Of a stretch of 64,000 nucleotides of DNA, positions 1-64,000 are shown piece after piece (position 1 is the first letter of the stretch; every line of letters starts with the position of its first letter). The notes beneath the pieces were generated by a model that made no database searches, was not told the DNA's origin, and worked only from the letters and a program-made list of their open reading frames with translations. Where the stretch lies: positions 1 through 64,000 of IMG/VR virus record IMGVR_UViG_3300048583_000157, one strand, 5' to 3'. This DNA is from a virus. The position numbers and the translations under genes were made by a program.

Positions 1-86
1 GGTAGTGGCTTTCGCGACAAAGCGTTCTGTGCGGAGACAGAGATGAAGTTGATGTCCTTGCAATCGAATTGAAGCTTCTTGCTCAT
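1..86 (-). CDS. Partial unknown protein, N-terminal part only
   Basis: The reading frame starts at the ATG complementary to 84-86 and runs off the left edge of the window, so only about 28 residues (beginning MSKKLQFDCKD) are visible. Its start overlaps the stop of the neighbouring gene in an ATGA arrangement, which implies translational coupling in one operon. No function can be assigned from this fragment. Confidence 0.6.
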   Translation of the reverse strand, partial: MSKKLQFDCKDINFISVSAQNALSRKPL

Positions 87-286
87 GCGCTTCCTCGTTT
101 GATTCCGTCGAGCGCCATTTCAGCATCACGTCGGCGAATTCGATGCAGCTCCACCATCACTGAATGGATGCCGGCGTATTCGCCGCGTCCGAAGTCATTT
201 GATTGGTCGACTTTCATGCCAGCGACTTTGACAGCTTCGCGAAGCTGATCTTCGAGGGTCTCTACTTTGGACTGCTTCTTAGCCAT
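83..286 (-). CDS. Small unknown protein (67 aa)
   Basis: This 67-residue charged protein begins MAKKQSKVET. The frame is open further upstream, but this ATG is preceded by GAGG at suitable spacing and sits just after the previous gene, so the long N-terminal extension is rejected. The first 25 residues look helical and the C-terminal half is rich in Arg and Asp. It overlaps the next gene by 4 nt. No family recognised. Confidence 0.6.
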   Translation of the reverse strand: MAKKQSKVETLEDQLREAVKVAGMKVDQSNDFGRGEYAGIHSVMVELHRIRRRDAEMALDGIKRGSA

Positions 287-293
287 GTTGACC

Positions 294-506
294 TCAGTTG
301 TGAGTTGCTGGGCAGTGACCAGCATGTGCCATGACGCTGTAGCCATGAGTCGTCTTGGAGATGACGTACGCATGGCCCTTGTAGGTGACCTCAGAGATTT
401 CGTGGGTGGCGGGTGGGTTAACAGGACGCGATGTCCAAGCCAGCGCTGCCGAAACAACGAGGACGGTAAAGGCCACTGGAATCAGAATGTCATTGGTGGT
501 AGCCAT
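294..506 (-). CDS. Small membrane or secreted protein (70 aa)
   Basis: Residues about 6-24 form one hydrophobic segment (ILIPVAFTVLVVSAALAW), followed by a short soluble tail with several His residues. That fits a single-pass inner-membrane protein with the tail outside, or an uncleaved signal anchor. It shares one nucleotide with the upstream gene, so it belongs to the same small operon. Function unknown. Confidence 0.6.
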   Translation of the reverse strand: MATTNDILIPVAFTVLVVSAALAWTSRPVNPPATHEISEVTYKGHAYVISKTTHGYSVMAHAGHCPATHN

Positions 507-865
507 TAGAAGATCACCTCTTGGAAGCCGATAAAGGCGACGTCGTACCAGGTGGAGACGCCATTGATTGTGACGAACATGCGGTCGCCGGTGGAAGTAG
601 AGCGATGGCCGATTTCCGAACCATCATGCACTGGGAATGGAGCAATGACATCCACTCCGCTGGCGGGCTGCAGAGACCAGGAACTATCGATGTTGTTGGT
701 CAGGCGATATGCCCGGTTCATGGCGTAGATTTTGTCGGCCAATTCGTCAGAATCGACCATTACCATAACACTCGCGGCATGCACGTATTCTTCGTTCACT
801 ACAGGAGAACCCCTCGACTGCAGATCACGAGTAAGATGGAAGACATCAACGATAGCAACGTGCAT
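506..865 (-). CDS. Unknown phage protein (119 aa)
   Basis: A 119-residue soluble protein. The segment 'HRSTSTGDRMFV' near residues 87-98 resembles the RS-S-GD motif found in many small uncharacterised phage proteins; that comparison is from memory and gives no function. The start has a GAGG ribosome site about 7 nt upstream. It is the first gene of a four-gene run reading to the left edge. Confidence 0.6.
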   Translation of the reverse strand: MHVAIVDVFHLTRDLQSRGSPVVNEEYVHAASVMVMVDSDELADKIYAMNRAYRLTNNIDSSWSLQPASGVDVIAPFPVHDGSEIGHRSTSTGDRMFVTINGVSTWYDVAFIGFQEVIF

Positions 866-998
866 ATTGAACCTCAGGTTATGTTTCGGCAGCGGACTAT
901 AAGGCTATAGTAGCACATCCTGATGTTCAAGTACACTAGAAAGATTGACCTTTCGGATCAATCACTTAGGGATTAGATAACGAACCGAAGCACTCGGT

Positions 999-1499
999 TC
1001 AAGACATGGACTTAAGGCTGCGGGCGATTGCCGCATCGATTACGTCCTGTCGCTTTGCATATTGCGTGCAAAGGTAGCGAGCATTTGGGATGACACCCAC
1101 TCGTGCAAGGTCGAGACGATCAGCATCCCAACAGATTTGAACAGAGAGCTCTTCATGAACGCCGCCATCACTATGCCCGACGCACGCTCTGTATAGTGCG
1201 CTAAACTCCGCGTCCGGCAATTCAAAGAACTTACCACGAAGACTGACGAGCTCGTTAGCAGCTCGCTGACCATGACCGAAGTCCTGACCTTCGTCCACTC
1301 GCTGGTGATCATGAAGGATAGAGAACAGATCGACTACGTTACGAGAGACATCGTGTCCTCTTCGTTCATGCATGTCGCAGAGGATGTTGCCGTTGATCTT
1401 GACGCGAGCCCAGTGCGAGCCACCGTGGTACCCATTCCACGAAATGCGGAATTGGTCCTTGAGGTATCTGTAGATGCTTGGATCGATCCAACTAGTCAT
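999..1499 (-). CDS. HD-domain-like phosphohydrolase (166 aa)
   Basis: The metal-binding pattern of the HD superfamily is visible in order: H29 (SHWARV), H63-D64 (LHDH), H109 (CVGHS) and D125/D127 (CWDADRLDL). HD proteins hydrolyse phosphate esters of nucleotides or nucleic acids; the substrate here is unknown. Similar 'SHWARV...FHDSRR...CWDADRLDLGR' proteins are found in bacteria. It lies just downstream of the large terminase with a 36 nt gap and is probably co-transcribed with it. No capsid-targeting peptide is seen at the N-terminus. Confidence 0.65.
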   Translation of the reverse strand: MTSWIDPSIYRYLKDQFRISWNGYHGGSHWARVKINGNILCDMHERRGHDVSRNVVDLFSILHDHQRVDEGQDFGHGQRAANELVSLRGKFFELPDAEFSALYRACVGHSDGGVHEELSVQICWDADRLDLARVGVIPNARYLCTQYAKRQDVIDAAIARSLKSMS

Positions 1500-1535
1500 G
1501 AAGCAATTGTACCATGTCTACCTGAGAAAGTAAAC

Positions 1536-3101
1536 TCACATTATGCTGAATGGAACTGGCTCGTCACCAAACGCATCGTTGGAATCTTCTTGACCAGCCG
1601 CAGAATATTCATTCACGCTTGGGTCAACGTTCTCGTAAACCATTTTTCTAGCACCTTCGTCGTAAGATGCCAAGCGCGCCAGAAGTCTACCCACGATCAA
1701 GCATGCACTGATAAGGTCGTCAGTGGAACCATTCTTGGCAGCGAAGCTGCCGCCTCTAGCAACATAGTGCTTAAACTCTGTGAGCAGTGCCGCCGAGTGC
1801 AGTGTCATTCCACCAGTCATGCGCTCAACAAGCTGTTTGATCTGCATGCAGCTTACGAGCTTGGATTTACCCGAGGTAAAGCAGCCGAGCTTTGTTGGGG
1901 AATCGCTGAACAGTTCAACACCATCCAGATACACGCCACCATCTGCAGAGTCATCGTTCTGAATGAGCGCGACAATGGCCTCACCAATACCGTTACGTTC
2001 GAACGACCAAATGACATCAGCCTTCTTGCCGTTGACTGGCTTTCTTAGTTCACGAAGCAGCCACTTGATCTTGGAATACACAAGAGGAATGTTTACGACG
2101 TTCAATCGAAGCTCGGCCACCTGCTCTAGCGATGGGAATTCAAACACCTCGATTGCGGTGAAGTCTTGCTGGTTGCCTGTTGCGGGGTCGACACCAACCA
2201 GATATGTTCCATTGCCAGTAAGCTCTTTGAAGAACTTGAAGCCCATATCCTCTCTGATTGGATGTCTGGCTTTCAGGGAATGGATTCTACGTGAGTCGAT
2301 AAGCAGCGCGTCAGAAGACAGGAATTCGCAATCGAGTTCCTGTCTTGTCTTAACGGGACCAAGCTTACCCAACATCTCTTCATAGTACTCTGGCCCACGC
2401 TCAGGGTGTTGATGCCACATGACCTGGATAGGCACAAACGAATTCGTACCCGCATTTGCACCTGTCCAGATGCTAGCGAATAGGTCAGTGTCTCCGTTAG
2501 GAGTAGAAGTCAGAATGAACTTACCACCAGTGGAAAGAGATGGCGTGATGGATGCCCACATCTCTTCTTGAACGCGACGTGAGATGAATGCGATTTCGTC
2601 GATGAACAGAATGGAAGGCGAGCCACCTCGACCAGTCTTTTCGGAAGTAGCTTCGCACTTGATCTTAGAACCGTTGTCAAACTCGATACTCGTACGGTTG
2701 TAGAATTTGCAGCCAGCCTTTAGCCAGTCTGGAAGTTCCTCATACGCGAACTTGATTCTCGACATGATTTCGGTTGCGTGGTTCATTGCCTTAGAAGCAA
2801 TGACGCAATTCTTGTCTGTCTGGAATAGGCTGAACCACAAAATGTACATAGCCACGACGGTGGTTTTACCCAGCTGTCGGCTAGCGAGAATAACCACATC
2901 CTTGTTTTCGTGGATGCTTTTGACCATGTCGATCTGGTAATCGAACAGCGCAAAAGGAACTGAGCCTTTTGTTGGATGCGCGACCTTGACATAGTTGGTC
3001 AAGAAGTAAATCGGATCGTTGCTACACTTCCTCAGCTCTGAGACAGAGTCTGGAGTATATTCGGATTCGGCGTACGCCCGCTTGAGATACGGATTCTTCA
3101 T
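1536..3101 (-). CDS. 17: Terminase large subunit (gp17-like)
   Basis: ATP-driven motor and headful nuclease that pumps DNA through the portal. Visible motifs: Walker A SRQLGKTT (about 74-81), Walker B ILFIDEIAF (about 164-172), the coupling motif LTSTPNG (about 197-203), and a RNase H-like nuclease centre starting at VGVDPATG (D305) with a later acidic SFERNG. The 521 residues are somewhat shorter than T4 gp17 (610). A late promoter lies about 65 nt upstream. Its usual partner gp16 is not adjacent; the best candidate lies about 9 kb upstream. Confidence 0.95.
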   Translation of the reverse strand: MKNPYLKRAYAESEYTPDSVSELRKCSNDPIYFLTNYVKVAHPTKGSVPFALFDYQIDMVKSIHENKDVVILASRQLGKTTVVAMYILWFSLFQTDKNCVIASKAMNHATEIMSRIKFAYEELPDWLKAGCKFYNRTSIEFDNGSKIKCEATSEKTGRGGSPSILFIDEIAFISRRVQEEMWASITPSLSTGGKFILTSTPNGDTDLFASIWTGANAGTNSFVPIQVMWHQHPERGPEYYEEMLGKLGPVKTRQELDCEFLSSDALLIDSRRIHSLKARHPIREDMGFKFFKELTGNGTYLVGVDPATGNQQDFTAIEVFEFPSLEQVAELRLNVVNIPLVYSKIKWLLRELRKPVNGKKADVIWSFERNGIGEAIVALIQNDDSADGGVYLDGVELFSDSPTKLGCFTSGKSKLVSCMQIKQLVERMTGGMTLHSAALLTEFKHYVARGGSFAAKNGSTDDLISACLIVGRLLARLASYDEGARKMVYENVDPSVNEYSAAGQEDSNDAFGDEPVPFSIM

Positions 3102-3164
3102 TCTAGTTCCTGATAGTTATTGCGGGATAACGTGCTCACGTTTTGTGGAACCCGCTTGTCAGGA

Positions 3165-3172
3165 TATTTATG
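3165..3172 (-). promoter_or_regulatory. T4-type late promoter for terminase
   Basis: Minus-strand CATAAATA sits about 65 nt upstream of the terminase start. It matches the TAAATA core of gp55-dependent late promoters that recurs before structural genes throughout this window. Confidence 0.65.
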
Positions 3173-3182
3173 GACGCAGGAT

Positions 3183-3212
3183 AGGGCTAACCGAATTGGT
3201 CAGGTTAGCCCT
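3183..3212 (-). terminator. Hairpin at the end of the cargo operon
   Basis: A perfect 10-bp inverted repeat, AGGGCTAACC...GGTTAGCCCT with a 10-nt loop, overlaps the stop codon of the 3205-3489 gene and lies just before the terminase promoter. There is no clear U tract, so it may be a weak terminator or an mRNA-stabilising structure. Confidence 0.4.
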
Positions 3213-3489
3213 TTAGGAATTCGACCTCTCGCAGCTCCATGCTGTGAGCGAATTCAAGCTTCTTATCGAATAGAATAAGACGCGTTAGCTCTTTGCGATA
3301 GAAGTTTACCGCTTGAGTAGAAGGCTTCTTGTTGTGCTTCGCCTTGAATTTCTCGACGCCAGTGCGCACCATCATCTCAACCACGTCGTTGTAGTGGTTG
3401 ATTCTCCCAGAGGTCAGAGTATTGAAAACTCTAGGAGCTTTACCTTCGTCAGAGAAAGTAACGATGGCATCAACGTCGATCATCGTCAT
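3205..3489 (-). CDS. Unknown basic protein upstream of terminase (94 aa)
   Basis: A 94-residue, mostly helical, Lys/Arg-rich protein starting MTMIDVDAIV. It sits in the operon position that small terminase gp16 occupies in T4, directly before gp17. However, it is short and shows none of the gp16 features I know, and the gene at 12429-12893 is a better gp16 candidate. No capsid-targeting peptide. It begins 4 nt after the upstream gene. Confidence 0.5.
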   Translation of the reverse strand: MTMIDVDAIVTFSDEGKAPRVFNTLTSGRINHYNDVVEMMVRTGVEKFKAKHNKKPSTQAVNFYRKELTRLILFDKKLEFAHSMELREVEFLKG

Positions 3490-3492
3490 GCT

Positions 3493-3927
3493 TTAGCCCT
3501 GACTGCGGGCCAGCTGCTGCCAGATTACCAGCGGAACCTGCAGGTAAACCTTGTGGGTGTTGTCGACCACCTGGACCTGCTCACTGGTTGGGTCAAGGAC
3601 GACCATGTACTTGACACCGTTGGCGCCAGCAGCAGTAGAGAGAATCTTTGGCTCGACTTCGTCTTGCTCAACAGAATCTTCTTCACCTTCCTCATTGACA
3701 TCTTCACCCAGGAAAGGCTTGACCATAGCAATGAGCTCTTCGTCTTCCATTCCACCTGTGAGGTCACGAGTATCGATCTCACGTAGCTTGGTGATGATGC
3801 GAGTAGCTGCCTTGTCACCGTCTAGAGAGTCGGTGTCAGTGAGGTCCATCGCACGATAGATAAGGTCGATGATCTTATCCTTCAGCTGCCCTTCATTGAG
3901 GGTAAGTAGTTCTTGAAGAAGCTTCAT
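3493..3927 (-). CDS. Probable internal head protein with targeting peptide (144 aa)
   Basis: The N-terminus MKLLQELLTLNE ends in an LxE-type site, as expected for gp21 cleavage. The middle is very acidic (EDVNEEGEEDSVEQDEVEP, about 75-93). The C-terminal domain (about 95-144) ends in YLQVPLVIWQQLARSQ, which resembles the end of the 11840-12073 product (MPLKVWKQLVTSA), suggesting a shared domain. Enzymatic function unknown. I infer that it is packaged into the prohead with the neighbouring cargo. Confidence 0.6.
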   Translation of the reverse strand: MKLLQELLTLNEGQLKDKIIDLIYRAMDLTDTDSLDGDKAATRIITKLREIDTRDLTGGMEDEELIAMVKPFLGEDVNEEGEEDSVEQDEVEPKILSTAAGANGVKYMVVLDPTSEQVQVVDNTHKVYLQVPLVIWQQLARSQG

Positions 3928-3953
3928 TTTGAGTCCTTTTGTTTAGATGACAG

Positions 3954-4781
3954 TTATTCTGTCATCTCGTAATTTTCTAGGAAGTACTTTCTAAATTCGT
4001 CCCAACGATTCATTGCGATGAGTAGCACATTGCCACCAACCCAAACCTCTCGGTTTTTGTATTCGCCGATTCCTAGAGTAGCAGTGGTTGCAGATGTCAT
4101 GCCAATTTTCTTCGGCGATAGTGCTTCAAAGATTTCACCCAAGAAGTTATCCATGCTCTTGCTGTCAGCCACATCAAACGCTTTTTCAAATTTCTTTACT
4201 GCCTTCGGGTCTTTCTTGGCAAGTTCATTTGAAAATTGCATGATGGCATTGAAGTTGTCTTTGATTCCCATCATACGAAAGCGATAATTCAAGCTCTCAA
4301 TTGCCATGGTCTCGCCAAACACCTTGATGTCCTTATCCCACATATCTGCTTTAGGGCATATGCCAATACGCGTTTTGTCAAATGGAATAACGACTAGAAC
4401 GGCTGCGTCGCTGGCAGAATAATCTTGCGCAGTCGCTAGGTTGGTAGAGCAGATAAAAGAGCGGCTTCTCTTTGGAAAAGATTTGTAGCCTGGGTGATTG
4501 TCGAAAATGACGGTATAGTGGTTAGAAGTGTTTTGACTCTTTCTTTCGGTGGCCGAAGTGTCAACAACCCATGCGCCAATTTTCGTTGTAACGTTCAGTG
4601 TCTGCTGGGCAGGCGCCTTACTATCACCGCGATAAATCATCTTGTTCGCCAAGATCATTGGGATTGCATTCTTGCATTTGGTCTCAATGATCTTTATTGC
4701 CGCATCATCTGCCGCACGGTCATACTTCGGCTGTTTGCCAGCCGAAGCTTCTAGAAACATCTTGAACGTTTGGTGCGACAT
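3954..4781 (-). CDS. Packaged ADP-ribosyltransferase-like protein (275 aa), divergent copy
   Basis: The leader MSHQTFKMFLEA carries a targeting-type FLE|A site. The following domain fits the R-S-E class of ADP-ribosyltransferases: R51 in MIYRGD, an STS-like CSTN at 111-114 after SRSF, and a candidate catalytic E245 in NREVWVGG. These enzymes move ADP-ribose from NAD to host proteins, as T4 Alt does to RNA polymerase. It is closest to the 10323-11399 product and more distant from the three-copy family at 7185-10316. It overlaps the 4781-7156 gene by one base. Confidence 0.6.
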   Translation of the reverse strand: MSHQTFKMFLEASAGKQPKYDRAADDAAIKIIETKCKNAIPMILANKMIYRGDSKAPAQQTLNVTTKIGAWVVDTSATERKSQNTSNHYTVIFDNHPGYKSFPKRSRSFICSTNLATAQDYSASDAAVLVVIPFDKTRIGICPKADMWDKDIKVFGETMAIESLNYRFRMMGIKDNFNAIMQFSNELAKKDPKAVKKFEKAFDVADSKSMDNFLGEIFEALSPKKIGMTSATTATLGIGEYKNREVWVGGNVLLIAMNRWDEFRKYFLENYEMTE

Positions 4782-7156
4782 TATGCGCCCTTGGACTTTT
4801 TAGCTGCGATCTTTTCATAAGTGATCATTTCGCGACCCTTCATGGAAGGGTTTGCTTTAAGGAACTGCTTTCGTGCATCTTCGCAGGCCGCCTTGGGGTC
4901 TTTTGCCGTTATTTCGTAGATGACATGATCGTGCCCAGTCGGTCCGAATTCAACGGTGACCCTGTACAGATCGCCTTTTTCGACCGACTCGCCAAGAACG
5001 TAGCCCTTCTTCTCATCCATATCCCAAACACCATAGGAACGGTCTTCGTCAGATACTTCAGCAGAAATGGTTCTTACTCCATTCTCAATCTTCGCCTTGA
5101 ACTTCAGCTTGGCAGCTTTCTCAGGGTAAGCGTTCTTGACTGCAGTCTTCCAGGATTCAACGTCCTTCCAAGAGTCATGCGCGTCTTCCTTGAGCTTACC
5201 ACCGTCAACGTCCTCATGAATTACCTGAGGATCGATTCCGCCAATTGACTTCAATGGGTGAAGTGCGAGTCGAGCGCGAAGCTTTTCAGAAAGATCTTTC
5301 TGTAGACCTTCCTTACGTGGCTTGTCTTTGCAATCTGTGTAGAAGGCAACTGTTACTTCGCTATCCTTCTTGAACTTGCCCTTCTTGAGTACGTTGCCGA
5401 TTGGTTCAATGCGGTGAACCTTGCAAGCTATGAGCTCTTCTTCTGCCATGTGGTGCAAGTAATTGTCGGCTTCGTGGATAACCTCGAGCGCCAGCTTACG
5501 GTACTCTTCATCCTTGTTGGGCTTGCCTTCCATGAGAAGAGCTGCGGCCTGACCGATGAGAACTTCTGGATGCTCGTTGACCAAAGCTTCCATATCGGCG
5601 GGAGATAGAGTCCAGAAGCGTGCCTTACCGTATGGAGCGGCTAGTTCATTGGCCTTCTTGAAGTCAACGAGCTGTGCAGCTTCAGATGCTTCAAGTAGAC
5701 GAAACATGGTGCCATGATGAGCGCTTGCGAGGATGTCAAGAGCGCCCATTGCATCTAGCGAATCATCTTCAGTAACGAAATGATGCTTGATGACTTGCGC
5801 GATGTTCTTAGCACCGAGCTCCAAGAAAAGCTCATCAGCGAAGATGGTTGCAATCTCGGGCTCTGTTGCAAGCCAGTTGTTGTAGATTTCACCGAAGCGC
5901 TTCTTGTCCTTGGTAACGGCTGCAAGCTGGTTCATCATGCGCTTTACCATCGGCTTCTCTTCAAAATCGGTAATCCAATCTACTTTGGCAAGCTTCTCAC
6001 CAGCGCGCTTGATAGCTGCGTGGAGTAGGTCTGGAGTCTGTGGAAGGTCTGGAGCCAGTGGCTTTGCTTCTTCCTTCTTTGCTTCCTTGATGGGAGTCTT
6101 GAAAGCTGCGACCAGGAATTCCTTGAAGGTCTCGGCTCCATACTGCTTGAATAGTTCGTCAGCAAGAAGGTCAGTGATTCCGCCGAAGCTATCATTCCAT
6201 TTGTTGTAGATGGCAACAAACTTCTTCTTGTCGCCTGCAACGTCTGATAGTTCTTTTGCCATTGCGATGACGCTCGAACGCACGCCACTCTTTCGACCGT
6301 GAGTAGCGTCATTTAGAGTGCCGTCCTTTTTGGCTGCAGTGAGAGCTGCTGCGATTGCCTTCTTAAGGGTCGACCCACCTACAGCTTCTTCAAGCTTACC
6401 CCAGTTGCTCGTGACATGATGCTCAGCTTCCTTCGCATCATAGAATGGACCTTCAATGTCGATGCCACGACGGTAGTCCTTGTGAATCCAGGACATGATG
6501 TCATCTGGCTTCAGGTACGACATGTAGGTCTGGCCCCAGCGGTACTCAGGCTTACCCTTGTACTGCTTCTCATGCCACTTACCGCCGCCTTCCTTGGTGA
6601 CTAGACCGATCCAGGAGCGCTCTTCATCCTCGTCATAGAACGCGACGTAGAACTTCTGCTGATCGTCTTCATCATCGCCATCTTCGTCAGTCTCTTCATA
6701 GTCCTTCTCAGCTTCCGAAACATCAGACGAGTGGAACGAATGCTCGCCAATTCCGTAGAGCTTGACTACTACAAACTTCTTGTCCTTACCAAAGCGGGTG
6801 ATTTCACCGGTCTGATCCTTGTACTGAACGTTACCAGTGATCTCGACGACATCGCCAATTTCGAGCTGGTCGGCCGTTCGCTGACCGTCTACTGATGGCT
6901 TGTCGCTCGTGTCTTCGATCTCTACATCGTGCAGCGCAGATGCTTCTGAAACCTTCTTACGGGGCGCTTTGCGACCGACCTGAGTAAGGGTTGCATCGCC
7001 TTCAGTGCTTACACGGAGCTCACCGGATTCACCACGCTTGATGACTCCGCCCTGAGCGATTAGGCGCTTGTTGATTTCTACGAAATCGGCGTCGGTGATT
7101 TCCTTGTACTCTTCCTTAACCTGACGCATATTGTGCAGAGAGCTGAGCAACTTCAT
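4781..7156 (-). CDS. Large modular internal or structural protein (791 aa)
   Basis: Unrecognised as a whole. Residues about 97-145 (IGDVVEITGN...GEITRFGKDKKFVVVKL) look like a small KOW/SH3-type barrel, followed by an acidic linker. Two copies of a roughly 85-residue helical unit follow, marked by KKKFVAIYNKWNDSF...ADELF and KKRFGEIYNNWLATE...ADELF. Later come an LLEASEA site that gp21 could cut and an alpha/beta C-terminal part. The N-terminus (MKLLSSLHNM) resembles cargo leaders but has no clear early LxE site. A late promoter lies about 25 nt upstream. It sits inside the cargo operon, so I infer that it is a head-internal protein. Confidence 0.6.
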   Translation of the reverse strand: MKLLSSLHNMRQVKEEYKEITDADFVEINKRLIAQGGVIKRGESGELRVSTEGDATLTQVGRKAPRKKVSEASALHDVEIEDTSDKPSVDGQRTADQLEIGDVVEITGNVQYKDQTGEITRFGKDKKFVVVKLYGIGEHSFHSSDVSEAEKDYEETDEDGDDEDDQQKFYVAFYDEDEERSWIGLVTKEGGGKWHEKQYKGKPEYRWGQTYMSYLKPDDIMSWIHKDYRRGIDIEGPFYDAKEAEHHVTSNWGKLEEAVGGSTLKKAIAAALTAAKKDGTLNDATHGRKSGVRSSVIAMAKELSDVAGDKKKFVAIYNKWNDSFGGITDLLADELFKQYGAETFKEFLVAAFKTPIKEAKKEEAKPLAPDLPQTPDLLHAAIKRAGEKLAKVDWITDFEEKPMVKRMMNQLAAVTKDKKRFGEIYNNWLATEPEIATIFADELFLELGAKNIAQVIKHHFVTEDDSLDAMGALDILASAHHGTMFRLLEASEAAQLVDFKKANELAAPYGKARFWTLSPADMEALVNEHPEVLIGQAAALLMEGKPNKDEEYRKLALEVIHEADNYLHHMAEEELIACKVHRIEPIGNVLKKGKFKKDSEVTVAFYTDCKDKPRKEGLQKDLSEKLRARLALHPLKSIGGIDPQVIHEDVDGGKLKEDAHDSWKDVESWKTAVKNAYPEKAAKLKFKAKIENGVRTISAEVSDEDRSYGVWDMDEKKGYVLGESVEKGDLYRVTVEFGPTGHDHVIYEITAKDPKAACEDARKQFLKANPSMKGREMITYEKIAAKKSKGA

Positions 7157-7181
7157 GGGTAGTTTCCTTTTTGCGATAGCC

Positions 7182-7189
7182 TATTTATT
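7182..7189 (-). promoter_or_regulatory. T4-type late promoter
   Basis: Minus-strand AATAAATA lies about 25 nt upstream of the 791-residue gene and overlaps the end of the preceding gene. It gives the downstream half of the cargo operon its own late promoter. Confidence 0.6.
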
Positions 7190-7952
7190 CGTTACTAAGC
7201 TGATTGAAACGTTTTGCGAATCTCTCAAAATCTGGTGAAGACGGATCAATCAGATAATACTTCTTGCAAGACAGCATGACTTCTGTGGATTCCCGGCTGC
7301 CCTTACCATGTACGTAGTCGGCAAGTCCATCTGAAATATACGGCTCTTGTTGTTCCAACCATGCTGTAACGCATTCAAACCATTTGTCAAAATCGTCCAA
7401 TGCCTTACGAGTATTAGCCTTAGATGACAGCTCCTCAGCGCTAAGAATGTCTTCCAGAACCCCAGTGTCTTTCAGGTCATCAATGATGTCATCATACAGC
7501 TCTGCGTGATTGTACTTTTTACTACCCTGGAACATTACATATGCGTCAGTGACGATGTCAGAATACACATACTTGAATTTGCCAACAGGGAACAGTAGCT
7601 GCGGTTGACCATAGTTGCTAGCTTGAGTTTTTGACGTGGCGCAGAATACACCTCTAGACCTAAAAGGGAACCCAAAATGCTGAATAAAGTGTTCGTCGAG
7701 CAGCGCATGTAAATCGGGAAGAGAATCTTTAGGCTTTCTGACCCTATCGCCACTGAATTCGGACATGAGACCGCTAAAGCCTTCGCCCATAGCACGATAA
7801 AGAACTCCGCTAGGTGTAGAGCTACCAATGCCCTGTGGAAGCCTTGGATTGAATTCCGTTATAAACGTCTTACAGTCGGCAAATACTTTCTCCGCTGCTT
7901 CTTCAGGAGTTAGCGTCGGTGCTTCGGCGACAAATTGCTTGAAGGTAATCAT
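7185..7952 (-). CDS. Packaged ADP-ribosyltransferase-like protein (255 aa), copy 1
   Basis: I chose the ATG at 7952 because it overlaps the upstream stop as ATGA and yields the leader MITFKQFVAE|A, a T4-style capsid-targeting peptide. Catalytic candidates are R53 in LYRAM, the FCATSK segment at 103-108 (STS-like) and E224 in TEVMLSCKKYY. The motif RKPKDS (72-77) and the segment FPVGKFKYVYS (121-131) are shared with the two tandem paralogues. Inference: it is injected with DNA and modifies host proteins. The assignment rests on motif order, not on a profile search. Confidence 0.65.
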   Translation of the reverse strand: MITFKQFVAEAPTLTPEEAAEKVFADCKTFITEFNPRLPQGIGSSTPSGVLYRAMGEGFSGLMSEFSGDRVRKPKDSLPDLHALLDEHFIQHFGFPFRSRGVFCATSKTQASNYGQPQLLFPVGKFKYVYSDIVTDAYVMFQGSKKYNHAELYDDIIDDLKDTGVLEDILSAEELSSKANTRKALDDFDKWFECVTAWLEQQEPYISDGLADYVHGKGSRESTEVMLSCKKYYLIDPSSPDFERFAKRFNQLSNE

Positions 7953-8680
7953 TTGTACCAACCATCCACTTTATTTTTGAGCGTATCCATTGACATGATA
8001 TCTGGCGTAAGGTACTTTCCACCAGAGGCTTTTAGTTTTTCAATGTGGCGAGCGCCGATCGGGTTAGAGATTGCCGAAGAGAAGAATGTCTGCGCCTTCT
8101 TGAAAGCCTTCATCATGACTTCATCGGTGTACTCGTCGCCAGAATTCTTTACGTCTACGAAGAACGAAACCTTACCTCTGAGGAATTCGACATTGGCTTC
8201 AGTTCTCTCATGAACCTTCTTGACGAAATCAAGATCGACCTGTCTCTTAGTTGTAGCGTTTCGCTTCTCTACTCGTGCTAGAGCATCTTCCAAAGATGTG
8301 TTGACGTACACGATACCAACATCGTATCCAAGAGACTCAAGGATGCCCATACGGTGCAAAAGATTGGATGCATCGTTAGAAGTACCATCTACGAAGAGAG
8401 GCAGCATGCCATTGAGATAAGCGGACAGGCTGTTCTTCGTGATTCGAAGCGCCGTGTCTCGGTACTCTTTTGCCCAAGTAGTGGGATCGACCGCGCCACC
8501 CGACTTTGCAGCAAGATACTCGGTAGCCTTGTCAGTGTTTACTATTCTCGGGCCGACGCCGCCGCTAAGAGTACTGACAGTGTATGATTTACCTGAGCCG
8601 GGGATACCGATAACAAAGACGGCTTTGAAGATGCCTTTGTCATTGATGCCCTCATTTAGGAATTCTTTGAAAGTTTTCAT
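7949..8680 (-). CDS. Packaged P-loop kinase, zeta-toxin-like (243 aa)
   Basis: The leader MKTFKEFLNE|G is almost the T4 internal-protein targeting peptide. It is followed directly by a Walker A motif GIPGSGKS (25-32). The order of elements (P-loop, VNTDKATEYL, FVDGTS, VYVNTSLEDALARVEKRN) matches small ATP-dependent kinases such as zeta toxins or polynucleotide kinases. The substrate cannot be told. It overlaps the genes on both sides by 4 nt, in the middle of the ADP-ribosyltransferase cluster. A head-packaged kinase is unusual. Confidence 0.7.
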   Translation of the reverse strand: MKTFKEFLNEGINDKGIFKAVFVIGIPGSGKSYTVSTLSGGVGPRIVNTDKATEYLAAKSGGAVDPTTWAKEYRDTALRITKNSLSAYLNGMLPLFVDGTSNDASNLLHRMGILESLGYDVGIVYVNTSLEDALARVEKRNATTKRQVDLDFVKKVHERTEANVEFLRGKVSFFVDVKNSGDEYTDEVMMKAFKKAQTFFSSAISNPIGARHIEKLKASGGKYLTPDIMSMDTLKNKVDGWYK

Positions 8681-9513
8681 TCTTTCTTGCCTTTCATTAG
8701 CAGGTTTAGATGATGCGCGAATTCACCAGGGAATTCATGAGTGTTGGATACAGCTCCAGAGGAAGAGAACACGGTGTAGTACTCATCGCACTGAAGCATA
8801 ACCTCTGCCCTGCCGCCCGACCACTCATCTAGCTGCAACAGCTGCTTTAGACCAGTATCTCTGTAAGGATCGTGCGCCTCTAGCCAGAGGTCAACCAAAT
8901 CGAACCATGCGTTCTTGTCTTGATCGTACGTCTTGGTGTTTAGAAAATCTTTGTAGTGCTCTTGCGTCGGTTCGCCATCATCTTCGCGCCATCCCGACAT
9001 AAATTCTTCATGGAGAACATCGTGCATATCTTCGAAAATTACAGATTCCATATGTGGCGCAGATGCGCCACCCCGCTCAAAAGCAGTAAATGCATCTGGA
9101 ATACTTGGCGACCAGATGTATTTGAACTGCCCAACAGGAAACACTAGATTGATAGCGCCATAGCTTCTAGCAACTGACTTTGCGCCGGTGCAGAACACAC
9201 CCTTAGAACGATATGGATAACCGAATGTGCGAATAAAGTAATCGTCTAGCAGCTCATGCAGGTCTCTAGAAGAATCTTTGGGGCCTCTAATACGAGTAGC
9301 ATCCCACTTGATAATTCCGGAAGCAAGGTCAGCAGCAGTTGGACGCATGCCGCGCAAGAGCGCGTTCTTTGCGTGTGCCGTGCTGGAGGTGCTGATGTCG
9401 AAACCACTCTGCTTCAGATATGGCTGACAATTTTTGAACACTAGTTTAGCAGCTTCCTCGGGGTCATGAGAAGCTACAACTGTCTCGTTTAGGAAACTCT
9501 TGAACGTGATCAT
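8677..9513 (-). CDS. Packaged ADP-ribosyltransferase-like protein (278 aa), copy 2
   Basis: The leader MITFKSFLNE|T is followed by the same domain as its neighbours: R54 in LLRGM, RGPKDS (76-81), GVFCTGAKS (105-113), FPVGQFKYIWS, and the putative catalytic E237 in RAEVMLQCDEYY. Start and stop overlap the flanking genes by 4 nt, so the three-copy set is tightly coupled. Divergence from the other copies suggests different host targets rather than recent duplication. The STS element is degenerate (FCTGAK). Confidence 0.65.
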   Translation of the reverse strand: MITFKSFLNETVVASHDPEEAAKLVFKNCQPYLKQSGFDISTSSTAHAKNALLRGMRPTAADLASGIIKWDATRIRGPKDSSRDLHELLDDYFIRTFGYPYRSKGVFCTGAKSVARSYGAINLVFPVGQFKYIWSPSIPDAFTAFERGGASAPHMESVIFEDMHDVLHEEFMSGWREDDGEPTQEHYKDFLNTKTYDQDKNAWFDLVDLWLEAHDPYRDTGLKQLLQLDEWSGGRAEVMLQCDEYYTVFSSSGAVSNTHEFPGEFAHHLNLLMKGKKE

Positions 9514-10316
9514 TTATCTTCCATTAGATTATTGAGGTACCCAGCAAAACGATTTGAAAAGTCAGAGCTGACTATTGGCACGAGGTAATACTTTTCGCAT
9601 TGAAGCATGATCTCGTTCTGACCGATACCATTACCATGCAGCATGCTGTGCAAATCGTGATCCTGGTATGGGTGTTCTTTATCTAGCCAATCGTTTAGAA
9701 GATCCCACCATTCTTCCGTGGCGTTCGAAGAGTTGCGTCCGAATTTGTCGCTAAGGAAATTTTCGTAATGCATTTCCACTTCGCGTTCAGAAACATCGCC
9801 ACCCTCAAACTCGTCCATGAATTCTTTGTGAAGCTTTTTCTCGAAGCTAGCCATGATAGTTCTCTTCAATCCCCAGCCGCCTTTGGGATCTAAGTCAACA
9901 TACGCATCTTCAATCTTCTTAGAGAAGACATACTTGAAATTACCAACAGGGAAGATGAGGCAAGTCTGCCCATAGCTTTCAGCAATCGATTCCTTAGCAG
10001 AGCAGAACACGCCCTTAGAACGATATGGATAACCGAATGTGTACTTGAAATACTCGTCAAGCAAATCATGAAGCTTTTTAGAAGAATCCTTCGGCTCGCG
10101 CATGCGAGTACCGGACACTTCAGACATGCGATGCTGTTTCACATCGTGCATGCCGCGGTACAGGGCCCCTAGTGCGTAGTTGATGTCCGGCTTAGTGAAG
10201 AAGAATCCACTTTCCTTTAGGAAAGGCTGACAATTTTCAAACACAAGCTTAGCGGCAACTTCTGGCGCTGAAGTTGCCGACTGAATTTCTAGTAGGTATT
10301 GCTTGAACGTAATCAT
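9510..10316 (-). CDS. Packaged ADP-ribosyltransferase-like protein (268 aa), copy 3
   Basis: The leader MITFKQYLLE|I is followed by R54 in LYRGM, REPKDS (73-78), GVFCSAKES (102-110), FPVGNFKYVFS and E235 in QNEIMLQCEKYY. It aligns along its full length with copies 1 and 2. Inferred role: injected modifier of host proteins using NAD. It overlaps the downstream gene by 4 nt and follows the larger variant at 10323-11399 after a 6 nt gap. Confidence 0.65.
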   Translation of the reverse strand: MITFKQYLLEIQSATSAPEVAAKLVFENCQPFLKESGFFFTKPDINYALGALYRGMHDVKQHRMSEVSGTRMREPKDSSKKLHDLLDEYFKYTFGYPYRSKGVFCSAKESIAESYGQTCLIFPVGNFKYVFSKKIEDAYVDLDPKGGWGLKRTIMASFEKKLHKEFMDEFEGGDVSEREVEMHYENFLSDKFGRNSSNATEEWWDLLNDWLDKEHPYQDHDLHSMLHGNGIGQNEIMLQCEKYYLVPIVSSDFSNRFAGYLNNLMEDK

Positions 10317-10322
10317 ATACCG

Positions 10323-11399
10323 TTATTTGTGGCGTGAGACGAAGTCATCAACGTCAAGATGATCACCAGTCTTTTTGTAGCCCTTTGCGTTTAGAATCTT
10401 CTTCATTTGTAAAAGGTTCTTAGTGTCCATAGAAATAGCAATGCACTCTCCAGAGAACCAGCATTCTTTGTCTCTAGCCTTCAGTGCTGCTCCACCAGCA
10501 CTGACTACTTTTCCGCCAGGAGCAACAGCAGTAAAGATCAATGCTGCCATTCCAGTGAATCTCTTTTTGCTATTGAGCCCGGCGAATATGTTGAAGAACT
10601 TAGCAAATTCCTTTTTATATGCATAGTCTCCAGACTTTACAAGCTCAAAGATTTCGCGTCGCATCATATCGGCTTGGCCTCCGTGATTCGCGACGTAATC
10701 GTAACGATATGAGTCGCCCGCGTTCTGGGAAAGCTTTTGGCCCTTCGGCGTTTTGCCGATTATTACATGGCGGCGGATGTTGTAGTCCAACTTGGGAACA
10801 TGTATGGCCGCCAAAAATGCAAACTTGTTGGCTTCAATTGCCGCAAGTCTAGCGTCGAGTGCGTCTAGGTCGTCAAATTTACTATCCTTAAAACCGAACG
10901 CGTTCATTACCTCTGTCAGATAGTCCGTAACACCAGTAACCGAATCGTCACTATCAAACAGCGTTGATTTAATTTTCTGGGCGAAGAAGTCGGCTGAATC
11001 TGATATCGCTACTTGCGTGCCATCATACGGGAAAATTGCATATGCCGCCCCATGTGAAAAGCTATCTGCCGTACCATGATCAGTTGAGCAGATAAGAGAA
11101 TTTGACCGCGAAGGAATATGCATAGAATGCACCGACGCATCGTGTGCAAGCTGATAAAGATTATTGGAGTCCTTGGAGGTTCTAAAGCTGTCTGAGCTAT
11201 CGATGTATGATGCATCGCCCAACGCAGTTCCACTGAAGCCCCTGAAGATGCCATCACCCTTTAGGAATGCAGCAAGTGAATCAGCACAGTTCTTCTCTAT
11301 CATACTAACTGCAGCATCAAGCTTTAATGGCTTCTGTATCCACTTCTGCTGAACGTTTTTCTTGCCGGCTTCTTCTAGGTACTGCTTGAACGTGATCAC
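10323..11399 (-). CDS. Packaged ADP-ribosyltransferase-like protein (358 aa), long variant
   Basis: The leader MITFKQYLEE|A is followed by R53 in IFRGF, RTSKDS (73-78), SRSNSLICSTDHGTADSF with the STS-like CSTD at 104-107, and candidate catalytic acids E312 and E318 in KECWFSGECIAI. It is related to the 3954-4781 product and has about 90 extra residues, including a hydrophobic stretch (MAALIFTAVAPGG, about 284-296). A late promoter lies about 30 nt upstream, making it the first gene of the main cargo operon. Confidence 0.6.
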   Translation of the reverse strand: MITFKQYLEEAGKKNVQQKWIQKPLKLDAAVSMIEKNCADSLAAFLKGDGIFRGFSGTALGDASYIDSSDSFRTSKDSNNLYQLAHDASVHSMHIPSRSNSLICSTDHGTADSFSHGAAYAIFPYDGTQVAISDSADFFAQKIKSTLFDSDDSVTGVTDYLTEVMNAFGFKDSKFDDLDALDARLAAIEANKFAFLAAIHVPKLDYNIRRHVIIGKTPKGQKLSQNAGDSYRYDYVANHGGQADMMRREIFELVKSGDYAYKKEFAKFFNIFAGLNSKKRFTGMAALIFTAVAPGGKVVSAGGAALKARDKECWFSGECIAISMDTKNLLQMKKILNAKGYKKTGDHLDVDDFVSRHK

Positions 11400-11427
11400 G
11401 ATGTGGACCTGCTGGTGGTTAACGGAG

Positions 11428-11435
11428 TATTTATG
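11428..11435 (-). promoter_or_regulatory. T4-type late promoter for cargo operon
   Basis: Minus-strand CATAAATA about 30 nt upstream of the start at 11399, overlapping the stop of the GNAT gene. It should drive at least the genes down to 7185 in the late phase, when proheads are assembled, which fits packaging of the products. Confidence 0.65.
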
Positions 11436-11838
11436 CGCTGTGATCTTTCTTGGACCAGAACGCCTGACCTAGCGGTGTTAGCATATCAGATTTGCGAATG
11501 CTGTTGCCAAGCTCACGAGCAAACTTGTAGAGTTCAGTAGCGAGACCCATACGACGGTACTTCTTCTCAACTTTCAGGTCGATAGCTTCAAGGAAGCCGT
11601 CCTTCTCTACAAAGTTGACTCGACCTACCATAGCGCCGTGAGTGTTCAACGCTTCGACTCTGAACTGCTTGCTCTTGAAAGAGGGCTTCGCATTAAGCTC
11701 AAGATGACCAGCCTTCGCTACGAGAGTGAAGGTGCCCATTGATGTCTCAATCTCTTTCTTCTTCTCATAGCCTTTCCAGAAGACGTCATCATTGACCTTC
11801 TCTGAAAATAGCTGGTTGAATTCTTTGAACGTGAACAC
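11431..11838 (-). CDS. Packaged GNAT-type acetyltransferase (135 aa)
   Basis: The leader MFTFKEFNQLFSE|K is of the targeting type. The rest is a compact GNAT fold: strand IDLKVEKKYRR (86-96) leading into the acetyl-CoA pyrophosphate loop RRMGLA (95-100) and the helix TELYKFARELG. GNAT enzymes acetylate amines or protein lysines. The acceptor is unknown. It is short for the family, and the second half after the CoA-binding helix is minimal. It lies 1 nt from the upstream gene. Confidence 0.7.
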   Translation of the reverse strand: MFTFKEFNQLFSEKVNDDVFWKGYEKKKEIETSMGTFTLVAKAGHLELNAKPSFKSKQFRVEALNTHGAMVGRVNFVEKDGFLEAIDLKVEKKYRRMGLATELYKFARELGNSIRKSDMLTPLGQAFWSKKDHSA

Positions 11839-11839
11839 G

Positions 11840-12073
11840 TTACTTCATCAGCTTTGGTGGGAATGAAGCGCTAGTAACAAGCTGCTTCCAGACTTTAAGA
11901 GGCATCGATGCTCTGATCGACTGCTCACCATCTAGAAGATGAACGTTCTTGTCTTCATCACACTCGACTCTGAACTCGTCTGCTTGGGCAAGCAGAAGCG
12001 GCCAGGTGCCTTCCTCTTCCTCAACAACGGAAGTAGAAACAGACATCGAGAGTAGGTCTTGAATAAGCTTCAT
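11840..12073 (-). CDS. Small putative internal head protein (77 aa)
   Basis: The ATG at 12073 was chosen over an upstream one at 12115 because it follows AGGAAC and yields the leader MKLIQDLLSM, which resembles MKLLQELLTL at the start of the 3493-3927 product. The C-terminus (MPLKVWKQLV) also resembles that protein's end, so the two are probably a long and a short member of one family. An EEEEG stretch near residues 18-22 could hold the processing site. Function unknown. Confidence 0.55.
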   Translation of the reverse strand: MKLIQDLLSMSVSTSVVEEEEGTWPLLLAQADEFRVECDEDKNVHLLDGEQSIRASMPLKVWKQLVTSASFPPKLMK

Positions 12074-12084
12074 TGGGTAGTTCC

Positions 12085-12426
12085 TTATTTGTGTTGGGCG
12101 CCGAGGCAGTGCCAAACTTCATGGCCGACATGGTAGAGAGTATCGCGATCATCAAAGTCTCTTGGACGAACGGCGTACACTTCGCAGACTGTAATATCTT
12201 CAGGTCTGGAACGTGCGCATCCGCGATATACGGAGTTTTGATCTAGACCTAGAGACTTGCACTTCTCGTCAACCTTGGTCTCAGAAACCCAGGTGACAGC
12301 GATAGTCGTAGTAGTGATCCGATCCTTTGAAGTGGTATCGTACATCTTGCCGCTAGGCTCACACGATACGAGCAGGAAAATCGCAAGAACGATGAATACG
12401 CCGATGAGTGTCTTCTTGAATTCCAT
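12085..12426 (-). CDS. Predicted lipoprotein with HExxH motif (113 aa)
   Basis: A lysine-start signal peptide with a hydrophobic core ends in the lipobox LVSC (C22), so the mature protein is probably lipid-anchored in the envelope. Near the C-terminus, GHEVWHCLGAQH contains HEVWH (102-106), the zinc-binding signature of many metallopeptidases. Three other cysteines could form disulfides. Family knowledge is limited to the motifs; peptidase activity is inference. It sits between the probable small terminase and the cargo genes. Possible roles: envelope modification or exclusion. Confidence 0.6.
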   Translation of the reverse strand: MEFKKTLIGVFIVLAIFLLVSCEPSGKMYDTTSKDRITTTTIAVTWVSETKVDEKCKSLGLDQNSVYRGCARSRPEDITVCEVYAVRPRDFDDRDTLYHVGHEVWHCLGAQHK

Positions 12427-12428
12427 TG

Positions 12429-12893
12429 TTAGATTTCCTTCTTCCCGCCATCCATGTTGATCATTTTAAGAATCTCTTCGCGATTAGCGATGAGGACGTT
12501 TGTAGTACTCTTACCACCATTGGCATATGGAACGAATGCCTGATTGGCGCGCTTACGATCTGTCTTGACCTTTGAGCGGCTGTTAGCTGCATTCAAAGCG
12601 ATCGCGAGATAGTTGGCTGCCACTTCTGCATTTCGAGCTGCATAACGAGGCTCGATGATTTCAGTGTATGCGTTCTGGTTGTTGAAGGCTGAGATTGCCG
12701 CATCGTAGACTTCATCGATACGAGCTTCGATCTTAATGTCGTCCTCGTCCTTGATGTCTGGCTGAGGTTCAGTCTGAACTACCTGTCCTCTCTCAACCTC
12801 GGCCATCCCGTATTCCTTCTCGATATCGAAGTCAGAATCGGAATTCATGTCAAGGTTGAAGACCTTGTCGAGTGGGTTGCTATGCTTATTCAT
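12429..12893 (-). CDS. 16: Probable terminase small subunit (gp16-like, 154 aa)
   Basis: The length matches T4 gp16 (164). The layout matches what I know of gp16 proteins: an acidic N-terminus starting NPLDKVFNLD, a long central helical pair (about 60-118, from IDEVYDAA to KTDRKRANQAF), then the C-terminal TTNVLIANREEILKMI, resembling the NV-x-GS-x-ELM end of gp16. gp16 forms a ring that regulates cutting and packaging by gp17. Against this, it lies about 9 kb from gp17. It overlaps the downstream-strand gp4 gene by 4 nt. Confidence 0.55.
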   Translation of the reverse strand: MNKHSNPLDKVFNLDMNSDSDFDIEKEYGMAEVERGQVVQTEPQPDIKDEDDIKIEARIDEVYDAAISAFNNQNAYTEIIEPRYAARNAEVAANYLAIALNAANSRSKVKTDRKRANQAFVPYANGGKSTTNVLIANREEILKMINMDGGKKEI

Positions 12894-13351
12894 CTGCGGG
12901 TACCTGTGGTTTTCTTAGCACGTCTTGGTGCTGAGGTTGACTTGCGGCCGAAGAGTTGCTGTTCGGTTATGACTCTGAATTTTGCGCCAATAGCTTTTGC
13001 GAATCTGTCTGCTGCCTGCCATTTGGCGATGTTCTTGGCAAACATCAACTTGTCGTACGTGGACTTTGCTGCCTCTAGAGAAGATTCCTTCATAGGCTTG
13101 ATCTCCAGAATCTCAATCGAGCCATCAACATACTGAACAAGAAAGTCTGGCCAGTACTGGTGGGGCTTCTTATCTAGCGGGCTGAAGTACTTGATGTTGA
13201 GCGTCTTAGGTTCACTAATCCACTTTACCACCATGTTAGAGTTGTCGAGCGCGTTCATGTAGAGCAGTTCCCACTTTGAACGAGCGGTGATCTTCAACAC
13301 ATTGCCCATGTACTTTTGAGGGTTACGTGGGACGAATCTCATCTCAGCCAT
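12890..13351 (-). CDS. 4: Head completion protein, gp4-like nuclease fold, copy A (153 aa)
   Basis: It matches T4 gp4 (gp50/gp4 head completion) in length and pattern: FVPRNPQKY, ARSKWE with E28, PDF with D69, and EILEIKP with E83 and K85. These are the acidic and lysine residues of a PD-(D/E)XK-type core. gp4 acts after DNA packaging to prepare the head for tail joining. It overlaps copy B by 8 nt. The C-terminal tail is Lys/Arg rich. Confidence 0.8.
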   Translation of the reverse strand: MAEMRFVPRNPQKYMGNVLKITARSKWELLYMNALDNSNMVVKWISEPKTLNIKYFSPLDKKPHQYWPDFLVQYVDGSIEILEIKPMKESSLEAAKSTYDKLMFAKNIAKWQAADRFAKAIGAKFRVITEQQLFGRKSTSAPRRAKKTTGTRR

Positions 13352-13820
13352 TTACAACTTCCTTTACCTTCTTCTTACGGGGCTTCTTTTCTTTTGGCTG
13401 CCCCTGATGGAAGATGGATTTTTCTGTGATGACTCTGAATTTCATGCCGCGCAGTTCACACCAAATAGCAGCAGCTTTCCATTTTGCATTGTTTACGAGC
13501 AGTGCATCCTTACTACGCTGGTGCTTTGCAAACTCAGCTTCTGATTCGTGGAGCGGTTTAACCTCAACGATTTCCTTGATGATGTTGCCTTCAGCATCTC
13601 TGTATTCGATGAAGAAGTCTGGGTAGTACTGATGGACTCTATTGTCGAGTGGGCTGAGATATGGAATGTGAATCTCTTCTGAGCCCCAGCGAATGACAGC
13701 ATCTCTGCTGTCCATCCACTTCATGACACTTACTTCCCAACGGGAACGTGCCCAAATTGAATCGACATCACCTTCGTACTTGTGTGGGTTCCTAGGAACG
13801 AACCTTGCTCTAAAGCCCAC
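13344..13820 (-). CDS. 4: Head completion protein, gp4-like nuclease fold, copy B (158 aa)
   Basis: Closest to T4 gp4 of the two copies: FVPRNPHKYEGDVDSIWARSRWE-type N-terminus (described in parts), PYLSPLDNRVHQYYPDF with D68, and EIVEVKP with E86 and K88. Both copies keep all core residues, so neither looks like a decayed gene. The duplication is adjacent and old, since the copies differ at most positions. The product may act as a heteromer with copy A or with a different partner. Confidence 0.85.
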   Translation of the reverse strand: MGFRARFVPRNPHKYEGDVDSIWARSRWEVSVMKWMDSRDAVIRWGSEEIHIPYLSPLDNRVHQYYPDFFIEYRDAEGNIIKEIVEVKPLHESEAEFAKHQRSKDALLVNNAKWKAAAIWCELRGMKFRVITEKSIFHQGQPKEKKPRKKKVKEVVNG

Positions 13821-13822
13821 GA

Positions 13823-15154
13823 TTACCCACCGCCTCCGATAAAGCTTGAAACCGTTCTACCTAGGAAATTTCCGCCGATTGCATTGTCTGCGATTGGCGG
13901 ACGATTAGGAGCAACGATGCCAACTGAAACACCACGACCAGCAAGAGCGAGTGTACGCGATGCATTTGTACCAAGCGTCCCGCCGATTGTAGAGATGGCA
14001 TTTGCTAGAGCACCGCCGGCAATGCCACCCATACCATTTCGGTAGAGAGCATTCGTGACAGCGGTCTGAACCAGTCTGCCACCTTGATTTGCAATGATGC
14101 CGAGGAATGGAGACATTGCTCCGCCACCGCCGCCACCAAGGCTTACTGGTCCGCGTTGGTTAGGACCAATGACAAGCGAGCCGTCTCTATCGCCGAGGAT
14201 GTCATTCATTTCCATGAAGCCATCGCCATCCTGTTCCATCTCATCTACATAGAGACCAGTCTTGATGTGAAGCGCGTCATAGTCGAAGGTGCAGGAAATC
14301 TGCTGCGGCTCAGACGTGGCGTCGTAGTCATGATCTGGCAGTTCGAAACTGTCAAGACGCGGATTGGTGAACGTGAATACGTTAGCCCTGATCGCACGAC
14401 GAATAGCAGTCTTAGCAAGCGTTCCGTCTGAGCGATCAAGATAGTACTGCTCGATCTTCATTGAGCGTAGAACGTTCTTCTGTGAACCGAGCTCGCCAAG
14501 TACACCACGCTGAGAGGTGTCGAACTGAGATAGGTCGCGACTGAATGCGAAGCCGTTATTCTCTAGGTCCGAGCCTGCCGTATATTCTTGACGGTGAATT
14601 GGCGCAAGAAGCTGTAGGTACGTGTTGATGAATGAGAGAGCGTTGTTCGCTACGTCATCATACATCTTGAAGCTCAGCGGTTCGTGCTGAACTCTACGAA
14701 GCATTTTGGTTCTGAAGTTGTAGTAGTTGAATTCGGTGTAGTCGAATTTGAACTTCGGCATCTCGATAGACTTGACAAGGAAGCTCAAGTTTCGATTGAG
14801 AACATTCAGAACGTTTGGTCCCAGCTGGTTGGCGATCTTAGCAACTTCGGTATCGAATTCGAAGGAGACCTTGAAGAGGAAGCCGTTCTTAGGGTCAAAG
14901 CCACCAACACCAGAAGCCAGAGCCTGTGCGTAGTTTACGGTGCTCCAGATTCCGTTGTAGTCGGTTGTGACCTGATCGAAGTCAACGATTCGATTGTCAC
15001 CACCATTGGCGTTGTTGATTCCGCCGATAGAACCCGAGTTAAAGACGCCGCTCAGAATACCCTGAGCTTGGTTGTTTACAGCCGCACCGAACGTCTGATA
15101 AGCCTGCGCTTCTAGCGCAACGCCGGTGTTTCTGAGAATGCCTGAGATGTCCAT
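13823..15154 (-). CDS. 54: Baseplate tail-tube initiator, gp54-like (443 aa)
   Basis: The central region (about 95-270) has tube-protein character: FKVSFEFDTE, LNRNLSFLVKSIEMPKFKFDYTE and NYYNFRTKMLRRVQHEPLSF, resembling the tail-tube fold of gp19, gp48 and gp54. Since gp48 is clearly encoded at 50092-51195 and gp19 at 16978-17568, gp54 is the best remaining match. The last about 110 residues are Gly/Ala-rich and low complexity, and T4 gp54 is shorter (320). It has its own late promoter about 35 nt upstream. It could instead be another tube-like adaptor. Confidence 0.55.
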   Translation of the reverse strand: MDISGILRNTGVALEAQAYQTFGAAVNNQAQGILSGVFNSGSIGGINNANGGDNRIVDFDQVTTDYNGIWSTVNYAQALASGVGGFDPKNGFLFKVSFEFDTEVAKIANQLGPNVLNVLNRNLSFLVKSIEMPKFKFDYTEFNYYNFRTKMLRRVQHEPLSFKMYDDVANNALSFINTYLQLLAPIHRQEYTAGSDLENNGFAFSRDLSQFDTSQRGVLGELGSQKNVLRSMKIEQYYLDRSDGTLAKTAIRRAIRANVFTFTNPRLDSFELPDHDYDATSEPQQISCTFDYDALHIKTGLYVDEMEQDGDGFMEMNDILGDRDGSLVIGPNQRGPVSLGGGGGGAMSPFLGIIANQGGRLVQTAVTNALYRNGMGGIAGGALANAISTIGGTLGTNASRTLALAGRGVSVGIVAPNRPPIADNAIGGNFLGRTVSSFIGGGG

Positions 15155-15190
15155 CGCAATGATGTCCTGATAATGCCAATACTGACAATC

Positions 15191-15198
15191 TATTTATT
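15191..15198 (-). promoter_or_regulatory. T4-type late promoter for the gp54-like gene
   Basis: Minus-strand AATAAATA about 37 nt upstream of the start at 15154, directly after the terminator of the preceding gene. Confidence 0.65.
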
Positions 15199-15217
15199 GC
15201 CTGATCCCGCGCAAAGA

Positions 15218-15237
15218 AAAGGAGCCGAAGCTCCTTT
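15218..15237 (-). terminator. Rho-independent terminator after the propeller gene
   Basis: A perfect 8-bp stem AAAGGAGC/GCTCCTTT with loop CGAA (UUCG on the minus strand), followed on that strand by TTTTCTTTG. It lies 5 nt after the stop of the 15243-16478 gene. Confidence 0.8.
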
Positions 15238-15242
15238 CCCTA

Positions 15243-16478
15243 TTAACCGACATCTGCCTTGTAGGGTACCACGAATGCATATCCACTACTGTCGAAGGAT
15301 ACTGATCCAGGCTGAGTAACGAATGCTCCGTCAACTGCTCGTGCAGATAGAGCCAAGTTAAATGCTGGGTTTGAATAGACCACAACGTTATCATAGATTC
15401 CAAATGGGTAAACCTGTTCTGCTGTTGGCGAAGTTACGACATCAACCAATGTCCACTCTTGGCCAATCACGTCAAGCTCAGCGATCAACAGATTAGTCAC
15501 TGTGTATTCGTCATTGTTGGCAACCATATACAGTCTGTTAGTTGCTTTGTCGAAGTTTGTTGCTGAGGTACCAAATGTCGTCATGGCCGGATTCTCATTC
15601 AGTGTTGAGATATCGAAGGCGAAATCCAGAGCAAACCCGTCAACTGCGTTATACGAGATGAATGTCATATTTGCGCTGTATGCATCGTCAGCGAATATGA
15701 ACCCACCGTCCACAGAAATTGCACTAGCATCAGTGTACGGTGCCGGTGCCGTGTATGTATCTTCTTGCGTAAAGTTTGTGCCATTGAAGCTGAAAGCGAA
15801 GAATTGGCGTGGCTGCTGGAATGCCGCGGCGTGGACACAGAAATGACCGTCAATGACTGCAGCACCGCCCATAGAAAAGGCCTGGAACGGAACAATCTGA
15901 GTCAGTCTATTGCCAACGAGTGTTGTAGTATTCTGCTCCACATCGACGTCAACAGCAATCATATCGAGTACGTACTCGAGATCGCTTTCTCTAGAGCGAC
16001 CCACAACAGCATAAACTCTGGTACCATCGATAGCAACAGCACCGCGAGCACCTGGCGGATATGAATCGATCGCAACTGGGATGTCACTTCCCACCTGAGT
16101 TAGTTCACCATCTGCCGCAGAATAGACTCGTAGGAAAGTATTGTTGAGTGTAGTATTTTGAACCGTAAACGCGATTAGCCCAGGTGCAGTAGCAGATGTT
16201 TCTGTGTTTAGAGCATCAGTCGAATTGGTCAGGGCACCCAGAGTCGCTGGATTAAGTGAAGTGCTGCCCGCGTAATATGCCTGAACAGTATTACCATTTG
16301 CTAAGAATTGGCCGGCCATGATAAAGAATGGCAGTGAGTCACCGTTTCCAGGGCCACCATTTTCGCCACCACCTGGTACCCAATCTGGTTTCCAGTCAGA
16401 GCGCGAATTTTCTTTCCAATCGATCTTGTAATCTTGCTTGAGACCGGGAATGCTTGAATAGAAGCTGGCAATTGTCAT
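15243..16478 (-). CDS. Probable virion decoration protein with beta-propeller-like domain (411 aa)
   Basis: The first about 40 residues (FYSSIPGLKQDYKIDWKENSRSDWKPDW, given in parts: SSIPGLK, DYKIDWK, SDWKPDW) are shared with the neighbouring 16552-16959 product and probably form an attachment module. After a Gly-rich linker (GGGENGGPGNG), repeated beta units with patterns such as AVAIDGTRVYAVV, AAVIDGHFCVHAA and AISVDGGFIFADD suggest a propeller of about six to seven blades, a shape often used for binding surfaces or sugars. It lies beside the tail tube gene and ends in a strong terminator. Confidence 0.55.
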   Translation of the reverse strand: MTIASFYSSIPGLKQDYKIDWKENSRSDWKPDWVPGGGENGGPGNGDSLPFFIMAGQFLANGNTVQAYYAGSTSLNPATLGALTNSTDALNTETSATAPGLIAFTVQNTTLNNTFLRVYSAADGELTQVGSDIPVAIDSYPPGARGAVAIDGTRVYAVVGRSRESDLEYVLDMIAVDVDVEQNTTTLVGNRLTQIVPFQAFSMGGAAVIDGHFCVHAAAFQQPRQFFAFSFNGTNFTQEDTYTAPAPYTDASAISVDGGFIFADDAYSANMTFISYNAVDGFALDFAFDISTLNENPAMTTFGTSATNFDKATNRLYMVANNDEYTVTNLLIAELDVIGQEWTLVDVVTSPTAEQVYPFGIYDNVVVYSNPAFNLALSARAVDGAFVTQPGSVSFDSSGYAFVVPYKADVG

Positions 16479-16506
16479 GTCATTTCCTTATGTAGTCCAT
16501 AAAAGA

Positions 16507-16530
16507 AAGGAGTCGCAGATGCGACTCCTT
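16507..16530 (-). terminator. Rho-independent terminator after the Ig-domain gene
   Basis: A perfect 10-bp stem AAGGAGTCGC/GCGACTCCTT with a 4-nt loop, followed on the minus strand by TCTTTT. It separates the Ig-type gene from the propeller gene, whose start lies 29 nt further on. Confidence 0.8.
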
Positions 16531-16551
16531 CTCTGTGTAACGATCCAAGAG

Positions 16552-16959
16552 TTACGCTGCGATGACGGCTGGCGTGATGTTGGAGCTTTCTGTTGCTTCG
16601 CCTGCGGCGTTGGTTGCAGTGACATCAACCGAGATAGCGTCGCCAAGTTCAGCACCAGTAAGAACATAGGTTGCTGCGACTGCACCAGCGATAGGTGTAA
16701 CACCGGCGAACCACTCATACGTGAAGGTAGGAGCTGGGTTACCAGTCCAGGTACCATTGGTGACGGTGAGCGTCTGTCCAACTTGTGGTACGCCGCTGAG
16801 TGATGGAGCTACGGTGTTAACTGGAGCTACGCCTTCAGCGCCACCAGGAATTGCGTCCCAGTCGATCTTCCAATCAACCTTCGCGTCTTCCTTCCAGTCA
16901 ACCTTGTAGTCCGCCTTAAGGCCAGGAACGCTGGCGTATAGATCTTCAATGTCAGGCAT
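16552..16959 (-). CDS. Probable virion decoration protein with Ig-like domain (135 aa)
   Basis: The N-terminal about 40 residues (YASVPGLKADYK, VDWKEDAKVDWK, IDWDAIPGG) repeat a D-x-K-x-DWK unit and match the N-terminus of the 15243-16478 product. The rest (about 50-135) is a single Ig-like beta sandwich of bacterial surface type: GVPQVGQTLTVTNGTWTG, TYEWFAG, YVLTGAELGDAISVDVTATNAAG. It is probably displayed on the tail or head and may bind host glycans. It lies 18 nt from the tail tube gene. Confidence 0.65.
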   Translation of the reverse strand: MPDIEDLYASVPGLKADYKVDWKEDAKVDWKIDWDAIPGGAEGVAPVNTVAPSLSGVPQVGQTLTVTNGTWTGNPAPTFTYEWFAGVTPIAGAVAATYVLTGAELGDAISVDVTATNAAGEATESSNITPAVIAA

Positions 16960-16977
16960 TTCTTATCTCCTTGAGAA

Positions 16978-17568
16978 TTACAGGTTACCGCTAAGAGCGG
17001 TACCATAGCCCTGACCGGTGAGCACTTGACGTGCGTGGTCGAAGCGAAGTGAAAGTTCAATGGTAGCAGCGTCAGACGATTCGTAGGAGAGGTCGCCGTA
17101 GTTTGCATTCTTAATGAAGCAACCTTCGATGAGCCACTTTTCTACAACGCCTTCGTTACCGTCTAGCTGTTCAAGAGTCAGACCAAACTTGTAGTCCGAA
17201 CCGGTTGCTGCAGAGTTGAGCCACTGGCCAGGAAGATCACCACCAATCAAGCGCTGCTGAGTTTCAAGCTGACCTTGAACAGCGGCAGATGCAAGACCCG
17301 TCATGTCGTCTTCAACTGTCAGAGTCATTTCGCTCCACGTGTACTTACCAGCGACATAAGCCGTTGAGTTGTAGCGGTGAATTGGAATGTCTGCGAAGTC
17401 GAGTGTAGGGCGCTGAACGTTGGTTGCCTGGCGAGTCAGGTCTCGGCCTGATACCCCTGGCACCAGACGAGCTAGACCCTGGAATGTTACCTGCCAGCGA
17501 TACTTCTGCTTAGGGTGCAGAATACCGAAGCCGGCCTGTGGTACGCCCATCTGTGAAAGAGTAGCCAT
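16978..17568 (-). CDS. 19: Tail tube protein (gp19-like, 196 aa)
   Basis: Forms the inner tube of the contractile tail. It has the standard gp19 pattern: YRWQVTFQGLARLVPGVSGRDLTRQ near the start (in parts), RPTLDFADIPIHRYNS, WSEMTLTVEDD, and KWLIEGCFIKNANYGDLSYESSD near the C-terminus. The length is close to T4 gp19 (163) with about 30 extra residues. It follows a late promoter about 50 nt upstream and lies next to the sheath, as in T4. Confidence 0.9.
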   Translation of the reverse strand: MATLSQMGVPQAGFGILHPKQKYRWQVTFQGLARLVPGVSGRDLTRQATNVQRPTLDFADIPIHRYNSTAYVAGKYTWSEMTLTVEDDMTGLASAAVQGQLETQQRLIGGDLPGQWLNSAATGSDYKFGLTLEQLDGNEGVVEKWLIEGCFIKNANYGDLSYESSDAATIELSLRFDHARQVLTGQGYGTALSGNL

Positions 17569-17616
17569 TGTGTCTCCTTATTTCCTAGTTTGGTGTTGGA
17601 TCACCGAGTACGAGTC

Positions 17617-17624
17617 TATTTATG
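17617..17624 (-). promoter_or_regulatory. T4-type late promoter for tail tube
   Basis: Minus-strand CATAAATA about 50 nt upstream of the tube gene start. A separate promoter for the most abundant tail protein is expected. Confidence 0.65.
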
Positions 17625-17674
17625 ACACTGTCCTGTTTTCCGCACTTCCGGTGCGGGGACGTTTAGACCAGCTC

Positions 17675-18034
17675 TTAAGCTAGGTTCTCCAACTTGTATT
17701 TGGTGCGGTTAACCAGGGTCAGAATTTCATCCCACTGGTTGATGATGTAAGTGTCTGCGGGATTGAACTCTTTTACCTTTGCGCTAGCCCACTGTTCAAG
17801 GCTTCTAATGAAAGAGACTGCGTCTCCATCAAAGAACGCAGGTTGTGTAGCACGCTTGACATCGACAATACCGTATCGGCCAGCATATGACTCTGCTAGC
17901 TTGTCGGTAAGGTCGACTAGTTCTTCATAGAAATCGCCCAATGCAACGTGCTGCGCAAAGGAGCGGGTGCGAAGATGGATTGCGTGCGCTATGTCTCTAG
18001 CTGCGAACAGTTGCGAGATGACTTCGTTGATCAT
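17675..18034 (-). CDS. DUF5856-type small helical protein (119 aa)
   Basis: An all-helical protein with AHAIHLRTRSFAQHVALGDFYEELVDLTDKLAESYAGRYG (in parts), the pattern I associate with DUF5856 proteins of T4-like phages. These resemble the Dps/ferritin-like four-helix fold, with H and E/D residues (H17, H20, H29, D33, E37) that could bind metal. Function in phages is not established. It lies between the tube and sheath genes on the same strand. Confidence 0.65.
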   Translation of the reverse strand: MINEVISQLFAARDIAHAIHLRTRSFAQHVALGDFYEELVDLTDKLAESYAGRYGIVDVKRATQPAFFDGDAVSFIRSLEQWASAKVKEFNPADTYIINQWDEILTLVNRTKYKLENLA

Positions 18035-18059
18035 GTCTTTATCTCAGAGGGAAGAGCGA

Positions 18060-18086
18060 GAGGGCTTCAGAAAATCCGAAGCCCTC
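18060..18086 (-). terminator. Hairpin after the sheath gene
   Basis: A perfect 9-bp stem GAGGGCTTC/GAAGCCCTC with a 9-nt loop lies about 12 nt after the sheath stop. It lacks a strong U tract but is well placed to terminate the abundant sheath transcript. Confidence 0.5.
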
Positions 18087-18097
18087 CATTTAGCTCT

Positions 18098-19945
18098 TTA
18101 CGGCAGTGAAGCACCGGTCGACAATACGCGGATTGGGATGTAGATGAATTCTGCGGCCTTGACAGGCTTAAGAGCTACGTCCATGATCATCTGGTTGTTG
18201 TCGATGACAAAGTCGGTGTTGTTGGAGCGATCGCAAAGGGTTACGAAGTCGTACAGACCGCGCTTAGCGAGTACGTCATTCAGGAAACCGTCAGCCGAAG
18301 CCTTGAGGTTGTCGCGAGTGATCTTGTCGTTAGGCTCGAAGACGAATGGGAAAGCACCCTTACGAAGCTGGCGCTTGATGTACATAACCAAGCGAACTAC
18401 GTTTACACGATCAAGAGCAGAAGCTGCGGCAGCCGAAGTCTTCTGTCCCCAGATGATGAGACCCTGTCCTGGGAAGAACACGATTGGGTTGATGTTCTTG
18501 AATGCTTCGTAGAGCGAATCGCGCTGACCCTGGTTGAGGTTAGCTTCAACGAAGGTGGTAGCGGTACCAAGAGTACCGTTGACGTAGCCAACTGCTGCAA
18601 CGCCCGTTACCGAACCACGTGAGACACCAGCAGGAGCAAACCAGACATAGGACTGATTGTCGCTGTAAGCGTAGGTGCGTAGAGCAATACCGGATGGAGC
18701 CACAACGACTTCAGCACCGTCGAGGTTCGAAGCCTTACCCCATGGGTAGTAGTAAGCAACGTTCGTACCGGTCTGGCGACCAGAAGTAAGAGCCCAGTTT
18801 GCAGTCTGCTCAGCAGTCTGGTTGGACGGTGTGTCTGCGATAACGAATGCTTCGTCATTGATGTCTACCGAGAGAGCGAGCAGCTCATCAACAACTTCTG
18901 GGTAACCAGGGCAGACGATGAGGTTGTACTCGTAGATTTCCGAGCGGACTTCGCTGTTGCTGTTGATTGCTGCAGAAAGAGCGGTTGCGATAGCAACACG
19001 CTTAGCAGCATCGTTGGCGCCGAGTGGGTTGAAGAGGTTGACTTCCGACAGAGCGATCTGGAACTCGTCACCCGAAACAAAGGCAGTCGAACCAGCGGTT
19101 ACCAGGAAGGTAATGTGCTGTAGACCGTCAGTGAATGCGGTACCAACAGTACCCGAACCAAGTGGACCAGAGGTCGAGCCGGTAACGGTGAATGCTGTTG
19201 GCGAGGTGAAGACAATGACGATGGTCTCAGCTACTGCGCCGGTGAGGGCTTCAATTGCTGTGACTGTGCCGTTGCCAGTACCAGAGTAGCTCGATGGAGC
19301 ATACACGAGATCGAAGGTGAAGTAGTCGCCACTGGAGAATGCAGTGCCACCAGCGGTAACGGTGAAGTTGACCTTGTTGGAAGTGAATGCAACGCCGACC
19401 GTACCGGTACCGATGATACCAGATACAGAGCCCTGAACCGTGAATGCGGTCGCAGAGGTGAAGATTACGTCAATGCTTTCTGGCTTAACGAAAGCAGAAG
19501 TTGCCGTCACAGAACCCAGAGTACCGTTGCCGATACCTACGCGTGTGATCGTTCCGGCTACTGGAGTACCAGCACCGAAGAAGGTTTCTGCTTCGTCAGC
19601 AAGGTCGATGTTTGCACGAACGACATAAGCAACGTTGCCAATACCGAGGTACTGGTTAAGTGCGAAGAGGCCGTATTCGTTACGAGCATCGCCATGGAAC
19701 TGATTGCCAGAGCCGTCTTTCCAGAAGTGTGGAATTCCGTAGAGCTGGGTGCTCTGACCGATAGAGGTGACAGTACGAACTACGTCGTGTTCAGTTGTAC
19801 CGGTAGCGATAGTAACGCCGTCCGGCTGCGTCTTGTTAGCACGAGATGCTACAAACATCAGCGGCACCGTTGGGGATGCAGCAGGAATGTAGAACGATTC
19901 ATTGATAACGGTAACTGATACGCCCGGGGATACTAGCGTGGCCAT
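18098..19945 (-). CDS. 18: Tail sheath protein (gp18-like, 615 aa)
   Basis: Contractile sheath subunit. The N-terminus ATLVSPGVSVTVINES and C-terminal elements (RLVMYIKRQLRKGAFPFVFEPND, DNLKASADGFLNDVLAKRGLYDF, PVKAAEFIYIPIRV, in parts) are typical of gp18. Two similar about 75-residue beta domains (residues 139-213 and 225-300) are inserted in the outer part. Each follows the pattern FTVxGSxSGxxGxGTVGxAFT...FxVTAGxTAFxSGDxF. They would decorate the tail surface. A late promoter lies about 75 nt upstream. Confidence 0.95.
   Translation of the reverse strand: MATLVSPGVSVTVINESFYIPAASPTVPLMFVASRANKTQPDGVTIATGTTEHDVVRTVTSIGQSTQLYGIPHFWKDGSGNQFHGDARNEYGLFALNQYLGIGNVAYVVRANIDLADEAETFFGAGTPVAGTITRVGIGNGTLGSVTATSAFVKPESIDVIFTSATAFTVQGSVSGIIGTGTVGVAFTSNKVNFTVTAGGTAFSSGDYFTFDLVYAPSSYSGTGNGTVTAIEALTGAVAETIVIVFTSPTAFTVTGSTSGPLGSGTVGTAFTDGLQHITFLVTAGSTAFVSGDEFQIALSEVNLFNPLGANDAAKRVAIATALSAAINSNSEVRSEIYEYNLIVCPGYPEVVDELLALSVDINDEAFVIADTPSNQTAEQTANWALTSGRQTGTNVAYYYPWGKASNLDGAEVVVAPSGIALRTYAYSDNQSYVWFAPAGVSRGSVTGVAAVGYVNGTLGTATTFVEANLNQGQRDSLYEAFKNINPIVFFPGQGLIIWGQKTSAAAASALDRVNVVRLVMYIKRQLRKGAFPFVFEPNDKITRDNLKASADGFLNDVLAKRGLYDFVTLCDRSNNTDFVIDNNQMIMDVALKPVKAAEFIYIPIRVLSTGASLP
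19046..19273 (-). repeat. Beta-domain repeat 2 within the sheath gene
   Basis: Encodes sheath residues about 225-300 (GNGTVTAIEAL...TAFVSGDEFQIAL). It aligns with repeat 1 just upstream and with domains in gp14, gp6 and the last wedge gene. Confidence 0.7.
19307..19531 (-). repeat. Beta-domain repeat 1 within the sheath gene
   Basis: Encodes sheath residues about 139-213 (GNGTLGSVTAT...TAFSSGDYFTFDL). Shared motif elements are AFTV-GS-SG, GTVG-AFT and FTVTAG-TAF-SGD-F. Confidence 0.7.
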
Positions 19946-20019
19946 TTTGTGAGTCTCCTTAATGTGTCTTTTTGATTATCGACCAACCATGTGATCGGTA
20001 ACTGATGATTTCGACTGTG

Positions 20020-20027
20020 TATTTATG
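20020..20027 (-). promoter_or_regulatory. T4-type late promoter for sheath
   Basis: Minus-strand CATAAATA about 75 nt upstream of the sheath start. Confidence 0.65.
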
Positions 20028-20067
20028 CAAGAACCGGGTTCCCGTTCCAGAAATGGCTAACTTCTCG

Positions 20068-20817
20068 TCACGTACCGTCGATTTCAGTAGTACCCCAGTC
20101 GAAGCCAGTACGGAACGGCTGCTGGTTTCCATCCTCATCGAATTCGTTGATGACGAAGCCGTCCATATCACCGATACGAATGAAGATCTTGCGTACGACT
20201 TCATCTCTGATGTCGAGCGGAGACGAGATGTAGATAGGCATTTCGAAGGTCAGCGACCATACGAGCACTCGTCTGTCTCCACCTGGCGGCATGTTCTCTT
20301 CATTGTTGACGCCCGTCAGCATGACTTCTGAAATCTTCGTCCAGTCAAATGCTGCGTCAGTCGTCTGAATCTGAAGCTGAGGATCGAATAGTACAAGAAG
20401 CTGCTCGAGCATCTGGTGAAGCTGCTGAGTGTTAGACGCGAACATCGAGAGTTCAATGCTCATGATGTACGGAATAGGCATGACTCGAATGACGCTCTTC
20501 AGATCGTCTGGGTAGACGCCACCCTGAGGAAGGTAGACACGACGATCGACTACGCCAACACCCTTACGAGCCTGGGCCATGCTGAGACCAGTCATGGTAG
20601 CTGCGAGCATTGGTAGCGAGAGTGGTTTGTTCTGAGTATTACCAGCTTCGATAGCAGCTACCACTCGATCTCTGCTGCCGATTCGAATAGGTACTGTGAT
20701 GAACTCTGGCACATCGCATTCACCCTTACCAGTCTGAACTTGTAGACCAACAAAGATGTTACAGAACTGGAGCAGGTACTTTCGTAGCTGTCCTTGGTAG
20801 TAGAAATATGGAATCAC
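20068..20817 (-). CDS. 15: Tail sheath stabiliser and completion protein (gp15-like, 249 aa)
   Basis: Forms the terminator ring at the head end of the tail that joins the neck. The pattern fits T4 gp15: PYFYYQGQLRKYLLQFCNIFVGLQVQ at the start, VPIRIGSRDR, MPIPYIMSIELSMFASN, DRRVLVWSLTFEMPIYISSP (in parts). Length 249 compared with 272 in T4. Its start overlaps the amidoligase-like cargo gene by 4 nt, and a possible late promoter lies inside that gene at 20981-20988. Confidence 0.85.
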   Translation of the reverse strand: MIPYFYYQGQLRKYLLQFCNIFVGLQVQTGKGECDVPEFITVPIRIGSRDRVVAAIEAGNTQNKPLSLPMLAATMTGLSMAQARKGVGVVDRRVYLPQGGVYPDDLKSVIRVMPIPYIMSIELSMFASNTQQLHQMLEQLLVLFDPQLQIQTTDAAFDWTKISEVMLTGVNNEENMPPGGDRRVLVWSLTFEMPIYISSPLDIRDEVVRKIFIRIGDMDGFVINEFDEDGNQQPFRTGFDWGTTEIDGT

Positions 20818-21935
20818 AGAGCGAAGTCCCTTTTGAATTTCATTCTAGTCAGGTTATCGTAGCCGTAGAAGCTGTCAACGTCATCACCAGATAGATTGGA
20901 ATTGCGTGCTAGCGTCTTGAGGAAAGCTTTCTCTGGTGTAGTGAGAACGGCTTTACGCTTCAACGCAGCTGCTAGAGCTCTATTTATCAGCACGAGCAGA
21001 GGAGATTTTGCGCTGCCATTTTCAGAGTCATGAAGGTAAAGCTTCCACGCATTAAGGATTTCTGGGTCAGTCTGGTAGAGATCGCCGAGCTCTTTAGGAA
21101 GCAGGTCAGAACGATTGCTCACGGCTTCTTTGCGCTCACCAGAGAACAGAGCTCCTACATTTCTGATGTACTCCGCCTTCATGTAGTTGGCGTCAGTCGC
21201 TGCGTCAACGGCCTTTGAAAGACGGAAGACTTTCTTACGAGCGTTCTCGATGTCATGCTCGTAGCCAGCTCCACCACCAATCTTGAACTCTAGCGTATCG
21301 TCTGGGACGTTGCCAAAATTCGTATTGCCGTCTGGGCGCTGACCAAGATAGTTGAGAGCTGCCTTGTGTAGAGATGCTGCCTGAACTGGCAGCTTACCAG
21401 TCTGCTTCAACTTGTGAAGCAGTACGTCCACCTGAGCATCAGAGAATCTCGATGTAGGCTTAGCAAAGACGAGCTCAGCTGAAGGGGTGTCGAGGTGCAG
21501 GACGAGCTTAACTGGGTCAAGCTTGCTAGCCATGTTAGCAACATGGAATGCTGCACGAAGGTAGTCATCGTCAGAAGTGCGAAGGTTGTTCTCGTCGATC
21601 CACTTCGCGACAGCTGCCATCTTCTTCATAGCGTCTGTGGCGAACATGAATGGCGAAACGATTTCGATTGGGTGAGAGCCTGATCGATCTGCAGAAGCAG
21701 ATGGCTCGATCATCCAAGAAGACTTGGAGCGTGCGCCTGGGTCTCTACGTACCTTAACGTCATCGCCAACTACAGACGACAACGATTCAGCCGCGAGCTT
21801 CGCGGACTCTTCGAATGACTTCTTGCTAGACAGGCCTACGTGAAATGGCGAAGCAATAGGGATTGCCAGTCTAAAATCGAAAGCGATTTTGCTGGATGGG
21901 GATGATGCTTCAGTTAGGAACTCGTTAAGTCTCAT
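20814..21935 (-). CDS. Packaged amidoligase-like protein (373 aa)
   Basis: The leader MRLNEFLTE|A is a targeting-type peptide. Residues about 18-150 match the order I know for the putative amidoligase family (ATP-grasp-related glutamine synthetase-like fold): DFRLAIP, a WMIEPS segment around W74, the diagnostic EIVSP (91-95), a helix with DYLRAAFHVANM carrying the H131 of the usual HVH, and LVLHLD. Amidoligases join carboxyl groups to amines, for example on peptides or cell-wall precursors. The about 200-residue C-terminus is unknown. It overlaps gp15 and the upstream cargo gene. Confidence 0.55.
   Translation of the reverse strand: MRLNEFLTEASSPSSKIAFDFRLAIPIASPFHVGLSSKKSFEESAKLAAESLSSVVGDDVKVRRDPGARSKSSWMIEPSASADRSGSHPIEIVSPFMFATDAMKKMAAVAKWIDENNLRTSDDDYLRAAFHVANMASKLDPVKLVLHLDTPSAELVFAKPTSRFSDAQVDVLLHKLKQTGKLPVQAASLHKAALNYLGQRPDGNTNFGNVPDDTLEFKIGGGAGYEHDIENARKKVFRLSKAVDAATDANYMKAEYIRNVGALFSGERKEAVSNRSDLLPKELGDLYQTDPEILNAWKLYLHDSENGSAKSPLLVLINRALAAALKRKAVLTTPEKAFLKTLARNSNLSGDDVDSFYGYDNLTRMKFKRDFAL
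20981..20988 (-). promoter_or_regulatory. Possible internal late promoter for gp15
   Basis: Minus-strand GATAAATA lies within the amidoligase-like gene about 165 nt before the gp15 start. It would let gp15 be expressed separately from the inserted cargo genes. Confidence 0.4.
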
Positions 21936-22690
21936 TAGTCTTCGTCGTAAAGGTCGGTCCAGAGCTTGACTGCTCCGCGGTATTTAAGGAATTTCGTCTT
22001 GAACCAGACGGTGGATTCGACGTCCCACCCATAGGTGAAGTCGTCGTGACCGTATGCATCACAGTGCGTACCGTCGAAGTGTCGTGCTAGAATGTCCCAG
22101 GGGAATCGCATGCGCAAATCTGATCGATGGCTAAGATCGTAATCTGTTCTCTTCTTTGTAGTCGACTTGTCATACATGTCAGCCCACTCGGCAAAGTCTC
22201 CAGCCGATCTGTCGCCTAGATTGAACACCAGTGGATTGTCAACGATCTCAAACAAGTAGCCATAGTCAGTCTGCCAATCTGGGAATCTCTGCTTTACCAA
22301 TTCATACCATTCAGATGTGTAGGTACCTTTAGCCTTTTCTCGTGCCGAGCTTGTCCAGAATCCGCTACGTGGCTTGTTATCGCCCGGCGGAGAATCGTGA
22401 TAGTCGTGAAGCAGAGGAGGTGCTTCTTCAGATAGAATGGATTCGTTCGTCTTCTTAAAGTGGCGAGCTCTAGCAAGCGCTGAAACACGGAGCGCTACTT
22501 TAGGGTCACGACGCTTAGGAACGAAGAGCTGTAGCTTGCTGTTCTCGCGGATGTTCCACGCGGCATATTTCTGCATGTCACGAAGGGCGGCGAGCCCCGA
22601 CTTATCTTCCCAGCGATCGGGAAGGTCAGGCTCTTTAGGCTCTACCTTCTTCTCTGCTTCTTCAAGGTACTCTTTGAACGACTTAGTCAT
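21935..22690 (-). CDS. Packaged protein, possible ADP-ribosyltransferase fold (251 aa)
   Basis: The leader MTKSFKEYLEE|A is very close to the T4 internal-protein peptide, and a second site ILSEE|A lies near residues 85-89. The rest contains HDYHDSPP, SGFWTSSAREK (STS-like), GYLFEI and GWDVESTVWFKT with a possible catalytic Glu. That order is compatible with a divergent ADP-ribosyltransferase, but I see no clear first-position Arg, so this is tentative. It shares one base with the amidoligase-like gene. Confidence 0.5.
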   Translation of the reverse strand: MTKSFKEYLEEAEKKVEPKEPDLPDRWEDKSGLAALRDMQKYAAWNIRENSKLQLFVPKRRDPKVALRVSALARARHFKKTNESILSEEAPPLLHDYHDSPPGDNKPRSGFWTSSAREKAKGTYTSEWYELVKQRFPDWQTDYGYLFEIVDNPLVFNLGDRSAGDFAEWADMYDKSTTKKRTDYDLSHRSDLRMRFPWDILARHFDGTHCDAYGHDDFTYGWDVESTVWFKTKFLKYRGAVKLWTDLYDED

Positions 22691-23358
22691 GGGCCTTTCT
22701 TCTTCTTACCTTTCTGCGAAGCAACTAGGATGACACGTTGGCGAAGGTTGCGGAGATACTCTAGATGTTCTTTTTCTTCTTTGTGATCGTCCATTGACAT
22801 GCTCCAATTGAATATCTCGTTGTCATCAACATGAGTCTCGGTATCGTCATTGAAAGACTTACCGAGGTTAAGAGGTTCTTTCTTGCCCTTGTCCCAGCCG
22901 TAAACTACTACTCCTGGTTCTTTTGACAGCTTCTGCCAAACCTTAATGCCACCTTCGGATTGACTATCACCAGTCATGATGTTGCCCGCATTGACGAATG
23001 CCGCGTAGAGTTTGTGGGCCGGTATAGTTGAACCGTCCACGGCTATAAGACTGTCAACTGTCCAAGAGGCATCGACCTTTTCTAGACCGGCTACGCATTG
23101 AACATTCTGCTTAGAGTCTACTGCAATAAGAAGACAGTCAGTACCCGCACTGAATAGAGGGTCGGGCAATAGGCTAATCTTCACAAGCACCCAAAAATTG
23201 GGGCCAATCACACCATGCTGAATTACGCAGCTGTTGCCAACCTTGAAACCCAGTGGCTTACCAAGCATGTGACTACCTGTCGCCCAGTTCTTATCGTCAT
23301 GTTCGATGTCGTCAATGTAGGTTAGCTCGTTGAGCTGATGTAGTTCGCTGAGTTTCAT
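22687..23358 (-). CDS. Packaged unknown protein, paralogue A (223 aa)
   Basis: The leader MKLSELHQLNE|L is a plausible targeting peptide. It aligns with the neighbouring 23355-23987 product, above all over the segment STIPAHKLYAAFV, then GNIMTGDSQSEGGIKVWQKLSKEPGVVVYGW (in parts). The HKLYA...QSEGG.+VWQKL core is familiar from other phage proteins of unknown function. The C-terminus ends in a lysine run (GKKKKG). Probably injected cargo. Function unknown. Confidence 0.6.
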   Translation of the reverse strand: MKLSELHQLNELTYIDDIEHDDKNWATGSHMLGKPLGFKVGNSCVIQHGVIGPNFWVLVKISLLPDPLFSAGTDCLLIAVDSKQNVQCVAGLEKVDASWTVDSLIAVDGSTIPAHKLYAAFVNAGNIMTGDSQSEGGIKVWQKLSKEPGVVVYGWDKGKKEPLNLGKSFNDDTETHVDDNEIFNWSMSMDDHKEEKEHLEYLRNLRQRVILVASQKGKKKKGP

Positions 23359-23987
23359 TTCTTGGTCGTCGCTACTAGAAGAACGTTGTGTTCAAGATCG
23401 TATTCGTGCTGGCGCTGCTGCGCATCATCATGATCATGTGCCGAATACTGTGCATCGATGTTTGAGTGCGTGTCTGACGTATCGTCAAAAGACGGTCCGA
23501 GATTGATGGGCTCGCGGGCGCGAGTGTTCCATCCATGGACCACAATTCCAGGCTCCTTAGAAAGCTTCTGCCATACGCGTACGCCACCCTCTGACTGAGA
23601 GCTCGTCGTCAGCGTGTTGCCAGCTTTGACAAATGCGGCATAGAGCTTGTGCGCTGGGATCGTAGACTTGTTCTTCGCAACGAGGTGGCTGATCTGATAA
23701 GACTTGCCAACCTTGTTGAGACTTACAGTGCACTGAACCTTGCCGACATCGTTCAACGCCGTTACGAGGTATCTCGCAGACACGTCTGGGCCGATGTAAT
23801 CATGGTGCTCGCTGTCAAACATGAGCCATGTTCCACCTTCTAGCTTGCCTCTCGCCGTAATGGAACCATTCCTTGGATCGTCGGTCAGTTTCTTACCGAG
23901 TACTGGATGACCGTCCGCCCACTTCTTCTCAGTCTTGCTGATGTCTGTGATGAGCTCTACTTCGTTTAGAAGTTCATGCAGCTTCAT
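23355..23987 (-). CDS. Packaged unknown protein, paralogue B (210 aa)
   Basis: The leader MKLHELLNE|V is of targeting type. It shares with paralogue A the region STIPAHKLYAAFVKAGN followed by SQSEGGVRVWQKLSKEPGIVVHGW. The C-terminal region is rich in His and Asp (AHDHDDAQQRQHEYD). Genes overlap by 4 nt on both sides. This pair is the upstream end of a cargo block inserted between gp14 and gp15, which are adjacent in T4. Confidence 0.6.
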   Translation of the reverse strand: MKLHELLNEVELITDISKTEKKWADGHPVLGKKLTDDPRNGSITARGKLEGGTWLMFDSEHHDYIGPDVSARYLVTALNDVGKVQCTVSLNKVGKSYQISHLVAKNKSTIPAHKLYAAFVKAGNTLTTSSQSEGGVRVWQKLSKEPGIVVHGWNTRAREPINLGPSFDDTSDTHSNIDAQYSAHDHDDAQQRQHEYDLEHNVLLVATTKK

Positions 23988-25888
23988 AGCTTAGTATCCA
24001 TTGGTAGCTTGGTTGAGGACGAGAGAATGCTCTGCATCGATGGCTTGAACGAGCTGTAATCTCCGCGACGATCGGTCTCTTGGTAAATCCAACGATTGCT
24101 GACTGCGCTGTAGCGGTAGAGACGCGCAGGAATCTTCGTCTCTGGTGGGTAGTAGAGACGGAAGTATTCGCCATCAGAAGCAGTGGACGTATCTGGCAGC
24201 TTGAAGCCTTCGCCATATGGAAGGTTGCCCGGTGGTAGGCCAGCTTCGATGTAAAGGTTAGGGCCGTTGTTAGGATTTGGCGCAGGCACTGCGGCCGGCT
24301 GACCCTTAGGATTAGCTGGTGGTAGTGGTCGGCGGGCAGGCACACCTTGGACAGAACGAATATCGTCGGAGCCAACTTCAGGAACAGCATCCCATGCGTC
24401 CTTCATAATCTCTTCAGTTGCAGTCAGAGGAACAGTATTGAGCTGCTCGCCCATTGCATCCATGAGAATCGAATCTGGTACAAGATACTTCTGTGTGTCG
24501 AGCGTACCAAAGATGTCGCGAGTCTCCTGAGAAGGGAGAGCCTGCTGAGCATTGAAGCGGTAGACAAATGGCTTGTACGCTGGGCCGTAGCCAGAGGAAG
24601 CCCAACCAGTATCGGTGACTTCGAGGAACTTACGGATAGGCATCAAGTTATGGTCGTACTGCATCTCTGGAATAACTTCGATGATGTCGCCCGTAACAAT
24701 TGGACGGCCTAGAGCTTGAACCATCGTCGCGAACGATACAGAGAAGACGTACTGATCAAGGATGCTTAGACCGAATTTGCTGAGGTCTGTGGTAGAATCC
24801 ATTGGTGTGTATGCTGCCTTCAGAGGCAGAGGAGCAACAGCATAATCACGGTCTCTGTTCTCGTTGAAGAACAGGTCCTGAATGTTGTTGATGTCCGTAG
24901 GAGGCGAGGCGAGAACGTCTAGTGCTAGGATTTCCCAGCTGTCAGTGCCAGTGTAGAGAGTTGGGACTACACGAATAGCCTTGACCTTGTAGGTCTGCTT
25001 CAGATTCAGAACTTGTGGGTCTGGCGTCTGAAGAAGATTGAAGATTGCTACGCGCTTCCAAAGGTAGTCGATCGCAACAGAGAACATGTCACCCGCATCA
25101 AATGGGGTAACACCACCGCTGATAGTGAAGTTGAGAGCGAGGCTGTGGAATGGCACGCCGACAGTTGCTTCGCCAAGTGAGACTACAGAATTGTCGAGCA
25201 GCGTCACATAGACATCGAAGGTCGTAGCCGATGAAGCGACAGCAGTAACGAGAGATTGAGTAGCATCTAGGCCTGGGCTATTGACTAGCAGCGTACCATT
25301 GCCAGTACCCGAAAGCTGTGGAGCTCCAACAGCTACCGTTCCATCTGCTAGATCGACGCGCACTTGCTGCGCCCAGTATCCAGGGATGTTCGATTGAGTG
25401 ACAGTGATGGCACCAACGTCAGTCCACTTGTTTGCCTTAGGCTCGTACTCAGAGATGACGTTTGGAACGGTGGTCATCTTGATACCGAAATCTACGCCAA
25501 CGTAAGCAGAGCCAGCAACAGCGCCACCAGTCTGAAGCGAACGCCAAGTAGAGATGCCGCCAGTATTGATGCCAGTCTTTGGGTAACCAGGGAATGATGG
25601 CGATGTAACCAGGCTTCCAGTTGAAAGCACAGAACCATTACCCTGCTCATGTACACCGAGTAGCTTGTAGATGTTGATTGGCGCGCCAGAGATATTCAGC
25701 GATTCAGCGATGTAACCTTCCTGAATAAGCTGTTCGTTGGTAGCGCACTCGTCCGGATCAGTAGAGGTTATCTCCCACGTACCTACGCAGAGAGCAGGTG
25801 GAACGTAAGGCCCAACTACTGGTGGCGTAGTTGGGTTAGCCGGATTGTTGAGGCTACCGCCTCCATCTGGACATGGTAGAGTTGGCAT
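23984..25888 (-). CDS. 14: Neck protein (gp14-like), strongly extended (634 aa)
   Basis: The gp14-like part is about residues 335-480: LSILDQYVFSVSFATMVQALGRPIVTGDIIEVIPE, YDHNLMPIRKFLEVTD, YKPFVYRFNAQQALPSQETRDIFG (in parts). gp14 with gp13 forms the neck that closes the packaged head. T4 gp14 has 256 residues, so about 330 N-terminal and 150 C-terminal residues are extra. They include one copy of the sheath-type beta domain (about 196-274) and a Pro-rich linker (RRPLPPANPKGQPAAVPAPN). The position next to gp13 supports the call. Confidence 0.75.
   Translation of the reverse strand: MPTLPCPDGGGSLNNPANPTTPPVVGPYVPPALCVGTWEITSTDPDECATNEQLIQEGYIAESLNISGAPINIYKLLGVHEQGNGSVLSTGSLVTSPSFPGYPKTGINTGGISTWRSLQTGGAVAGSAYVGVDFGIKMTTVPNVISEYEPKANKWTDVGAITVTQSNIPGYWAQQVRVDLADGTVAVGAPQLSGTGNGTLLVNSPGLDATQSLVTAVASSATTFDVYVTLLDNSVVSLGEATVGVPFHSLALNFTISGGVTPFDAGDMFSVAIDYLWKRVAIFNLLQTPDPQVLNLKQTYKVKAIRVVPTLYTGTDSWEILALDVLASPPTDINNIQDLFFNENRDRDYAVAPLPLKAAYTPMDSTTDLSKFGLSILDQYVFSVSFATMVQALGRPIVTGDIIEVIPEMQYDHNLMPIRKFLEVTDTGWASSGYGPAYKPFVYRFNAQQALPSQETRDIFGTLDTQKYLVPDSILMDAMGEQLNTVPLTATEEIMKDAWDAVPEVGSDDIRSVQGVPARRPLPPANPKGQPAAVPAPNPNNGPNLYIEAGLPPGNLPYGEGFKLPDTSTASDGEYFRLYYPPETKIPARLYRYSAVSNRWIYQETDRRGDYSSFKPSMQSILSSSTKLPMDTKL
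25067..25303 (-). repeat. Sheath-type beta domain within gp14
   Basis: Encodes gp14 residues about 196-274 (GNGTLLVNSP...TPFDAGDMFSVAID). It shares TTF-V, ATVG-PF and FTISGG-TPF-AGD-F with the two sheath repeats. Confidence 0.6.
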
Positions 25889-25891
25889 GAA

Positions 25892-27772
25892 TTATCCGAT
25901 TAGGAACGCGGTGGAACCAAACTGAACACCACCGTTGCCGACTTCGTAGTCTGCAATCTGGCGGCGTAGGTCGAGCTTGAGCTCGCTAGCCTTAGCGAGG
26001 AGAGCATCACCATTGAGAGTTAGACCGCCATTAGCAGAAGGTAGAGTGCCGTACTTAGTGCGGATCATACCAAGCTGCTCGAGTGCATCAGCATATGCCC
26101 AGTCCTTAATCCACATACGAGCCCAGCGATCAGTGATGAGCTCCTGCTCCGTACGCTCCATGACTGCTTCGAGAACAACTCTCTCGGCATCTTGGTTGAC
26201 GCGGCGAAGAACTGTAAGCTCTCGTGACGATTCATCCCAAGTGAAGACGATGTTGCCTGCGAAAATCTTCTCATAGACTTCCGAAAGCTGGTGCATCAAG
26301 TGAATAGACAGAACGTCTACGCTTGGTCCCTGGAAGACTTGGTTGAAGAACGCTTGGGCATACAGACCGTTTTCAGCAGAGAGCGAGCTGATGCCAAGCT
26401 GGTTGATGCGGTGAACCTTGATGATGTTGACTACGCGGTTAGTACCGTCGCGTGGGTCGTTTAGGTAGTACTTGTTCTGTCCACCATCGCGACCCCCAAT
26501 CAAGGTGAATGAGATGTGGCGATGCTCATACGCATTGTCTGCCATCTGACGGAAGGTAGCAAGAGAGTTGCTTACGGCTTCGATGAAGTTCTGCTCTTGA
26601 AGCTCTACACAGACAGAAGGCCAGCCCATGCGGGTCTTGACTTCTCTGATAAGCTGGAAGCGAGCATCGTTAGTACCGTCAGTTCCAACGTGGGTCTTGT
26701 CGTAAGTTGGTTCACCCTCTTGAGCAGTGTCAGCCTTGTTCCAACCGGCTCCATTCCAGACCATGAGGTCGCGAGATGCAGAGTTGTAGAAGAAGTCGCC
26801 GATCTGCGGGATGAGTGGGTCAGTGTCAGCGACCGTATTCTGAGCATTTGGAATTGCAATCGGAGTCCACGTGACTCCGATCAGAACTTGTACCATGTCT
26901 GGCGTAACGTTGAACCACTGGCCAAGGCTGAAGAATTTCAGCGTATGAGCAGGTGGAGCAGAGACTTGACCCTTCTCAACGAGGACTACGAAGTCACCGA
27001 CAGTTGGTGCAGTTGGATAGACGCCAGTTTCAGCGGCAAGACCAGTGAATGGAGCCCATGCGCCTGCAAGCTTGACGCGAAGGTTCGTTGCGTCAGCAGT
27101 TACCCAAGCCGCTCCATTGAAGAAGCGCAGGATTTGACCGTCACGACGGAAGAATAGCTGAGCTACGTCTACTAGAGGAGCAGTCGAAACGCGAACTGGA
27201 TACTGGTTAGCTTTGATCCATGCGAGCTGCTGGTTGTTCCAGAGCAGGACTGAATTGGAGTTGATGTCGTAGTAGACTTGACCGTCAGTAGGGTTCTGCG
27301 GAGGAGACGATGCCTGAGGAATAGAACCAGCGTACGCGCTGTTCTTCTTGACAGGAGTATTCGACTCTAGCGGATACGACACTGCGCCAACGGTGTAGTA
27401 CTGGAGAACGTTCGAAGCCGCGTGGATGGATGCGTAGTAGACTTTCGAAGGATCGAGTCCAGTAACAGTGACGGTGTTGGTCGTGATCACATCACCAAAG
27501 AAGCCGTAGAATGCTGCTACGACTTGAGCTTCACCGATACGATCTGCTGGGGCTGCCCAGTTGGTGGATGCGCTGTACTTCGTACCATCAACTGGACGAT
27601 TGTCAGCAAAGAACGGTTGCTCTGAGACCAGAACAACTGCGCCATTGTAAGCGATTGGGTTAGTAGGAACTGTCCAAGACAGGACCATGACGCCCGTATT
27701 GGATACTCCGCCGGCCGTCAACTTGATGTTGCGGCCTTCGGTCCAGAGGTCGTGGGTTGTGATCTGAGCCAT
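25892..27772 (-). CDS. 13: Neck protein (gp13-like), strongly extended (626 aa)
   Basis: The C-terminal about 250 residues fit gp13: LQEQNFIEAVSNSLATFRQ, VVNIIKVHRINQ, LHQLSEVYEKIFAGNIVFTWDE-type segment, DRWARMWIKDWAYADALEQLGMIRTKYG, GGLTLNGDALLAKASELKLDLR (in parts). The N-terminal about 370 residues are extra compared with T4 (309 in total). They start with a fibronectin-III-like unit (MVLSWTVPTNPIAYNG...YYASIHA), then repeated 'G..YY....LLWNN..W' modules at about 160-190 and 325-350. It ends 3 nt from gp14. Confidence 0.8.
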   Translation of the reverse strand: MAQITTHDLWTEGRNIKLTAGGVSNTGVMVLSWTVPTNPIAYNGAVVLVSEQPFFADNRPVDGTKYSASTNWAAPADRIGEAQVVAAFYGFFGDVITTNTVTVTGLDPSKVYYASIHAASNVLQYYTVGAVSYPLESNTPVKKNSAYAGSIPQASSPPQNPTDGQVYYDINSNSVLLWNNQQLAWIKANQYPVRVSTAPLVDVAQLFFRRDGQILRFFNGAAWVTADATNLRVKLAGAWAPFTGLAAETGVYPTAPTVGDFVVLVEKGQVSAPPAHTLKFFSLGQWFNVTPDMVQVLIGVTWTPIAIPNAQNTVADTDPLIPQIGDFFYNSASRDLMVWNGAGWNKADTAQEGEPTYDKTHVGTDGTNDARFQLIREVKTRMGWPSVCVELQEQNFIEAVSNSLATFRQMADNAYEHRHISFTLIGGRDGGQNKYYLNDPRDGTNRVVNIIKVHRINQLGISSLSAENGLYAQAFFNQVFQGPSVDVLSIHLMHQLSEVYEKIFAGNIVFTWDESSRELTVLRRVNQDAERVVLEAVMERTEQELITDRWARMWIKDWAYADALEQLGMIRTKYGTLPSANGGLTLNGDALLAKASELKLDLRRQIADYEVGNGGVQFGSTAFLIG

Positions 27773-27806
27773 TACAGGATGCCTTGGGTGATTAGACTGT
27801 ACAGCC

Positions 27807-27814
27807 TATTTATG
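27807..27814 (-). promoter_or_regulatory. T4-type late promoter for neck genes
   Basis: Minus-strand CATAAATA about 35 nt upstream of the gp13 start. It would drive gp13, gp14, the cargo block and gp15. Confidence 0.65.
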
Positions 27815-27828
27815 AGGTCTGAAAAGAT

Positions 27829-28746
27829 TCAGTCAAGTGGACAGCCTTCCTCTTTCCACTTCTTGATGTACTCGAGGATTTTGATCTTCGGATACCAGAA
27901 CTTCGGCCAAAGAGTTATGTCCGCTTTAGTCATTTGGACTTCATGCGGTCTACCGGGTACGTTCACGATTTGATTGGGTTCACCTTTCATGAACGCATCG
28001 ACAACTTGAACGACAGAGACGGAAGCATCTCCACTACCAAGCTCGTAGAGATCGCGAGCTGTTCCGTTACCCATTTCACCAATGATAGCCGCAAGACCAT
28101 CTACAACGTCGTCAATGTGGGTGAAGTCTCTGACCTGATTACCATCGCCATGAATGAAGACAGGTCGCTTGGTCCACAGCGCCTTCTTGCAGGTTCTAAC
28201 GAGGGTCGAGTACTCCGCAAATTCTGATTCGCCTGCACCGTAGACATTGAAAAGCCGAACTGTTGCACACTTAATGCCGTAAGTCGCGCGGTATGTATCC
28301 ACTAGCTGCTCGCCAATCTTCTTGGACAGAGCGTAGGGATTGAATCGAGAATCAGCCCATGTCGCAGAGCTGCTCGATACGAAGAGTAGTTTGGTTGACG
28401 GGTGCGCTCTGCAGTAGCCGAGCACGTCGATCAAGCTATCCACATTGTTTCTCAACGTAGCTTCGGGGTACGCAAGACTTACGCCCACGCGAGGTATAGC
28501 AGCAAGATGAATGATCAAATCGTACGGTTCAAGCTCATCGTAGAGGTTCTTCAGCTGATGAGCATCGTCTAGCTCTTTCATGAAGACTCGAACGTCTTTG
28601 TTGATGTTCCTCCAGCGCAGGACATCGAGTACGTCTGCTGGCTTGAAGTCGACTGAGGTGATGTCGTAGAGATTGGATGTAGCGAGGTACATTGCGAGGT
28701 TGCGACCGATGAAGCCTTGGCCGCCCGTGATGAGGATTCTTTTCAT
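27829..28746 (-). CDS. NAD-dependent nucleotide-sugar epimerase/dehydratase (305 aa)
   Basis: Short-chain dehydrogenase of the extended type: Rossmann GGQGFIG (8-14), D-rich NAD segment SVDFKPADV, SSSSATW followed by YALSKK with the catalytic Tyr and Lys (near 138-142), and RLFNVYG. These enzymes convert UDP- or GDP-sugars. In a phage it could alter host surface sugars or feed modified DNA or glycan synthesis. The exact substrate cannot be told. It is preceded by a late promoter inside the opposing plus-strand gene. Confidence 0.85.
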   Translation of the reverse strand: MKRILITGGQGFIGRNLAMYLATSNLYDITSVDFKPADVLDVLRWRNINKDVRVFMKELDDAHQLKNLYDELEPYDLIIHLAAIPRVGVSLAYPEATLRNNVDSLIDVLGYCRAHPSTKLLFVSSSSATWADSRFNPYALSKKIGEQLVDTYRATYGIKCATVRLFNVYGAGESEFAEYSTLVRTCKKALWTKRPVFIHGDGNQVRDFTHIDDVVDGLAAIIGEMGNGTARDLYELGSGDASVSVVQVVDAFMKGEPNQIVNVPGRPHEVQMTKADITLWPKFWYPKIKILEYIKKWKEEGCPLD

Positions 28747-28768
28747 ATGGTCCTAGATTCTGATTGAC

Positions 28769-28775
28769 TAAATAC
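28769..28775 (+). promoter_or_regulatory. Possible late promoter for the plus-strand gene
   Basis: Plus-strand TAAATAC about 25 nt upstream of the ATG at 28798, matching other forward promoters at 41310, 49340 and 55185. Confidence 0.5.
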
Positions 28776-28797
28776 ATGAAACCACGTGGAGATCCAC

Positions 28798-29034
28798 ATG
28801 TCAAATACCCAGCGCCCTAAGGCTTTACCTCATGTATTTATGCCTGGCCAGACTGTGACCGGAGCAATCAGCAAAATCAACGTGCACGACGTTACGCCAG
28901 AAGAGATGAAGTCTCTTCTAGTTCAGTATCGGGAAATGAATCCGCCCGCTAATCCTAAACCAGGAATGCGGGCGTTAGTGCCAATTCTACAACGGCACGA
29001 AGCTAGAATTTTCGGGTACGGATTCGGGATTTAA
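28798..29034 (+). CDS. Small unknown protein, sole plus-strand gene in this region (78 aa)
   Basis: The ATG at 28798 follows GTGGAGAT and is preferred to the one at 28786. The product starts MSNTQRPKALPHVFMPGQT and is soluble and Pro-rich. It lies between two minus-strand genes, overlaps the end of the next gene by 4 nt, and has its own TAAATA element. The coding case rests on ribosome site, promoter and fit between neighbours; no family recognised. Confidence 0.5.
   Translation: MSNTQRPKALPHVFMPGQTVTGAISKINVHDVTPEEMKSLLVQYREMNPPANPKPGMRALVPILQRHEARIFGYGFGI
28835..28842 (-). promoter_or_regulatory. T4-type late promoter for the epimerase
   Basis: Minus-strand CATAAATA about 90 nt upstream of the epimerase start, inside the opposing plus-strand gene. 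The two promoters of this region therefore produce overlapping transcripts. Confidence 0.55.
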
Positions 29035-29243
29035 CCCTTTAGGAACTCATCTAGCAAATCTATCTGAGCTTCCAATTCAACCTTACGAATGCGTAGGTTG
29101 GATGCTGCGGCCGCCACAACGTCTGCGCCGTGCTGACGAGCATACCACTGATACCGAGTTTCAAGCAGCTGGGTGACACTGGCTGAAACAAGCTTGTGCT
29201 CGTTGATCAGCGACTGCATGTACTCTTCTGAAAAATGCTTCAT
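29031..29243 (-). CDS. Small unknown helical protein (70 aa)
   Basis: The ATG at 29243 is chosen because it follows AAGGAAGGAAC at ideal spacing. An upstream in-frame ATG at 29291 would overlap the previous gene by 29 nt. The product (MKHFSEEYMQSLINEHK...) is predicted to be two helices, the second with heptad-like leucines (IRKVELEAQIDLLDEFL). Function unknown. Confidence 0.55.
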   Translation of the reverse strand: MKHFSEEYMQSLINEHKLVSASVTQLLETRYQWYARQHGADVVAAAASNLRIRKVELEAQIDLLDEFLKG

Positions 29244-29262
29244 TAGTTCCTTCCTTTCCTTC

Positions 29263-29973
29263 TTAGGAAACAGTTTGCGAATCCACTTCACGCGTTAGCT
29301 CCAGTGCCCGTTGTAGAATACGACGATCGCAGGGCGGGTTCTTTTTGAATTCCATTGCGCGCAGATACTCTACACGCTTCTCGAAGTTTAGATCATGCCA
29401 GACTTCCGCCATATTCGGGAGCATCCACTTCGGCATCGGTGTTTCCTTCCACTTAGCGAAACGCCATTTGTCACCAGCGTAGTAGCGACGATACGATTCG
29501 ATCGGATCATTGCCCTTGTAAATCTCTGGCATTGCAAGCGTAGGCGGGAAGAAATCACCACGGGGAAGATTCCTCGGTGGCTTCTGCACTGCAGCAACCA
29601 TTCCAAACTTGACGCACTTGAAAGTGTTCTTGTAGCGGAATCGGTACTCCTCACACATCGCGTTCAAGTACTCAATGAGCCAGGCGTAGTTACCCGTATT
29701 GGTTCTTGCCCACACTGCGCTCGGGTGATTCTGATGGGTGACCTTGTAGAGCAAATGGTCAAAGTGTTCATCAGCCATCGTGTAACGAATTTTCGGCTTC
29801 GCACCCTCGCGCACAACCTTTTCCACCGGCACACCATCAAGTAGACGATGCGCCGTCGAGATAAGCTGCAGAGTTTCCGTTGGCATTTTGACAATGTGCT
29901 TGTCAACGAGAGCCTGAGCTGCAAACCTGGGATTGTGATCGAGGTAGAAAATGTTCACCGCAAAGTCCATCAT
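29263..29973 (-). CDS. Pyrimidine-dimer glycosylase-like phage protein (236 aa)
   Basis: The start NIFYLDHNPRFAAQALVDKHIVKMPTETLQLISTAHRLLDG (in parts) and later THQNHPSAVWARTNTGNYAWL and YRRYYAGDK match a family widespread in phages and usually annotated as pyrimidine-dimer DNA glycosylase-like or hypothetical. T4 DenV is much shorter (138), so repair activity is not established. The conserved DKHIVKM and NHP segments are present. Probable role: DNA repair or modification, low certainty. Confidence 0.55.
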   Translation of the reverse strand: MMDFAVNIFYLDHNPRFAAQALVDKHIVKMPTETLQLISTAHRLLDGVPVEKVVREGAKPKIRYTMADEHFDHLLYKVTHQNHPSAVWARTNTGNYAWLIEYLNAMCEEYRFRYKNTFKCVKFGMVAAVQKPPRNLPRGDFFPPTLAMPEIYKGNDPIESYRRYYAGDKWRFAKWKETPMPKWMLPNMAEVWHDLNFEKRVEYLRAMEFKKNPPCDRRILQRALELTREVDSQTVS

Positions 29974-30032
29974 CTGTCTATAAGTTCTTACATTATAGAC
30001 TGGCTCACAGGTGAAGTAAACTTCAATCAGAT

Positions 30033-30413
30033 CTATTTAGCCGCAGGTCGATCAGCGTTGAGGACTTCATGGAGCTTGTTCAGCTCTTCGAATATTGAGT
30101 AGATGAAGGTGCTCATGAGCAGGCAATAGCAGCCAAACATACCAAACATCAAAAGCTGCCAGACGGTGTGGAGCTCTTCCCCGCCAATTGCGAAGAAGAT
30201 TCTAATTGCTGCATGAACTGCAACAAGCATTGGCCCTGATGCTAGCAAGATGCCGCGCTTCAGAATTTTAGGTGGCATTGGAGTGCCGGTCTTTTTTACC
30301 CAAATCTTGTTCATGCTTTCAAGCAGCAAGAAAAGAAGCAGGGTGGCGATTAGACCACCTACTCCGCCGATAAACGAGAAGAAGATAATTGCGAGGGTAA
30401 GACCGGGGTCCAT
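30033..30413 (-). CDS. Integral membrane protein (126 aa)
   Basis: Three hydrophobic segments are visible: about 4-30 (LAIIFFSFIGGVGGLIATLLLFLL), 52-72 and 83-107 (LLMFGMFGCYCLLMSTFIYSIF in part). The loop between the first two is basic. A GGVGG motif lies in the first helix. An AAGGAACC ribosome site precedes the start. It could be a holin or superinfection factor, but nothing specific supports this. Confidence 0.6.
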   Translation of the reverse strand: MDPGLTLAIIFFSFIGGVGGLIATLLLFLLLESMNKIWVKKTGTPMPPKILKRGILLASGPMLVAVHAAIRIFFAIGGEELHTVWQLLMFGMFGCYCLLMSTFIYSIFEELNKLHEVLNADRPAAK

Positions 30414-30422
30414 CGAGGTTCC

Positions 30423-30671
30423 TTAAGGCGCGTTAGCAGCCTTGTACGACTGCGTTCCATGACGGAACATTTCGAATTCAGAACGATCGACCTTGTGCTT
30501 CTTTACAAGCTTGTCAAGTGTTGCATCGAGATCGACTGGCATCACATTATCAGCTACAATCTTGTCATCACCCTTCCAGCGCAGACGAATCTGCCAAGGC
30601 TTAGCTGGGCTAGAAGCTTCGTCAATGCGTCCGCGTGGGATGAGCTTGCTGAGTTCTTGGATCATTTTCAT
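30423..30671 (-). CDS. Small putative internal head protein (82 aa)
   Basis: Two ATGs lie close together. The second (30671) has the sequence GGAGAG just upstream and gives MKMIQELSKLIPRGRIDE|AS, a longer targeting-like leader ending in an IxE site. The first (30683) overlaps the stop of the upstream gene. The mature part would be about 62 residues with a basic pattern (WQIRLRWKGDDK). Function unknown. It follows the 30683-31105 gene in one operon. Confidence 0.55.
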   Translation of the reverse strand: MKMIQELSKLIPRGRIDEASSPAKPWQIRLRWKGDDKIVADNVMPVDLDATLDKLVKKHKVDRSEFEMFRHGTQSYKAANAP

Positions 30672-30682
30672 GTTGCTCTCCA

Positions 30683-31105
30683 TTAGAGTTTCATTTGGCC
30701 TTCAGACCAACCGTAATTATCGCCGAGTTTCTTACCTTGCGCTACAATCTGGATAGGCTTGACCATCGAACCATCAGCCAGCGAAATCCAAACTGTTCCA
30801 ATTTTCACGTAGCTCTTCTCAGGGTACGTCTTTCGATTGTCATAGACCGCAAGAACAGTATTGGCTGGTGCGCGAGCAAGTTCTTTTGCGTCAATGGACG
30901 AGAAGTCTCCGCTGTCTCCAAACTTCTTGAGTGCTGCTACCTTACCACGAAGGTGAAGCAGACGAGCCTTCTTTGTAACAGCATCAGACACAGGCGCTAC
31001 CACTTTCTTCTTTCTTGGCTCTTCCTTATCGCCGTACTTGTTGTTGGCTGGGCGAAGGTTGGAATTTGAGCTGCTGTCGTTCTCGAATAGGTCGTTGAGC
31101 TTCAT
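30683..31105 (-). CDS. Putative internal head protein (140 aa)
   Basis: The leader MKLNDLFE|N is of the short targeting type. It is followed by a Ser/Asn-rich linker, a lysine-rich stretch (EEPRKKKVV) and an alpha/beta C-terminal domain. A late promoter lies about 25 nt upstream. The position directly after the major capsid gene fits a head-internal product. Basic linkers would suit contact with packaged DNA. Function unknown. Confidence 0.55.
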   Translation of the reverse strand: MKLNDLFENDSSSNSNLRPANNKYGDKEEPRKKKVVAPVSDAVTKKARLLHLRGKVAALKKFGDSGDFSSIDAKELARAPANTVLAVYDNRKTYPEKSYVKIGTVWISLADGSMVKPIQIVAQGKKLGDNYGWSEGQMKL

Positions 31106-31128
31106 GGATGTCTCCCAAGTGTACCGCG

Positions 31129-31136
31129 TATTTATC
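31129..31136 (-). promoter_or_regulatory. T4-type late promoter
   Basis: Minus-strand GATAAATA about 25 nt upstream of the 30683-31105 gene and just after the capsid terminator. Confidence 0.6.
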
Positions 31137-31171
31137 CTGTAACGGGTACTACGTCAATCTCCGCGCAAAAG

Positions 31172-31195
31172 AAAACCTGCCCGAAGGCAGGTTTT
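31172..31195 (-). terminator. Strong rho-independent terminator after major capsid gene
   Basis: A perfect 10-bp stem AAAACCTGCC/GGCAGGTTTT with a CGAA loop (UUCG on the minus strand), followed by TTTTCTTTTG. It lies about 30 nt after the capsid stop. Confidence 0.85.
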
Positions 31196-31224
31196 CAGTT
31201 TTGTTTCTACAACTCTATCGTGGA

Positions 31225-32478
31225 TTAGACGAAGGAGAGGTTGGCAACGCTGATTCGACCATAGTAGTCTGCGGAATTGCCAAGCGAGGTTGCTGTGTCG
31301 GTGAACGTTGCCTTGCCGTAACGAGTCATCAGGGACAGATGGCTGTTGAAGGTGTTAGCATCGGTAACAACGCCAGTTGCTGCCAGTGGGATGTATGGGC
31401 AGTAGAAGTAGCCGCTGTCCATTTCGCCCGTACCACCCTTGTAACCAAGGAGGATTGGCTCTACCGTGGTGCCGGCTGGGCCGCCATCGTGGTAGATGTA
31501 GGTGTAGACCTTGATCGAGCCGTTAAGAACACCGATGAGCTTGGTGTTGTTAGGACCTTCGAAGGAACCGCTTACAGCTGGTGCGAAGACGGACTTCGAA
31601 GCAGACTGGAGGACCGAAGCAACTAGTGGCGATACAACTGCCCAGTTAGCCTGGCCGCGACGGGTCTTACGAGCGATCTCGTTTGCAACCTTGTTGATGA
31701 GCACGCCGAGAACTGCGTGGCGATCACCGACGTAGTTAGGAACACCGGTGAAGGTGCCTGCCATGTCGAACGACTCAGTGGTACCAGCAAGTGCGATGAG
31801 GTCGTTGATGATTTCGTTGTCGATTTCCGAAACAATTGCTGCGGAAAGCGAAGCGGTCATCTCGGCTTCAAGGTCAAGACCGTGAGAAGCCTTAAGGTCC
31901 TGCATCGACTCTGGGGTCCAACGAGCCTGGAGCTTACGCGAACCAGCGGTGACAGTCTGCTTAAGGACTTCAAGGTTCATTGCGCGGCCGCCGAAGCCTT
32001 CGTAGTTAGCAGTTAGTGCTGCGTTACCAGTCGAAGTTGCTGCGGTGAGACCAGGTGGGTAGCCAGTGGTACCAACGTTAGCTGCCGAGTAGAAACGACG
32101 GGTCAGCGAGTTGTTACCGAAGACTTCTGCACCAGCTGCCTGGGTGAAGCCAGTGTCGAGTTCGCCTGCGTCTGGGGTACCAGCAACAGCATCAGCGAAC
32201 AGGAAGCGCATCGAGTAAACGAGGCCAACTGGACCGCTCATTGGCTGGTTGCCCACGAGTTCAGATGCGATCGTACCAGGGATGATACGGCGAATCATTG
32301 GGATGACGATCTTCTGGAAGTTGCCGATAGCTGCTGCGGTCTGGGTGCCAGCTGCTGCGGTTTCGCGAAGTTCGCGCATGGTGTTTTCTAGTACTGGACC
32401 AAGAACACGCTTCTTGTTCTCAGGCAGGCCCTCTAGAAGGGTCTCTTTGGTATCCTGCCAGTTTTCGTAAAGTTCCAT
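31225..32478 (-). CDS. 23: Major capsid protein (gp23-like, 417 aa precursor)
   Basis: The start at 32478 has AGGAGAAC upstream and gives MELYENWQDTKETLLEGL; the longer frame to 32589 is not used. As in T4 the precursor should be cut by gp21, here most likely after LRE at residue 39, leaving TAAAGTQTAAAIGNF. Downstream are gp23 hallmarks: MIRRIIPGTIASELVGNQPMSGPVGLVYSMR (in parts), later YFYCPYIPL and LMTRYGK. T4 gp23 has 521 residues, so the insertion domain is probably missing. Confidence 0.95.
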   Translation of the reverse strand: MELYENWQDTKETLLEGLPENKKRVLGPVLENTMRELRETAAAGTQTAAAIGNFQKIVIPMIRRIIPGTIASELVGNQPMSGPVGLVYSMRFLFADAVAGTPDAGELDTGFTQAAGAEVFGNNSLTRRFYSAANVGTTGYPPGLTAATSTGNAALTANYEGFGGRAMNLEVLKQTVTAGSRKLQARWTPESMQDLKASHGLDLEAEMTASLSAAIVSEIDNEIINDLIALAGTTESFDMAGTFTGVPNYVGDRHAVLGVLINKVANEIARKTRRGQANWAVVSPLVASVLQSASKSVFAPAVSGSFEGPNNTKLIGVLNGSIKVYTYIYHDGGPAGTTVEPILLGYKGGTGEMDSGYFYCPYIPLAATGVVTDANTFNSHLSLMTRYGKATFTDTATSLGNSADYYGRISVANLSFV

Positions 32479-32500
32479 TGATGTTCTCCTATTGGGGCAA

Positions 32501-33391
32501 TTAGTGGGTAATACCAGCAAGCTTCTTAAGAGCAGAATGCTTGTCGATAGTTGGTGCGGTTGGGGCTGCAGCTTCAGAGAGCTCATCACCTGTTACTACG
32601 GAAGTAGCAGACTCAGAGAGTGCTGCTGGTGCTGCAATAGCCGGTGCTGCAGGAGATGCATCTTCCTTCAGAACACGACCAATGAAGTAATTGAAAGCCT
32701 CTTCCAGTCGGCCAGTTTCAACGTTTGCAAGAACGAATTCCATCTGCTCACGCTTCTTACCGCTTAGTGGTGCAAGAATCTTACCAAGGGTAGATTCACG
32801 AACCAGCTGGCTCTTAGCTTCTTCAAGCTTGTTGATAACCTGCTGTGCATCTTCAAGCTTAGCTGCAGTAGCTGCGAGCTGGCTCTGGATGGACTCTTCA
32901 TCAACGTAAGAGGTGTTGAATTCAGTTGCGAAGGCTTCGAAAATACGACGGCCGAATTCATTCTTCTTAACAACTTCGATGTCTTCACGAAGCTCAGCAA
33001 ACTCTTCAGTGAGACGTAGTTCGAAGAATGCGTCCATCTTGTTTACAAGCTGTTCGAGTTCTTCTGAAAGCTTGTCAGCCATTTCGTGGCGGGCTTCAAC
33101 AAGCTTCTCAGCATGTTCAGCTTCGAGGTCGCGGAAGCGCTCGATGTCTGCACGAAGTTCTTCTGACTCTTCCTTAAGCTTTGCAGTTACAAATGCATCG
33201 ACCTTCTCGATAAGAGCGTCGCGTTCATTCGTCCACTGTTCGGCAATTTCAGCTCTCACGTCCATGGTTACTTCTTCACGAACCAGTTCTTTGTACTGGT
33301 CAACTGCGGAAGTCCACTTAGTGGAGATGTCAGCCTTAGCCTCTTCGCTTAGGAGCTCAGAGCTAAGCAGTTTCTGAAGGATTTCATCCAT
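32501..33391 (-). CDS. 22: Prohead scaffold protein (gp22-like, 296 aa)
   Basis: Very acidic, helical and coiled-coil throughout (repeats such as ELREDIEVVKK, EELEQLVNKMD), length near T4 gp22 (269), and placed between core proteins and gp23 as in T4. It forms the prohead core and is degraded by gp21; several LxE sites are present (LLSSE, LSEAA). The last residues HSALKKLAGITH carry a motif also found at the N-termini of the three upstream core genes. A late promoter lies about 115 nt upstream. Confidence 0.85.
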   Translation of the reverse strand: MDEILQKLLSSELLSEEAKADISTKWTSAVDQYKELVREEVTMDVRAEIAEQWTNERDALIEKVDAFVTAKLKEESEELRADIERFRDLEAEHAEKLVEARHEMADKLSEELEQLVNKMDAFFELRLTEEFAELREDIEVVKKNEFGRRIFEAFATEFNTSYVDEESIQSQLAATAAKLEDAQQVINKLEEAKSQLVRESTLGKILAPLSGKKREQMEFVLANVETGRLEEAFNYFIGRVLKEDASPAAPAIAAPAALSESATSVVTGDELSEAAAPTAPTIDKHSALKKLAGITH

Positions 33392-33504
33392 TTCAGTTTC
33401 TCCTTTATGGTAGGGATTAGAGATCGATTGCGCCGTCTCTAACGGCTAAGAACCGTCCGCTTTAATGTTTGAAGATTTTCAAAGCAGCTTAGAACGTACG
33501 GATC

Positions 33505-33512
33505 TATTTATG
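33505..33512 (-). promoter_or_regulatory. T4-type late promoter for scaffold and capsid
   Basis: Minus-strand CATAAATA about 115 nt upstream of the scaffold gene. It gives gp22-gp23 expression independent of the portal-protease transcript. Confidence 0.65.
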
Positions 33513-33584
33513 CAAAATCGGAAAAATTAGTGAAAAATCAAACACTTAGGGCGCCTAAGCGATCCTGGAAACTAGAAAGCAGGA

Positions 33585-33779
33585 TTAGTCCGGCTCATTT
33601 TCCGTGTCGACAATTTCCTCTTGTTCGTCGTCAACGACTTCAGCGGCTGGTGCGCCACCTAGACCGGCAACTTCTCTCATTTTGTCTGTCATGTATGAGT
33701 GCAAATCAAGAGAGGCCTCTTCAGGCTTGTCATTGATTAGGTTGGTCAACATGCTCTTTAGTGCTTCGCGCTTATCCAT
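33585..33779 (-). CDS. Small acidic prohead core protein, gp67/68-like (64 aa)
   Basis: Short, with a helical N-terminus (KREALKSMLTNLINDKPEEASLDL, in parts) and an acidic tail (DDEQEEIVDTENEPD). The composition and position in the head operon suit the T4 core proteins gp67 (pip) and gp68. The match is by type, not by residue pattern. Confidence 0.5.
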   Translation of the reverse strand: MDKREALKSMLTNLINDKPEEASLDLHSYMTDKMREVAGLGGAPAAEVVDDEQEEIVDTENEPD

Positions 33780-33871
33780 ATCGATATCTCCTTTGATGAC
33801 TATGAGTCATTTGGAATGTGACTGAGGTTTACCCGCCTCGTTTACGGGAACTGCAATGACTTGCGAACAAG

Positions 33872-34147
33872 TCAATTGTCCTTTTCGATTTTAGCTTCTT
33901 TGGCTTTGTCGATTACTTTCGAAGCGATCTTGTGCGCTTCTTCAGCAGCGTCTTCGTTCTTGAAATTGAAGAAGTACGTGCCCATAGAGAAATTCAAGTC
34001 AACACTAAAGCCGGCCTCGAGCAATGCATCGAGTGCTTTTCGCATGTTAGACTGATCTTGGAGTTTGAAGAAGAGGCCGATAGAAAGTTTACCGGCCTCT
34101 GCTTCGCTTACCATACCAGCGAGTCGCTTAAGGCGATCGTGGTTCAT
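33872..34147 (-). CDS. Putative prohead core protein (91 aa)
   Basis: N-terminus NHDRLKRLAGMVSE|A: the xLKRLAG motif recurs in neighbouring core genes and at the scaffold C-terminus, and is followed by a VSE|A site suitable for gp21. The remaining about 75 residues form a small alpha/beta fold (LSIGLFFKLQD...YFFNFKNEDAAEEAHKIA). It lies 3 nt from the next gene. Function in core assembly is inferred from the motif and position. Confidence 0.6.
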   Translation of the reverse strand: MNHDRLKRLAGMVSEAEAGKLSIGLFFKLQDQSNMRKALDALLEAGFSVDLNFSMGTYFFNFKNEDAAEEAHKIASKVIDKAKEAKIEKDN

Positions 34148-34150
34148 AGA

Positions 34151-34744
34151 TTACTCGTTACCGCCGCCATCACCATCATTGTCATCGGTGATAGCTGGCT
34201 TACCAACAACAGCTTTTTCGTCTGCGGTTGATTCCTTTACGCCGTCAGTATGACCGGCTGCATAGACCTTGAGAAGCAGTGCTGCAAGCTTGTCTTCGTC
34301 TGGAATACCGCTCTTGAGTAGTTTGGCGGCCATCTTCTGAACGATGGATGGGAGATCGTCTTCCTCCTCTTTCTCGCCTTTTTCTTCCTTACCCTCGTCT
34401 TCGTCTTCTTCGCCGTCTTCGTCATCCTTCTTCTTTTCAAGAAGTGGAAGACCGGCAGCGTTACGAGCGCGGTTGATTTCTTCGTTCTTCATCTTGTCCT
34501 TAAGGCTGTCCATTGCCTTCTGGAGTTCTTCTGTGCACTCTTCGTCGCAAGACTTCATAGCTGCCTTAACAGCCTTGATTGCTGCAGCGACGTCTAGGGT
34601 CTTGAGAAGAGTCTTAACGATCTTCGAAGCCTTCTTGGTGTACAGAGCTGGATCGATTTCAGTAGTAACAACTACCTTCTTAGCTTCGCTTACGAAACCG
34701 TCGGTCGAGAGTCCTGCAAGGGCTCGTAGGTGGCGCATATCCAT
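34151..34744 (-). CDS. Acidic prohead core protein (197 aa)
   Basis: N-terminus MRHLRALAGLSTDGFVSE|A holds the LxxLAG motif plus a processing site. A second related element, RARNAAGLPLLE, occurs near residue 92, resembling the start of the 34759-35037 product. The middle is extremely acidic (DDEDGEEDEDEGKEEKGE, about 107-124). It may be a gp67/gp68 counterpart degraded or trimmed during maturation. Function is inferred from composition and position. Confidence 0.6.
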   Translation of the reverse strand: MDMRHLRALAGLSTDGFVSEAKKVVVTTEIDPALYTKKASKIVKTLLKTLDVAAAIKAVKAAMKSCDEECTEELQKAMDSLKDKMKNEEINRARNAAGLPLLEKKKDDEDGEEDEDEGKEEKGEKEEEDDLPSIVQKMAAKLLKSGIPDEDKLAALLLKVYAAGHTDGVKESTADEKAVVGKPAITDDNDGDGGGNE

Positions 34745-34758
34745 TGTGTATCTCCTGA

Positions 34759-35037
34759 TTATTCGGCTGTTAGAATTTTGTCATACAGCGCTGAAACTGC
34801 TTTATGAGCTGCTGTAAGAGCTTTGACTGCTTCAGCTACTTCATCAGAAGCGTCAACGTCGAAATTCTTAGCGGTGAGTTTGATGAAGCTGGTGACCTTC
34901 TGCGACTTGAGTTCATTCGCATGGCTCTCGAGATCATTCTCAAGCGTACGAAGCATGTCATCCATTTCATCGCTGCCAAAAGCATCCTCAAGAAGAGGAA
35001 GACCGGCAAGTTGACGCATGCGATTAGTCTTGTTCAT
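34759..35037 (-). CDS. Putative prohead core protein (92 aa)
   Basis: N-terminus NKTNRMRQLAGLPLLED carries the shared R-x-LAGL motif followed by a possible LLE cut site. The rest is helical and moderately acidic. It belongs to the run of core genes between gp21 and gp22. Confidence 0.55.
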   Translation of the reverse strand: MNKTNRMRQLAGLPLLEDAFGSDEMDDMLRTLENDLESHANELKSQKVTSFIKLTAKNFDVDASDEVAEAVKALTAAHKAVSALYDKILTAE

Positions 35038-35050
35038 GTGAGGTCCTTAG

Positions 35051-35563
35051 TTAACGAATGACATTTTTGGGAGCTGGGTAAACTGAGCCACAAGGCATAA
35101 TTTGAATATCACCCTTGCGATAGCGTTCTTTGTATGGGACTACAGTGTTAAGCGCGTCAACAAGCTTTCTATTTTCGATGTTAGTGCGACCCAGCTCAAC
35201 GTTTATTCCATAATGGCCGGCGCTCTGATGCTCATTGCGCGGCTCATAATCATGCAAATCAACAGAAATGCGGGCGCCGTCAATCTTGAATTTCTTGAGA
35301 ACTGCCTTAACCTTTTCTGCAGCATCAAGAACATTTTTCGGAAGATCAGCTACTGGCAACGAAGATTGAAACTCTTCTTTCAAGCTCTTGACTGCTGCAA
35401 TGTGGGCATCCAGATACTTGCTCCACTCCTTAAGAGTGACGTCATTGTAGCTGGGCTTAGACCACATCCAAAGAATTTTTACACGCTCTGCATCCGACTT
35501 GTCACTAAATTCCGCGACAGACATGCGGGATTCATTTAGCTTGGCAAGTTCTTGGATAAGCAT
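35051..35563 (-). CDS. Putative internal head protein (170 aa)
   Basis: The leader MLIQELAKLNE|S resembles MKLLQELLTLNE|G of the 3493-3927 product. The body is alpha/beta with motifs ARISVDLHDYEPRNEHQ and HYGINVELGR that I do not recognise. It lies 2 nt from gp21, so it is made together with the protease expected to process it. It probably belongs to the packaged set. Confidence 0.55.
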   Translation of the reverse strand: MLIQELAKLNESRMSVAEFSDKSDAERVKILWMWSKPSYNDVTLKEWSKYLDAHIAAVKSLKEEFQSSLPVADLPKNVLDAAEKVKAVLKKFKIDGARISVDLHDYEPRNEHQSAGHYGINVELGRTNIENRKLVDALNTVVPYKERYRKGDIQIMPCGSVYPAPKNVIR

Positions 35564-35565
35564 GA

Positions 35566-36180
35566 TTAGCCCTTGGTGATCGATTCGATGAACTTCTGGA
35601 TTTCGCGAGTGAAGTACTTCTGCGCAGCTGGGTCATGGACCAGAGCTTCAGCAAGAGTAACGACCTTCGTGTTTTCCATTGACTCACGAACAACGTCTGG
35701 GTAGCAACCTGGGCCCGAAGGCTGGGCAACAATGTCAAGCGTCACGAAAGAGAAGTCTTCGACGACGCCCATGTGATTGACGTTACCAGTGCCGCGGGAA
35801 GAAACGCCCAGTCTAACACCACCTTCGATAAGCTCCTGGACGATACGACCAGATGGGGTGTTTAGAATCTTGCACTTGCCGATGGCGTTGTTACCGTCCA
35901 TCCAAGCTTCAGTGATGATGTGCGAGACGTTCTTGAGGTCGATGGAAAGGTTGTCTGGGTGGTTAAGCTCACCCATTACTGACTGACCTTCAGAAATCTT
36001 CGACTTGATGTTTTGTACTGCGCGCTGAATTTCGCTAAGTGGGTACTTACGACGATTCAGATTCTCTTGCTCCGCAGCCATCATACGGCCGGAAAGGTAA
36101 AGATTCTTGAATGAGTCACGGGATTCAACGAGCTGTGCTTCAGCTGGGGTGAAACGCTCGATAAGAAGTTGCTGCTTCAT
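35566..36180 (-). CDS. 21: Prohead core protease (gp21-like, 204 aa)
   Basis: Serine protease that matures the prohead and cuts targeting peptides after LxE/IxE sites. Conserved parts: GELNHPDN with H74, TPSGRIVQELIEGGVRLGVSSRG with S127/S128, and DFSFVTLDIVAQPS with D149. Length is close to T4 gp21 (212). The N-terminal 25 residues hold self-cleavage candidates (LLIE, LVE). A late promoter lies about 60 nt upstream. A second, inactive-looking relative is at 42460-42867. Confidence 0.93.
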   Translation of the reverse strand: MKQQLLIERFTPAEAQLVESRDSFKNLYLSGRMMAAEQENLNRRKYPLSEIQRAVQNIKSKISEGQSVMGELNHPDNLSIDLKNVSHIITEAWMDGNNAIGKCKILNTPSGRIVQELIEGGVRLGVSSRGTGNVNHMGVVEDFSFVTLDIVAQPSGPGCYPDVVRESMENTKVVTLAEALVHDPAAQKYFTREIQKFIESITKG

Positions 36181-36237
36181 TAGGTGCTCCTAATTTGGGC
36201 TTCGCAGAACACGAAGCCAACCTGTAAATCTACCAGG

Positions 36238-36245
36238 TATTTATA
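36238..36245 (-). promoter_or_regulatory. T4-type late promoter for protease and core genes
   Basis: Minus-strand TATAAATA, the exact T4 late consensus, about 60 nt upstream of gp21. Confidence 0.7.
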
Positions 36246-36299
36246 GGAGCACCCAGGAAGCCGCCACGGGAGGCGAGCTTTTAAGGTGCGGGCGCCTCG

Positions 36300-36503
36300 T
36301 CAACGTTTCAACCTGTAGACGAAAGCATCGAACAATGGATCATAGCAGAGTCCATACTCTTCTGATGCTGGCAGGGTGTCAACTAGTGAACCGACTCCTT
36401 CGCCCGCCTTAGGGAAGATAAACTCTTCCACTGTCCACTCGCCCTTTATTGAAGGAGCTACTGGGAAAATAGCATCTTCGGCTATGATAGGCTTAGAAGT
36501 CAT
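36300..36503 (-). CDS. Small unknown protein in head operon (67 aa)
   Basis: It overlaps the portal stop by 4 nt, so it is translationally coupled to gp20. In T4 this slot holds gp67. However, the sequence (MTSKPIIAEDAIFPVAPS...) is a compact aromatic-rich protein, not an acidic helical one, so homology to gp67 is not supported. Function unknown. Confidence 0.55.
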   Translation of the reverse strand: MTSKPIIAEDAIFPVAPSIKGEWTVEEFIFPKAGEGVGSLVDTLPASEEYGLCYDPLFDAFVYRLKR

Positions 36504-38107
36504 TGTGGTGCGGCCTCATCACCTGCTGGCTCAGCGGCCGTGTCATCTGCCACTGGCTCTTCCGGTTCTTCTGGCTCGTCAATCTTGATCTTCTCGCGGT
36601 TCTCGTAAACCACTGGATCGTAAATCTGCTGGATGATGTCAACACCAACGTCATCACGCAGACCGCGTTCCTGTCTAACGAGAGCTTCGTTCATCTGCAT
36701 CTCGTCCTTAGTCAGGCCGAGGAAGCGTTCAATGAGGAAGCGCTTGGAGAGGTAAGGAGTGTCTTCAATGTTCTTGAAGCTGTTGATGAGGTCAGTGTCA
36801 AGAGCTGCCTGACGGTACAGAGCAAAGTTCTGTGGCTCGACCATGATGAGCTTGAACAGATCAGGATCGATGTTGATGCCCGTAACTGCAAGATAGGTCT
36901 TGAACTGCTCGTCGAACACTTCGTCGATAGCAGCCTGGAGACGCATGATGTAATTTGCGAAGATGCGTTCTTCCATGTAAGCAACGCCGACCTTGCCGTC
37001 ATTGTACATGCCGCCTGGGTTAGCAGAGTCCTGTCCCTTCATGTACGAAGTAGGAACTCGCAGAGCGCGGAAGACCTTGTTCATGAAGTAGTCGAGCTCA
37101 GGAATTTCCCAAGATGCACCACCTGGCAGAGTCTCGACGCGTGAACCACGACCAGCAGCCGTCACTGGGAAGAAGTAATCTTCCTGGATGGATTCCGGAT
37201 TGTACTGAGAGTCGGTCTGATCTGCATTGCCGGTGTTAGGCATACGCTTCTGACGGATATCGTTCTTGACTTGTTCGATGTACTGCTTGACGCGCTGCGG
37301 CGGCATGTTACCAACGTCAATGAAGAAGACTCGACGTTCTGGTGCACGAACAATGCGATAGATGATTGCAGCATCTTCAAGCATCGTCAGCTTCTGGTAG
37401 TCCTTGAATGCGGACTGAAGAACTGAGATACCGAATGGAGCTCTGTCACCCATTTCGTCTGAAAGGGTGAAGTGAATCATAGCCGAAGCGGGCGTAATCT
37501 CGATGCTATCACCAGCGTTTGCACCACGACCAGAGTTCTGGCTGATGGTGCTCTGGAAGCTGGATGGACGGATGTGGTAGTTGACCTTGTTGCCTTCACG
37601 ATCGACTTCAATACCGACAACACGAGTTGGGTCAATGAATTCCCACTTGTGAGTATCGGAAGTCTTACGGAAGAAGCAGTCGCCGTACTTGACCATCATG
37701 CGGGCGACGTTGAAGATGCGCTTGTTCAGACCGTGGAATTTGGACCAGTGTCGAAGGGCGGCGCGAACAGTCGTAACCGTGGTGTCTGGGAGCTTCTGGT
37801 TCTCTTCAGTTTGATAGTCGATGATGAAGGGAAGACCAGTGCGTTTGTCAGGGGCAGAGATTTCCTCTGCGATGATGTCAAGAGCTCTGGTGATGTCACC
37901 AGTATCCATTGCATCGTACTGCTTGTAACGCTGATGGCGCTGGCCTGCACCCTTTAGAAGCTGAGAGAACCAGCTAACAGACGAGAATGCAGCATATCCT
38001 GCGGTATTCAGATCCATTACGTCATCGATGTTCGCCGTCGGCTGCGTGTACGCTGCCTTACGTGAATTTGGCGTGATGATGCGCCAGGTGTTTACCCACT
38101 GTGCCAT
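36500..38107 (-). CDS. 20: Portal protein (gp20-like, 535 aa)
   Basis: Dodecameric DNA entry ring. Typical gp20 segments: MDTGDITRALDIIAEEIS, VRAALRHWSKFHGLNKRIFNVARMMVKYGDCFF, IYRIVRAPERRVFFIDVGNMP, LEQ-like EQVKNDIRQKRMPN, PGGASWEIPELDYFMNKVFRALRVPTSYM (all in parts). Length equals T4 gp20 (524) within a few residues. The C-terminus is acidic and Pro-rich (EPEEPEEPVADDTAAEPAGDE). Confidence 0.95.
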   Translation of the reverse strand: MAQWVNTWRIITPNSRKAAYTQPTANIDDVMDLNTAGYAAFSSVSWFSQLLKGAGQRHQRYKQYDAMDTGDITRALDIIAEEISAPDKRTGLPFIIDYQTEENQKLPDTTVTTVRAALRHWSKFHGLNKRIFNVARMMVKYGDCFFRKTSDTHKWEFIDPTRVVGIEVDREGNKVNYHIRPSSFQSTISQNSGRGANAGDSIEITPASAMIHFTLSDEMGDRAPFGISVLQSAFKDYQKLTMLEDAAIIYRIVRAPERRVFFIDVGNMPPQRVKQYIEQVKNDIRQKRMPNTGNADQTDSQYNPESIQEDYFFPVTAAGRGSRVETLPGGASWEIPELDYFMNKVFRALRVPTSYMKGQDSANPGGMYNDGKVGVAYMEERIFANYIMRLQAAIDEVFDEQFKTYLAVTGINIDPDLFKLIMVEPQNFALYRQAALDTDLINSFKNIEDTPYLSKRFLIERFLGLTKDEMQMNEALVRQERGLRDDVGVDIIQQIYDPVVYENREKIKIDEPEEPEEPVADDTAAEPAGDEAAPQ

Positions 38108-38136
38108 TGTATTCTCTTAGTGATTGAGACGATTAG

Positions 38137-41100
38137 TTACCGAGGCTGCCGACCGGACATGTATGCCCAGGTGGAGGGAACCGAAGGGTTGCTAGCTCTG
38201 CGACTTGCAGCAAGAGCAGCTCTGGCTTCTGGAGAACCACCGTCAGCAAGAATTTGTAGCAGTTCGATTGCCTCTGATAGCTTAGTTGCGATGCTAGCCA
38301 GATGAGTGTGAGCGCCTACGTCCTGAACGTTTAGGACGCTTGCAACACCCTCTGCTGCAGCTGCACTATTTACACCTGCAGAGACGGCAGTTACACCAGG
38401 TTCAGCCAGTCCTGCGGCAGCCATTCCCGTTACCGAAGGAGGGACAGATGCGCCAGGGCCACCCATGATGCTTGAACCACCAGTCAGACTGTCAGCATTC
38501 CACCAACCCATCTGCTTGCCGCCGAAGTATGCAGCTGCCGTCATAGGGTTTGACATCATTGCGGCTTCTGCGAGTGTGTTCCTTGAGCCTCTATCACCCT
38601 GAACGGCGCCCACAACCGTGCTTCCGAGTGCGTCGCCGCCGTATGCGCCTAGCAGACCACCAACGATACCGCCAATGATAGTGCCGACTACTGGAACTAC
38701 TGAACCAATTGCAGCACCGGCTGCAGCACCGGCAACACCGCCAGCCAAACCACCAACAGCTCCGCCCTTGGCGCGATCACCCTCTTGAGATGTCATTCCA
38801 CCAGCAGCTACATCGTCATTGATACTGCTCCAGTCGCTAGCTAGCATGCCAGCGCCAATGATGCTACCGACTACTGGGATACGGCGAGATGCGCCCTTAG
38901 CGGCTGCACCCCAACCGCCACCAGCGGCTCTAGCAGGAATTGCTGCTGCTCCACCACGAGCAGTGCGCCCCGCGACAGCACCCCCGGCAGCTGCTCCACC
39001 ACGTCCACCGCCTCTACCACCACGGCGACCTCTACGCCCGCCGCCTCCAAATCCACCACCCATTCCCAGTCCGCGTAGAGCCATAGCAGCTCTTGCTGCT
39101 TGCCACGCAAGACCAATTAGAGCGGCGCCAGAAGAAACGATAGCGCCGAGGAATGCACTATTGATTATGCTCGTCACAGAGTTAATCGCATTACCCATGA
39201 CCGCAAGATTCTCGTTACCCTTAGCCAATGCCTGAGTACGCTCGAGGTCAGCTTCCGTTGCAGCTTGTCCAGCTCGACCACGCATCTGGACTTCTAGTGA
39301 TTTATCTATGGCCTCAGCCTGAGGACCCGACGGGCCAAGCTGTTCCATCAAGACTTCAGCAAGCTGCTGCGAACCTTGACCACGCCCAGAAGCATTTACT
39401 AGATACTGTTCTCGCTTTTGGGCGAATTGACCACGAAGCCCGATAAGCTCTTGCTCTTCGGCGGCTGTTGGAAGTCTCTTGTTCGACAGATAATTCAGAC
39501 GCTGAGAATCTTGGTTGCTCACTCCTACCATCTGAGCAAGAACCATTGTTTTGGCCGCATTTGACATACGCTCGATTACTGACTCTCTAGCAGCTCTACG
39601 CTGGGTGAGCAGCAGATCATTGGCGTTGTCCGCACTCAAACCCATTGCGATGTAGTGATCGCGAGTGGCAATAGTATCTCGTGCGTAGACAGCGGCTCTT
39701 GCGGAATCCATGCCCATGAGAGTAGACTGAATTTCCTGATTAGACAGGAGCTGCGCATTCATCCGCATGTATTCGGCTGCAGAGATGTTGATGATACCCG
39801 ACATTCTCTGCCAAGAATTCATCGACTCTTCCATGAAGCTGTTCATGGCTGTAGCATTGCGAGTGTTGATACCGCCTAGAGCAGCGGCTTCAGTAGCTGG
39901 AGCAACGATATCAATAGCCTGAGCCATTGTGTGGCCGAATTTCTGGAAGGTACCCTCAAGCTGAGAATTGTATGCCGTGAATCCGTTGCCATAGAGAGCC
40001 ATGACTCTCTTGTTGTCTTGCATGTACTTCATGGTGTCTTCGAAGCTAAGACCCATGCGTAGCGAAGCTTCCTGAACACCCCAGTAAGTCTCGGGAACCA
40101 TGGCGACGTTGAAGTCCATGATCTGACCGTACAGCTGACCAAGTGCACCCTTCGCCTTATCAAAGTTTGCGGCAATTACCGATGACGTAGCAAGATGATC
40201 AAGACCTCTCTTGAGGTTGTTGATCGTTGGCATCGAATTAGCGATCGAGTCCGTCCAAGAGTTAAGGACCGTTCCCGCTTTCAATGCTTCCTTGTTTAGG
40301 AGCTGAATGGAATCCGATGCTTCATCGGACACCTTGCTCATCTTACGGGTAACTTCAGCAAGAAGCGACATGTCATTCTTCAGAAGATTGAAGACTTCCA
40401 TGTTGACGTTGCCAGCGCCATCGGTTAGATTGAGCTTGTTGCCACCATGATTGATGTCGAGGTCGGCGCCCATTGCCTCCATCTTGACGGCGAGGTCAAG
40501 CATTGCTGTCTTGATCTTGTTGGAGTTTGGTCCACCACTGAATACTCTTTCTAGGCTGCTACCAGCTCGCTCGACCATTTCTTTCAGCGAGCCAGCATTT
40601 AGACCTGCCATCGAGTCAGCAATCGTAGCTTCCATCGCGCCTAGCGCGTTACGGACCTTAGCAAATGTAGCAGGACCCAGATCTTCTTTCAGAGCATTGG
40701 TGCTGTCATCCCATGCGCCTGCAGCCCGCAGGATTCCCTTGTTAAGGGGAGCCACTGCAGCCGAGAGGCTGGTCATCATGCGGAAATACTTTTCGGTTCC
40801 TTCTTCTACTTGCTTGTGGGAAGCGAGCATTGCGGAACCGAACATCGCAGCATTTGCAGTCGACTGACCGAGAACACTGGTGAAGTTCTTTGCTACCTTG
40901 GAATGCTTCTCGAGATAAGATGCAAATGCGACGGTGCTGCCGCGCCAGTCTTCAGCGGCTTCATTCATCTTCTCCGTTAGGCCAGCATGGCGCTTAACTA
41001 GGCGAGTAGTCTCATCAAGAACCTTTTCGTATTCTTTGATGGAGTTGCCAGCGTCCATGAGCTTGCCGCGCTGGTCCTTGACCATCTTGGACAGCTTGTC

Positions 41101-41280
41101 AAAGCCTTCAGCAGTCGAAGCGATTGCTGAAGCTAGCTTCTTGCTTTCTTTTGCGCCATCGCCGTCTGACGAATCGGAGAATTTGCCATAACCTCTACTA
41201 CCACCAGTGATCTTACCACCCATCCCGAGGCGCTTAAACGCTTCAAGCATTGCACTTTCGAGTTCAGAGGCTGTAGACAT
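38137..41280 (-). CDS. 29: Tail tape measure protein (1047 aa)
   Basis: Long helical N-terminal two thirds, then transmembrane-like and Gly/Ala-rich stretches (LGMGGGFGGGGRRGRRGGRGG near 746-768, and GGLAGGVAGAAAGAAIGSVVPVVGTIIGGIVGGLLGAYGG, in parts, near 855-895). This is the standard build of tape measure proteins, which set tail length and later enter the host membrane. T4 gp29 has 590 residues, so a longer tail would be predicted. The divergent neighbour encodes gp26/gp51-type chaperones, supporting the call. Confidence 0.75.
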   Translation of the reverse strand: MSTASELESAMLEAFKRLGMGGKITGGSRGYGKFSDSSDGDGAKESKKLASAIASTAEGFDKLSKMVKDQRGKLMDAGNSIKEYEKVLDETTRLVKRHAGLTEKMNEAAEDWRGSTVAFASYLEKHSKVAKNFTSVLGQSTANAAMFGSAMLASHKQVEEGTEKYFRMMTSLSAAVAPLNKGILRAAGAWDDSTNALKEDLGPATFAKVRNALGAMEATIADSMAGLNAGSLKEMVERAGSSLERVFSGGPNSNKIKTAMLDLAVKMEAMGADLDINHGGNKLNLTDGAGNVNMEVFNLLKNDMSLLAEVTRKMSKVSDEASDSIQLLNKEALKAGTVLNSWTDSIANSMPTINNLKRGLDHLATSSVIAANFDKAKGALGQLYGQIMDFNVAMVPETYWGVQEASLRMGLSFEDTMKYMQDNKRVMALYGNGFTAYNSQLEGTFQKFGHTMAQAIDIVAPATEAAALGGINTRNATAMNSFMEESMNSWQRMSGIINISAAEYMRMNAQLLSNQEIQSTLMGMDSARAAVYARDTIATRDHYIAMGLSADNANDLLLTQRRAARESVIERMSNAAKTMVLAQMVGVSNQDSQRLNYLSNKRLPTAAEEQELIGLRGQFAQKREQYLVNASGRGQGSQQLAEVLMEQLGPSGPQAEAIDKSLEVQMRGRAGQAATEADLERTQALAKGNENLAVMGNAINSVTSIINSAFLGAIVSSGAALIGLAWQAARAAMALRGLGMGGGFGGGGRRGRRGGRGGGRGGAAAGGAVAGRTARGGAAAIPARAAGGGWGAAAKGASRRIPVVGSIIGAGMLASDWSSINDDVAAGGMTSQEGDRAKGGAVGGLAGGVAGAAAGAAIGSVVPVVGTIIGGIVGGLLGAYGGDALGSTVVGAVQGDRGSRNTLAEAAMMSNPMTAAAYFGGKQMGWWNADSLTGGSSIMGGPGASVPPSVTGMAAAGLAEPGVTAVSAGVNSAAAAEGVASVLNVQDVGAHTHLASIATKLSEAIELLQILADGGSPEARAALAASRRASNPSVPSTWAYMSGRQPR

Positions 41281-41309
41281 GTGTGATTTCCAGGCTTACG
41301 TCAGGTGAA

Positions 41310-41316
41310 TAAATAC
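41310..41316 (+). promoter_or_regulatory. T4-type late promoter for tail chaperone genes
   Basis: Plus-strand TAAATAC about 50 nt upstream of the start at 41368. It overlaps the transcribed region of the opposing tape measure promoter. Confidence 0.65.
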
Positions 41317-41324
41317 TCATACGC

Positions 41325-41332
41325 TATTTATC
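41325..41332 (-). promoter_or_regulatory. T4-type late promoter for tape measure
   Basis: Minus-strand GATAAATA about 45 nt upstream of the tape measure start. It faces the plus promoter 9 nt away, so the two transcripts overlap at their 5' ends. Confidence 0.65.
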
Positions 41333-41367
41333 GCTAAATCAGATACCCCAGATCATAGGAGTTCAGG

Positions 41368-42150
41368 ATGTCATCCAACCCACTACTCGCCGGCCTTCAA
41401 CTGCCAGGTCGAATCTTCCAGCTTCCATCCAAGGGAATCTTCTACAAGGATGGAGAGCTATCACCAAGCGTCAAGGACGGTGAAATTCACGTTCACCCAA
41501 TGTCCGCGCTAGACGAAATCAACATGAAGAACCCTGACCAGCTCTTCAGCGGTGAAGCTGTCAACACTGTTTTCAGTCACTGCATCGAAGGAATCGCAAA
41601 GCCCGCACATCTGCTAGCTAAGGATATCGACGCGATTATGCTGTTCCTTCGCACTGTTACATACGGTCCAGAGTACGAATACACAGCAAAGCATCGCTGC
41701 GCAGATGCCAAAGAGCACTCGTATGTCGCAAACGTTGATGAGATGATCAATGCGATGACGATGATGGACGAAACCACCATCGAAGAGAAGTTCACTCTCA
41801 ATCTTGCTAACGGCCAGGTTGTAAAACTTCGTCCAAACCGTTATCAGAACGTGGTTGATCTGATCAAGGCCAATCAGAACAAAAAGGAATTCACAACCGA
41901 AGACCAGCAGAACAACCTCACGCGAGTCGTGTTGGCTGTTATTGAATCGGTCAATGGCAATACCGATCCAGCCAACCTCGAAGAGTGGATTCGTCGCCTG
42001 CCATCCCCAATGGTAAATCGAATCGCCGAGAAGGTTGAGAAGATCAACGATTGGGGTTCTGATCTGAAGACCACTTGCAAGTGCAAGGATTGTGGTGAGA
42101 TGTTCGATGTTGAAATCCCAATCAACCCAGTGACTTTTTTCACCGAATGA
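41368..42150 (+). CDS. 26: Tail assembly chaperone / baseplate hub protein (gp26-like, 260 aa)
   Basis: Matches T4 gp26 in pattern: GRIFQLPSKGIFYKDGE, HVHPMSALDEINMKNPDQLFSGEAV (in parts), LLAKDIDAIMLFLRTVTYG, and a C-terminal cysteine cluster (C237, C239, C242; with C111 and H116 earlier) that may bind zinc. gp26-type proteins are thought to help assemble the hub and tape measure. Near the 3' end, codons TTT TTC at 42136-42141, preceded by T42135, form the slippery heptamer U UUU UUC. The next gene is in the -1 frame. Confidence 0.8.
   Translation: MSSNPLLAGLQLPGRIFQLPSKGIFYKDGELSPSVKDGEIHVHPMSALDEINMKNPDQLFSGEAVNTVFSHCIEGIAKPAHLLAKDIDAIMLFLRTVTYGPEYEYTAKHRCADAKEHSYVANVDEMINAMTMMDETTIEEKFTLNLANGQVVKLRPNRYQNVVDLIKANQNKKEFTTEDQQNNLTRVVLAVIESVNGNTDPANLEEWIRRLPSPMVNRIAEKVEKINDWGSDLKTTCKCKDCGEMFDVEIPINPVTFFTE
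42135..42141 (+). promoter_or_regulatory. Putative -1 ribosomal frameshift site
   Basis: The heptamer T TTT TTC is in the right register: zero-frame codons are ACT TTT TTC. Slipping back one base continues as CAC CGA ATG ATT CAG, directly into the downstream reading frame, 6 nt before its ATG. The product would be a 334-residue fusion. The zero-frame stop follows only two codons later (TGA at 42148-42150). Confidence 0.6.
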
Positions 42151-42371
42151 TTCAGTCGGGTGATATGCAAGCCGTCCAGCGATTGATTGGACGGCTTGGT
42201 AGAGAGATAAAGGGCATCGTTAAATCGGCTTTGGAAATCTCTTGGTTTTCCCGTGGTGGTTGGAGTTACGAGACCGTCATTCAGATGTCTCAGGCAGAAC
42301 GGGAAATGGCAGTGGACTTCATCAATGAACGTCTAAAGCTTGCAGCCAAATCACAGCACCCTATCTATTGA
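42147..42371 (+). CDS. 51: gp51-like tail/hub assembly chaperone (74 aa), possible frameshift extension
   Basis: A short helical protein containing ISWFSRGGWSYETVIQMSQAEREMAVDFINERLK (in parts), a pattern I associate with gp51-type hub assembly factors of T4-like phages. Its ATG overlaps the gp26 stop (ATGA), so it could be made by re-initiation. It is also exactly in the -1 frame of gp26 behind a slippery site, so a gp26-gp51 fusion is likely too. A bidirectional terminator follows. Confidence 0.65.
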   Translation: MIQSGDMQAVQRLIGRLGREIKGIVKSALEISWFSRGGWSYETVIQMSQAEREMAVDFINERLKLAAKSQHPIY

Positions 42372-42414
42372 CATCACGCCCGGAATTCATACACTTTTAC
42401 GGGACAAAAAGAAA

Positions 42415-42438
42415 GGGAGCCCTGCGGCTCCCTTTTTT
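42415..42438. terminator. Bidirectional rho-independent terminator
   Basis: GGGAGCC-CTGC-GGCTCCC followed by TTTTTT on the plus strand and by TTTCTTTTT on the minus strand. It lies between the convergent gp51-like gene and the 42460-42867 gene, and can stop both transcripts. Confidence 0.85.
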
Positions 42439-42459
42439 GTGCGCGAAGTTTGTCGTACT

Positions 42460-42867
42460 TTAAGCTGCGGAATCCGCTGGTACAAGTACTACACCTGTCA
42501 GAGTGAAGTCTCTCACTTGCCCGTCGGCATCGACATTCGCGTAGCCGAGAGTTCTAAATGCTGTCTCAACACCATCTTCAATCAGCTGACTGAGAATGTT
42601 TCCCTTGGGCGTCTCAAGCACCCTTATATCGCCGACCAAATAGCCATCTTCGATTCGAAGATTATTGGCCAGGTGCGATACTTCGTGAAGAGGAATTCCA
42701 GTGTTGTCCTGGATGTAAGTGCCAGTGTTGGGGTACCCGATTGTTCCAAAGACGTGGCGTTGGTCGATTTTGTCTAGTGCTTCTTGCACGGCCTCGGTTG
42801 AATAGATTCGACCGTTCCTGTTGGCCTCGTCTAGCTTCTGAATCTTTACCGCGAGTAGCTCTGTCAT
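42460..42867 (-). CDS. gp21-fold protein lacking catalytic residues (135 aa)
   Basis: Aligns with the prohead protease at 35566-36180: NGRIYSTEAVQEAL with NRRKYPLSEIQRAV; LVGDIRVLETPKGNILSQLIEDGV with AIGKCKILNTPSGRIVQELIEGGV; VRDFTLTGVVLVPADS with VEDFSFVTLDIVAQPS. However, the GELNHP histidine segment reads GTIGYP (41-46), and the GVSSRG nucleophile segment reads AFRTLG (103-108). I infer a pseudoprotease, perhaps an inhibitor, chaperone or structural protein. It overlaps the upstream gene by 4 nt. Confidence 0.65.
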   Translation of the reverse strand: MTELLAVKIQKLDEANRNGRIYSTEAVQEALDKIDQRHVFGTIGYPNTGTYIQDNTGIPLHEVSHLANNLRIEDGYLVGDIRVLETPKGNILSQLIEDGVETAFRTLGYANVDADGQVRDFTLTGVVLVPADSAA

Positions 42868-44153
42868 GATGTCACCGTCCTTTTGCTTCTATCGACGCTT
42901 ACGCGTACCGATGTTTTCTCGTGAATGAAGTCGCATAGGTCTTTATCGCTCAGATCAGAAACAACACCATCAAGACCATCGTGAAGGTGAAGACCTGTAC
43001 CACCAACCGCGTCGTGAATCATGTAGCGAGCCTTGCGTTCCCAATCGAAGTACATGTGGAAAATCTTCTTCTGATTTTCGCGAGTAGGCAGACCCTTGAG
43101 CATGAAGATGCAGAGGTCTCGCTTAGCTGCCTTGAATTGCTTTGTGATGCTCGACAGACGAGCTCCAACTTTCAGTAGCTCTGTAGGAGAAAGATGCGGA
43201 CAGGCATCCAGTACAATGCGAACTGCCTCAGATCGTCCCGAACCATTCGTAAGCAGCGTAGGTGTCGCATTGCTGCCATTCGCCAGAGACATGATCAGAT
43301 GCTTGACTACTGCAATGCTTTCGTTGTTCACTGGTAGCCGTAGAAGGTCTCTGCAAATCTCTTCACGGAAGTTCTGCTTGTCTCGATCAGCTCGTAGAAG
43401 GTCTGGGAACTTGAGCTCCATGCGAGATGGATTGTCAGCGTACTTGTCTTCAAGGTTCTTGACGAGGTACTGAACAAACGCATTCTCAATGTCAACAACC
43501 GTTCCGAATAGCTCTTGACGCAACCAGCCAGGCCATGTCTCGATTGACTTGATAGGCCACACGCTCTTGTCTCGAGCTTGCAGACTGCCGCTCGGCTCAA
43601 ATAGGAACACAATCGGGTTTGGTTCGTTGATGAGCCATGTAACCGGTGGAATCAAATCTTCACGACCAGCTTCTTCGAGACGCTTGACCATGAGCTCAGT
43701 GCCACCATCATAGATGACGCTCACGTTACTCTCAGTGTATTTGACACCTGTGGGTGCTGCACCTGGACTGAAGTGGACTTCGCCATTCAGATTGTCGATC
43801 GCCTTCTGCATCTTGGCGCCGAGTCGGCGAGGCACGATGATAGACGGAGACTTATTGCTTTCACCGAAGTTGAATCCTATCCGCTTCACATTGAAAAAAT
43901 GCTCGAGGATTACTCGAGCATCCTTTACTTGGCTCGTAAGGCTTGTGATCAGGATTTCTTCTTCTAGGAACCCGGGGTTGTTCATGTTCTTTCGAACCAA
44001 CCGGGACCAGGCGATAGCCATCGAGATGATCAAGCCTTGACGTTGCTTACGTTTACGCCACCACATGCCCTTGAGAGGGAAGAAGTGACCTACGTAGAGG
44101 GGATGAGTTCTGTCGAGATCGCGGTGAATGTCAACCGGATAAATCGACAGCAT
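42864..44153 (-). CDS. Putative divergent nucleic-acid polymerase-like protein (429 aa)
   Basis: No family recognised outright. Three elements have the order and spacing of the palm motifs of family A DNA polymerases and T7-type RNA polymerases: D221 in VVDIENAF (motif A), K284 followed after seven residues by N292-G293 in VKHLIMSLANG (motif B K-x7-YG variant), and H391-D392-G393 in LHLHDG (motif C). Distances are 63 and 108 residues, close to those of E. coli Pol I. The usual Arg four residues before the Lys is missing. It is adjacent to a nuclease and gp46/gp47, a recombination-replication setting. Confidence 0.4.
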   Translation of the reverse strand: MLSIYPVDIHRDLDRTHPLYVGHFFPLKGMWWRKRKQRQGLIISMAIAWSRLVRKNMNNPGFLEEEILITSLTSQVKDARVILEHFFNVKRIGFNFGESNKSPSIIVPRRLGAKMQKAIDNLNGEVHFSPGAAPTGVKYTESNVSVIYDGGTELMVKRLEEAGREDLIPPVTWLINEPNPIVFLFEPSGSLQARDKSVWPIKSIETWPGWLRQELFGTVVDIENAFVQYLVKNLEDKYADNPSRMELKFPDLLRADRDKQNFREEICRDLLRLPVNNESIAVVKHLIMSLANGSNATPTLLTNGSGRSEAVRIVLDACPHLSPTELLKVGARLSSITKQFKAAKRDLCIFMLKGLPTRENQKKIFHMYFDWERKARYMIHDAVGGTGLHLHDGLDGVVSDLSDKDLCDFIHEKTSVRVSVDRSKRTVTS

Positions 44154-44156
44154 AAC

Positions 44157-44354
44157 TTAGCCCGTGCCGGTCAGAACGTTCTGTAGGCCGTTGCGCTTGA
44201 GGCGCTTGTAGACACCCTTAGGACACATTGGGCTCAGCATGGTTGAGCCTGTGGTGCGGTTGGTACCGTAAACTGCCCACGGCTCCTGGAGGACTCCGCG
44301 AGTGATCATCTGCTTGACAACCATACGGTATGCCTTTGCTCTTTTAGCGTTCAT
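44157..44354 (-). CDS. Small basic unknown protein (65 aa)
   Basis: Strongly basic (many Lys/Arg), starting MNAKRAKAYRMVVKQMITRG, with a Gly/Thr-rich middle (YGTNRTTGSTML). It lies 3 nt before the polymerase-like gene. Nucleic acid binding is possible from charge only. Confidence 0.5.
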   Translation of the reverse strand: MNAKRAKAYRMVVKQMITRGVLQEPWAVYGTNRTTGSTMLSPMCPKGVYKRLKRNGLQNVLTGTG

Positions 44355-44413
44355 ATTTTTCCTTATTCAGCGGATTGGCATCGGATACGAGTCAGCACAT
44401 ACTACATTCTATC

Positions 44414-44968
44414 TTAAACCGCCTTGTCTGTAAACCACAAGTGCGGGAATTTCAGGAGCTCATCGAGATAGAAAATGTCGATGCTTACTCCGTCCTGAAT
44501 GATCGTCAGATTCGGCTTCGAATCGATTTGACCCGTCAGGCAACCAACGTAAATTGGCGTGTTGTTCCATTTGCAGATGAGCATTGGGATGCGATTGATT
44601 TTAACCGCGTCGGTGATTGCTTCCTGCATCCATTTGAAAACGTTTGCAGTGCCCGATACTAGACCAGTGAATCCGTCTGGCGTCTTGTAGAATTTGCACT
44701 CTACAGAATAGAGGAACGACTTGCCGACAGAACCTTCATTGGCTGGAACTACGTCACCAACAAAAAGCTTGAGAGCATCTTCGCCAAACATCTGGCCAAT
44801 CGTCTCGAAATTCTTACCACCTACACGTGCACCAGAACCCTGGGTGCGAACAAACTTCAAAGGTGATAGAGCTGCAGAGAGCTTCTTAGCGAGAACGTTT
44901 TCGAAACCGTTTCCCTTACCCTTGGAGTTAACGCGCTTCTTTTTCTTCTTTTCTTCTGGCTGATCCAC
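44414..44968 (-). CDS. PD-(D/E)XK nuclease, Holliday-junction-resolvase-like (184 aa)
   Basis: After a lysine-rich start, the order is GFENVLAKKL with E23, RTQGSGARVG (41-50), VGDVVP with D72, and YSVECKFYK with E90 and K92. E, G-S-G-A, G-D and E-x-K are the hallmarks of Hjc-type resolvases and related endonucleases. It probably cuts branched DNA during recombination or packaging; T4 uses gp49, of a different fold, for this. A weak late-like TTAAATA lies about 25 nt upstream. Confidence 0.65.
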   Translation of the reverse strand: MDQPEEKKKKKRVNSKGKGNGFENVLAKKLSAALSPLKFVRTQGSGARVGGKNFETIGQMFGEDALKLFVGDVVPANEGSVGKSFLYSVECKFYKTPDGFTGLVSGTANVFKWMQEAITDAVKINRIPMLICKWNNTPIYVGCLTGQIDSKPNLTIIQDGVSIDIFYLDELLKFPHLWFTDKAV

Positions 44969-45011
44969 GATGAGTATCCTGATTGAGATGCTCTATTTAA
45001 TCAGGCAGCGA

Positions 45012-45347
45012 TCAGGTTACTTCGGCAATGGACATGACCTTTGCATACCACAGACACTTTTGAACTTGGTCCATTCTATGAATCATCACGATGAGCTTGT
45101 GATCTTGCCATTCGCTTAATTGAATGGCAATCAAATCATGACAGATTTCTGCATAGAGCTGCTCTTCGAACTGAGTAGCATCAATTCGACGAGGACCGAT
45201 TTTGAAGGTTGAGCCAATTTCTGGCGTAACGCCAGTCAGATCATCCGTACCGTAGAATGCAATTCGCGAAGGGTCTCCGTATGACCGCGCATTCATACGC
45301 TCTACGAGTTCATCTCGCTCACGTTTAGGAGACATCATCGTGCTCAT
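45012..45347 (-). CDS. Unknown protein coupled to gp46 (111 aa)
   Basis: The start overlaps the gp46 stop as ATGA. Several Met codons near the start (MSTMMSPK) leave the exact start open. Alpha/beta composition with PEIGSTFKIGPRRIDATQFEEQLYAEICHDL (in parts) and no recognised motif. Coupling suggests a role beside gp46/gp47, but there is no direct evidence. Confidence 0.5.
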   Translation of the reverse strand: MSTMMSPKRERDELVERMNARSYGDPSRIAFYGTDDLTGVTPEIGSTFKIGPRRIDATQFEEQLYAEICHDLIAIQLSEWQDHKLIVMIHRMDQVQKCLWYAKVMSIAEVT

Positions 45348-47101
45348 GCTGCCTCCAAATCTTCTTCTTGCTCGATGATGCGACTGAATCCGTTTTCCTT
45401 TCGTACTGTAACAGTGCGATCGAAACGACCAACAGCTTCTGGTCGATGTGAGATAATCCAGAGGGCAAGGCCATCGTCGCGAGACTTCTGCTTAAGCATT
45501 CGGAATACGTTCTCAACACCAGAGCCGTCAAGCGATGCATCGATCTCGTCAATGAACAGGCAGTTAACGCGAGAGTGCAGATGGTGCAGGACATCTCGGA
45601 ATGCAAGTGAGAGAGAAAGATTAACACGCTTCTTCTCACCGCTTGAGAGGTTACCGAAGTCCAGCTCTCGACCATACTCTGAAACTGTGCAGCTCATGTC
45701 ATCATCGAATTTAACGACATGCGGAAGACCAAGATCCTTCGTGTAGACACCGAGACGGTTGTTGAGGAATGGAATCGTGCGGTTGATGATCTTACGGCGG
45801 ATGAATGAGTTCTTGTCAGTGAGAAGCTTAAGCAAGAAGTACTGGTGTTCCAGGTCCTTCTTGAGATTGTCCAGCTCTTCGTACGACGCAACCTTAACGC
45901 CTGAGGTCTTAAGCTGCTCGAGAGCTTCAGTATGAGGATTCTCTGCTTCGATGAGGTCATCGATTTTCTGCTGCGCTGTTGCCGCAGTCTGCTCTGCACG
46001 AATCGCAGCTTCTAGGCTGCTAAACTTCATGCTCGCCTTTGCTTCATTGACCGCCATCTGCATCTGCACAATCTCAGACTCAACCTCGGTCAGCGTGCCT
46101 TCGATGCTGTCGAGTGTCGTCTGCTTCTTGTCGAGTAGCGTCTGCTTTTCTGCTAGCTTGTCGCCTGCACCACCGTATTGCTGCATGCAGTACGGGCACT
46201 TCTCGTCGAGCAGATGAGACAGTTCACTAGACAACTTCTTGATGTCAGTGACAAGGGTCGAACGATCTCGCTTGGCGAGAGTGAACTTGTTGTTGAGCGG
46301 CGATAGAAGCTTTTCAACTTCAGCAACCATGCTGTGAAGTTCTTTTTCAGCAACCATGTCAACCTTGCTGAGTAGCTCAAGGTTCTGTGTGAGAGATTCT
46401 ACCTGCGCAATGCGGTCATCTTCCCACTTGTTGACTCGGTTTTCTGCTGCAATGAGCTGACGATCATACAGCGCAAGCTGTGCTTCCTGCTCTCGAATGA
46501 TTGCTTCTTGGACTGAGACAGAACCTTCTGTCGTCTTGATGATTTCCTTCAGACGAATAGCTTTCTCGGTGAGCAACGTGATGTTGAAGAGCTCTTCGAT
46601 CTGCTGTCGCTGCTGAGCAACTGGCATCTGTAGGAATGGAACAGAATTGCCAGAGAAGATGATGATCTTCGTGAACAGTTCGTAAGACATGCCGATCAAG
46701 TCCTGAATGAACTTGTCGTTCTCAGAGACCGAGTCGAGCGTGATGTCTTCGTCATTCATCATGATCTGGATATTGAACGACTCACCGCGACAACGGTAGA
46801 TTTCGTACTGATCGTTACCCTTCTCGAAGAAGAGACGCGTCTCCATCAATGTGCTCTTCAGATTGTTCGTGCCGTTGATTAGGCGCTGAAGAGAGATGTT
46901 GTCGAATGGCTTGTTGTAGAGCGCGTAGCACAGAGCATTGATGATCGTCGTCTTGCCCGCGCCATTGTTAGAGTTGGCATCGACGTTCTCACCGATGATC
47001 AGTGTCGACCCAATGTCACGAAGATCGATCGTAGTCGTGTTGTTGCCGAAGCTCAGAAAGTTTCTGATCTGCAGCTCTTTGAATACAATGGGAGAACTCA
47101 T
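45344..47101 (-). CDS. 46: Recombination endonuclease subunit gp46 (Rad50/SbcC-like, 585 aa)
   Basis: ABC ATPase of the Mre11-Rad50 type. Walker A SNNGAGKTT (44-52), a Q-loop region, a long coiled coil with zinc hook CPYC (302-305), signature LSSGEKKRVNLSLSLAF and Walker B CLFIDEIDASLD near the C-terminus. With gp47 it resects DNA ends for recombination-dependent replication. Length near T4 gp46 (560). It overlaps the small upstream gene by one base. Confidence 0.95.
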   Translation of the reverse strand: MSSPIVFKELQIRNFLSFGNNTTTIDLRDIGSTLIIGENVDANSNNGAGKTTIINALCYALYNKPFDNISLQRLINGTNNLKSTLMETRLFFEKGNDQYEIYRCRGESFNIQIMMNDEDITLDSVSENDKFIQDLIGMSYELFTKIIIFSGNSVPFLQMPVAQQRQQIEELFNITLLTEKAIRLKEIIKTTEGSVSVQEAIIREQEAQLALYDRQLIAAENRVNKWEDDRIAQVESLTQNLELLSKVDMVAEKELHSMVAEVEKLLSPLNNKFTLAKRDRSTLVTDIKKLSSELSHLLDEKCPYCMQQYGGAGDKLAEKQTLLDKKQTTLDSIEGTLTEVESEIVQMQMAVNEAKASMKFSSLEAAIRAEQTAATAQQKIDDLIEAENPHTEALEQLKTSGVKVASYEELDNLKKDLEHQYFLLKLLTDKNSFIRRKIINRTIPFLNNRLGVYTKDLGLPHVVKFDDDMSCTVSEYGRELDFGNLSSGEKKRVNLSLSLAFRDVLHHLHSRVNCLFIDEIDASLDGSGVENVFRMLKQKSRDDGLALWIISHRPEAVGRFDRTVTVRKENGFSRIIEQEEDLEAA

Positions 47102-47322
47102 TACGCCTCGCTATCGTCTGAAGAAACGATTGTCACGTTGGTGCTGGAATCCATCATGACAATTTTGTTGTCTGGGAAGATGTCCTTAAGACGCGCCATC
47201 ATTAAGTCAGTGTGACGTTTGAGCATCGTGGGTGCCATATCGTTGAAAGGCGCCCTCACGAAAATGACATCGTTCTTCTTGACGTTGACTGTCTGGACTG
47301 AAGTGATTTCTGGGATGTTCAT
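47101..47322 (-). CDS. Small protein between gp47 and gp46 (73 aa)
   Basis: Sits where T4 has the small genes 46.1/46.2 or 47.1. Sequence MNIPEITSVQTVNVKKNDVIFVRAP... has a beta-rich start, a helix rich in Met (NDMAPTMLKRHTDLMMARLKD) and an Ile/Val-rich strand (NKIVMMDSSTNVTIVSS). Conserved position suggests co-function with the gp46/gp47 complex. No known role. Confidence 0.6.
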   Translation of the reverse strand: MNIPEITSVQTVNVKKNDVIFVRAPFNDMAPTMLKRHTDLMMARLKDIFPDNKIVMMDSSTNVTIVSSDDSEA

Positions 47323-47331
47323 GTGATCTCC

Positions 47332-48390
47332 TTAGAGTCTCTGATAGACTTCGATGAGTCTAGTCGGATCGATCGTTGATGTTCCGGTGATGCCGGCTTC
47401 CAGCATCTTGATGACAGCGTCATTCAGCGAGCTGAGGTCGAAGTCGCCGAGTAGCTCTTCACCTGCAATTGCTTCCTTCTTCTCTAGCAGATTTTCTTCA
47501 AGAGAGAACTCTCGCAGCCCCAGGTTCTTGGTGAACTCTTCGCGAATAGACTGCGCGTCTGAATATCCAATCTCCATGTCAATGATGCAGCGAACGCGAC
47601 ACTTAGGCGGGAAATGCGGAGGAGATTCACCGAGGACATCAGACAGCTTAACCTTGCGGTACTTTGGACAGTCCAACCAATCGATGAAGTCAACGTTGTC
47701 GTTGCTCGTATCCAGGATAGCCATACCACGTGCATCGTCCCATGCATCACCGTAATCCATTGGGAAGGTGTTGCCGATGTAAATGACGTTGTCGTTGGCT
47801 TGACGCTTGTGGAAGTGACCTGAGAAGATGTACTTGACATCCTTGAACTGCGTGTGATCTGGCCCGTGTTCCATTCTGCGATCAGAACCAGTGATAACGA
47901 AGTTCCTGAACTCGAAGTGACCAAGCCAATACGGAACGTTCATGTACTCCGCGAGGTCTTTGTACTCATGCTTGAACAGGAATGGTGCAATGAGAATGTC
48001 TTCTACGAGCATGCACTCGCTAACCATCTTCACATTGGCGAATTCATCAAACACCTTAGTCGAGAAGACCTTGCGGTTTTCACGGTGATAGAGGTCATGG
48101 TTGCCAATGATGATGTAGACGGGAAGACCCAGCGCATTCAGAAGCTTGAGTGCTTCATGTGCGAAGTTCATGGTCATGACGTTCACAGCATTTCGGTTTT
48201 CGAACCAGTCACCGAGGAATGCTACGTGCGTGATGTCGCCGGCAGCTCGCACCTGATCGCAGAACCACTTTACGAAGTCGAGGCAGTCCTGGTTATGCTG
48301 AATGGAGTTGCTCTTCTTGCCGAAGTGAATGTCCGTGAACATCGCAACCTTCTTGCGCGGGAACACCGCCTTCTTAAGTTTGGCGGCCAT
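47332..48390 (-). CDS. 47: Recombination endonuclease subunit gp47 (Mre11/SbcD-like, 352 aa)
   Basis: Metallophosphoesterase with all five signatures: FTDIHFGKK (D, H), FLGDWFENR (D), IGNHDLYH (N-H), YIFSGHFHKRQ (H-x-H) and the second-His region. Partner of gp46. Length close to T4 gp47 (339). The start is 2 nt from the sigma factor gene stop, forming the operon gp55-gp47-small-gp46. Confidence 0.95.
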   Translation of the reverse strand: MAAKLKKAVFPRKKVAMFTDIHFGKKSNSIQHNQDCLDFVKWFCDQVRAAGDITHVAFLGDWFENRNAVNVMTMNFAHEALKLLNALGLPVYIIIGNHDLYHRENRKVFSTKVFDEFANVKMVSECMLVEDILIAPFLFKHEYKDLAEYMNVPYWLGHFEFRNFVITGSDRRMEHGPDHTQFKDVKYIFSGHFHKRQANDNVIYIGNTFPMDYGDAWDDARGMAILDTSNDNVDFIDWLDCPKYRKVKLSDVLGESPPHFPPKCRVRCIIDMEIGYSDAQSIREEFTKNLGLREFSLEENLLEKKEAIAGEELLGDFDLSSLNDAVIKMLEAGITGTSTIDPTRLIEVYQRL

Positions 48391-48392
48391 GA

Positions 48393-49220
48393 TTAGGACG
48401 CCTTCTTAGAAGCTTTCTTGGTGGCTACCTTCGCTGGCTTTTCCTTCTTAACAGCAGGAGCCTTAGCAGCCTTCTTTACCTTTTCAACCTTAGGCGGAAT
48501 GGATGCAGAAGGATCGACCTTCTTAGGTGGTCGGCCACGGCCTGGCTTCTTGACAACGCGTGGGGCGGGTGGCTTAGCAACAACCATCGTCGGCACTGCG
48601 TCTTCATTGATGACGATCGCGCCCGTAACTGGGTCAACCGAAATGTCTGACGGCTTGTAGACCTTGATGTCTGACGGCATGCGCGACTTACCACGCAGCG
48701 ACATCTGACCCTGCGGCCTGTTGGCAGCAATAGCGTCGAGCAGTTCAATGCCAGTCGGTGCCGTTTCGATCTCAGGCACACCAATAACTGCGCCCGTGTC
48801 ATCGCGCATAGCAAAGTCGTGCTCGTCCTTATCTCGCTCAGCATAACCAAAGGAGGGGTTAGCACCACCATCCACAAGCAGGGCATCACGAATGCTGCGA
48901 TGCTTCTTCTCATCTGCCATGTATTGCAGGAAGGAGTGATAGATCGCAGTTGTGTAGAACGAGAACGGATTGCTCGACTTCTCTGGGTTAAACTTCAGCG
49001 CGTTGTTGCACAGGTTCATGACGGCTGCTGCCACCATGTCTTCTCTGTAAGAGTACCCGACAAAGTTGTGCTTGTGCGAGTAGCGTTCAGCAATTTTCCA
49101 GATCATTGCGATCAGCTCGTTTGAGACTTTTCCGGCGGCCTTAGCAGCAAGAACCGCAGGAAGGAGCTGACCGTTTGTAACGTAGTGACCCTTGGTGCTG
49201 GTCGACTTCTCTCTCTTCAT
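48393..49220 (-). CDS. 55: Late sigma factor gp55 with basic tail (275 aa)
   Basis: Late-transcription sigma factor. Core: NELIAMIWKIAERYSHKHNFVGYSYREDMVAAAVMNLCNNALKFNPEKSSNPFSFYTTAIYHSFLQYMADEKKHR (in parts), the sigma region 2-like part of gp55. The start at 49220 gives MKREKSTSTKGH; a TTG two codons upstream (49226) is better spaced from AGGAG and may be the true start. T4 gp55 has 185 residues; here the last about 70 are Lys/Pro/Ala-rich with an AT-hook-like GRGRPPKK, resembling histone H1 tails. Confidence 0.88.
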   Translation of the reverse strand: MKREKSTSTKGHYVTNGQLLPAVLAAKAAGKVSNELIAMIWKIAERYSHKHNFVGYSYREDMVAAAVMNLCNNALKFNPEKSSNPFSFYTTAIYHSFLQYMADEKKHRSIRDALLVDGGANPSFGYAERDKDEHDFAMRDDTGAVIGVPEIETAPTGIELLDAIAANRPQGQMSLRGKSRMPSDIKVYKPSDISVDPVTGAIVINEDAVPTMVVAKPPAPRVVKKPGRGRPPKKVDPSASIPPKVEKVKKAAKAPAVKKEKPAKVATKKASKKAS

Positions 49221-49339
49221 TTTCAAACTATTTTCTCCTATCACGTAACACGCTTCGGAGATAGTTAATTCTATCTCAATTTGCGCTACAAGTAAACTGA
49301 TGCACCACCGAGGTGCTTTCCTGGACATGTCCTGATCAA

Positions 49340-49346
49340 TAAATAC
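49340..49346 (+). promoter_or_regulatory. T4-type late promoter for the 49375 operon
   Basis: Plus-strand TAAATAC about 30 nt upstream of the start at 49375. A perfect 10-bp palindrome GGACATGTCC (49323-49332) lies just upstream and could be an operator. Confidence 0.6.
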
Positions 49347-49374
49347 CCTGCACATGCACCCTTCAGGATACGCC

Positions 49375-50085
49375 ATGAACGAGACCCAACACCAGCTAGA
49401 AATGAATGCTCTTTTTGAAGACCTGGCGCCAATGGCGAACAAGAAGGTTGCTGTTGTCATCGGCCGTTTTAACCCGCCGACGAAAGGGCATTACGCGGTC
49501 ATTGATACCGTGAAGAAATTCATCCGCCAGAACAAGAAGCTGGGACTCGAAGCTGCTCCTGCAGTTGTTATCATCGGCGGTTCTAAGTCTGATTCAGACA
49601 AAAAGAAGAACCCGCTGAGTGCAGAAGAGCGCGAACTATTTATGAAGGCCTCCGGCAACGCCAATGGCGCAAACTTCTTTATCGCTCCAAACGCCTTTGC
49701 TGCATTCGGCATGCTGCGGGATAAAGGATTTGAGCCTGTTGCCATTGCTGCCGGCACCGACCGAATTCAGGACTACAAGAAGATTCTCGACAAGTACTTC
49801 CTGACGCCAGACGAAAAGCCAATTGAGCATCACGCCATCCACCTGGAGCGCGACGAAGATGCAATCGAAAAAGACAAGGACGTAAAATCTGCAGCCATGG
49901 ATGCGGCGCTGAAGTCTGCACGCGATGGTGAGAGCATTGAGACCGATCTGGTCTCCGGTTCTCTGGCCCGCAGGGCAGTTGAACTTGGATACGAACCAGA
50001 ATTTGCTCAGATCGTTGGTCTAGAAAGTAAGCCTGCGCTAGCAAAGAAGATGTTCGATAAGATTGCGAAAGCAATTCAGGGGTAA
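49375..50085 (+). CDS. Cytidylyltransferase-fold nucleotidyltransferase (236 aa)
   Basis: GRFNPPTKGH near residues 28-37 is the HxGH-type signature (T-x-G-H) of nucleotidyltransferases such as NMN or pantetheine-phosphate adenylyltransferases, followed by IIGGSKSD and SAEERELFM. The start at 49375 has AGGA 8 nt upstream; the ATG at 49354 has none. It may act in NAD or cofactor synthesis, which would suit NAD-consuming ADP-ribosyltransferases, but that link is inference. The helical C-terminus contains SGSLARRAVELG, resembling the ISST-x-IR motif. Confidence 0.75.
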   Translation: MNETQHQLEMNALFEDLAPMANKKVAVVIGRFNPPTKGHYAVIDTVKKFIRQNKKLGLEAAPAVVIIGGSKSDSDKKKNPLSAEERELFMKASGNANGANFFIAPNAFAAFGMLRDKGFEPVAIAAGTDRIQDYKKILDKYFLTPDEKPIEHHAIHLERDEDAIEKDKDVKSAAMDAALKSARDGESIETDLVSGSLARRAVELGYEPEFAQIVGLESKPALAKKMFDKIAKAIQG

Positions 50086-50091
50086 TGTTCC

Positions 50092-51195
50092 GTGATCGGT
50101 AAAAATCTAATCCCGAAGTTTAACGCTTCTTCAGCCACGAAGCAGCTTAGTGGACTGACGGGACAGGGCGTCCAGCAATCTGTCACAGATTACTCGAAGG
50201 CCGCCACTTCAAAATTGCAGGGAGAGCTCGCATCAAAGCTGAGCTCCTCTAAGATGGCCGCAAACTTCTCAAAGCTTTCATCGGGCATTGATCTTGTTAA
50301 GGCCAACAAGAAGATCATCGCCTCGGTATCTGGCACTGGACAATTCATTGGCGACGTGGAAGACCTGCCAGAAAACAATGTCCCAGCAGAAACATTGGCC
50401 GCTGGTGCGAGTGGTGGAGCAACTGATCAATTCAAGGTCACGCTCACCGCATCTCCAGCTCTAGGCGATGGCAACGATGTGATCGTGTTTGATGTCATGC
50501 CAACTGTTTCAGAACAGCACAGCGCGTCGTACGATACGGTCGACATTGTTCATCACCCCGGCGGCATCCTAAAGTACAAGGGCACTAATGCTCGGTCTTG
50601 GGACATCACTGCTGACCTCGTATCCAGAACAGTTCAGGAAGCTGACAAGAATCTGAAGTACATGAACATCATTCGTTCATGGGTCATGCCATTCTACGGT
50701 CAAGGCACTGCTGATAATCCAACTACTGCTGACAAGCTTGGTGCACCACCACAGGTACTTACGCTGTCGGCATACGGACCAAAAATGATTGGGCCGGTAA
50801 CGTGCGTGCTTGATAGCTTCAGCTGGATTTTCGAAAATGAAATGGACTACATCAGAACATCCGATGGTACTCCATTCCCGGTCCACGTAAAGGTATCCAT
50901 GAATCTCAAAGAGACGTGGGCTCCTTCTCAGTTCACGAGTTTTGATCTCATGTCATATCGTTCGGGTGATATGGGCGCAGCATTTGCTGGACCCGCCTCG
51001 GGGGCCACTACGCCGCCGGCGATAAGCACAGTTCCGGCCAGTGCACTTGATCCTTCTAATTTCCCAGCGGTCGATTCTAGTCTTGCTGGTTTCCAATCTC
51101 AGGGATTCAATCAAGCCATTTCTGGCAGTGGTTTGAGAAATATACCAGGTTCTAGTTTTGATCCTTCTAGCCTTGGCCCTTTTGGTGGAGGATAA
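50092..51195 (+). CDS. 48: Baseplate tail-tube cap (gp48-like, 367 aa)
   Basis: gp48 caps the baseplate and starts tube polymerisation. Characteristic pattern: VIVFDVMPTVSEQHSASYDTVDIVHHPGGILKYKGTNARSWDITADLVSRT (in parts) and NIIRSWVMPFYGQG. Length equals T4 gp48 (364). The start is GTG at 50092 with AGGGG upstream; the nearby ATG at 50085 hits a stop after five codons. The C-terminus is Ser/Pro/Gly-rich. Confidence 0.85.
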   Translation: MIGKNLIPKFNASSATKQLSGLTGQGVQQSVTDYSKAATSKLQGELASKLSSSKMAANFSKLSSGIDLVKANKKIIASVSGTGQFIGDVEDLPENNVPAETLAAGASGGATDQFKVTLTASPALGDGNDVIVFDVMPTVSEQHSASYDTVDIVHHPGGILKYKGTNARSWDITADLVSRTVQEADKNLKYMNIIRSWVMPFYGQGTADNPTTADKLGAPPQVLTLSAYGPKMIGPVTCVLDSFSWIFENEMDYIRTSDGTPFPVHVKVSMNLKETWAPSQFTSFDLMSYRSGDMGAAFAGPASGATTPPAISTVPASALDPSNFPAVDSSLAGFQSQGFNQAISGSGLRNIPGSSFDPSSLGPFGGG

Positions 51196-51198
51196 TTC

Positions 51199-51603
51199 AT
51201 GATTAAGAAAACTAGCCTACCTCTGAGCAACAACAATACCAATACGCTACAGAATCGCTTCTCGCGTTATGTTGCGGGTGGAACTACGGAAGCGGCCAAC
51301 GAATTCATTGAGTGGTGGGAGCGCTACGAATTCCCTCGCTCATCAACTGACATCGTTTACGCAGTAGAAAACTTCTATGCAAACCGCCTCGACATGATTG
51401 CAGTTGTGTTCTACAAAGAGCCACGCTATTCCTGGTTCCTCGCGCAGTACAACAACATCCTCGATCCGTTTACTGAAGTTCCAGCTGGTCGACTGCTGCT
51501 GATCCCTACGCAAGAGCGCATGCAGCTCATGCTCGGTACAAGAAAGGGCGGCTTCGCTTCTAAGCGCCAGCCCGTTTCAATCATCTCACCTATCATCACA
51601 TAA
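51199..51603 (+). CDS. 53: Baseplate wedge protein (gp53-like, 134 aa)
   Basis: The segment TDIVYAVENFYANRLDMIAVVFYKEPRYSWFLAQYNNILDPFTEVPAGRLLLIP (in parts) is the LysM-like core of gp53, which binds wedges together around the hub. T4 gp53 is 196 residues. It lies 3 nt after gp48 and overlaps the next start by one base. Confidence 0.85.
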   Translation: MIKKTSLPLSNNNTNTLQNRFSRYVAGGTTEAANEFIEWWERYEFPRSSTDIVYAVENFYANRLDMIAVVFYKEPRYSWFLAQYNNILDPFTEVPAGRLLLIPTQERMQLMLGTRKGGFASKRQPVSIISPIIT

Positions 51604-53819
51604 TGACAACTACATTCGACGTATCCCAAGTAACAAACAACTACCCAAATCCGCTTGATGATTTTGTTTCGCACTCTTACCACTTCATTCTGAGTGTAGC
51701 AAACACGACCACAGCGTTCGAGGGCATGATCGGGGTTAATGGGACGACTCCTTACCTGTCGAAAGTACTGGATGCTAAGCACCCAGGCGCCGAAATTACT
51801 TTGCAGAATGGTGAAAAGGCTTGGGTCATCTGTGACACTCGCAGATTTTCTGCGTACCAGATTACCGATCTGCAAATGGAGCACATCTACGGAACAGGTA
51901 GCCCGCAGAACCCAACCGTTCCGGCCAACGTAACAAGCATGTCGTTGACCGATTCCACTGGCATGTCGTTCTTCAACATGCTGATTGATCTGTTCCGCAA
52001 CAAGATCAAGTCGACTCGTGCATCTTGCTTCTTCATGCTGAGCATCGTGTTCACGGGTCATGATGCTAACGGCGCCACTCGCACTATCTCTACATGCAAT
52101 ATCCCTCTTCTGCTTCTGTCGATGGAATTCAGCCTCGATCACAAGGGCTCAATCTTCGAGCTCATGATGATGGAGACGGAGGGCGGCATTAGCAACGGTC
52201 ATTCCATGGATATTCTCAACTCACTCGGTGACTGTCAATCCATTAAGGGCCCACCAAAAGTTGGTGGTATGATTCAGGCTCTAGAGACCCAACTTAACAC
52301 TAAGTCGGTTGACTTCTACCGCTCATACACCAACGATGCAATGGCTCGTGGTGGCAGCAATGATTCTCTCGGCAAGCTTGTTCAGTACATGATCACCGTT
52401 CCCAAAGATTGGGAAGAGTATGAATGCACTACTGCTGCTCGCGCCGATTATGAGGAACAGTTGCATCTTGCAGTCGCTGCTGAAGAAATTACTCAAGAGC
52501 AAGCGGATCAGCAGATTCAAGCACGCAGTGAAGACTTAACAATTGTTAGTTCTCCAAGCGAGACACAGATGTCGTTCTCGAGCACAACGAGCATTACAGA
52601 TGCTATCAAGTTAATTCTTGAATCTTCGGTTGACGTATTGAAGTTGGCGGGCGAACAGCGTCGCATTGACGGTAAGTGCGAAGTCTTTAAGACTATCGTA
52701 AATGTCACGAGTGACACGTCCACATACGTGGTGCACATTGACATCTTCCCATATAAGTATCCGAAGCTAGATGAGCCCGATGTAAATCCTCGGGGCGCAC
52801 AGGGCGCTGAGGGTGGTACTCAGCTACAACCCGATACCTCGAACATAGTCAGCAACTCGACAATCGTTCGCAATTTGATGACGTACAACTACATGTTCAC
52901 CGGTAAGAACTCACACATCCTCGATTTGAAGATTAAGTATCTGCCGGCTTCTGCGATCGCGCTTGACATGACTGTTGACATTGGTCAGAATCGTTTTGCT
53001 TCTAATGCTGCACATGGACAGACCCGCCAGGGTGCGCTTGATGCTGCTGAGGATGGTAAGAAGACTCGCACTACTTCATTCTCGCCAGACATTCGTCCAG
53101 GTGATCCAATCTTCTTCCCACCAAAGTCTAAAGACCAAGCGCAGAACGCAAACAGTCAGCACGTTGAATCCATTCCAAAAGATCAGGCTCTTGCCACGTT
53201 TAAAGCAAAGCAAGAGTACACTCAATCTATGGCGACTATGCACTTCTTGAGCTCGCTCAATATGAACGTAGTCATTCGAGGCAACCCAAATCTGCTAATG
53301 AAGTACGCAGACAGAGGAGCTAGAGGTGGTATGGCGCCGCACCCAGCCTTTGTAGGTCCATCCGAAATCGATAAGATCAAGTCCGCAGTGTCGACTCCAA
53401 ATAGCAGCATTTTCTCGCAAGTTGTTGAGCAGAGAATTGGAGATGCTAAGAAACAATACATCTTGGATTACATTACTCCGCGAGTCAGTAGAACGGTAAA
53501 TGCTTCTAGCGATGGCGATCCTCTTCTTTCAGGCCCAGACGTTTCCGTCGAGCCAGTGTTCTGTAAGTTGAACATCCTCGCGCCAAATATCGACTACGTG
53601 ACGGGCGACTTCTCAACAGCCACAGACCCAACTACTGGTAAGCAGGAATCTCCATACACGGATAAGTTCTTCTACAACGGAGCTTACCTAGTTCTCATGA
53701 TGCGCACCTCATTTGAGAATGGTACGTTCACGCACGACCTATCAATGATTCCATACGACATATCCGGTACTGGCGATATCCTCGGTCAGAACCCAACGGC
53801 GCCAAGCAACTCAGGATAA
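51603..53819 (+). CDS. 27: Baseplate hub protein, gp27-like candidate (738 aa)
   Basis: The position between gp53 and the gp5 spike fits a hub protein. The C-terminal FFYNGAYLVLMMRTSFENGTFTHDLSMIPYDI matches the last strand pair of gp27/gpD-type hub proteins. The N-terminal half (SHSYHFILSVANTT, STCNIPLLLLSMEFSLDHKGSIFELMMMETE) may be one hub barrel, and a long insertion with IRPGDPIFFPPKS follows. T4 gp27 has 391 residues, so this is nearly twice as long. The assignment is from context plus fold pattern. Confidence 0.55.
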   Translation: MTTTFDVSQVTNNYPNPLDDFVSHSYHFILSVANTTTAFEGMIGVNGTTPYLSKVLDAKHPGAEITLQNGEKAWVICDTRRFSAYQITDLQMEHIYGTGSPQNPTVPANVTSMSLTDSTGMSFFNMLIDLFRNKIKSTRASCFFMLSIVFTGHDANGATRTISTCNIPLLLLSMEFSLDHKGSIFELMMMETEGGISNGHSMDILNSLGDCQSIKGPPKVGGMIQALETQLNTKSVDFYRSYTNDAMARGGSNDSLGKLVQYMITVPKDWEEYECTTAARADYEEQLHLAVAAEEITQEQADQQIQARSEDLTIVSSPSETQMSFSSTTSITDAIKLILESSVDVLKLAGEQRRIDGKCEVFKTIVNVTSDTSTYVVHIDIFPYKYPKLDEPDVNPRGAQGAEGGTQLQPDTSNIVSNSTIVRNLMTYNYMFTGKNSHILDLKIKYLPASAIALDMTVDIGQNRFASNAAHGQTRQGALDAAEDGKKTRTTSFSPDIRPGDPIFFPPKSKDQAQNANSQHVESIPKDQALATFKAKQEYTQSMATMHFLSSLNMNVVIRGNPNLLMKYADRGARGGMAPHPAFVGPSEIDKIKSAVSTPNSSIFSQVVEQRIGDAKKQYILDYITPRVSRTVNASSDGDPLLSGPDVSVEPVFCKLNILAPNIDYVTGDFSTATDPTTGKQESPYTDKFFYNGAYLVLMMRTSFENGTFTHDLSMIPYDISGTGDILGQNPTAPSNSG

Positions 53820-53821
53820 TC

Positions 53822-55162
53822 ATGCTAGAATTTAACCCACATCAATCCTTCGGTGACCACTTCAAGGATGCTATCCCCTTCATCATGGAAGGGCAGGTAG
53901 TAGATACCGCTGACCCGGATCAGATGGGTCGATGCCGTGTTTGGGTTCCGGCTCTAGACGGTGAAGCGTACGACATCAACCAGATTCCATGGGCAGACTA
54001 TGCATCGCCATTCATGGGGTTCACGGTTGAATATCCAGGCGGCGCTGCCCAGACCGAAAACAAATCGCACTCCGCTTTTGGCATGTGGGCCATCCCAAAA
54101 ATAGGTGGCACCGTACTGGTGTTCTTCCTTAACGGAAACCCATCAAGCAGATTCTATTTTGCGTCTACTGCACGTCTTCACCGTAATCGCTCTCTTCCAG
54201 CAGGTCGCAACACAGACTTCTTTGGTAGAATAGGTCCATGGGGAGATGCGGGTGATGGACAGGGTAACCTAAACCCGATTCAGCCAGCGTATGACAACCT
54301 TCGCACGCAGTTCCAGAACCAAGTGGAGGCATCTGAAGCTCAGACACGTGGTGCTTACGAACGTCAAGTCGCTCAACCAAAGAGAGACAAGGATGGCACT
54401 GAAGGTTACTCGCCTAATGCCGCCGACCCTTCGTACCTTGACCCGCAGACCTACTGCATCGTAACCCCCGGTCGCAATGCGATCATCATGCAAGACGATC
54501 CGAAGTTTGCTCGTACTCGCATCAAGACTGCTGAGGGTAACCAGATCATCCTCGACGATGCCAACGAGCGCATCTACGTTTCGACTGCAAAGGGCAATAG
54601 CTGGTTCGAAATGGACCAGGACGGCCATGTTCAGGTATTTGGTGCGCAGTCTCTCAGCTTCAGAGCTGGCAAGGACATCAACTTCTTTGCTGACGGCAAC
54701 ATCAACATGGAAGCAAACCTCGGCGTCAACGTGAAGGCCAATGGAGCAGACATCAGAATGTCGGCATCTGGTAGCATTCACTCTAAGGCCGGTGGAAGCA
54801 TCCTCCAGTCTGCATGCGACATCTTCGATATGAGCAGCGAGACTAGCATGAAGCTTACCGCTCTCGAATCGATTGACGTCCACGCTAAGACTACGCTCAA
54901 AGCTTCTGCTGACTCTTCAATGGATCTAAAGACTGGCGGCAAGCTGATGGCGCAAGGCGCATCGATGGGGTTGAATGGTGGTAGCAGCCTTAAGGCAAGC
55001 GCAGGTCGAATTGATCTGAATGGACCGGGTGCTGGCAGTGCAACTGCTGCAACAGATGCTTCATGCGCAGAGGCAGCAGAGTCTCCAGCTATCGTACCAG
55101 GGTTTGAGCCGTGGACTCGTCCAGAGTCTACAACGGGTCGTAACCCGCACTGGAAGCCTTAA
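53822..55162 (+). CDS. 5: Baseplate spike protein (gp5-like, no lysozyme domain, 446 aa)
   Basis: N-terminal OB-fold: GQVVDTADPDQMGRCRVWVPALDG, WAIPKIGGTVLVFFLNGNPSSRFYFAS (in parts). After a linker comes a long triple-stranded beta-helix type region with repeats such as INMEANLGVNVKANGADIRMSASGSI (about 293-320), as in gp5C and VgrG. T4 gp5 has a lysozyme domain between these parts; here the interval has no room for one and no E-D-T catalytic pattern. Cell-wall cutting must come from another protein. Confidence 0.85.
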   Translation: MLEFNPHQSFGDHFKDAIPFIMEGQVVDTADPDQMGRCRVWVPALDGEAYDINQIPWADYASPFMGFTVEYPGGAAQTENKSHSAFGMWAIPKIGGTVLVFFLNGNPSSRFYFASTARLHRNRSLPAGRNTDFFGRIGPWGDAGDGQGNLNPIQPAYDNLRTQFQNQVEASEAQTRGAYERQVAQPKRDKDGTEGYSPNAADPSYLDPQTYCIVTPGRNAIIMQDDPKFARTRIKTAEGNQIILDDANERIYVSTAKGNSWFEMDQDGHVQVFGAQSLSFRAGKDINFFADGNINMEANLGVNVKANGADIRMSASGSIHSKAGGSILQSACDIFDMSSETSMKLTALESIDVHAKTTLKASADSSMDLKTGGKLMAQGASMGLNGGSSLKASAGRIDLNGPGAGSATAATDASCAEAAESPAIVPGFEPWTRPESTTGRNPHWKP

Positions 55163-55178
55163 TTCCAGCAGACCCCAA

Positions 55179-55197
55179 ATCGGATAAATACTCCGAT
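55179..55197 (+). promoter_or_regulatory. T4-type late promoter for gp25/gp6, within an inverted repeat
   Basis: ATCGGA-TAAATAC-TCCGAT: the promoter core is flanked by a perfect 6-bp inverted repeat. It lies about 25 nt upstream of gp25. Confidence 0.65.
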
Positions 55198-55213
55198 CTA
55201 AGAGAGGCGACAA

Positions 55214-55585
55214 ATGGCCAAGGCTATCTACAAAGGTTTTTCAACGGCGAACTGGATAAAGAATAAGACCTTTGTCCTCACGAACGTTGACTTGGTGAAG
55301 CAAGACCTTCTCAACCACATCTATACCATTCAGGGCGAAAGAGTCTACATGCCTTCTTTCGGCACCAGAATTCCTCTGATGACGTTCGAACCAAACGATG
55401 AAAAGACTCGCTTGATCATTGAGAGCGACCTTAAGACGGTCTTCGAATACGATCCAAGAGTCAAGCTTCTATCATTGAGCGTTGTGAGCCTGCCAGACAA
55501 CAATGCGGTACTTGCGCTCGCTGATCTCCTGTACGTTGAATTCAACGTGACAGACACCCTACGAATCGAAGTTAAATCTCAGTAA
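55214..55585 (+). CDS. 25: Baseplate wedge protein gp25 (123 aa)
   Basis: Has the classic gp25/GPW lysozyme-like fold signature: LVKQDLLNHIYTIQGERVYMPSFGTRIPLMTFEPND (in parts), with the conserved G-E-R-x-x-x-P-x-F-G. gp25 joins wedges to the hub and nucleates the sheath. Length matches T4 gp25 (132). Confidence 0.93.
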   Translation: MAKAIYKGFSTANWIKNKTFVLTNVDLVKQDLLNHIYTIQGERVYMPSFGTRIPLMTFEPNDEKTRLIIESDLKTVFEYDPRVKLLSLSVVSLPDNNAVLALADLLYVEFNVTDTLRIEVKSQ

Positions 55586-55594
55586 GAGTAGCCA

Positions 55595-58500
55595 ATGACA
55601 ATCATAAACACCTACGCTGCGGAATCTTGGGACAAAGTTTATACTGCTTTCCAGCAGATCAATTTCACGTCTTACGACTACGACACCGTCAAAGAGTCGC
55701 TGCTACAGTACCTGCAGATTTACCATGCAGAGGACTACAACGACTTCATTGAAAGCTCCGAGCTCGTAGCGATCTTGGAACTCTTCGCCTATGCGGCAGA
55801 GCTTATGGCTTACCGCACAGACGCAGTAGCCCATGAAAACTTCATATCGACTGCACAGCGCAAGCAGTCGGTGCTGCGTCTTGCTAAGTTGATTTCGTAC
55901 TCGGCATCTCGAAACATTCCAGCTCGTGGCTTGGTAAAGCTGAATTCGATTCGCACAGCCGAATCTGTATTCGACTCGCTCGGCAACAACCTCGCCAACC
56001 AGACGATTACCTGGAACGATCCCAACAATTCCAATTGGAAGGAACAGTTCTTCCTCGTCATGAACCTCGTTCTGACGACGCGTTTTGGTCAGCCATCGAA
56101 GTCATTCCAGGCTGGCGATGTTCTAATGCAGCTCTACACTCTCAACAACTCTGCTAGCTCGTTCCGTAACGGCGTCTTTGCGTTCTCGGCTTCGGGATCA
56201 ACTGACACAGTTAACATGGAAGCAGTGCCAGTAGACATCGATGAGAACGGTCCGTTCGAGCGTGCACCAGATGTTAACTCGCAGTTCAATATCGTCTATG
56301 CATCTGATGGACGTGGTGATGGTTCTGACTATACCGGCTTCCTAATGTTCGTGAAGCAGGGTAACCTCATCGTTACGAACTACGAGATCGTAGAACCAAT
56401 CGCAAACCGCCGTCTCACTCTAAACCAGACCAATGTCAACGACACCGACGTTTGGGTCTATCAAGTTGACGACAACGGTGTAATCACTCAGCGCTGGGAA
56501 GCAGTGCCACGTCTTGTTGATCAGACGCTCTCCTTCAACAACGTCGACACCAAGTTCAAATACGAAGTCGAGTCGCTGGAGAACGATCAGATCGCTCTCA
56601 TCTTCGGTGATGGCAACTTCAGTGATATTCCAGTGGGACGCTTCCAGCTTTGGACTCGTGTCTCCGTTAACCAGGAACTTTCGATCCCAAAGAATCGAAT
56701 CTCTGGTCAGGCAATGTCGTTCACCTACACTAACCAGCAGAACAATTCGTTCTCTTGCTCGATTACATTCTCGCTAACGTCTGCTCTTCAGAACAACTCT
56801 CCATCTGAAACGATTGAGCACGTTCGTCAAGCTGCTCCTTCGACATACTACGCACAAAACAGAATGGTCAACGGTCAGGACCTTAACACGTTCATGTTGC
56901 GTGACCCAACTATTCTGAAGCTGAGCACGATCAACCGCACATTCGCTGGTCAGCCTAAGTACCTTGAATGGAATGACGCCTCTGGCGCATACCAGAACAT
57001 CAAGCTGTTCGGCGACGATCTCGCGATGGAGCTTATCCCAGACATCAACAGCACTGCAACAACTGCTTCGTCTAAGGGAATCATCGACACCTACATTGAG
57101 CCCGTTCTTTCTTCGAACGGAATCCTCAACACGCTCGTTCACCAGATGTCGTCTGCAACAGACTTCGTTGATGCGGGTGAAGCTCATCATGCTGGCTACG
57201 GAATAATTTCGTACCCTCGCCGCAAGTTCATTGAAGACAACCGCAAAATCTACAAGACTGTAGATGGCGTCGATGTCTCGCCTTACGGTCAGCAGCTTGA
57301 CGGCAGCCCACTACAAGTTGGTGATGGTTCGCTTCTTGAGAAGACTGTTATTCAGGGCGCACTCGATGGCCGTTGGTACGGTGAACCTCTCTCGACGGTC
57401 ACAATCAACAACGCAACCCACGGTGTAATCCCAGACCCAATCCTAAATCCAGAAAGCAGTGGTCGTCTGTACATCAGCGATCTGCCTCGTACGATTGACG
57501 GAATCAACACCTATCCGCCAGGCGACACGGGTTCTGGTATTCAGTCCATTCAGCGTCAGCGATACTTTGGTCTGAAGTTTAACCGCTTCCTTGGCTGCTT
57601 CGGTAACGGCAATCTAACCATCGATATCGGTGGGTCCAATGGCATCAATCCTCTCGAGCAATACCAGGATAGAGCAGAGACCCTGACAGTTGAGATGCTT
57701 TCTGATGGCACGACGTTTAGCGTCATTTCGAATCTTCGTGGTCGTCTGCCAAATTACAGCCTAACACTTGCGGCCGCCGCATCTAGCCGTCTGTGGTCGG
57801 CACAGGCCGATGTTGTCCTACCAGTAGACTTCAGCATTTCTGTTCCTACGATTGCATTCGAAGCTGGCGATGCATTCATCATTGACATCTGGTACCAAAA
57901 CCCTGCAGTTGATCCTGCTGGCTGGGGCGCAGTGCTTCGCACCTTCGGTTCAACCAATGCGCCTAAGGTCAACCTAACTGGCTGGTGGGAACTAATCCCT
58001 GACGAAGTCGTAAACGGATCTGAAGACATCGGTGGTCTCGGGCTGTTCAACAGCTATGATGACGGTCCAGATTCTATTCAGCGTTTGCAGTTCAACCAAA
58101 GCTCGGTCGGTGGCTCTTGGATTTTCCTTGTTGCCCGTAAGGATGACGGTAGCGGAAACGTTCAAGAGTGGACGATCTACAATCGCGACATGAAGATCAT
58201 TGCGTCTAGCCCGACTACGAAGTTCTGGTACAACCAGGAATCGCAGATCATTGACAATGAGACGCTCAAGCCACTCTATGACAAGATCAGAATCCTGCGT
58301 TCGAACCTAGACGAATACGGAATGCCACTCAAGAAGGCAGAGATTTACGATTGCGTCGGATTCGTGTATGATGACAATGGCGAGATCATTCCAAAGTCGC
58401 TAGAAATCCTGCCAACCGATACGATCAACTTTACTCAGGCTGGCGATAAGATTCCAGACAACATCCTGCAGTTCGAAAGCTTTGCGCGTGATGCGTATCG

Positions 58501-59395
58501 CTACGCGCTCTATAGTGTGTCAAACTCCGCCGCCCCAGTATTCGTTCGCGATATTGCTTGCGGTGAGTTCACCTATTCAGACTATGATCAGAGCCCGTAC
58601 GACATCAACCAGTATGATCGTCGTAAGATCAAAATCACAGCTGAGAACCTGGACTTCGATTTTGAACCTGGCAACTTTGTTTCATCTAACGTCGTCGAAG
58701 GGTTCAGACTGATTCGTCAGCTCTATGTTCCATCGCCAACGGTAGTTGAGGGTGACCAGCCGGTTTGCAGTAACATCACTGGCCTCGACTTCATGTGGCA
58801 GCACTACACGCCAGATGCCAACTTGATCGATCCTTCGGTATCGAACATCCACGACGCGTACATCCTTTCGCAGGGCTACTATGCATCGATGATGAACTAC
58901 GTCCGCGGTATTACGAACATTGAACCTTCGCCACCATCTCCACTTGAGCTACGTACGTCGTATGGCTACATGCTCGAGAACAAGATGCTGTCGGACACGA
59001 TCGTTCTACACCCCGGTAAGGTCAAGCTGCTCTTTGGTGCTCTTGCTGACCAGAAGCTTCGTGCAAAGTTCAGAGTCGTGCTTGCGCCAACATCGACTAT
59101 GTCTGCTGAGCGCGTAAAGCAGGAAGTCATCAACGTCGTCAACGCATATTTCACCGTTTCCAATTGGGACTTCGGTGATACCTTCTATGCCACTGAGCTG
59201 CTTTCGCTAATTCACCAGGCGCTGCCAACTCAGATCGCATCTGTTGTCATCGTACCTACGTACTCTGTTAACTCGTTCGGCTCACTCTTCACCATCAACT
59301 CGGGCCTAGATGAGATTCTGCAGTCTTGCGCATCAGTAAGCGACGTTGAAATTGTATCTGCGCTAACACCGACGGTTCTTCGCCAGTCGTTCTAA
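55595..59395 (+). CDS. 6: Baseplate wedge protein gp6, enlarged (1266 aa)
   Basis: The N-terminal third is gp6/GpJ-like: SYDYDTVKESLLQYLQIYHAEDYNDFIESSELVAILELFAYAAELMAYRTDAVAHENFISTAQRKQSVLRLAKLISYSA (in parts). The C-terminal part (RTSYGYMLENKMLSDTIVLHPGKVKLLFGALADQKLRAKF, NAYFTVSNWDFGDTFYATELLSLIHQAL, in parts) is gp6-like too. T4 gp6 has 660 residues; about 600 extra in the middle include one sheath-type beta domain (about nt 57604-57894). It starts 9 nt after gp25. Confidence 0.9.
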   Translation: MTIINTYAAESWDKVYTAFQQINFTSYDYDTVKESLLQYLQIYHAEDYNDFIESSELVAILELFAYAAELMAYRTDAVAHENFISTAQRKQSVLRLAKLISYSASRNIPARGLVKLNSIRTAESVFDSLGNNLANQTITWNDPNNSNWKEQFFLVMNLVLTTRFGQPSKSFQAGDVLMQLYTLNNSASSFRNGVFAFSASGSTDTVNMEAVPVDIDENGPFERAPDVNSQFNIVYASDGRGDGSDYTGFLMFVKQGNLIVTNYEIVEPIANRRLTLNQTNVNDTDVWVYQVDDNGVITQRWEAVPRLVDQTLSFNNVDTKFKYEVESLENDQIALIFGDGNFSDIPVGRFQLWTRVSVNQELSIPKNRISGQAMSFTYTNQQNNSFSCSITFSLTSALQNNSPSETIEHVRQAAPSTYYAQNRMVNGQDLNTFMLRDPTILKLSTINRTFAGQPKYLEWNDASGAYQNIKLFGDDLAMELIPDINSTATTASSKGIIDTYIEPVLSSNGILNTLVHQMSSATDFVDAGEAHHAGYGIISYPRRKFIEDNRKIYKTVDGVDVSPYGQQLDGSPLQVGDGSLLEKTVIQGALDGRWYGEPLSTVTINNATHGVIPDPILNPESSGRLYISDLPRTIDGINTYPPGDTGSGIQSIQRQRYFGLKFNRFLGCFGNGNLTIDIGGSNGINPLEQYQDRAETLTVEMLSDGTTFSVISNLRGRLPNYSLTLAAAASSRLWSAQADVVLPVDFSISVPTIAFEAGDAFIIDIWYQNPAVDPAGWGAVLRTFGSTNAPKVNLTGWWELIPDEVVNGSEDIGGLGLFNSYDDGPDSIQRLQFNQSSVGGSWIFLVARKDDGSGNVQEWTIYNRDMKIIASSPTTKFWYNQESQIIDNETLKPLYDKIRILRSNLDEYGMPLKKAEIYDCVGFVYDDNGEIIPKSLEILPTDTINFTQAGDKIPDNILQFESFARDAYRYALYSVSNSAAPVFVRDIACGEFTYSDYDQSPYDINQYDRRKIKITAENLDFDFEPGNFVSSNVVEGFRLIRQLYVPSPTVVEGDQPVCSNITGLDFMWQHYTPDANLIDPSVSNIHDAYILSQGYYASMMNYVRGITNIEPSPPSPLELRTSYGYMLENKMLSDTIVLHPGKVKLLFGALADQKLRAKFRVVLAPTSTMSAERVKQEVINVVNAYFTVSNWDFGDTFYATELLSLIHQALPTQIASVVIVPTYSVNSFGSLFTINSGLDEILQSCASVSDVEIVSALTPTVLRQSF
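57604..57894 (+). repeat. Sheath-type beta domain within gp6
   Basis: Encodes GNLTIDIGGSNG...TTFSVISNLRGR...DFSISVPTIAFEAGDAFIIDI. It shares the TFSV, S-x-x-G and FSI...FEAGDAF elements with the sheath and gp14 domains, at lower similarity. Confidence 0.45.
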
Positions 59396-59417
59396 ACCTG
59401 GCAACGTCATTCCGGGG

Positions 59418-59454
59418 TAAGGGTCCGTTAGATAAATAGTCTGACGGACCCTTA
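59418..59454 (+). promoter_or_regulatory. Late promoter enclosed in a hairpin
   Basis: An 11-bp stem TAAGGGTCCGT/ACGGACCCTTA encloses a 15-nt loop that contains TAAATAG (59433-59439). It lies between gp6 and the last gene. As RNA it would be the 3' hairpin of gp6 mRNA; as DNA it carries the promoter of the next gene about 50 nt before its start. Confidence 0.6.
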
Positions 59455-59487
59455 TCGTATCAGGCACCTGGAAAACACGGCGCACCC

Positions 59488-62400
59488 ATGCAGAATCTCG
59501 ATTTCAAAAAACTCCTTCCCAACTACTTGAAGAATGAGACTCTTACGAGCCTCATCGACAACCTGTTCAATCGCTTTGTCTCTCAAGAGAGCAGCGTTTT
59601 CGTAGCAGGCACTGTGGGTCTACCACAGCAGGGCCAGTCGGAAATTCAACAGCCTACCCTAGAGCGTCAGGAGAACGACGTTGTTCCAGGGCTGTACTTT
59701 GCTGCTGGTAAGGAGCAGTCGATTTTCACGTTCGAAGACTTCATCAACAAGATGGAAGTGCTCGACGTAGATCAGGCAACTCTTCGTTCTTGGATGGCAG
59801 AGCAGACGTTCAACTATTCGCCGCCGATCAACTACGACAAGTTCATCAACTACGCGAACTATTACTGGATCGGTAACTTCAGACAGACTGGTCTGATGTC
59901 GTGGAATCCGGATAACGAGCGCGAGTACTACGTCATCCAGCAGCCAAAGCCTACGGACACTCTGTCTAAGATGCCAGTTCGTCTGGCTACTACGCGTAAC
60001 ATCGCGCGTTGGGTCAATGACCGTAAGCAGGAAAAGATCACTGTAACCTTTACGTCTGCGAACACGTTTGACATTGTCAGCGACATCGACGCAAATGCTC
60101 GTGTCAAGGACAACGTTGGTCAGCCGCTCTACCCTATCTCGACTACGCCAAACGAATCTACTCGAGTTGTCATCGAGTCGCTCAACACGAATTCAAGCCT
60201 ACGTCCTAGCATCAGCGATCCAGATGCAATTGGATCGTACTATGATGTGATGGAATTCTACATCATCAACGGCAACGTTGCCTTCTCTGCAGGCGACACC
60301 ATTGAAGTTGAACTCCTGCACTACACTTCGCAGTCCACGGTCTCGGTCACCGGCTCTTCGCTAGTTGGTAAGGGTACTGCAAACGGCGCGTCCACCCTTT
60401 CTCCTTTCATGTTCATCGACGGCATTCAAGTCCGAATCGGTGATCGAATCCTGGTCGTTGCACAGACTGACCCAGCAGAAAACGGACTGTTCATCGTCAG
60501 CTCGGGTGGTGAGTGGGTAAGAAGCTTCGATGCAACTCTCAATGGCCACTTCACAGTTGGCCAGAAAATCTTCGTTGAAGAGGGCGTCACTAAGGCGGGC
60601 CACACCTTCCAGCTTTCCAGCAAATCGATGGGCTCTGACGCCTTCGCTCCGGTTTCTGTAAATCTAACATTCGCGGATATTTCTAACACCGACGAATCAG
60701 GCATCAACCAGTGGCAGCTTTACAACTACTGGGTACACCGCGATGACCTCGCGCTATACTCGACACTGGGCATCAACCTCAACAACGTTGAGCAGGCACA
60801 GCGCCCAATCATTGAATACAGCAATCAGCTGAAGCTTAACTCTGCAATCAACTCTGTAACCGGAGACCCTTGCGATGCGTCTCACGCTGATGCTGTTGAA
60901 TACACCCAACAGAAGACACGATTCAATCAGCTCCCACAGTTTGATCTGTACCGCTATGATGGCACTCATGCAGGCAAGACTTCTGGTATCTGGTTCTACA
61001 AAGAGAATCCTCTCTATGAGACTGATCCAGTTCTGCGTCGTCGCGTAGAAACAACTGTCAACACTGACTTCGTCTTCGAGCTTGGCATCAAGGATGAAGA
61101 TGGTCGTCTGCTCTACTTCAGTCAGAACGATAAGCTGGAATCAATTTGGCAGCCAGGCGTCACTGCTCCAGTTGCAAGTTCCAACTTCTTTACTGGCACC
61201 GCGGGCATTCGCACTACGCAGCTACGTCGTCTTAATCTCAGCGCCACAGCAGATACACAGGATTGGACGGTAACGCTAATCAGCCCGCTTGTTGGCTCAG
61301 TTGTTGGTAGCCGCTCTGGTTACGTTGGTACTATCAACGTAACGCCATTCGCCGGTCCAACAACGTCCTTTGATGACTTCGATTTGATTCTTGCAGAATC
61401 CGGCACAGCAATTCCATTTGCAGCTGGCGACAAGTTCACGTTCAAAATTCAGAACAAGATCATCCCAAGATACATCAAGGAAGATGACAATGGAATGATC
61501 ATCAACTATCCACAGGGCGCATTCGATAGTGGGTACGAAGCTGACATGGCTCTAGCAGAGCCAGAAGGCACATGGCTATCTCCGCTAAGAATGTTCCAGA
61601 ACATGAATCGCGAAACGCGAGACACTGTGGCATTCGCAGACTTCCTAAATCATGCGCGTTCTGTTCTTCGTAACCAGCCAGGCTTCACTGGATCGTCGTT
61701 TGGTAACAACAACTCGCGCAACATTTCGTTCAATCCTGGTCGTGGTGGACGCATCAGAGAATTTGGAAGCAACTTCCCACTTCTTTCGTCGATGCTTATC
61801 CAGCCAGACATCTCACCAATTTCTATCATTGATTTTGCTGAGCAGCAATACAACGTAGCTCTATCAAGCATCGATCAGTTCGTTCTGACCGAGCTTGCAG
61901 CATGGCTATCGAATGGTGGAACGGTTCCTACTTCAACCATCAACCCGAACGATCCCAATGTAGTAGCACTCGTAGCGTACTACGAGCAGCTAAGAGCGCA
62001 AGACGTCAATCTTTCGTCTGTCTTCAGTGACACGACGGCCGCAGTTAAGAACTGGCCAGCAACTCTTCCGATGATCGGTCTTGTTGCTCCGGTTGTTCCT
62101 GACATTAAGCTTGACGAAGAGCTAAACCAATACGTCATCGTTCACCATGATGGTCACTACTCGCCGGTTGCTCTTGCTGATCCACAGTTCAACCAGCAGC
62201 TGACGCAGACGATTGTACTTCGCTCTGACGGTACTAGCTCTGCTGGTGTCTTCTTCGAGACTCTACCGCCTAGCTTCCGCCCATACGCCAATCAGCTGTG
62301 GATGCAGCCATCTTCCGGCACGCTGTTCATGTTCGACGTAGAGTACGATACTGAAGAACAGCCAGCATCACCAGCTGATGGAGACTACTGGTACCAGCGT

Positions 62401-64000
62401 TCAACCAACACCCTATTCCAGTGGGAAGTTTCAGGCTTCTCGTGGGTAGACACTGGCAATCCGCTTCTTGCTTGGGACATTTTCTCGCCAGAAAACATTC
62501 GCAACAGCATGGTTCTCAATATCGAGAATAAGCTGTATGAGAGCGTGCACGCATCCCAGCAGATTAACGTGGACATTGCAGCGCAAAATGCTCTACCTGT
62601 TGCTCAGCGCTACAATGAGGTGGAGCTTGCTCGCTTCTCTGCTAAGTACGGATACGATACGTTTGCGCCAGACTACAATGCCGCCGATGCGTTTACCTGG
62701 AACTATTCGCAGGCTGTAATCCCAGGCGTAACAACTGGTGCGCGTTGGTTCGACGTCAACCGTGAATACTTTGCTACCTACGGTGTTGGCGATCTATCTC
62801 GCCCAGACATCTACCCATGGCGCCTTGGCACTGGTTCCTTCCCGGCAGCTATCGATAAGCCTGCTGGTTGGGATGCAGCTTATGCAAGCACGGTATCATC
62901 TACCGCCTTTACAACTACGGCACGCCTAATTGCCCGCAACCCTATCACCTGGCCATTCACTTCGGCTGGTCTTCCGGTTATTGACGGAGTCCAGACTGTA
63001 AACGGCGACAGAATTCTCGTTCAAGGCCAGAGCAATGAAGCTCAAAACGGAATCTTCATTGCTAGCTCCGCCGGCTGGATACGTTCCTCGGACACGTATG
63101 TTGAGGGAACCACTGTAACCATCACAGAGGGAACATCCTACTCTGATACAGTTTGGGTTGTCACGTCGCCAAACCCAGTCATCATCAACACTTCTGCAAT
63201 CGTGCTTGAACAGGAAAGAACCTGGAAAGAGCAGATGTGGGCCGACATCAAGGCCGCAAATCCAGGCATGAAGCTCAGCATCAACGTCGCGAAGGATACT
63301 CTCCTGCCGCCATACGTTGTAGCTTCGCGCCCAGAATCCAGCGAAGCGCTTCTAACTGTCATCCCAGTAGGAGCAGATGCGGCCTACACGTTTGGACAGA
63401 ATAGCCCAGTTGAAAACGTATGGACGAAGTCTGTAGAGTATCTCTACGGCCAGGCACGTACGGCATTCCGCATTGGTCCTCTCGAATTCCTCGATGACTC
63501 ATGGGGTGAAACCTACCTTAAGAACACCGACAACCTCCGCGTAGAACGTAATCTTCAGACTTCGCTGCCTCACAAGAAGTTCCTGATGCACGGTGAGCGT
63601 CTGCACATCGTCAATGACTTCACCCCACTTGAGGTTCGCGATCGCTTCGTGAACATCACGAATGGTGTTACCTGGGACTCTACCTTCCAGGGCAACGTTG
63701 ACTTCAAGGTTACTCATTGCGCAAGCACTGGAGAAGCCGGTCCACTCGGCGCAATGGGTCCTTCGGCTACTGTCTTCGAAGTGTTCATCAATGGTTCGAA
63801 AGTCTACACTTACGATCATGATAATGATCCACTTACGGATGAGATTCCACTTGCAATTTTTGAAGGCGTGCCATTCAGCTTCTCTGCTCAGGGCGTTCAC
63901 TACGCAAACGTTACGATCGAAGACTTCGGCGTAGCATTTGAAATGGGTGACACACTCACGATGACCTTCAAGAAAGACGAGATCATCGAAAGCATTCCAA
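59488..64000 (+). CDS. Giant baseplate wedge/virion protein, gp7 position (over 1500 aa, partial)
   Basis: The frame opens with MQNLDFKKLLPNYLKNETLT at 59488 and stays open to the window edge. The start (LRSWMAEQTFNYSPPINYDKFINYANYYWIG, in parts) resembles large virion proteins following gp6 in T4-like phages, the place of gp7. Two tail-fibre-type modules of the form DGxxVxxGDRILVxxQ...NGxFIVSS...W are seen near residues 311-370 and 1166-1230, and one sheath-type beta domain near 61193-61450. Identity with gp7 is by position only. Confidence 0.75.
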   Translation, partial: MQNLDFKKLLPNYLKNETLTSLIDNLFNRFVSQESSVFVAGTVGLPQQGQSEIQQPTLERQENDVVPGLYFAAGKEQSIFTFEDFINKMEVLDVDQATLRSWMAEQTFNYSPPINYDKFINYANYYWIGNFRQTGLMSWNPDNEREYYVIQQPKPTDTLSKMPVRLATTRNIARWVNDRKQEKITVTFTSANTFDIVSDIDANARVKDNVGQPLYPISTTPNESTRVVIESLNTNSSLRPSISDPDAIGSYYDVMEFYIINGNVAFSAGDTIEVELLHYTSQSTVSVTGSSLVGKGTANGASTLSPFMFIDGIQVRIGDRILVVAQTDPAENGLFIVSSGGEWVRSFDATLNGHFTVGQKIFVEEGVTKAGHTFQLSSKSMGSDAFAPVSVNLTFADISNTDESGINQWQLYNYWVHRDDLALYSTLGINLNNVEQAQRPIIEYSNQLKLNSAINSVTGDPCDASHADAVEYTQQKTRFNQLPQFDLYRYDGTHAGKTSGIWFYKENPLYETDPVLRRRVETTVNTDFVFELGIKDEDGRLLYFSQNDKLESIWQPGVTAPVASSNFFTGTAGIRTTQLRRLNLSATADTQDWTVTLISPLVGSVVGSRSGYVGTINVTPFAGPTTSFDDFDLILAESGTAIPFAAGDKFTFKIQNKIIPRYIKEDDNGMIINYPQGAFDSGYEADMALAEPEGTWLSPLRMFQNMNRETRDTVAFADFLNHARSVLRNQPGFTGSSFGNNNSRNISFNPGRGGRIREFGSNFPLLSSMLIQPDISPISIIDFAEQQYNVALSSIDQFVLTELAAWLSNGGTVPTSTINPNDPNVVALVAYYEQLRAQDVNLSSVFSDTTAAVKNWPATLPMIGLVAPVVPDIKLDEELNQYVIVHHDGHYSPVALADPQFNQQLTQTIVLRSDGTSSAGVFFETLPPSFRPYANQLWMQPSSGTLFMFDVEYDTEEQPASPADGDYWYQRSTNTLFQWEVSGFSWVDTGNPLLAWDIFSPENIRNSMVLNIENKLYESVHASQQINVDIAAQNALPVAQRYNEVELARFSAKYGYDTFAPDYNAADAFTWNYSQAVIPGVTTGARWFDVNREYFATYGVGDLSRPDIYPWRLGTGSFPAAIDKPAGWDAAYASTVSSTAFTTTARLIARNPITWPFTSAGLPVIDGVQTVNGDRILVQGQSNEAQNGIFIASSAGWIRSSDTYVEGTTVTITEGTSYSDTVWVVTSPNPVIINTSAIVLEQERTWKEQMWADIKAANPGMKLSINVAKDTLLPPYVVASRPESSEALLTVIPVGADAAYTFGQNSPVENVWTKSVEYLYGQARTAFRIGPLEFLDDSWGETYLKNTDNLRVERNLQTSLPHKKFLMHGERLHIVNDFTPLEVRDRFVNITNGVTWDSTFQGNVDFKVTHCASTGEAGPLGAMGPSATVFEVFINGSKVYTYDHDNDPLTDEIPLAIFEGVPFSFSAQGVHYANVTIEDFGVAFEMGDTLTMTFKKDEIIESIP
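61193..61450 (+). repeat. Sheath-type beta domain within the last wedge gene
   Basis: Encodes GTAGIRTTQLRRLNLS...VVGSRSGYVGTINVTPF...LAESGTAIPFAAGDKFTFKI. It shares the GS-SG, VG-x-F and TAIPF-AGD-FTFKI elements with the sheath domains. Confidence 0.5.

Follow-up and report, generated by a model that had tools for sequence, protein, structure and literature searches.

Introduction

Capsid-targeting sequences (CTS), head-packaged ADP-ribosyltransferases and polyvalent head effectors are already known (PMC3012670, PMC9026906, PMC9503650), and the leader was earlier proposed to be a general route by which T4-like phages package proteins of diverse kinds (PMC9026906). Amber-suppressor work on the T4 internal protein IPIII mapped capsid targeting mainly to leader residues 4 and 7; residues 8 and 10 were assigned to processing (PMC9026906). 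Several ejection proteins of the SPN3US/phiKZ type have propeptides of over 100 residues (PMC5694885). For the Agrobacterium phage Atu_ph07, mass spectrometry of purified virions detected 29 of the 46 products of CDS 31-76, a cluster-wide count (PMC6102473). No leader-gene block comparable to the one described here was found in the literature examined on capsid-targeting sequences.

The DNA analyzed here, referred to as the window, is 64,000 bases long, out of an IMG/VR virus record of 71,167 bases, and has a GC content of 0.50. The record is a fragment, and the cargo count given below covers the window only.

Results and Discussion

Phage affiliation of the window

Head and tail genes of the T4 type were present in the window, including the following:

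1536-3101: large terminase
16978-17568: tube gene
18098-19945: sheath gene
36500-38107: portal gene

The closest cultured relatives of the capsid protein were giant phages, i.e., XacN1 (52% identity), Stenotrophomonas CM1/RAS14 (50%) and the PA5oct group (43%). When 24 kb of the window were compared with cultured phages by megablast, no match was obtained. The sole tRNA call made by ARAGORN, at 14273-14362, was discarded because it was located inside a coding region and had an odd anticodon.

Leader-bearing genes

A preliminary description of this DNA had reported at least seven adjacent genes starting with nearly the same peptide and had listed seven leaders. All seven were found, on the minus strand, and six of them form a contiguous run (7185-11838); the remaining one, 3954-4781, lies apart from the others, separated from the run by a gene for a 791-aa protein (4781-7156) starting MKLLSSLHNM. 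An eighth leader of the TFK type, absent from that list, was detected at 21935-22690. The genes are given below, with the predicted cut indicated by an arrow:

3954-4781, minus strand: leader MSHQTFKMFLEA, MSHQTFKMFLE↓A, Glu one residue early; main cargo family, 275 aa; phrog_12810 E 2e-35
7185-7952, minus strand: leader MITFKQFVAE↓A; main cargo family, 255 aa; phrog_11975 E 5e-21
7949-8680, minus strand: leader MKTFKEFLNE↓G; P-loop kinase, 243 aa
8677-9513, minus strand: leader MITFKSFLNE↓T; main cargo family, 278 aa; phrog_11975 E 2e-27
9510-10316, minus strand: leader MITFKQYLLE↓I; main cargo family, 268 aa; phrog_11975 E 9e-29
10323-11399, minus strand: leader MITFKQYLEE↓A; main cargo family, 358 aa, GTG start; phrog_12810 E 2e-14
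11431-11838, minus strand: leader MFTFKEFNQLFSE; GNAT-type acetyltransferase, GTG start; predicted cut FSE↓K, three residues late
21935-22690, minus strand: eighth leader of the TFK type, MTKSFKEYLEEA, MTKSFKEYLEE↓A; 251-aa protein

The range 3493-11838 also includes two genes without a TFK leader, 4781-7156 and 3493-3927. Neighboring genes of the block overlap by four bases at 7949-7952, 8677-8680 and 9510-9513, suggesting translational coupling. A predicted lipoprotein, whose signal has an LVSC lipobox, is encoded just upstream of the block (12085-12426).

The frequency of the leader was assessed by searching the DNA for M-x-T-[FY]-[KQ]-x-[FY], a pattern that constrains residues 1-7 only and leaves residues 8 and 10 free. 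It had four matches in the window against 0.01 expected, and none of 100 shuffles reached this number; the two leader genes with a GTG start escaped it because the pattern requires ATG. As a positive control, the same pattern was run on the whole T4 genome and gave four matches: ipI, ipII and ipIII, which are all three known T4 internal proteins of the CTS type, and gp61.1. The T4 gene 61.1 (NC_000866 18966-19130), located beside gene 61.2, starts MKTFKEFIKED; this start is CTS-like, and the product may be an unrecognized internal protein. The pattern had no match in Atu_ph07, HTVC008M, Melnitz-3, Phosso, Vibrio 2.275.O, XacN1, RAS14 or PA5oct, the last three being those cultured phages whose capsid proteins are closest (43-52% identity). 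In GAP32 and SCTP-2, three matches were observed, which had no Glu10 and ran into a stop codon within about a dozen codons, and these were read as chance.

Leaders of the T4 CTS type span about 10-19 residues. At the positions defined by T4 genetics, the aromatic residues 4 and 7 were exactly placed in six of the seven window leaders; they were shifted by two in 3954-4781 and, in the eighth leader (21935-22690), by one. The aliphatic residue 8 together with Glu 10 was found in five of the seven, the exceptions being 3954-4781 (FLE↓A, one early) and 11431-11838 (FSE↓K, three late). T4 IPI itself carries such a leader in a longer form (MKTFKEFTSTTTPVSTITEA). Among 59 distinct leaders from related contigs, every one had L, I, V or M at residue 8, and residue 10 was Glu in 53, with Glu at residue 11 in five of the other six; binomial values for these 59 leaders are descriptive only because the sequences are related.

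Next, codon identity at the amino acids shared by the window leaders was 0.61, against 0.57 expected from the codon usage of the genome. The synonymous codons are no more alike than usage predicts, indicating that selection maintains the leader peptide; the synonymous sites look saturated, with the peptide unchanged. An origin of the leaders by recent copying was rejected by this comparison. The bodies of the paralogues, meanwhile, are only 17-44% identical to that of 9510-10316, and the leader is near-constant. In both AF2 models generated (9510-10316 and 3954-4781), the leader was the least confident region, as expected for a removable peptide.

Cargo proteins behind the leader

The proteins following the leaders had been described as otherwise unrelated, and as transferases, a kinase and an acetyltransferase. 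Our analysis showed instead that five of the seven (3954, 7185, 8677, 9510 and 10323) are diverged members of one paralogous family. Its members have in common the Arg of a YRG motif, the stretch RSxSxFC and, invariant in a 51-sequence alignment, one Asp and one Glu, the latter close to the C-terminus; such strongly conserved polar residues suggest that the members are enzymes. No match was found for this family in Pfam or among PDB sequences, and a Foldseek search of the PDB with two AF2 models had no fold match. These models, of 9510-10316 (pLDDT 89, first residues least confident) and 3954-4781 (pLDDT 87, residues 1-4 and 6-13 below 50), were confident, and since they match no solved structure, the transferase label is unproven. 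Among viral structures, the matches were to proteins of this same kind from Atu_ph07 and further large phages. By eye only, the motif order YRG ... RSxSxFC ... E recalls ADP-ribosyltransferases. This label was not confirmed by Pfam, PDB sequences, the comparison of AF2 models with the PDB, or hhalign, which gave a probability of about 1% or less to T4 ModA, ModB and Alt. The fold of the main family is treated here as unrecognized because no sequence, profile or fold test confirmed a match.

The two enzyme assignments outside this family were upheld. The kinase 7949-8680 has a Walker A motif and was above the Pfam cutoffs for both AAA_33 (E 1e-11) and Zeta_toxin (E 7e-11); its PDB relatives were L-seryl-tRNA(Sec) kinase (E 1e-8, the best) and PezT (E 7e-4), and its leader-bearing relatives in IMG/VR are 50-56% identical. 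The protein of 11431-11838 scored 18.6 bits for Acetyltransf_1, under the cutoff of 20.7, and is assigned to the GNAT type because a 60% identical orthologue, L008:4374-4772, scored 28.4, above the cutoff. TFK..[FY] and a following Glu were present in all four members of the GNAT family.

Related contigs were retrieved from IMG/VR with the kinase as query, which gave 24 loci; a scan of IMG/VR with the cargo protein 9510-10316 found no relative. About 100 leader-bearing proteins were clustered, and these formed one large cluster of 57 that includes the main family of the window, a kinase cluster of 14 and a GNAT cluster, along with an amidoligase-like cluster, a protein-kinase-like cluster without a Pfam match, and a number of small clusters and singletons, a few of which are probably spurious matches. 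The number and kinds of leader genes vary widely across the related contigs, and contig L003 has nine of them adjacent. Two proteins similar to Pfam DUF6267, L017:2383-3576 and L022:5466-6659, have the CTS-like leader MLTFQSFLKEE, and DUF6267 proteins may be packaged in the head.

The cargo of the window has one domain per gene, and the only fusions were gp53 of Atu_ph07 and L015:3516-4802. In the latter, a CTS-like leader is followed by a cytidylyltransferase-like domain (GRFNPPTTGH) and then by the same kinase, in an order resembling that of NadR; in the window, a gene of the cytidylyltransferase-like kind stands by itself at 49354-50085. In the leader-bearing kinases, xE followed by G/S and a short conserved stretch containing Asp directly precedes the kinase domain, and the same junction is located before the internal kinase of gp53 (SEVTE↓GVNDKH) and of the L015 protein (DLITE↓GVYDPG). 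This may mean that the fusions are cut apart in the head, or else that the junction is part of the kinase fold. As a tentative and rather doubtful extension, the main family could represent phage-injected enzymes of a new fold, diversified into large tandem arsenals in several giant T4-related lineages, with the prohead protease also separating fused cargo in the head at [L/I/V]xE↓G.

Prohead protease, head genes and late promoter-like elements

The features of the window related to head maturation and late expression are the following:

35566-36180, minus strand: gp21-type prohead protease (Peptidase_S77); PF03420 86.7 bits, cutoff 27; phrog_207 E 6e-58
32501-33391, minus strand: probable gp22-type scaffold/core protein, adjoining the major capsid gene; phrog_10922 E 8e-24, no function assigned
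31225-32478, minus strand: major capsid protein (gp23 type); phrog_138 E 1e-89; putative propeptide cut MRELRE↓TAAAG
11428-11434, minus strand: ATAAATA, T4-late-promoter-like, 29 nt before the start of 10323-11399
7182-7188, minus strand: ATAAATA, T4-late-promoter-like, 26 nt before the start of 4781-7156

The protease has the His (GELNHP) and the Ser (GVSSRG) in common with T4 gp21 and is the predicted leader-removing enzyme. A short second S77 protein of the gp21-like kind, encoded at 42460-42867, has Tyr in place of the catalytic His and has lost the catalytic Ser; it is probably an inactive paralogue. The product of 32501-33391 resembles that of the XacN1 gene preceding the XacN1 capsid gene, and at the place equivalent to the putative cut, the XacN1 capsid protein has IMLAE↓TASAG.

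The T4 late promoter has ATAAATA as its core, and this element was found 18 times in the window against 2.8 expected, an enrichment that occurs in a phage of 50% GC. Sixteen of the 18 copies lie within 150 nt upstream of a gene on the same strand, including the terminase, tube, sheath, scaffold and protease genes. The exact T4 late promoter TATAAATA was not enriched in the window (1 against 0.46 expected). At the level of sequence, these elements are consistent with the block being expressed late, along with the head genes.

A possible second class of leader

Seven genes of the window start M[KR]L, in several cases followed by LNE or LTE, and resemble the leader of T4 Alt, MELITELFDE. These starts could be a second class of head-targeting leader:

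3493-3927, minus strand: possible second-type leader MKLLQELLTLNE↓G, compared with that of T4 Alt; 144 aa
4781-7156, minus strand: possible second-type leader MKLLSSL..., on the 791-aa protein inside the block
11840-12073: M[KR]L start
20814-21935, minus strand: possible second-type leader MRLNEFLTE↓A
22687-23358, minus strand: possible second-type leader MKLSELHQLNE; product resembles that of 23355-23987
23355-23987, minus strand: possible second-type leader MKLHELLNE↓V
30683-31105: M[KR]L start

The strict form M[KR]LxxL was found in four genes against 0.08 expected, a test that was chosen post hoc and is taken as a lead only. A 525-aa protein of contig L006 starts MKLLSSFVKLEE and may be compared with the product of 4781-7156.

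Proposed mechanism and alternative explanations

Direct observations are the leaders, their conservation, the protein families, the late elements, and the protease gene including its catalytic residues. On this basis, we regard it as very likely that the leaders serve as T4-type capsid-targeting sequences, and as probable that the cargo is packaged, the leader cleaved and the proteins injected. The reading of the leader as a sorting signal, put forward in the preliminary description, is well supported: the leaders match the T4 CTS positions 4, 7, 8 and 10, the pattern finds ipI-ipIII, and additional backing comes from the gp21-type protease, the T4-late-like elements and the presence of the leader on further clusters in relatives. 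Counting against it are the displaced Glu in two of the seven leaders (3954-4781 and 11431-11838) and the lack of pattern matches in XacN1, RAS14 and PA5oct.

Late in infection, the block would be transcribed from the T4-late-like promoters together with the head genes. During prohead assembly, the aromatic leader residues 4 and 7 would dock the protein on the scaffold core, as T4 genetics suggests, and the S77 prohead protease would cut after [L/I/V]xE near residue 10, releasing the mature protein inside the head. The cargo, i.e., five members of the phage-only family, the P-loop kinase, the GNAT protein and possibly more proteins with the second type of leader, would remain with the DNA, and once injected would act on the host before phage gene expression, most likely in anti-defence or host takeover.

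It is unlikely that the leader packages these proteins for head assembly or DNA condensation, as is partly the case for T4 IPIII, and not as injected effectors. Such a role would be in line with the location of the cargo genes among head genes and with the T4 IPIII mutant, in which heads assemble at about half the rate and the burst is about 40% of normal (PMC9026906); however, the kinase and GNAT folds and the conserved polar residues of the main family suggest enzymes, and the wide variation in the number and kinds of members between related contigs is what would be expected of accessory effectors. A signal that directs the proteins elsewhere, for instance to the tail, to a replication compartment or to the host membrane, is very improbable: the leader is modeled as a low-confidence helix, and short N-terminal helices can target membranes, but it fits the leader of the T4 internal proteins at the four positions defined by genetics, and the prohead protease consensus stands at its end. 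That the shared N-terminus reflects only the common ancestry or gene conversion of tandem duplicates, with no sorting role, is hardly credible, because even though five of the seven genes are paralogous, four of them in a tandem row interrupted by the kinase alone, the kinase and GNAT families of other origin carry the same leader, which stays near-constant while the window paralogues drop to the identities given above, its synonymous codons vary to the extent predicted by usage, and the main family bears another leader in Atu_ph07.

With the leaders read as capsid-targeting sequences, the phage probably delivers, together with its DNA, a set of little-understood proteins into the cell. The locus points to a large CTS-type arsenal of internal proteins in an uncultured T4-related group, whose packaging, cleavage and injection we infer. 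Injection before any gene expression corresponds to the stage where host defences must first be met. Being recognizable in the sequence by itself, the leader would be a practical means of listing phage-injected proteins, and most of those listed belong to a family without a recognized fold or activity.

Comparison with known systems

The leaders resemble those of T4 IPI-IPIII (MKTYQEFIAE) in length, in the aromatic residues 4 and 7, the aliphatic residue 8 and Glu 10; as in T4, a gp21-type protease is encoded in the same genome, and one DNA pattern detects both leader sets. T4 has three small basic CTS proteins, whereas the proteins found here are larger, include a kinase and a GNAT protein, and are encoded in a tandem block. 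The earlier proposal of general loading (PMC9026906) thus appears here as a large, expanding arsenal that includes enzymes, in an uncultured group. The second gene set, M[KR]LxxL, resembles the leader of T4 Alt, a head-packaged ADP-ribosyltransferase; searches by sequence, profile and fold gave no link between the main family and T4 Alt, ModA or any solved ADP-ribosyltransferase. Polyvalent proteins have several effector domains per polypeptide, and the window cargo does not fit this description. As in the ejection proteins of the SPN3US/phiKZ type, the proteins would be packaged in the head and the propeptide removed by the prohead protease, but the leaders are of about 10 residues here, against the much longer propeptides of several of those proteins.

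In Atu_ph07, ten consecutive genes (AUZ94865-AUZ94874, gp53-gp62) encode the main cargo family, each product starting M[RK]WxxL[NTI]E; the numbering follows the Atu_ph07 paper and was checked against gp2, gp4, gp5 and gp70. These genes sit within CDS 31-76, the cluster mentioned in the Introduction, and this location lends the packaging of the cargo support by position. They share with the window the cargo family, the kinase and a common short leader ending in Glu, and gp53 is a domain of the cargo family fused to the kinase. The leader itself is different, M[RK]WxxL[NTI]E in Atu_ph07 against M[IK]TFKx[FY]LxE in the window, and such a lineage-specific leader on the same cargo is as predicted if the leader co-evolves with the core and the protease.
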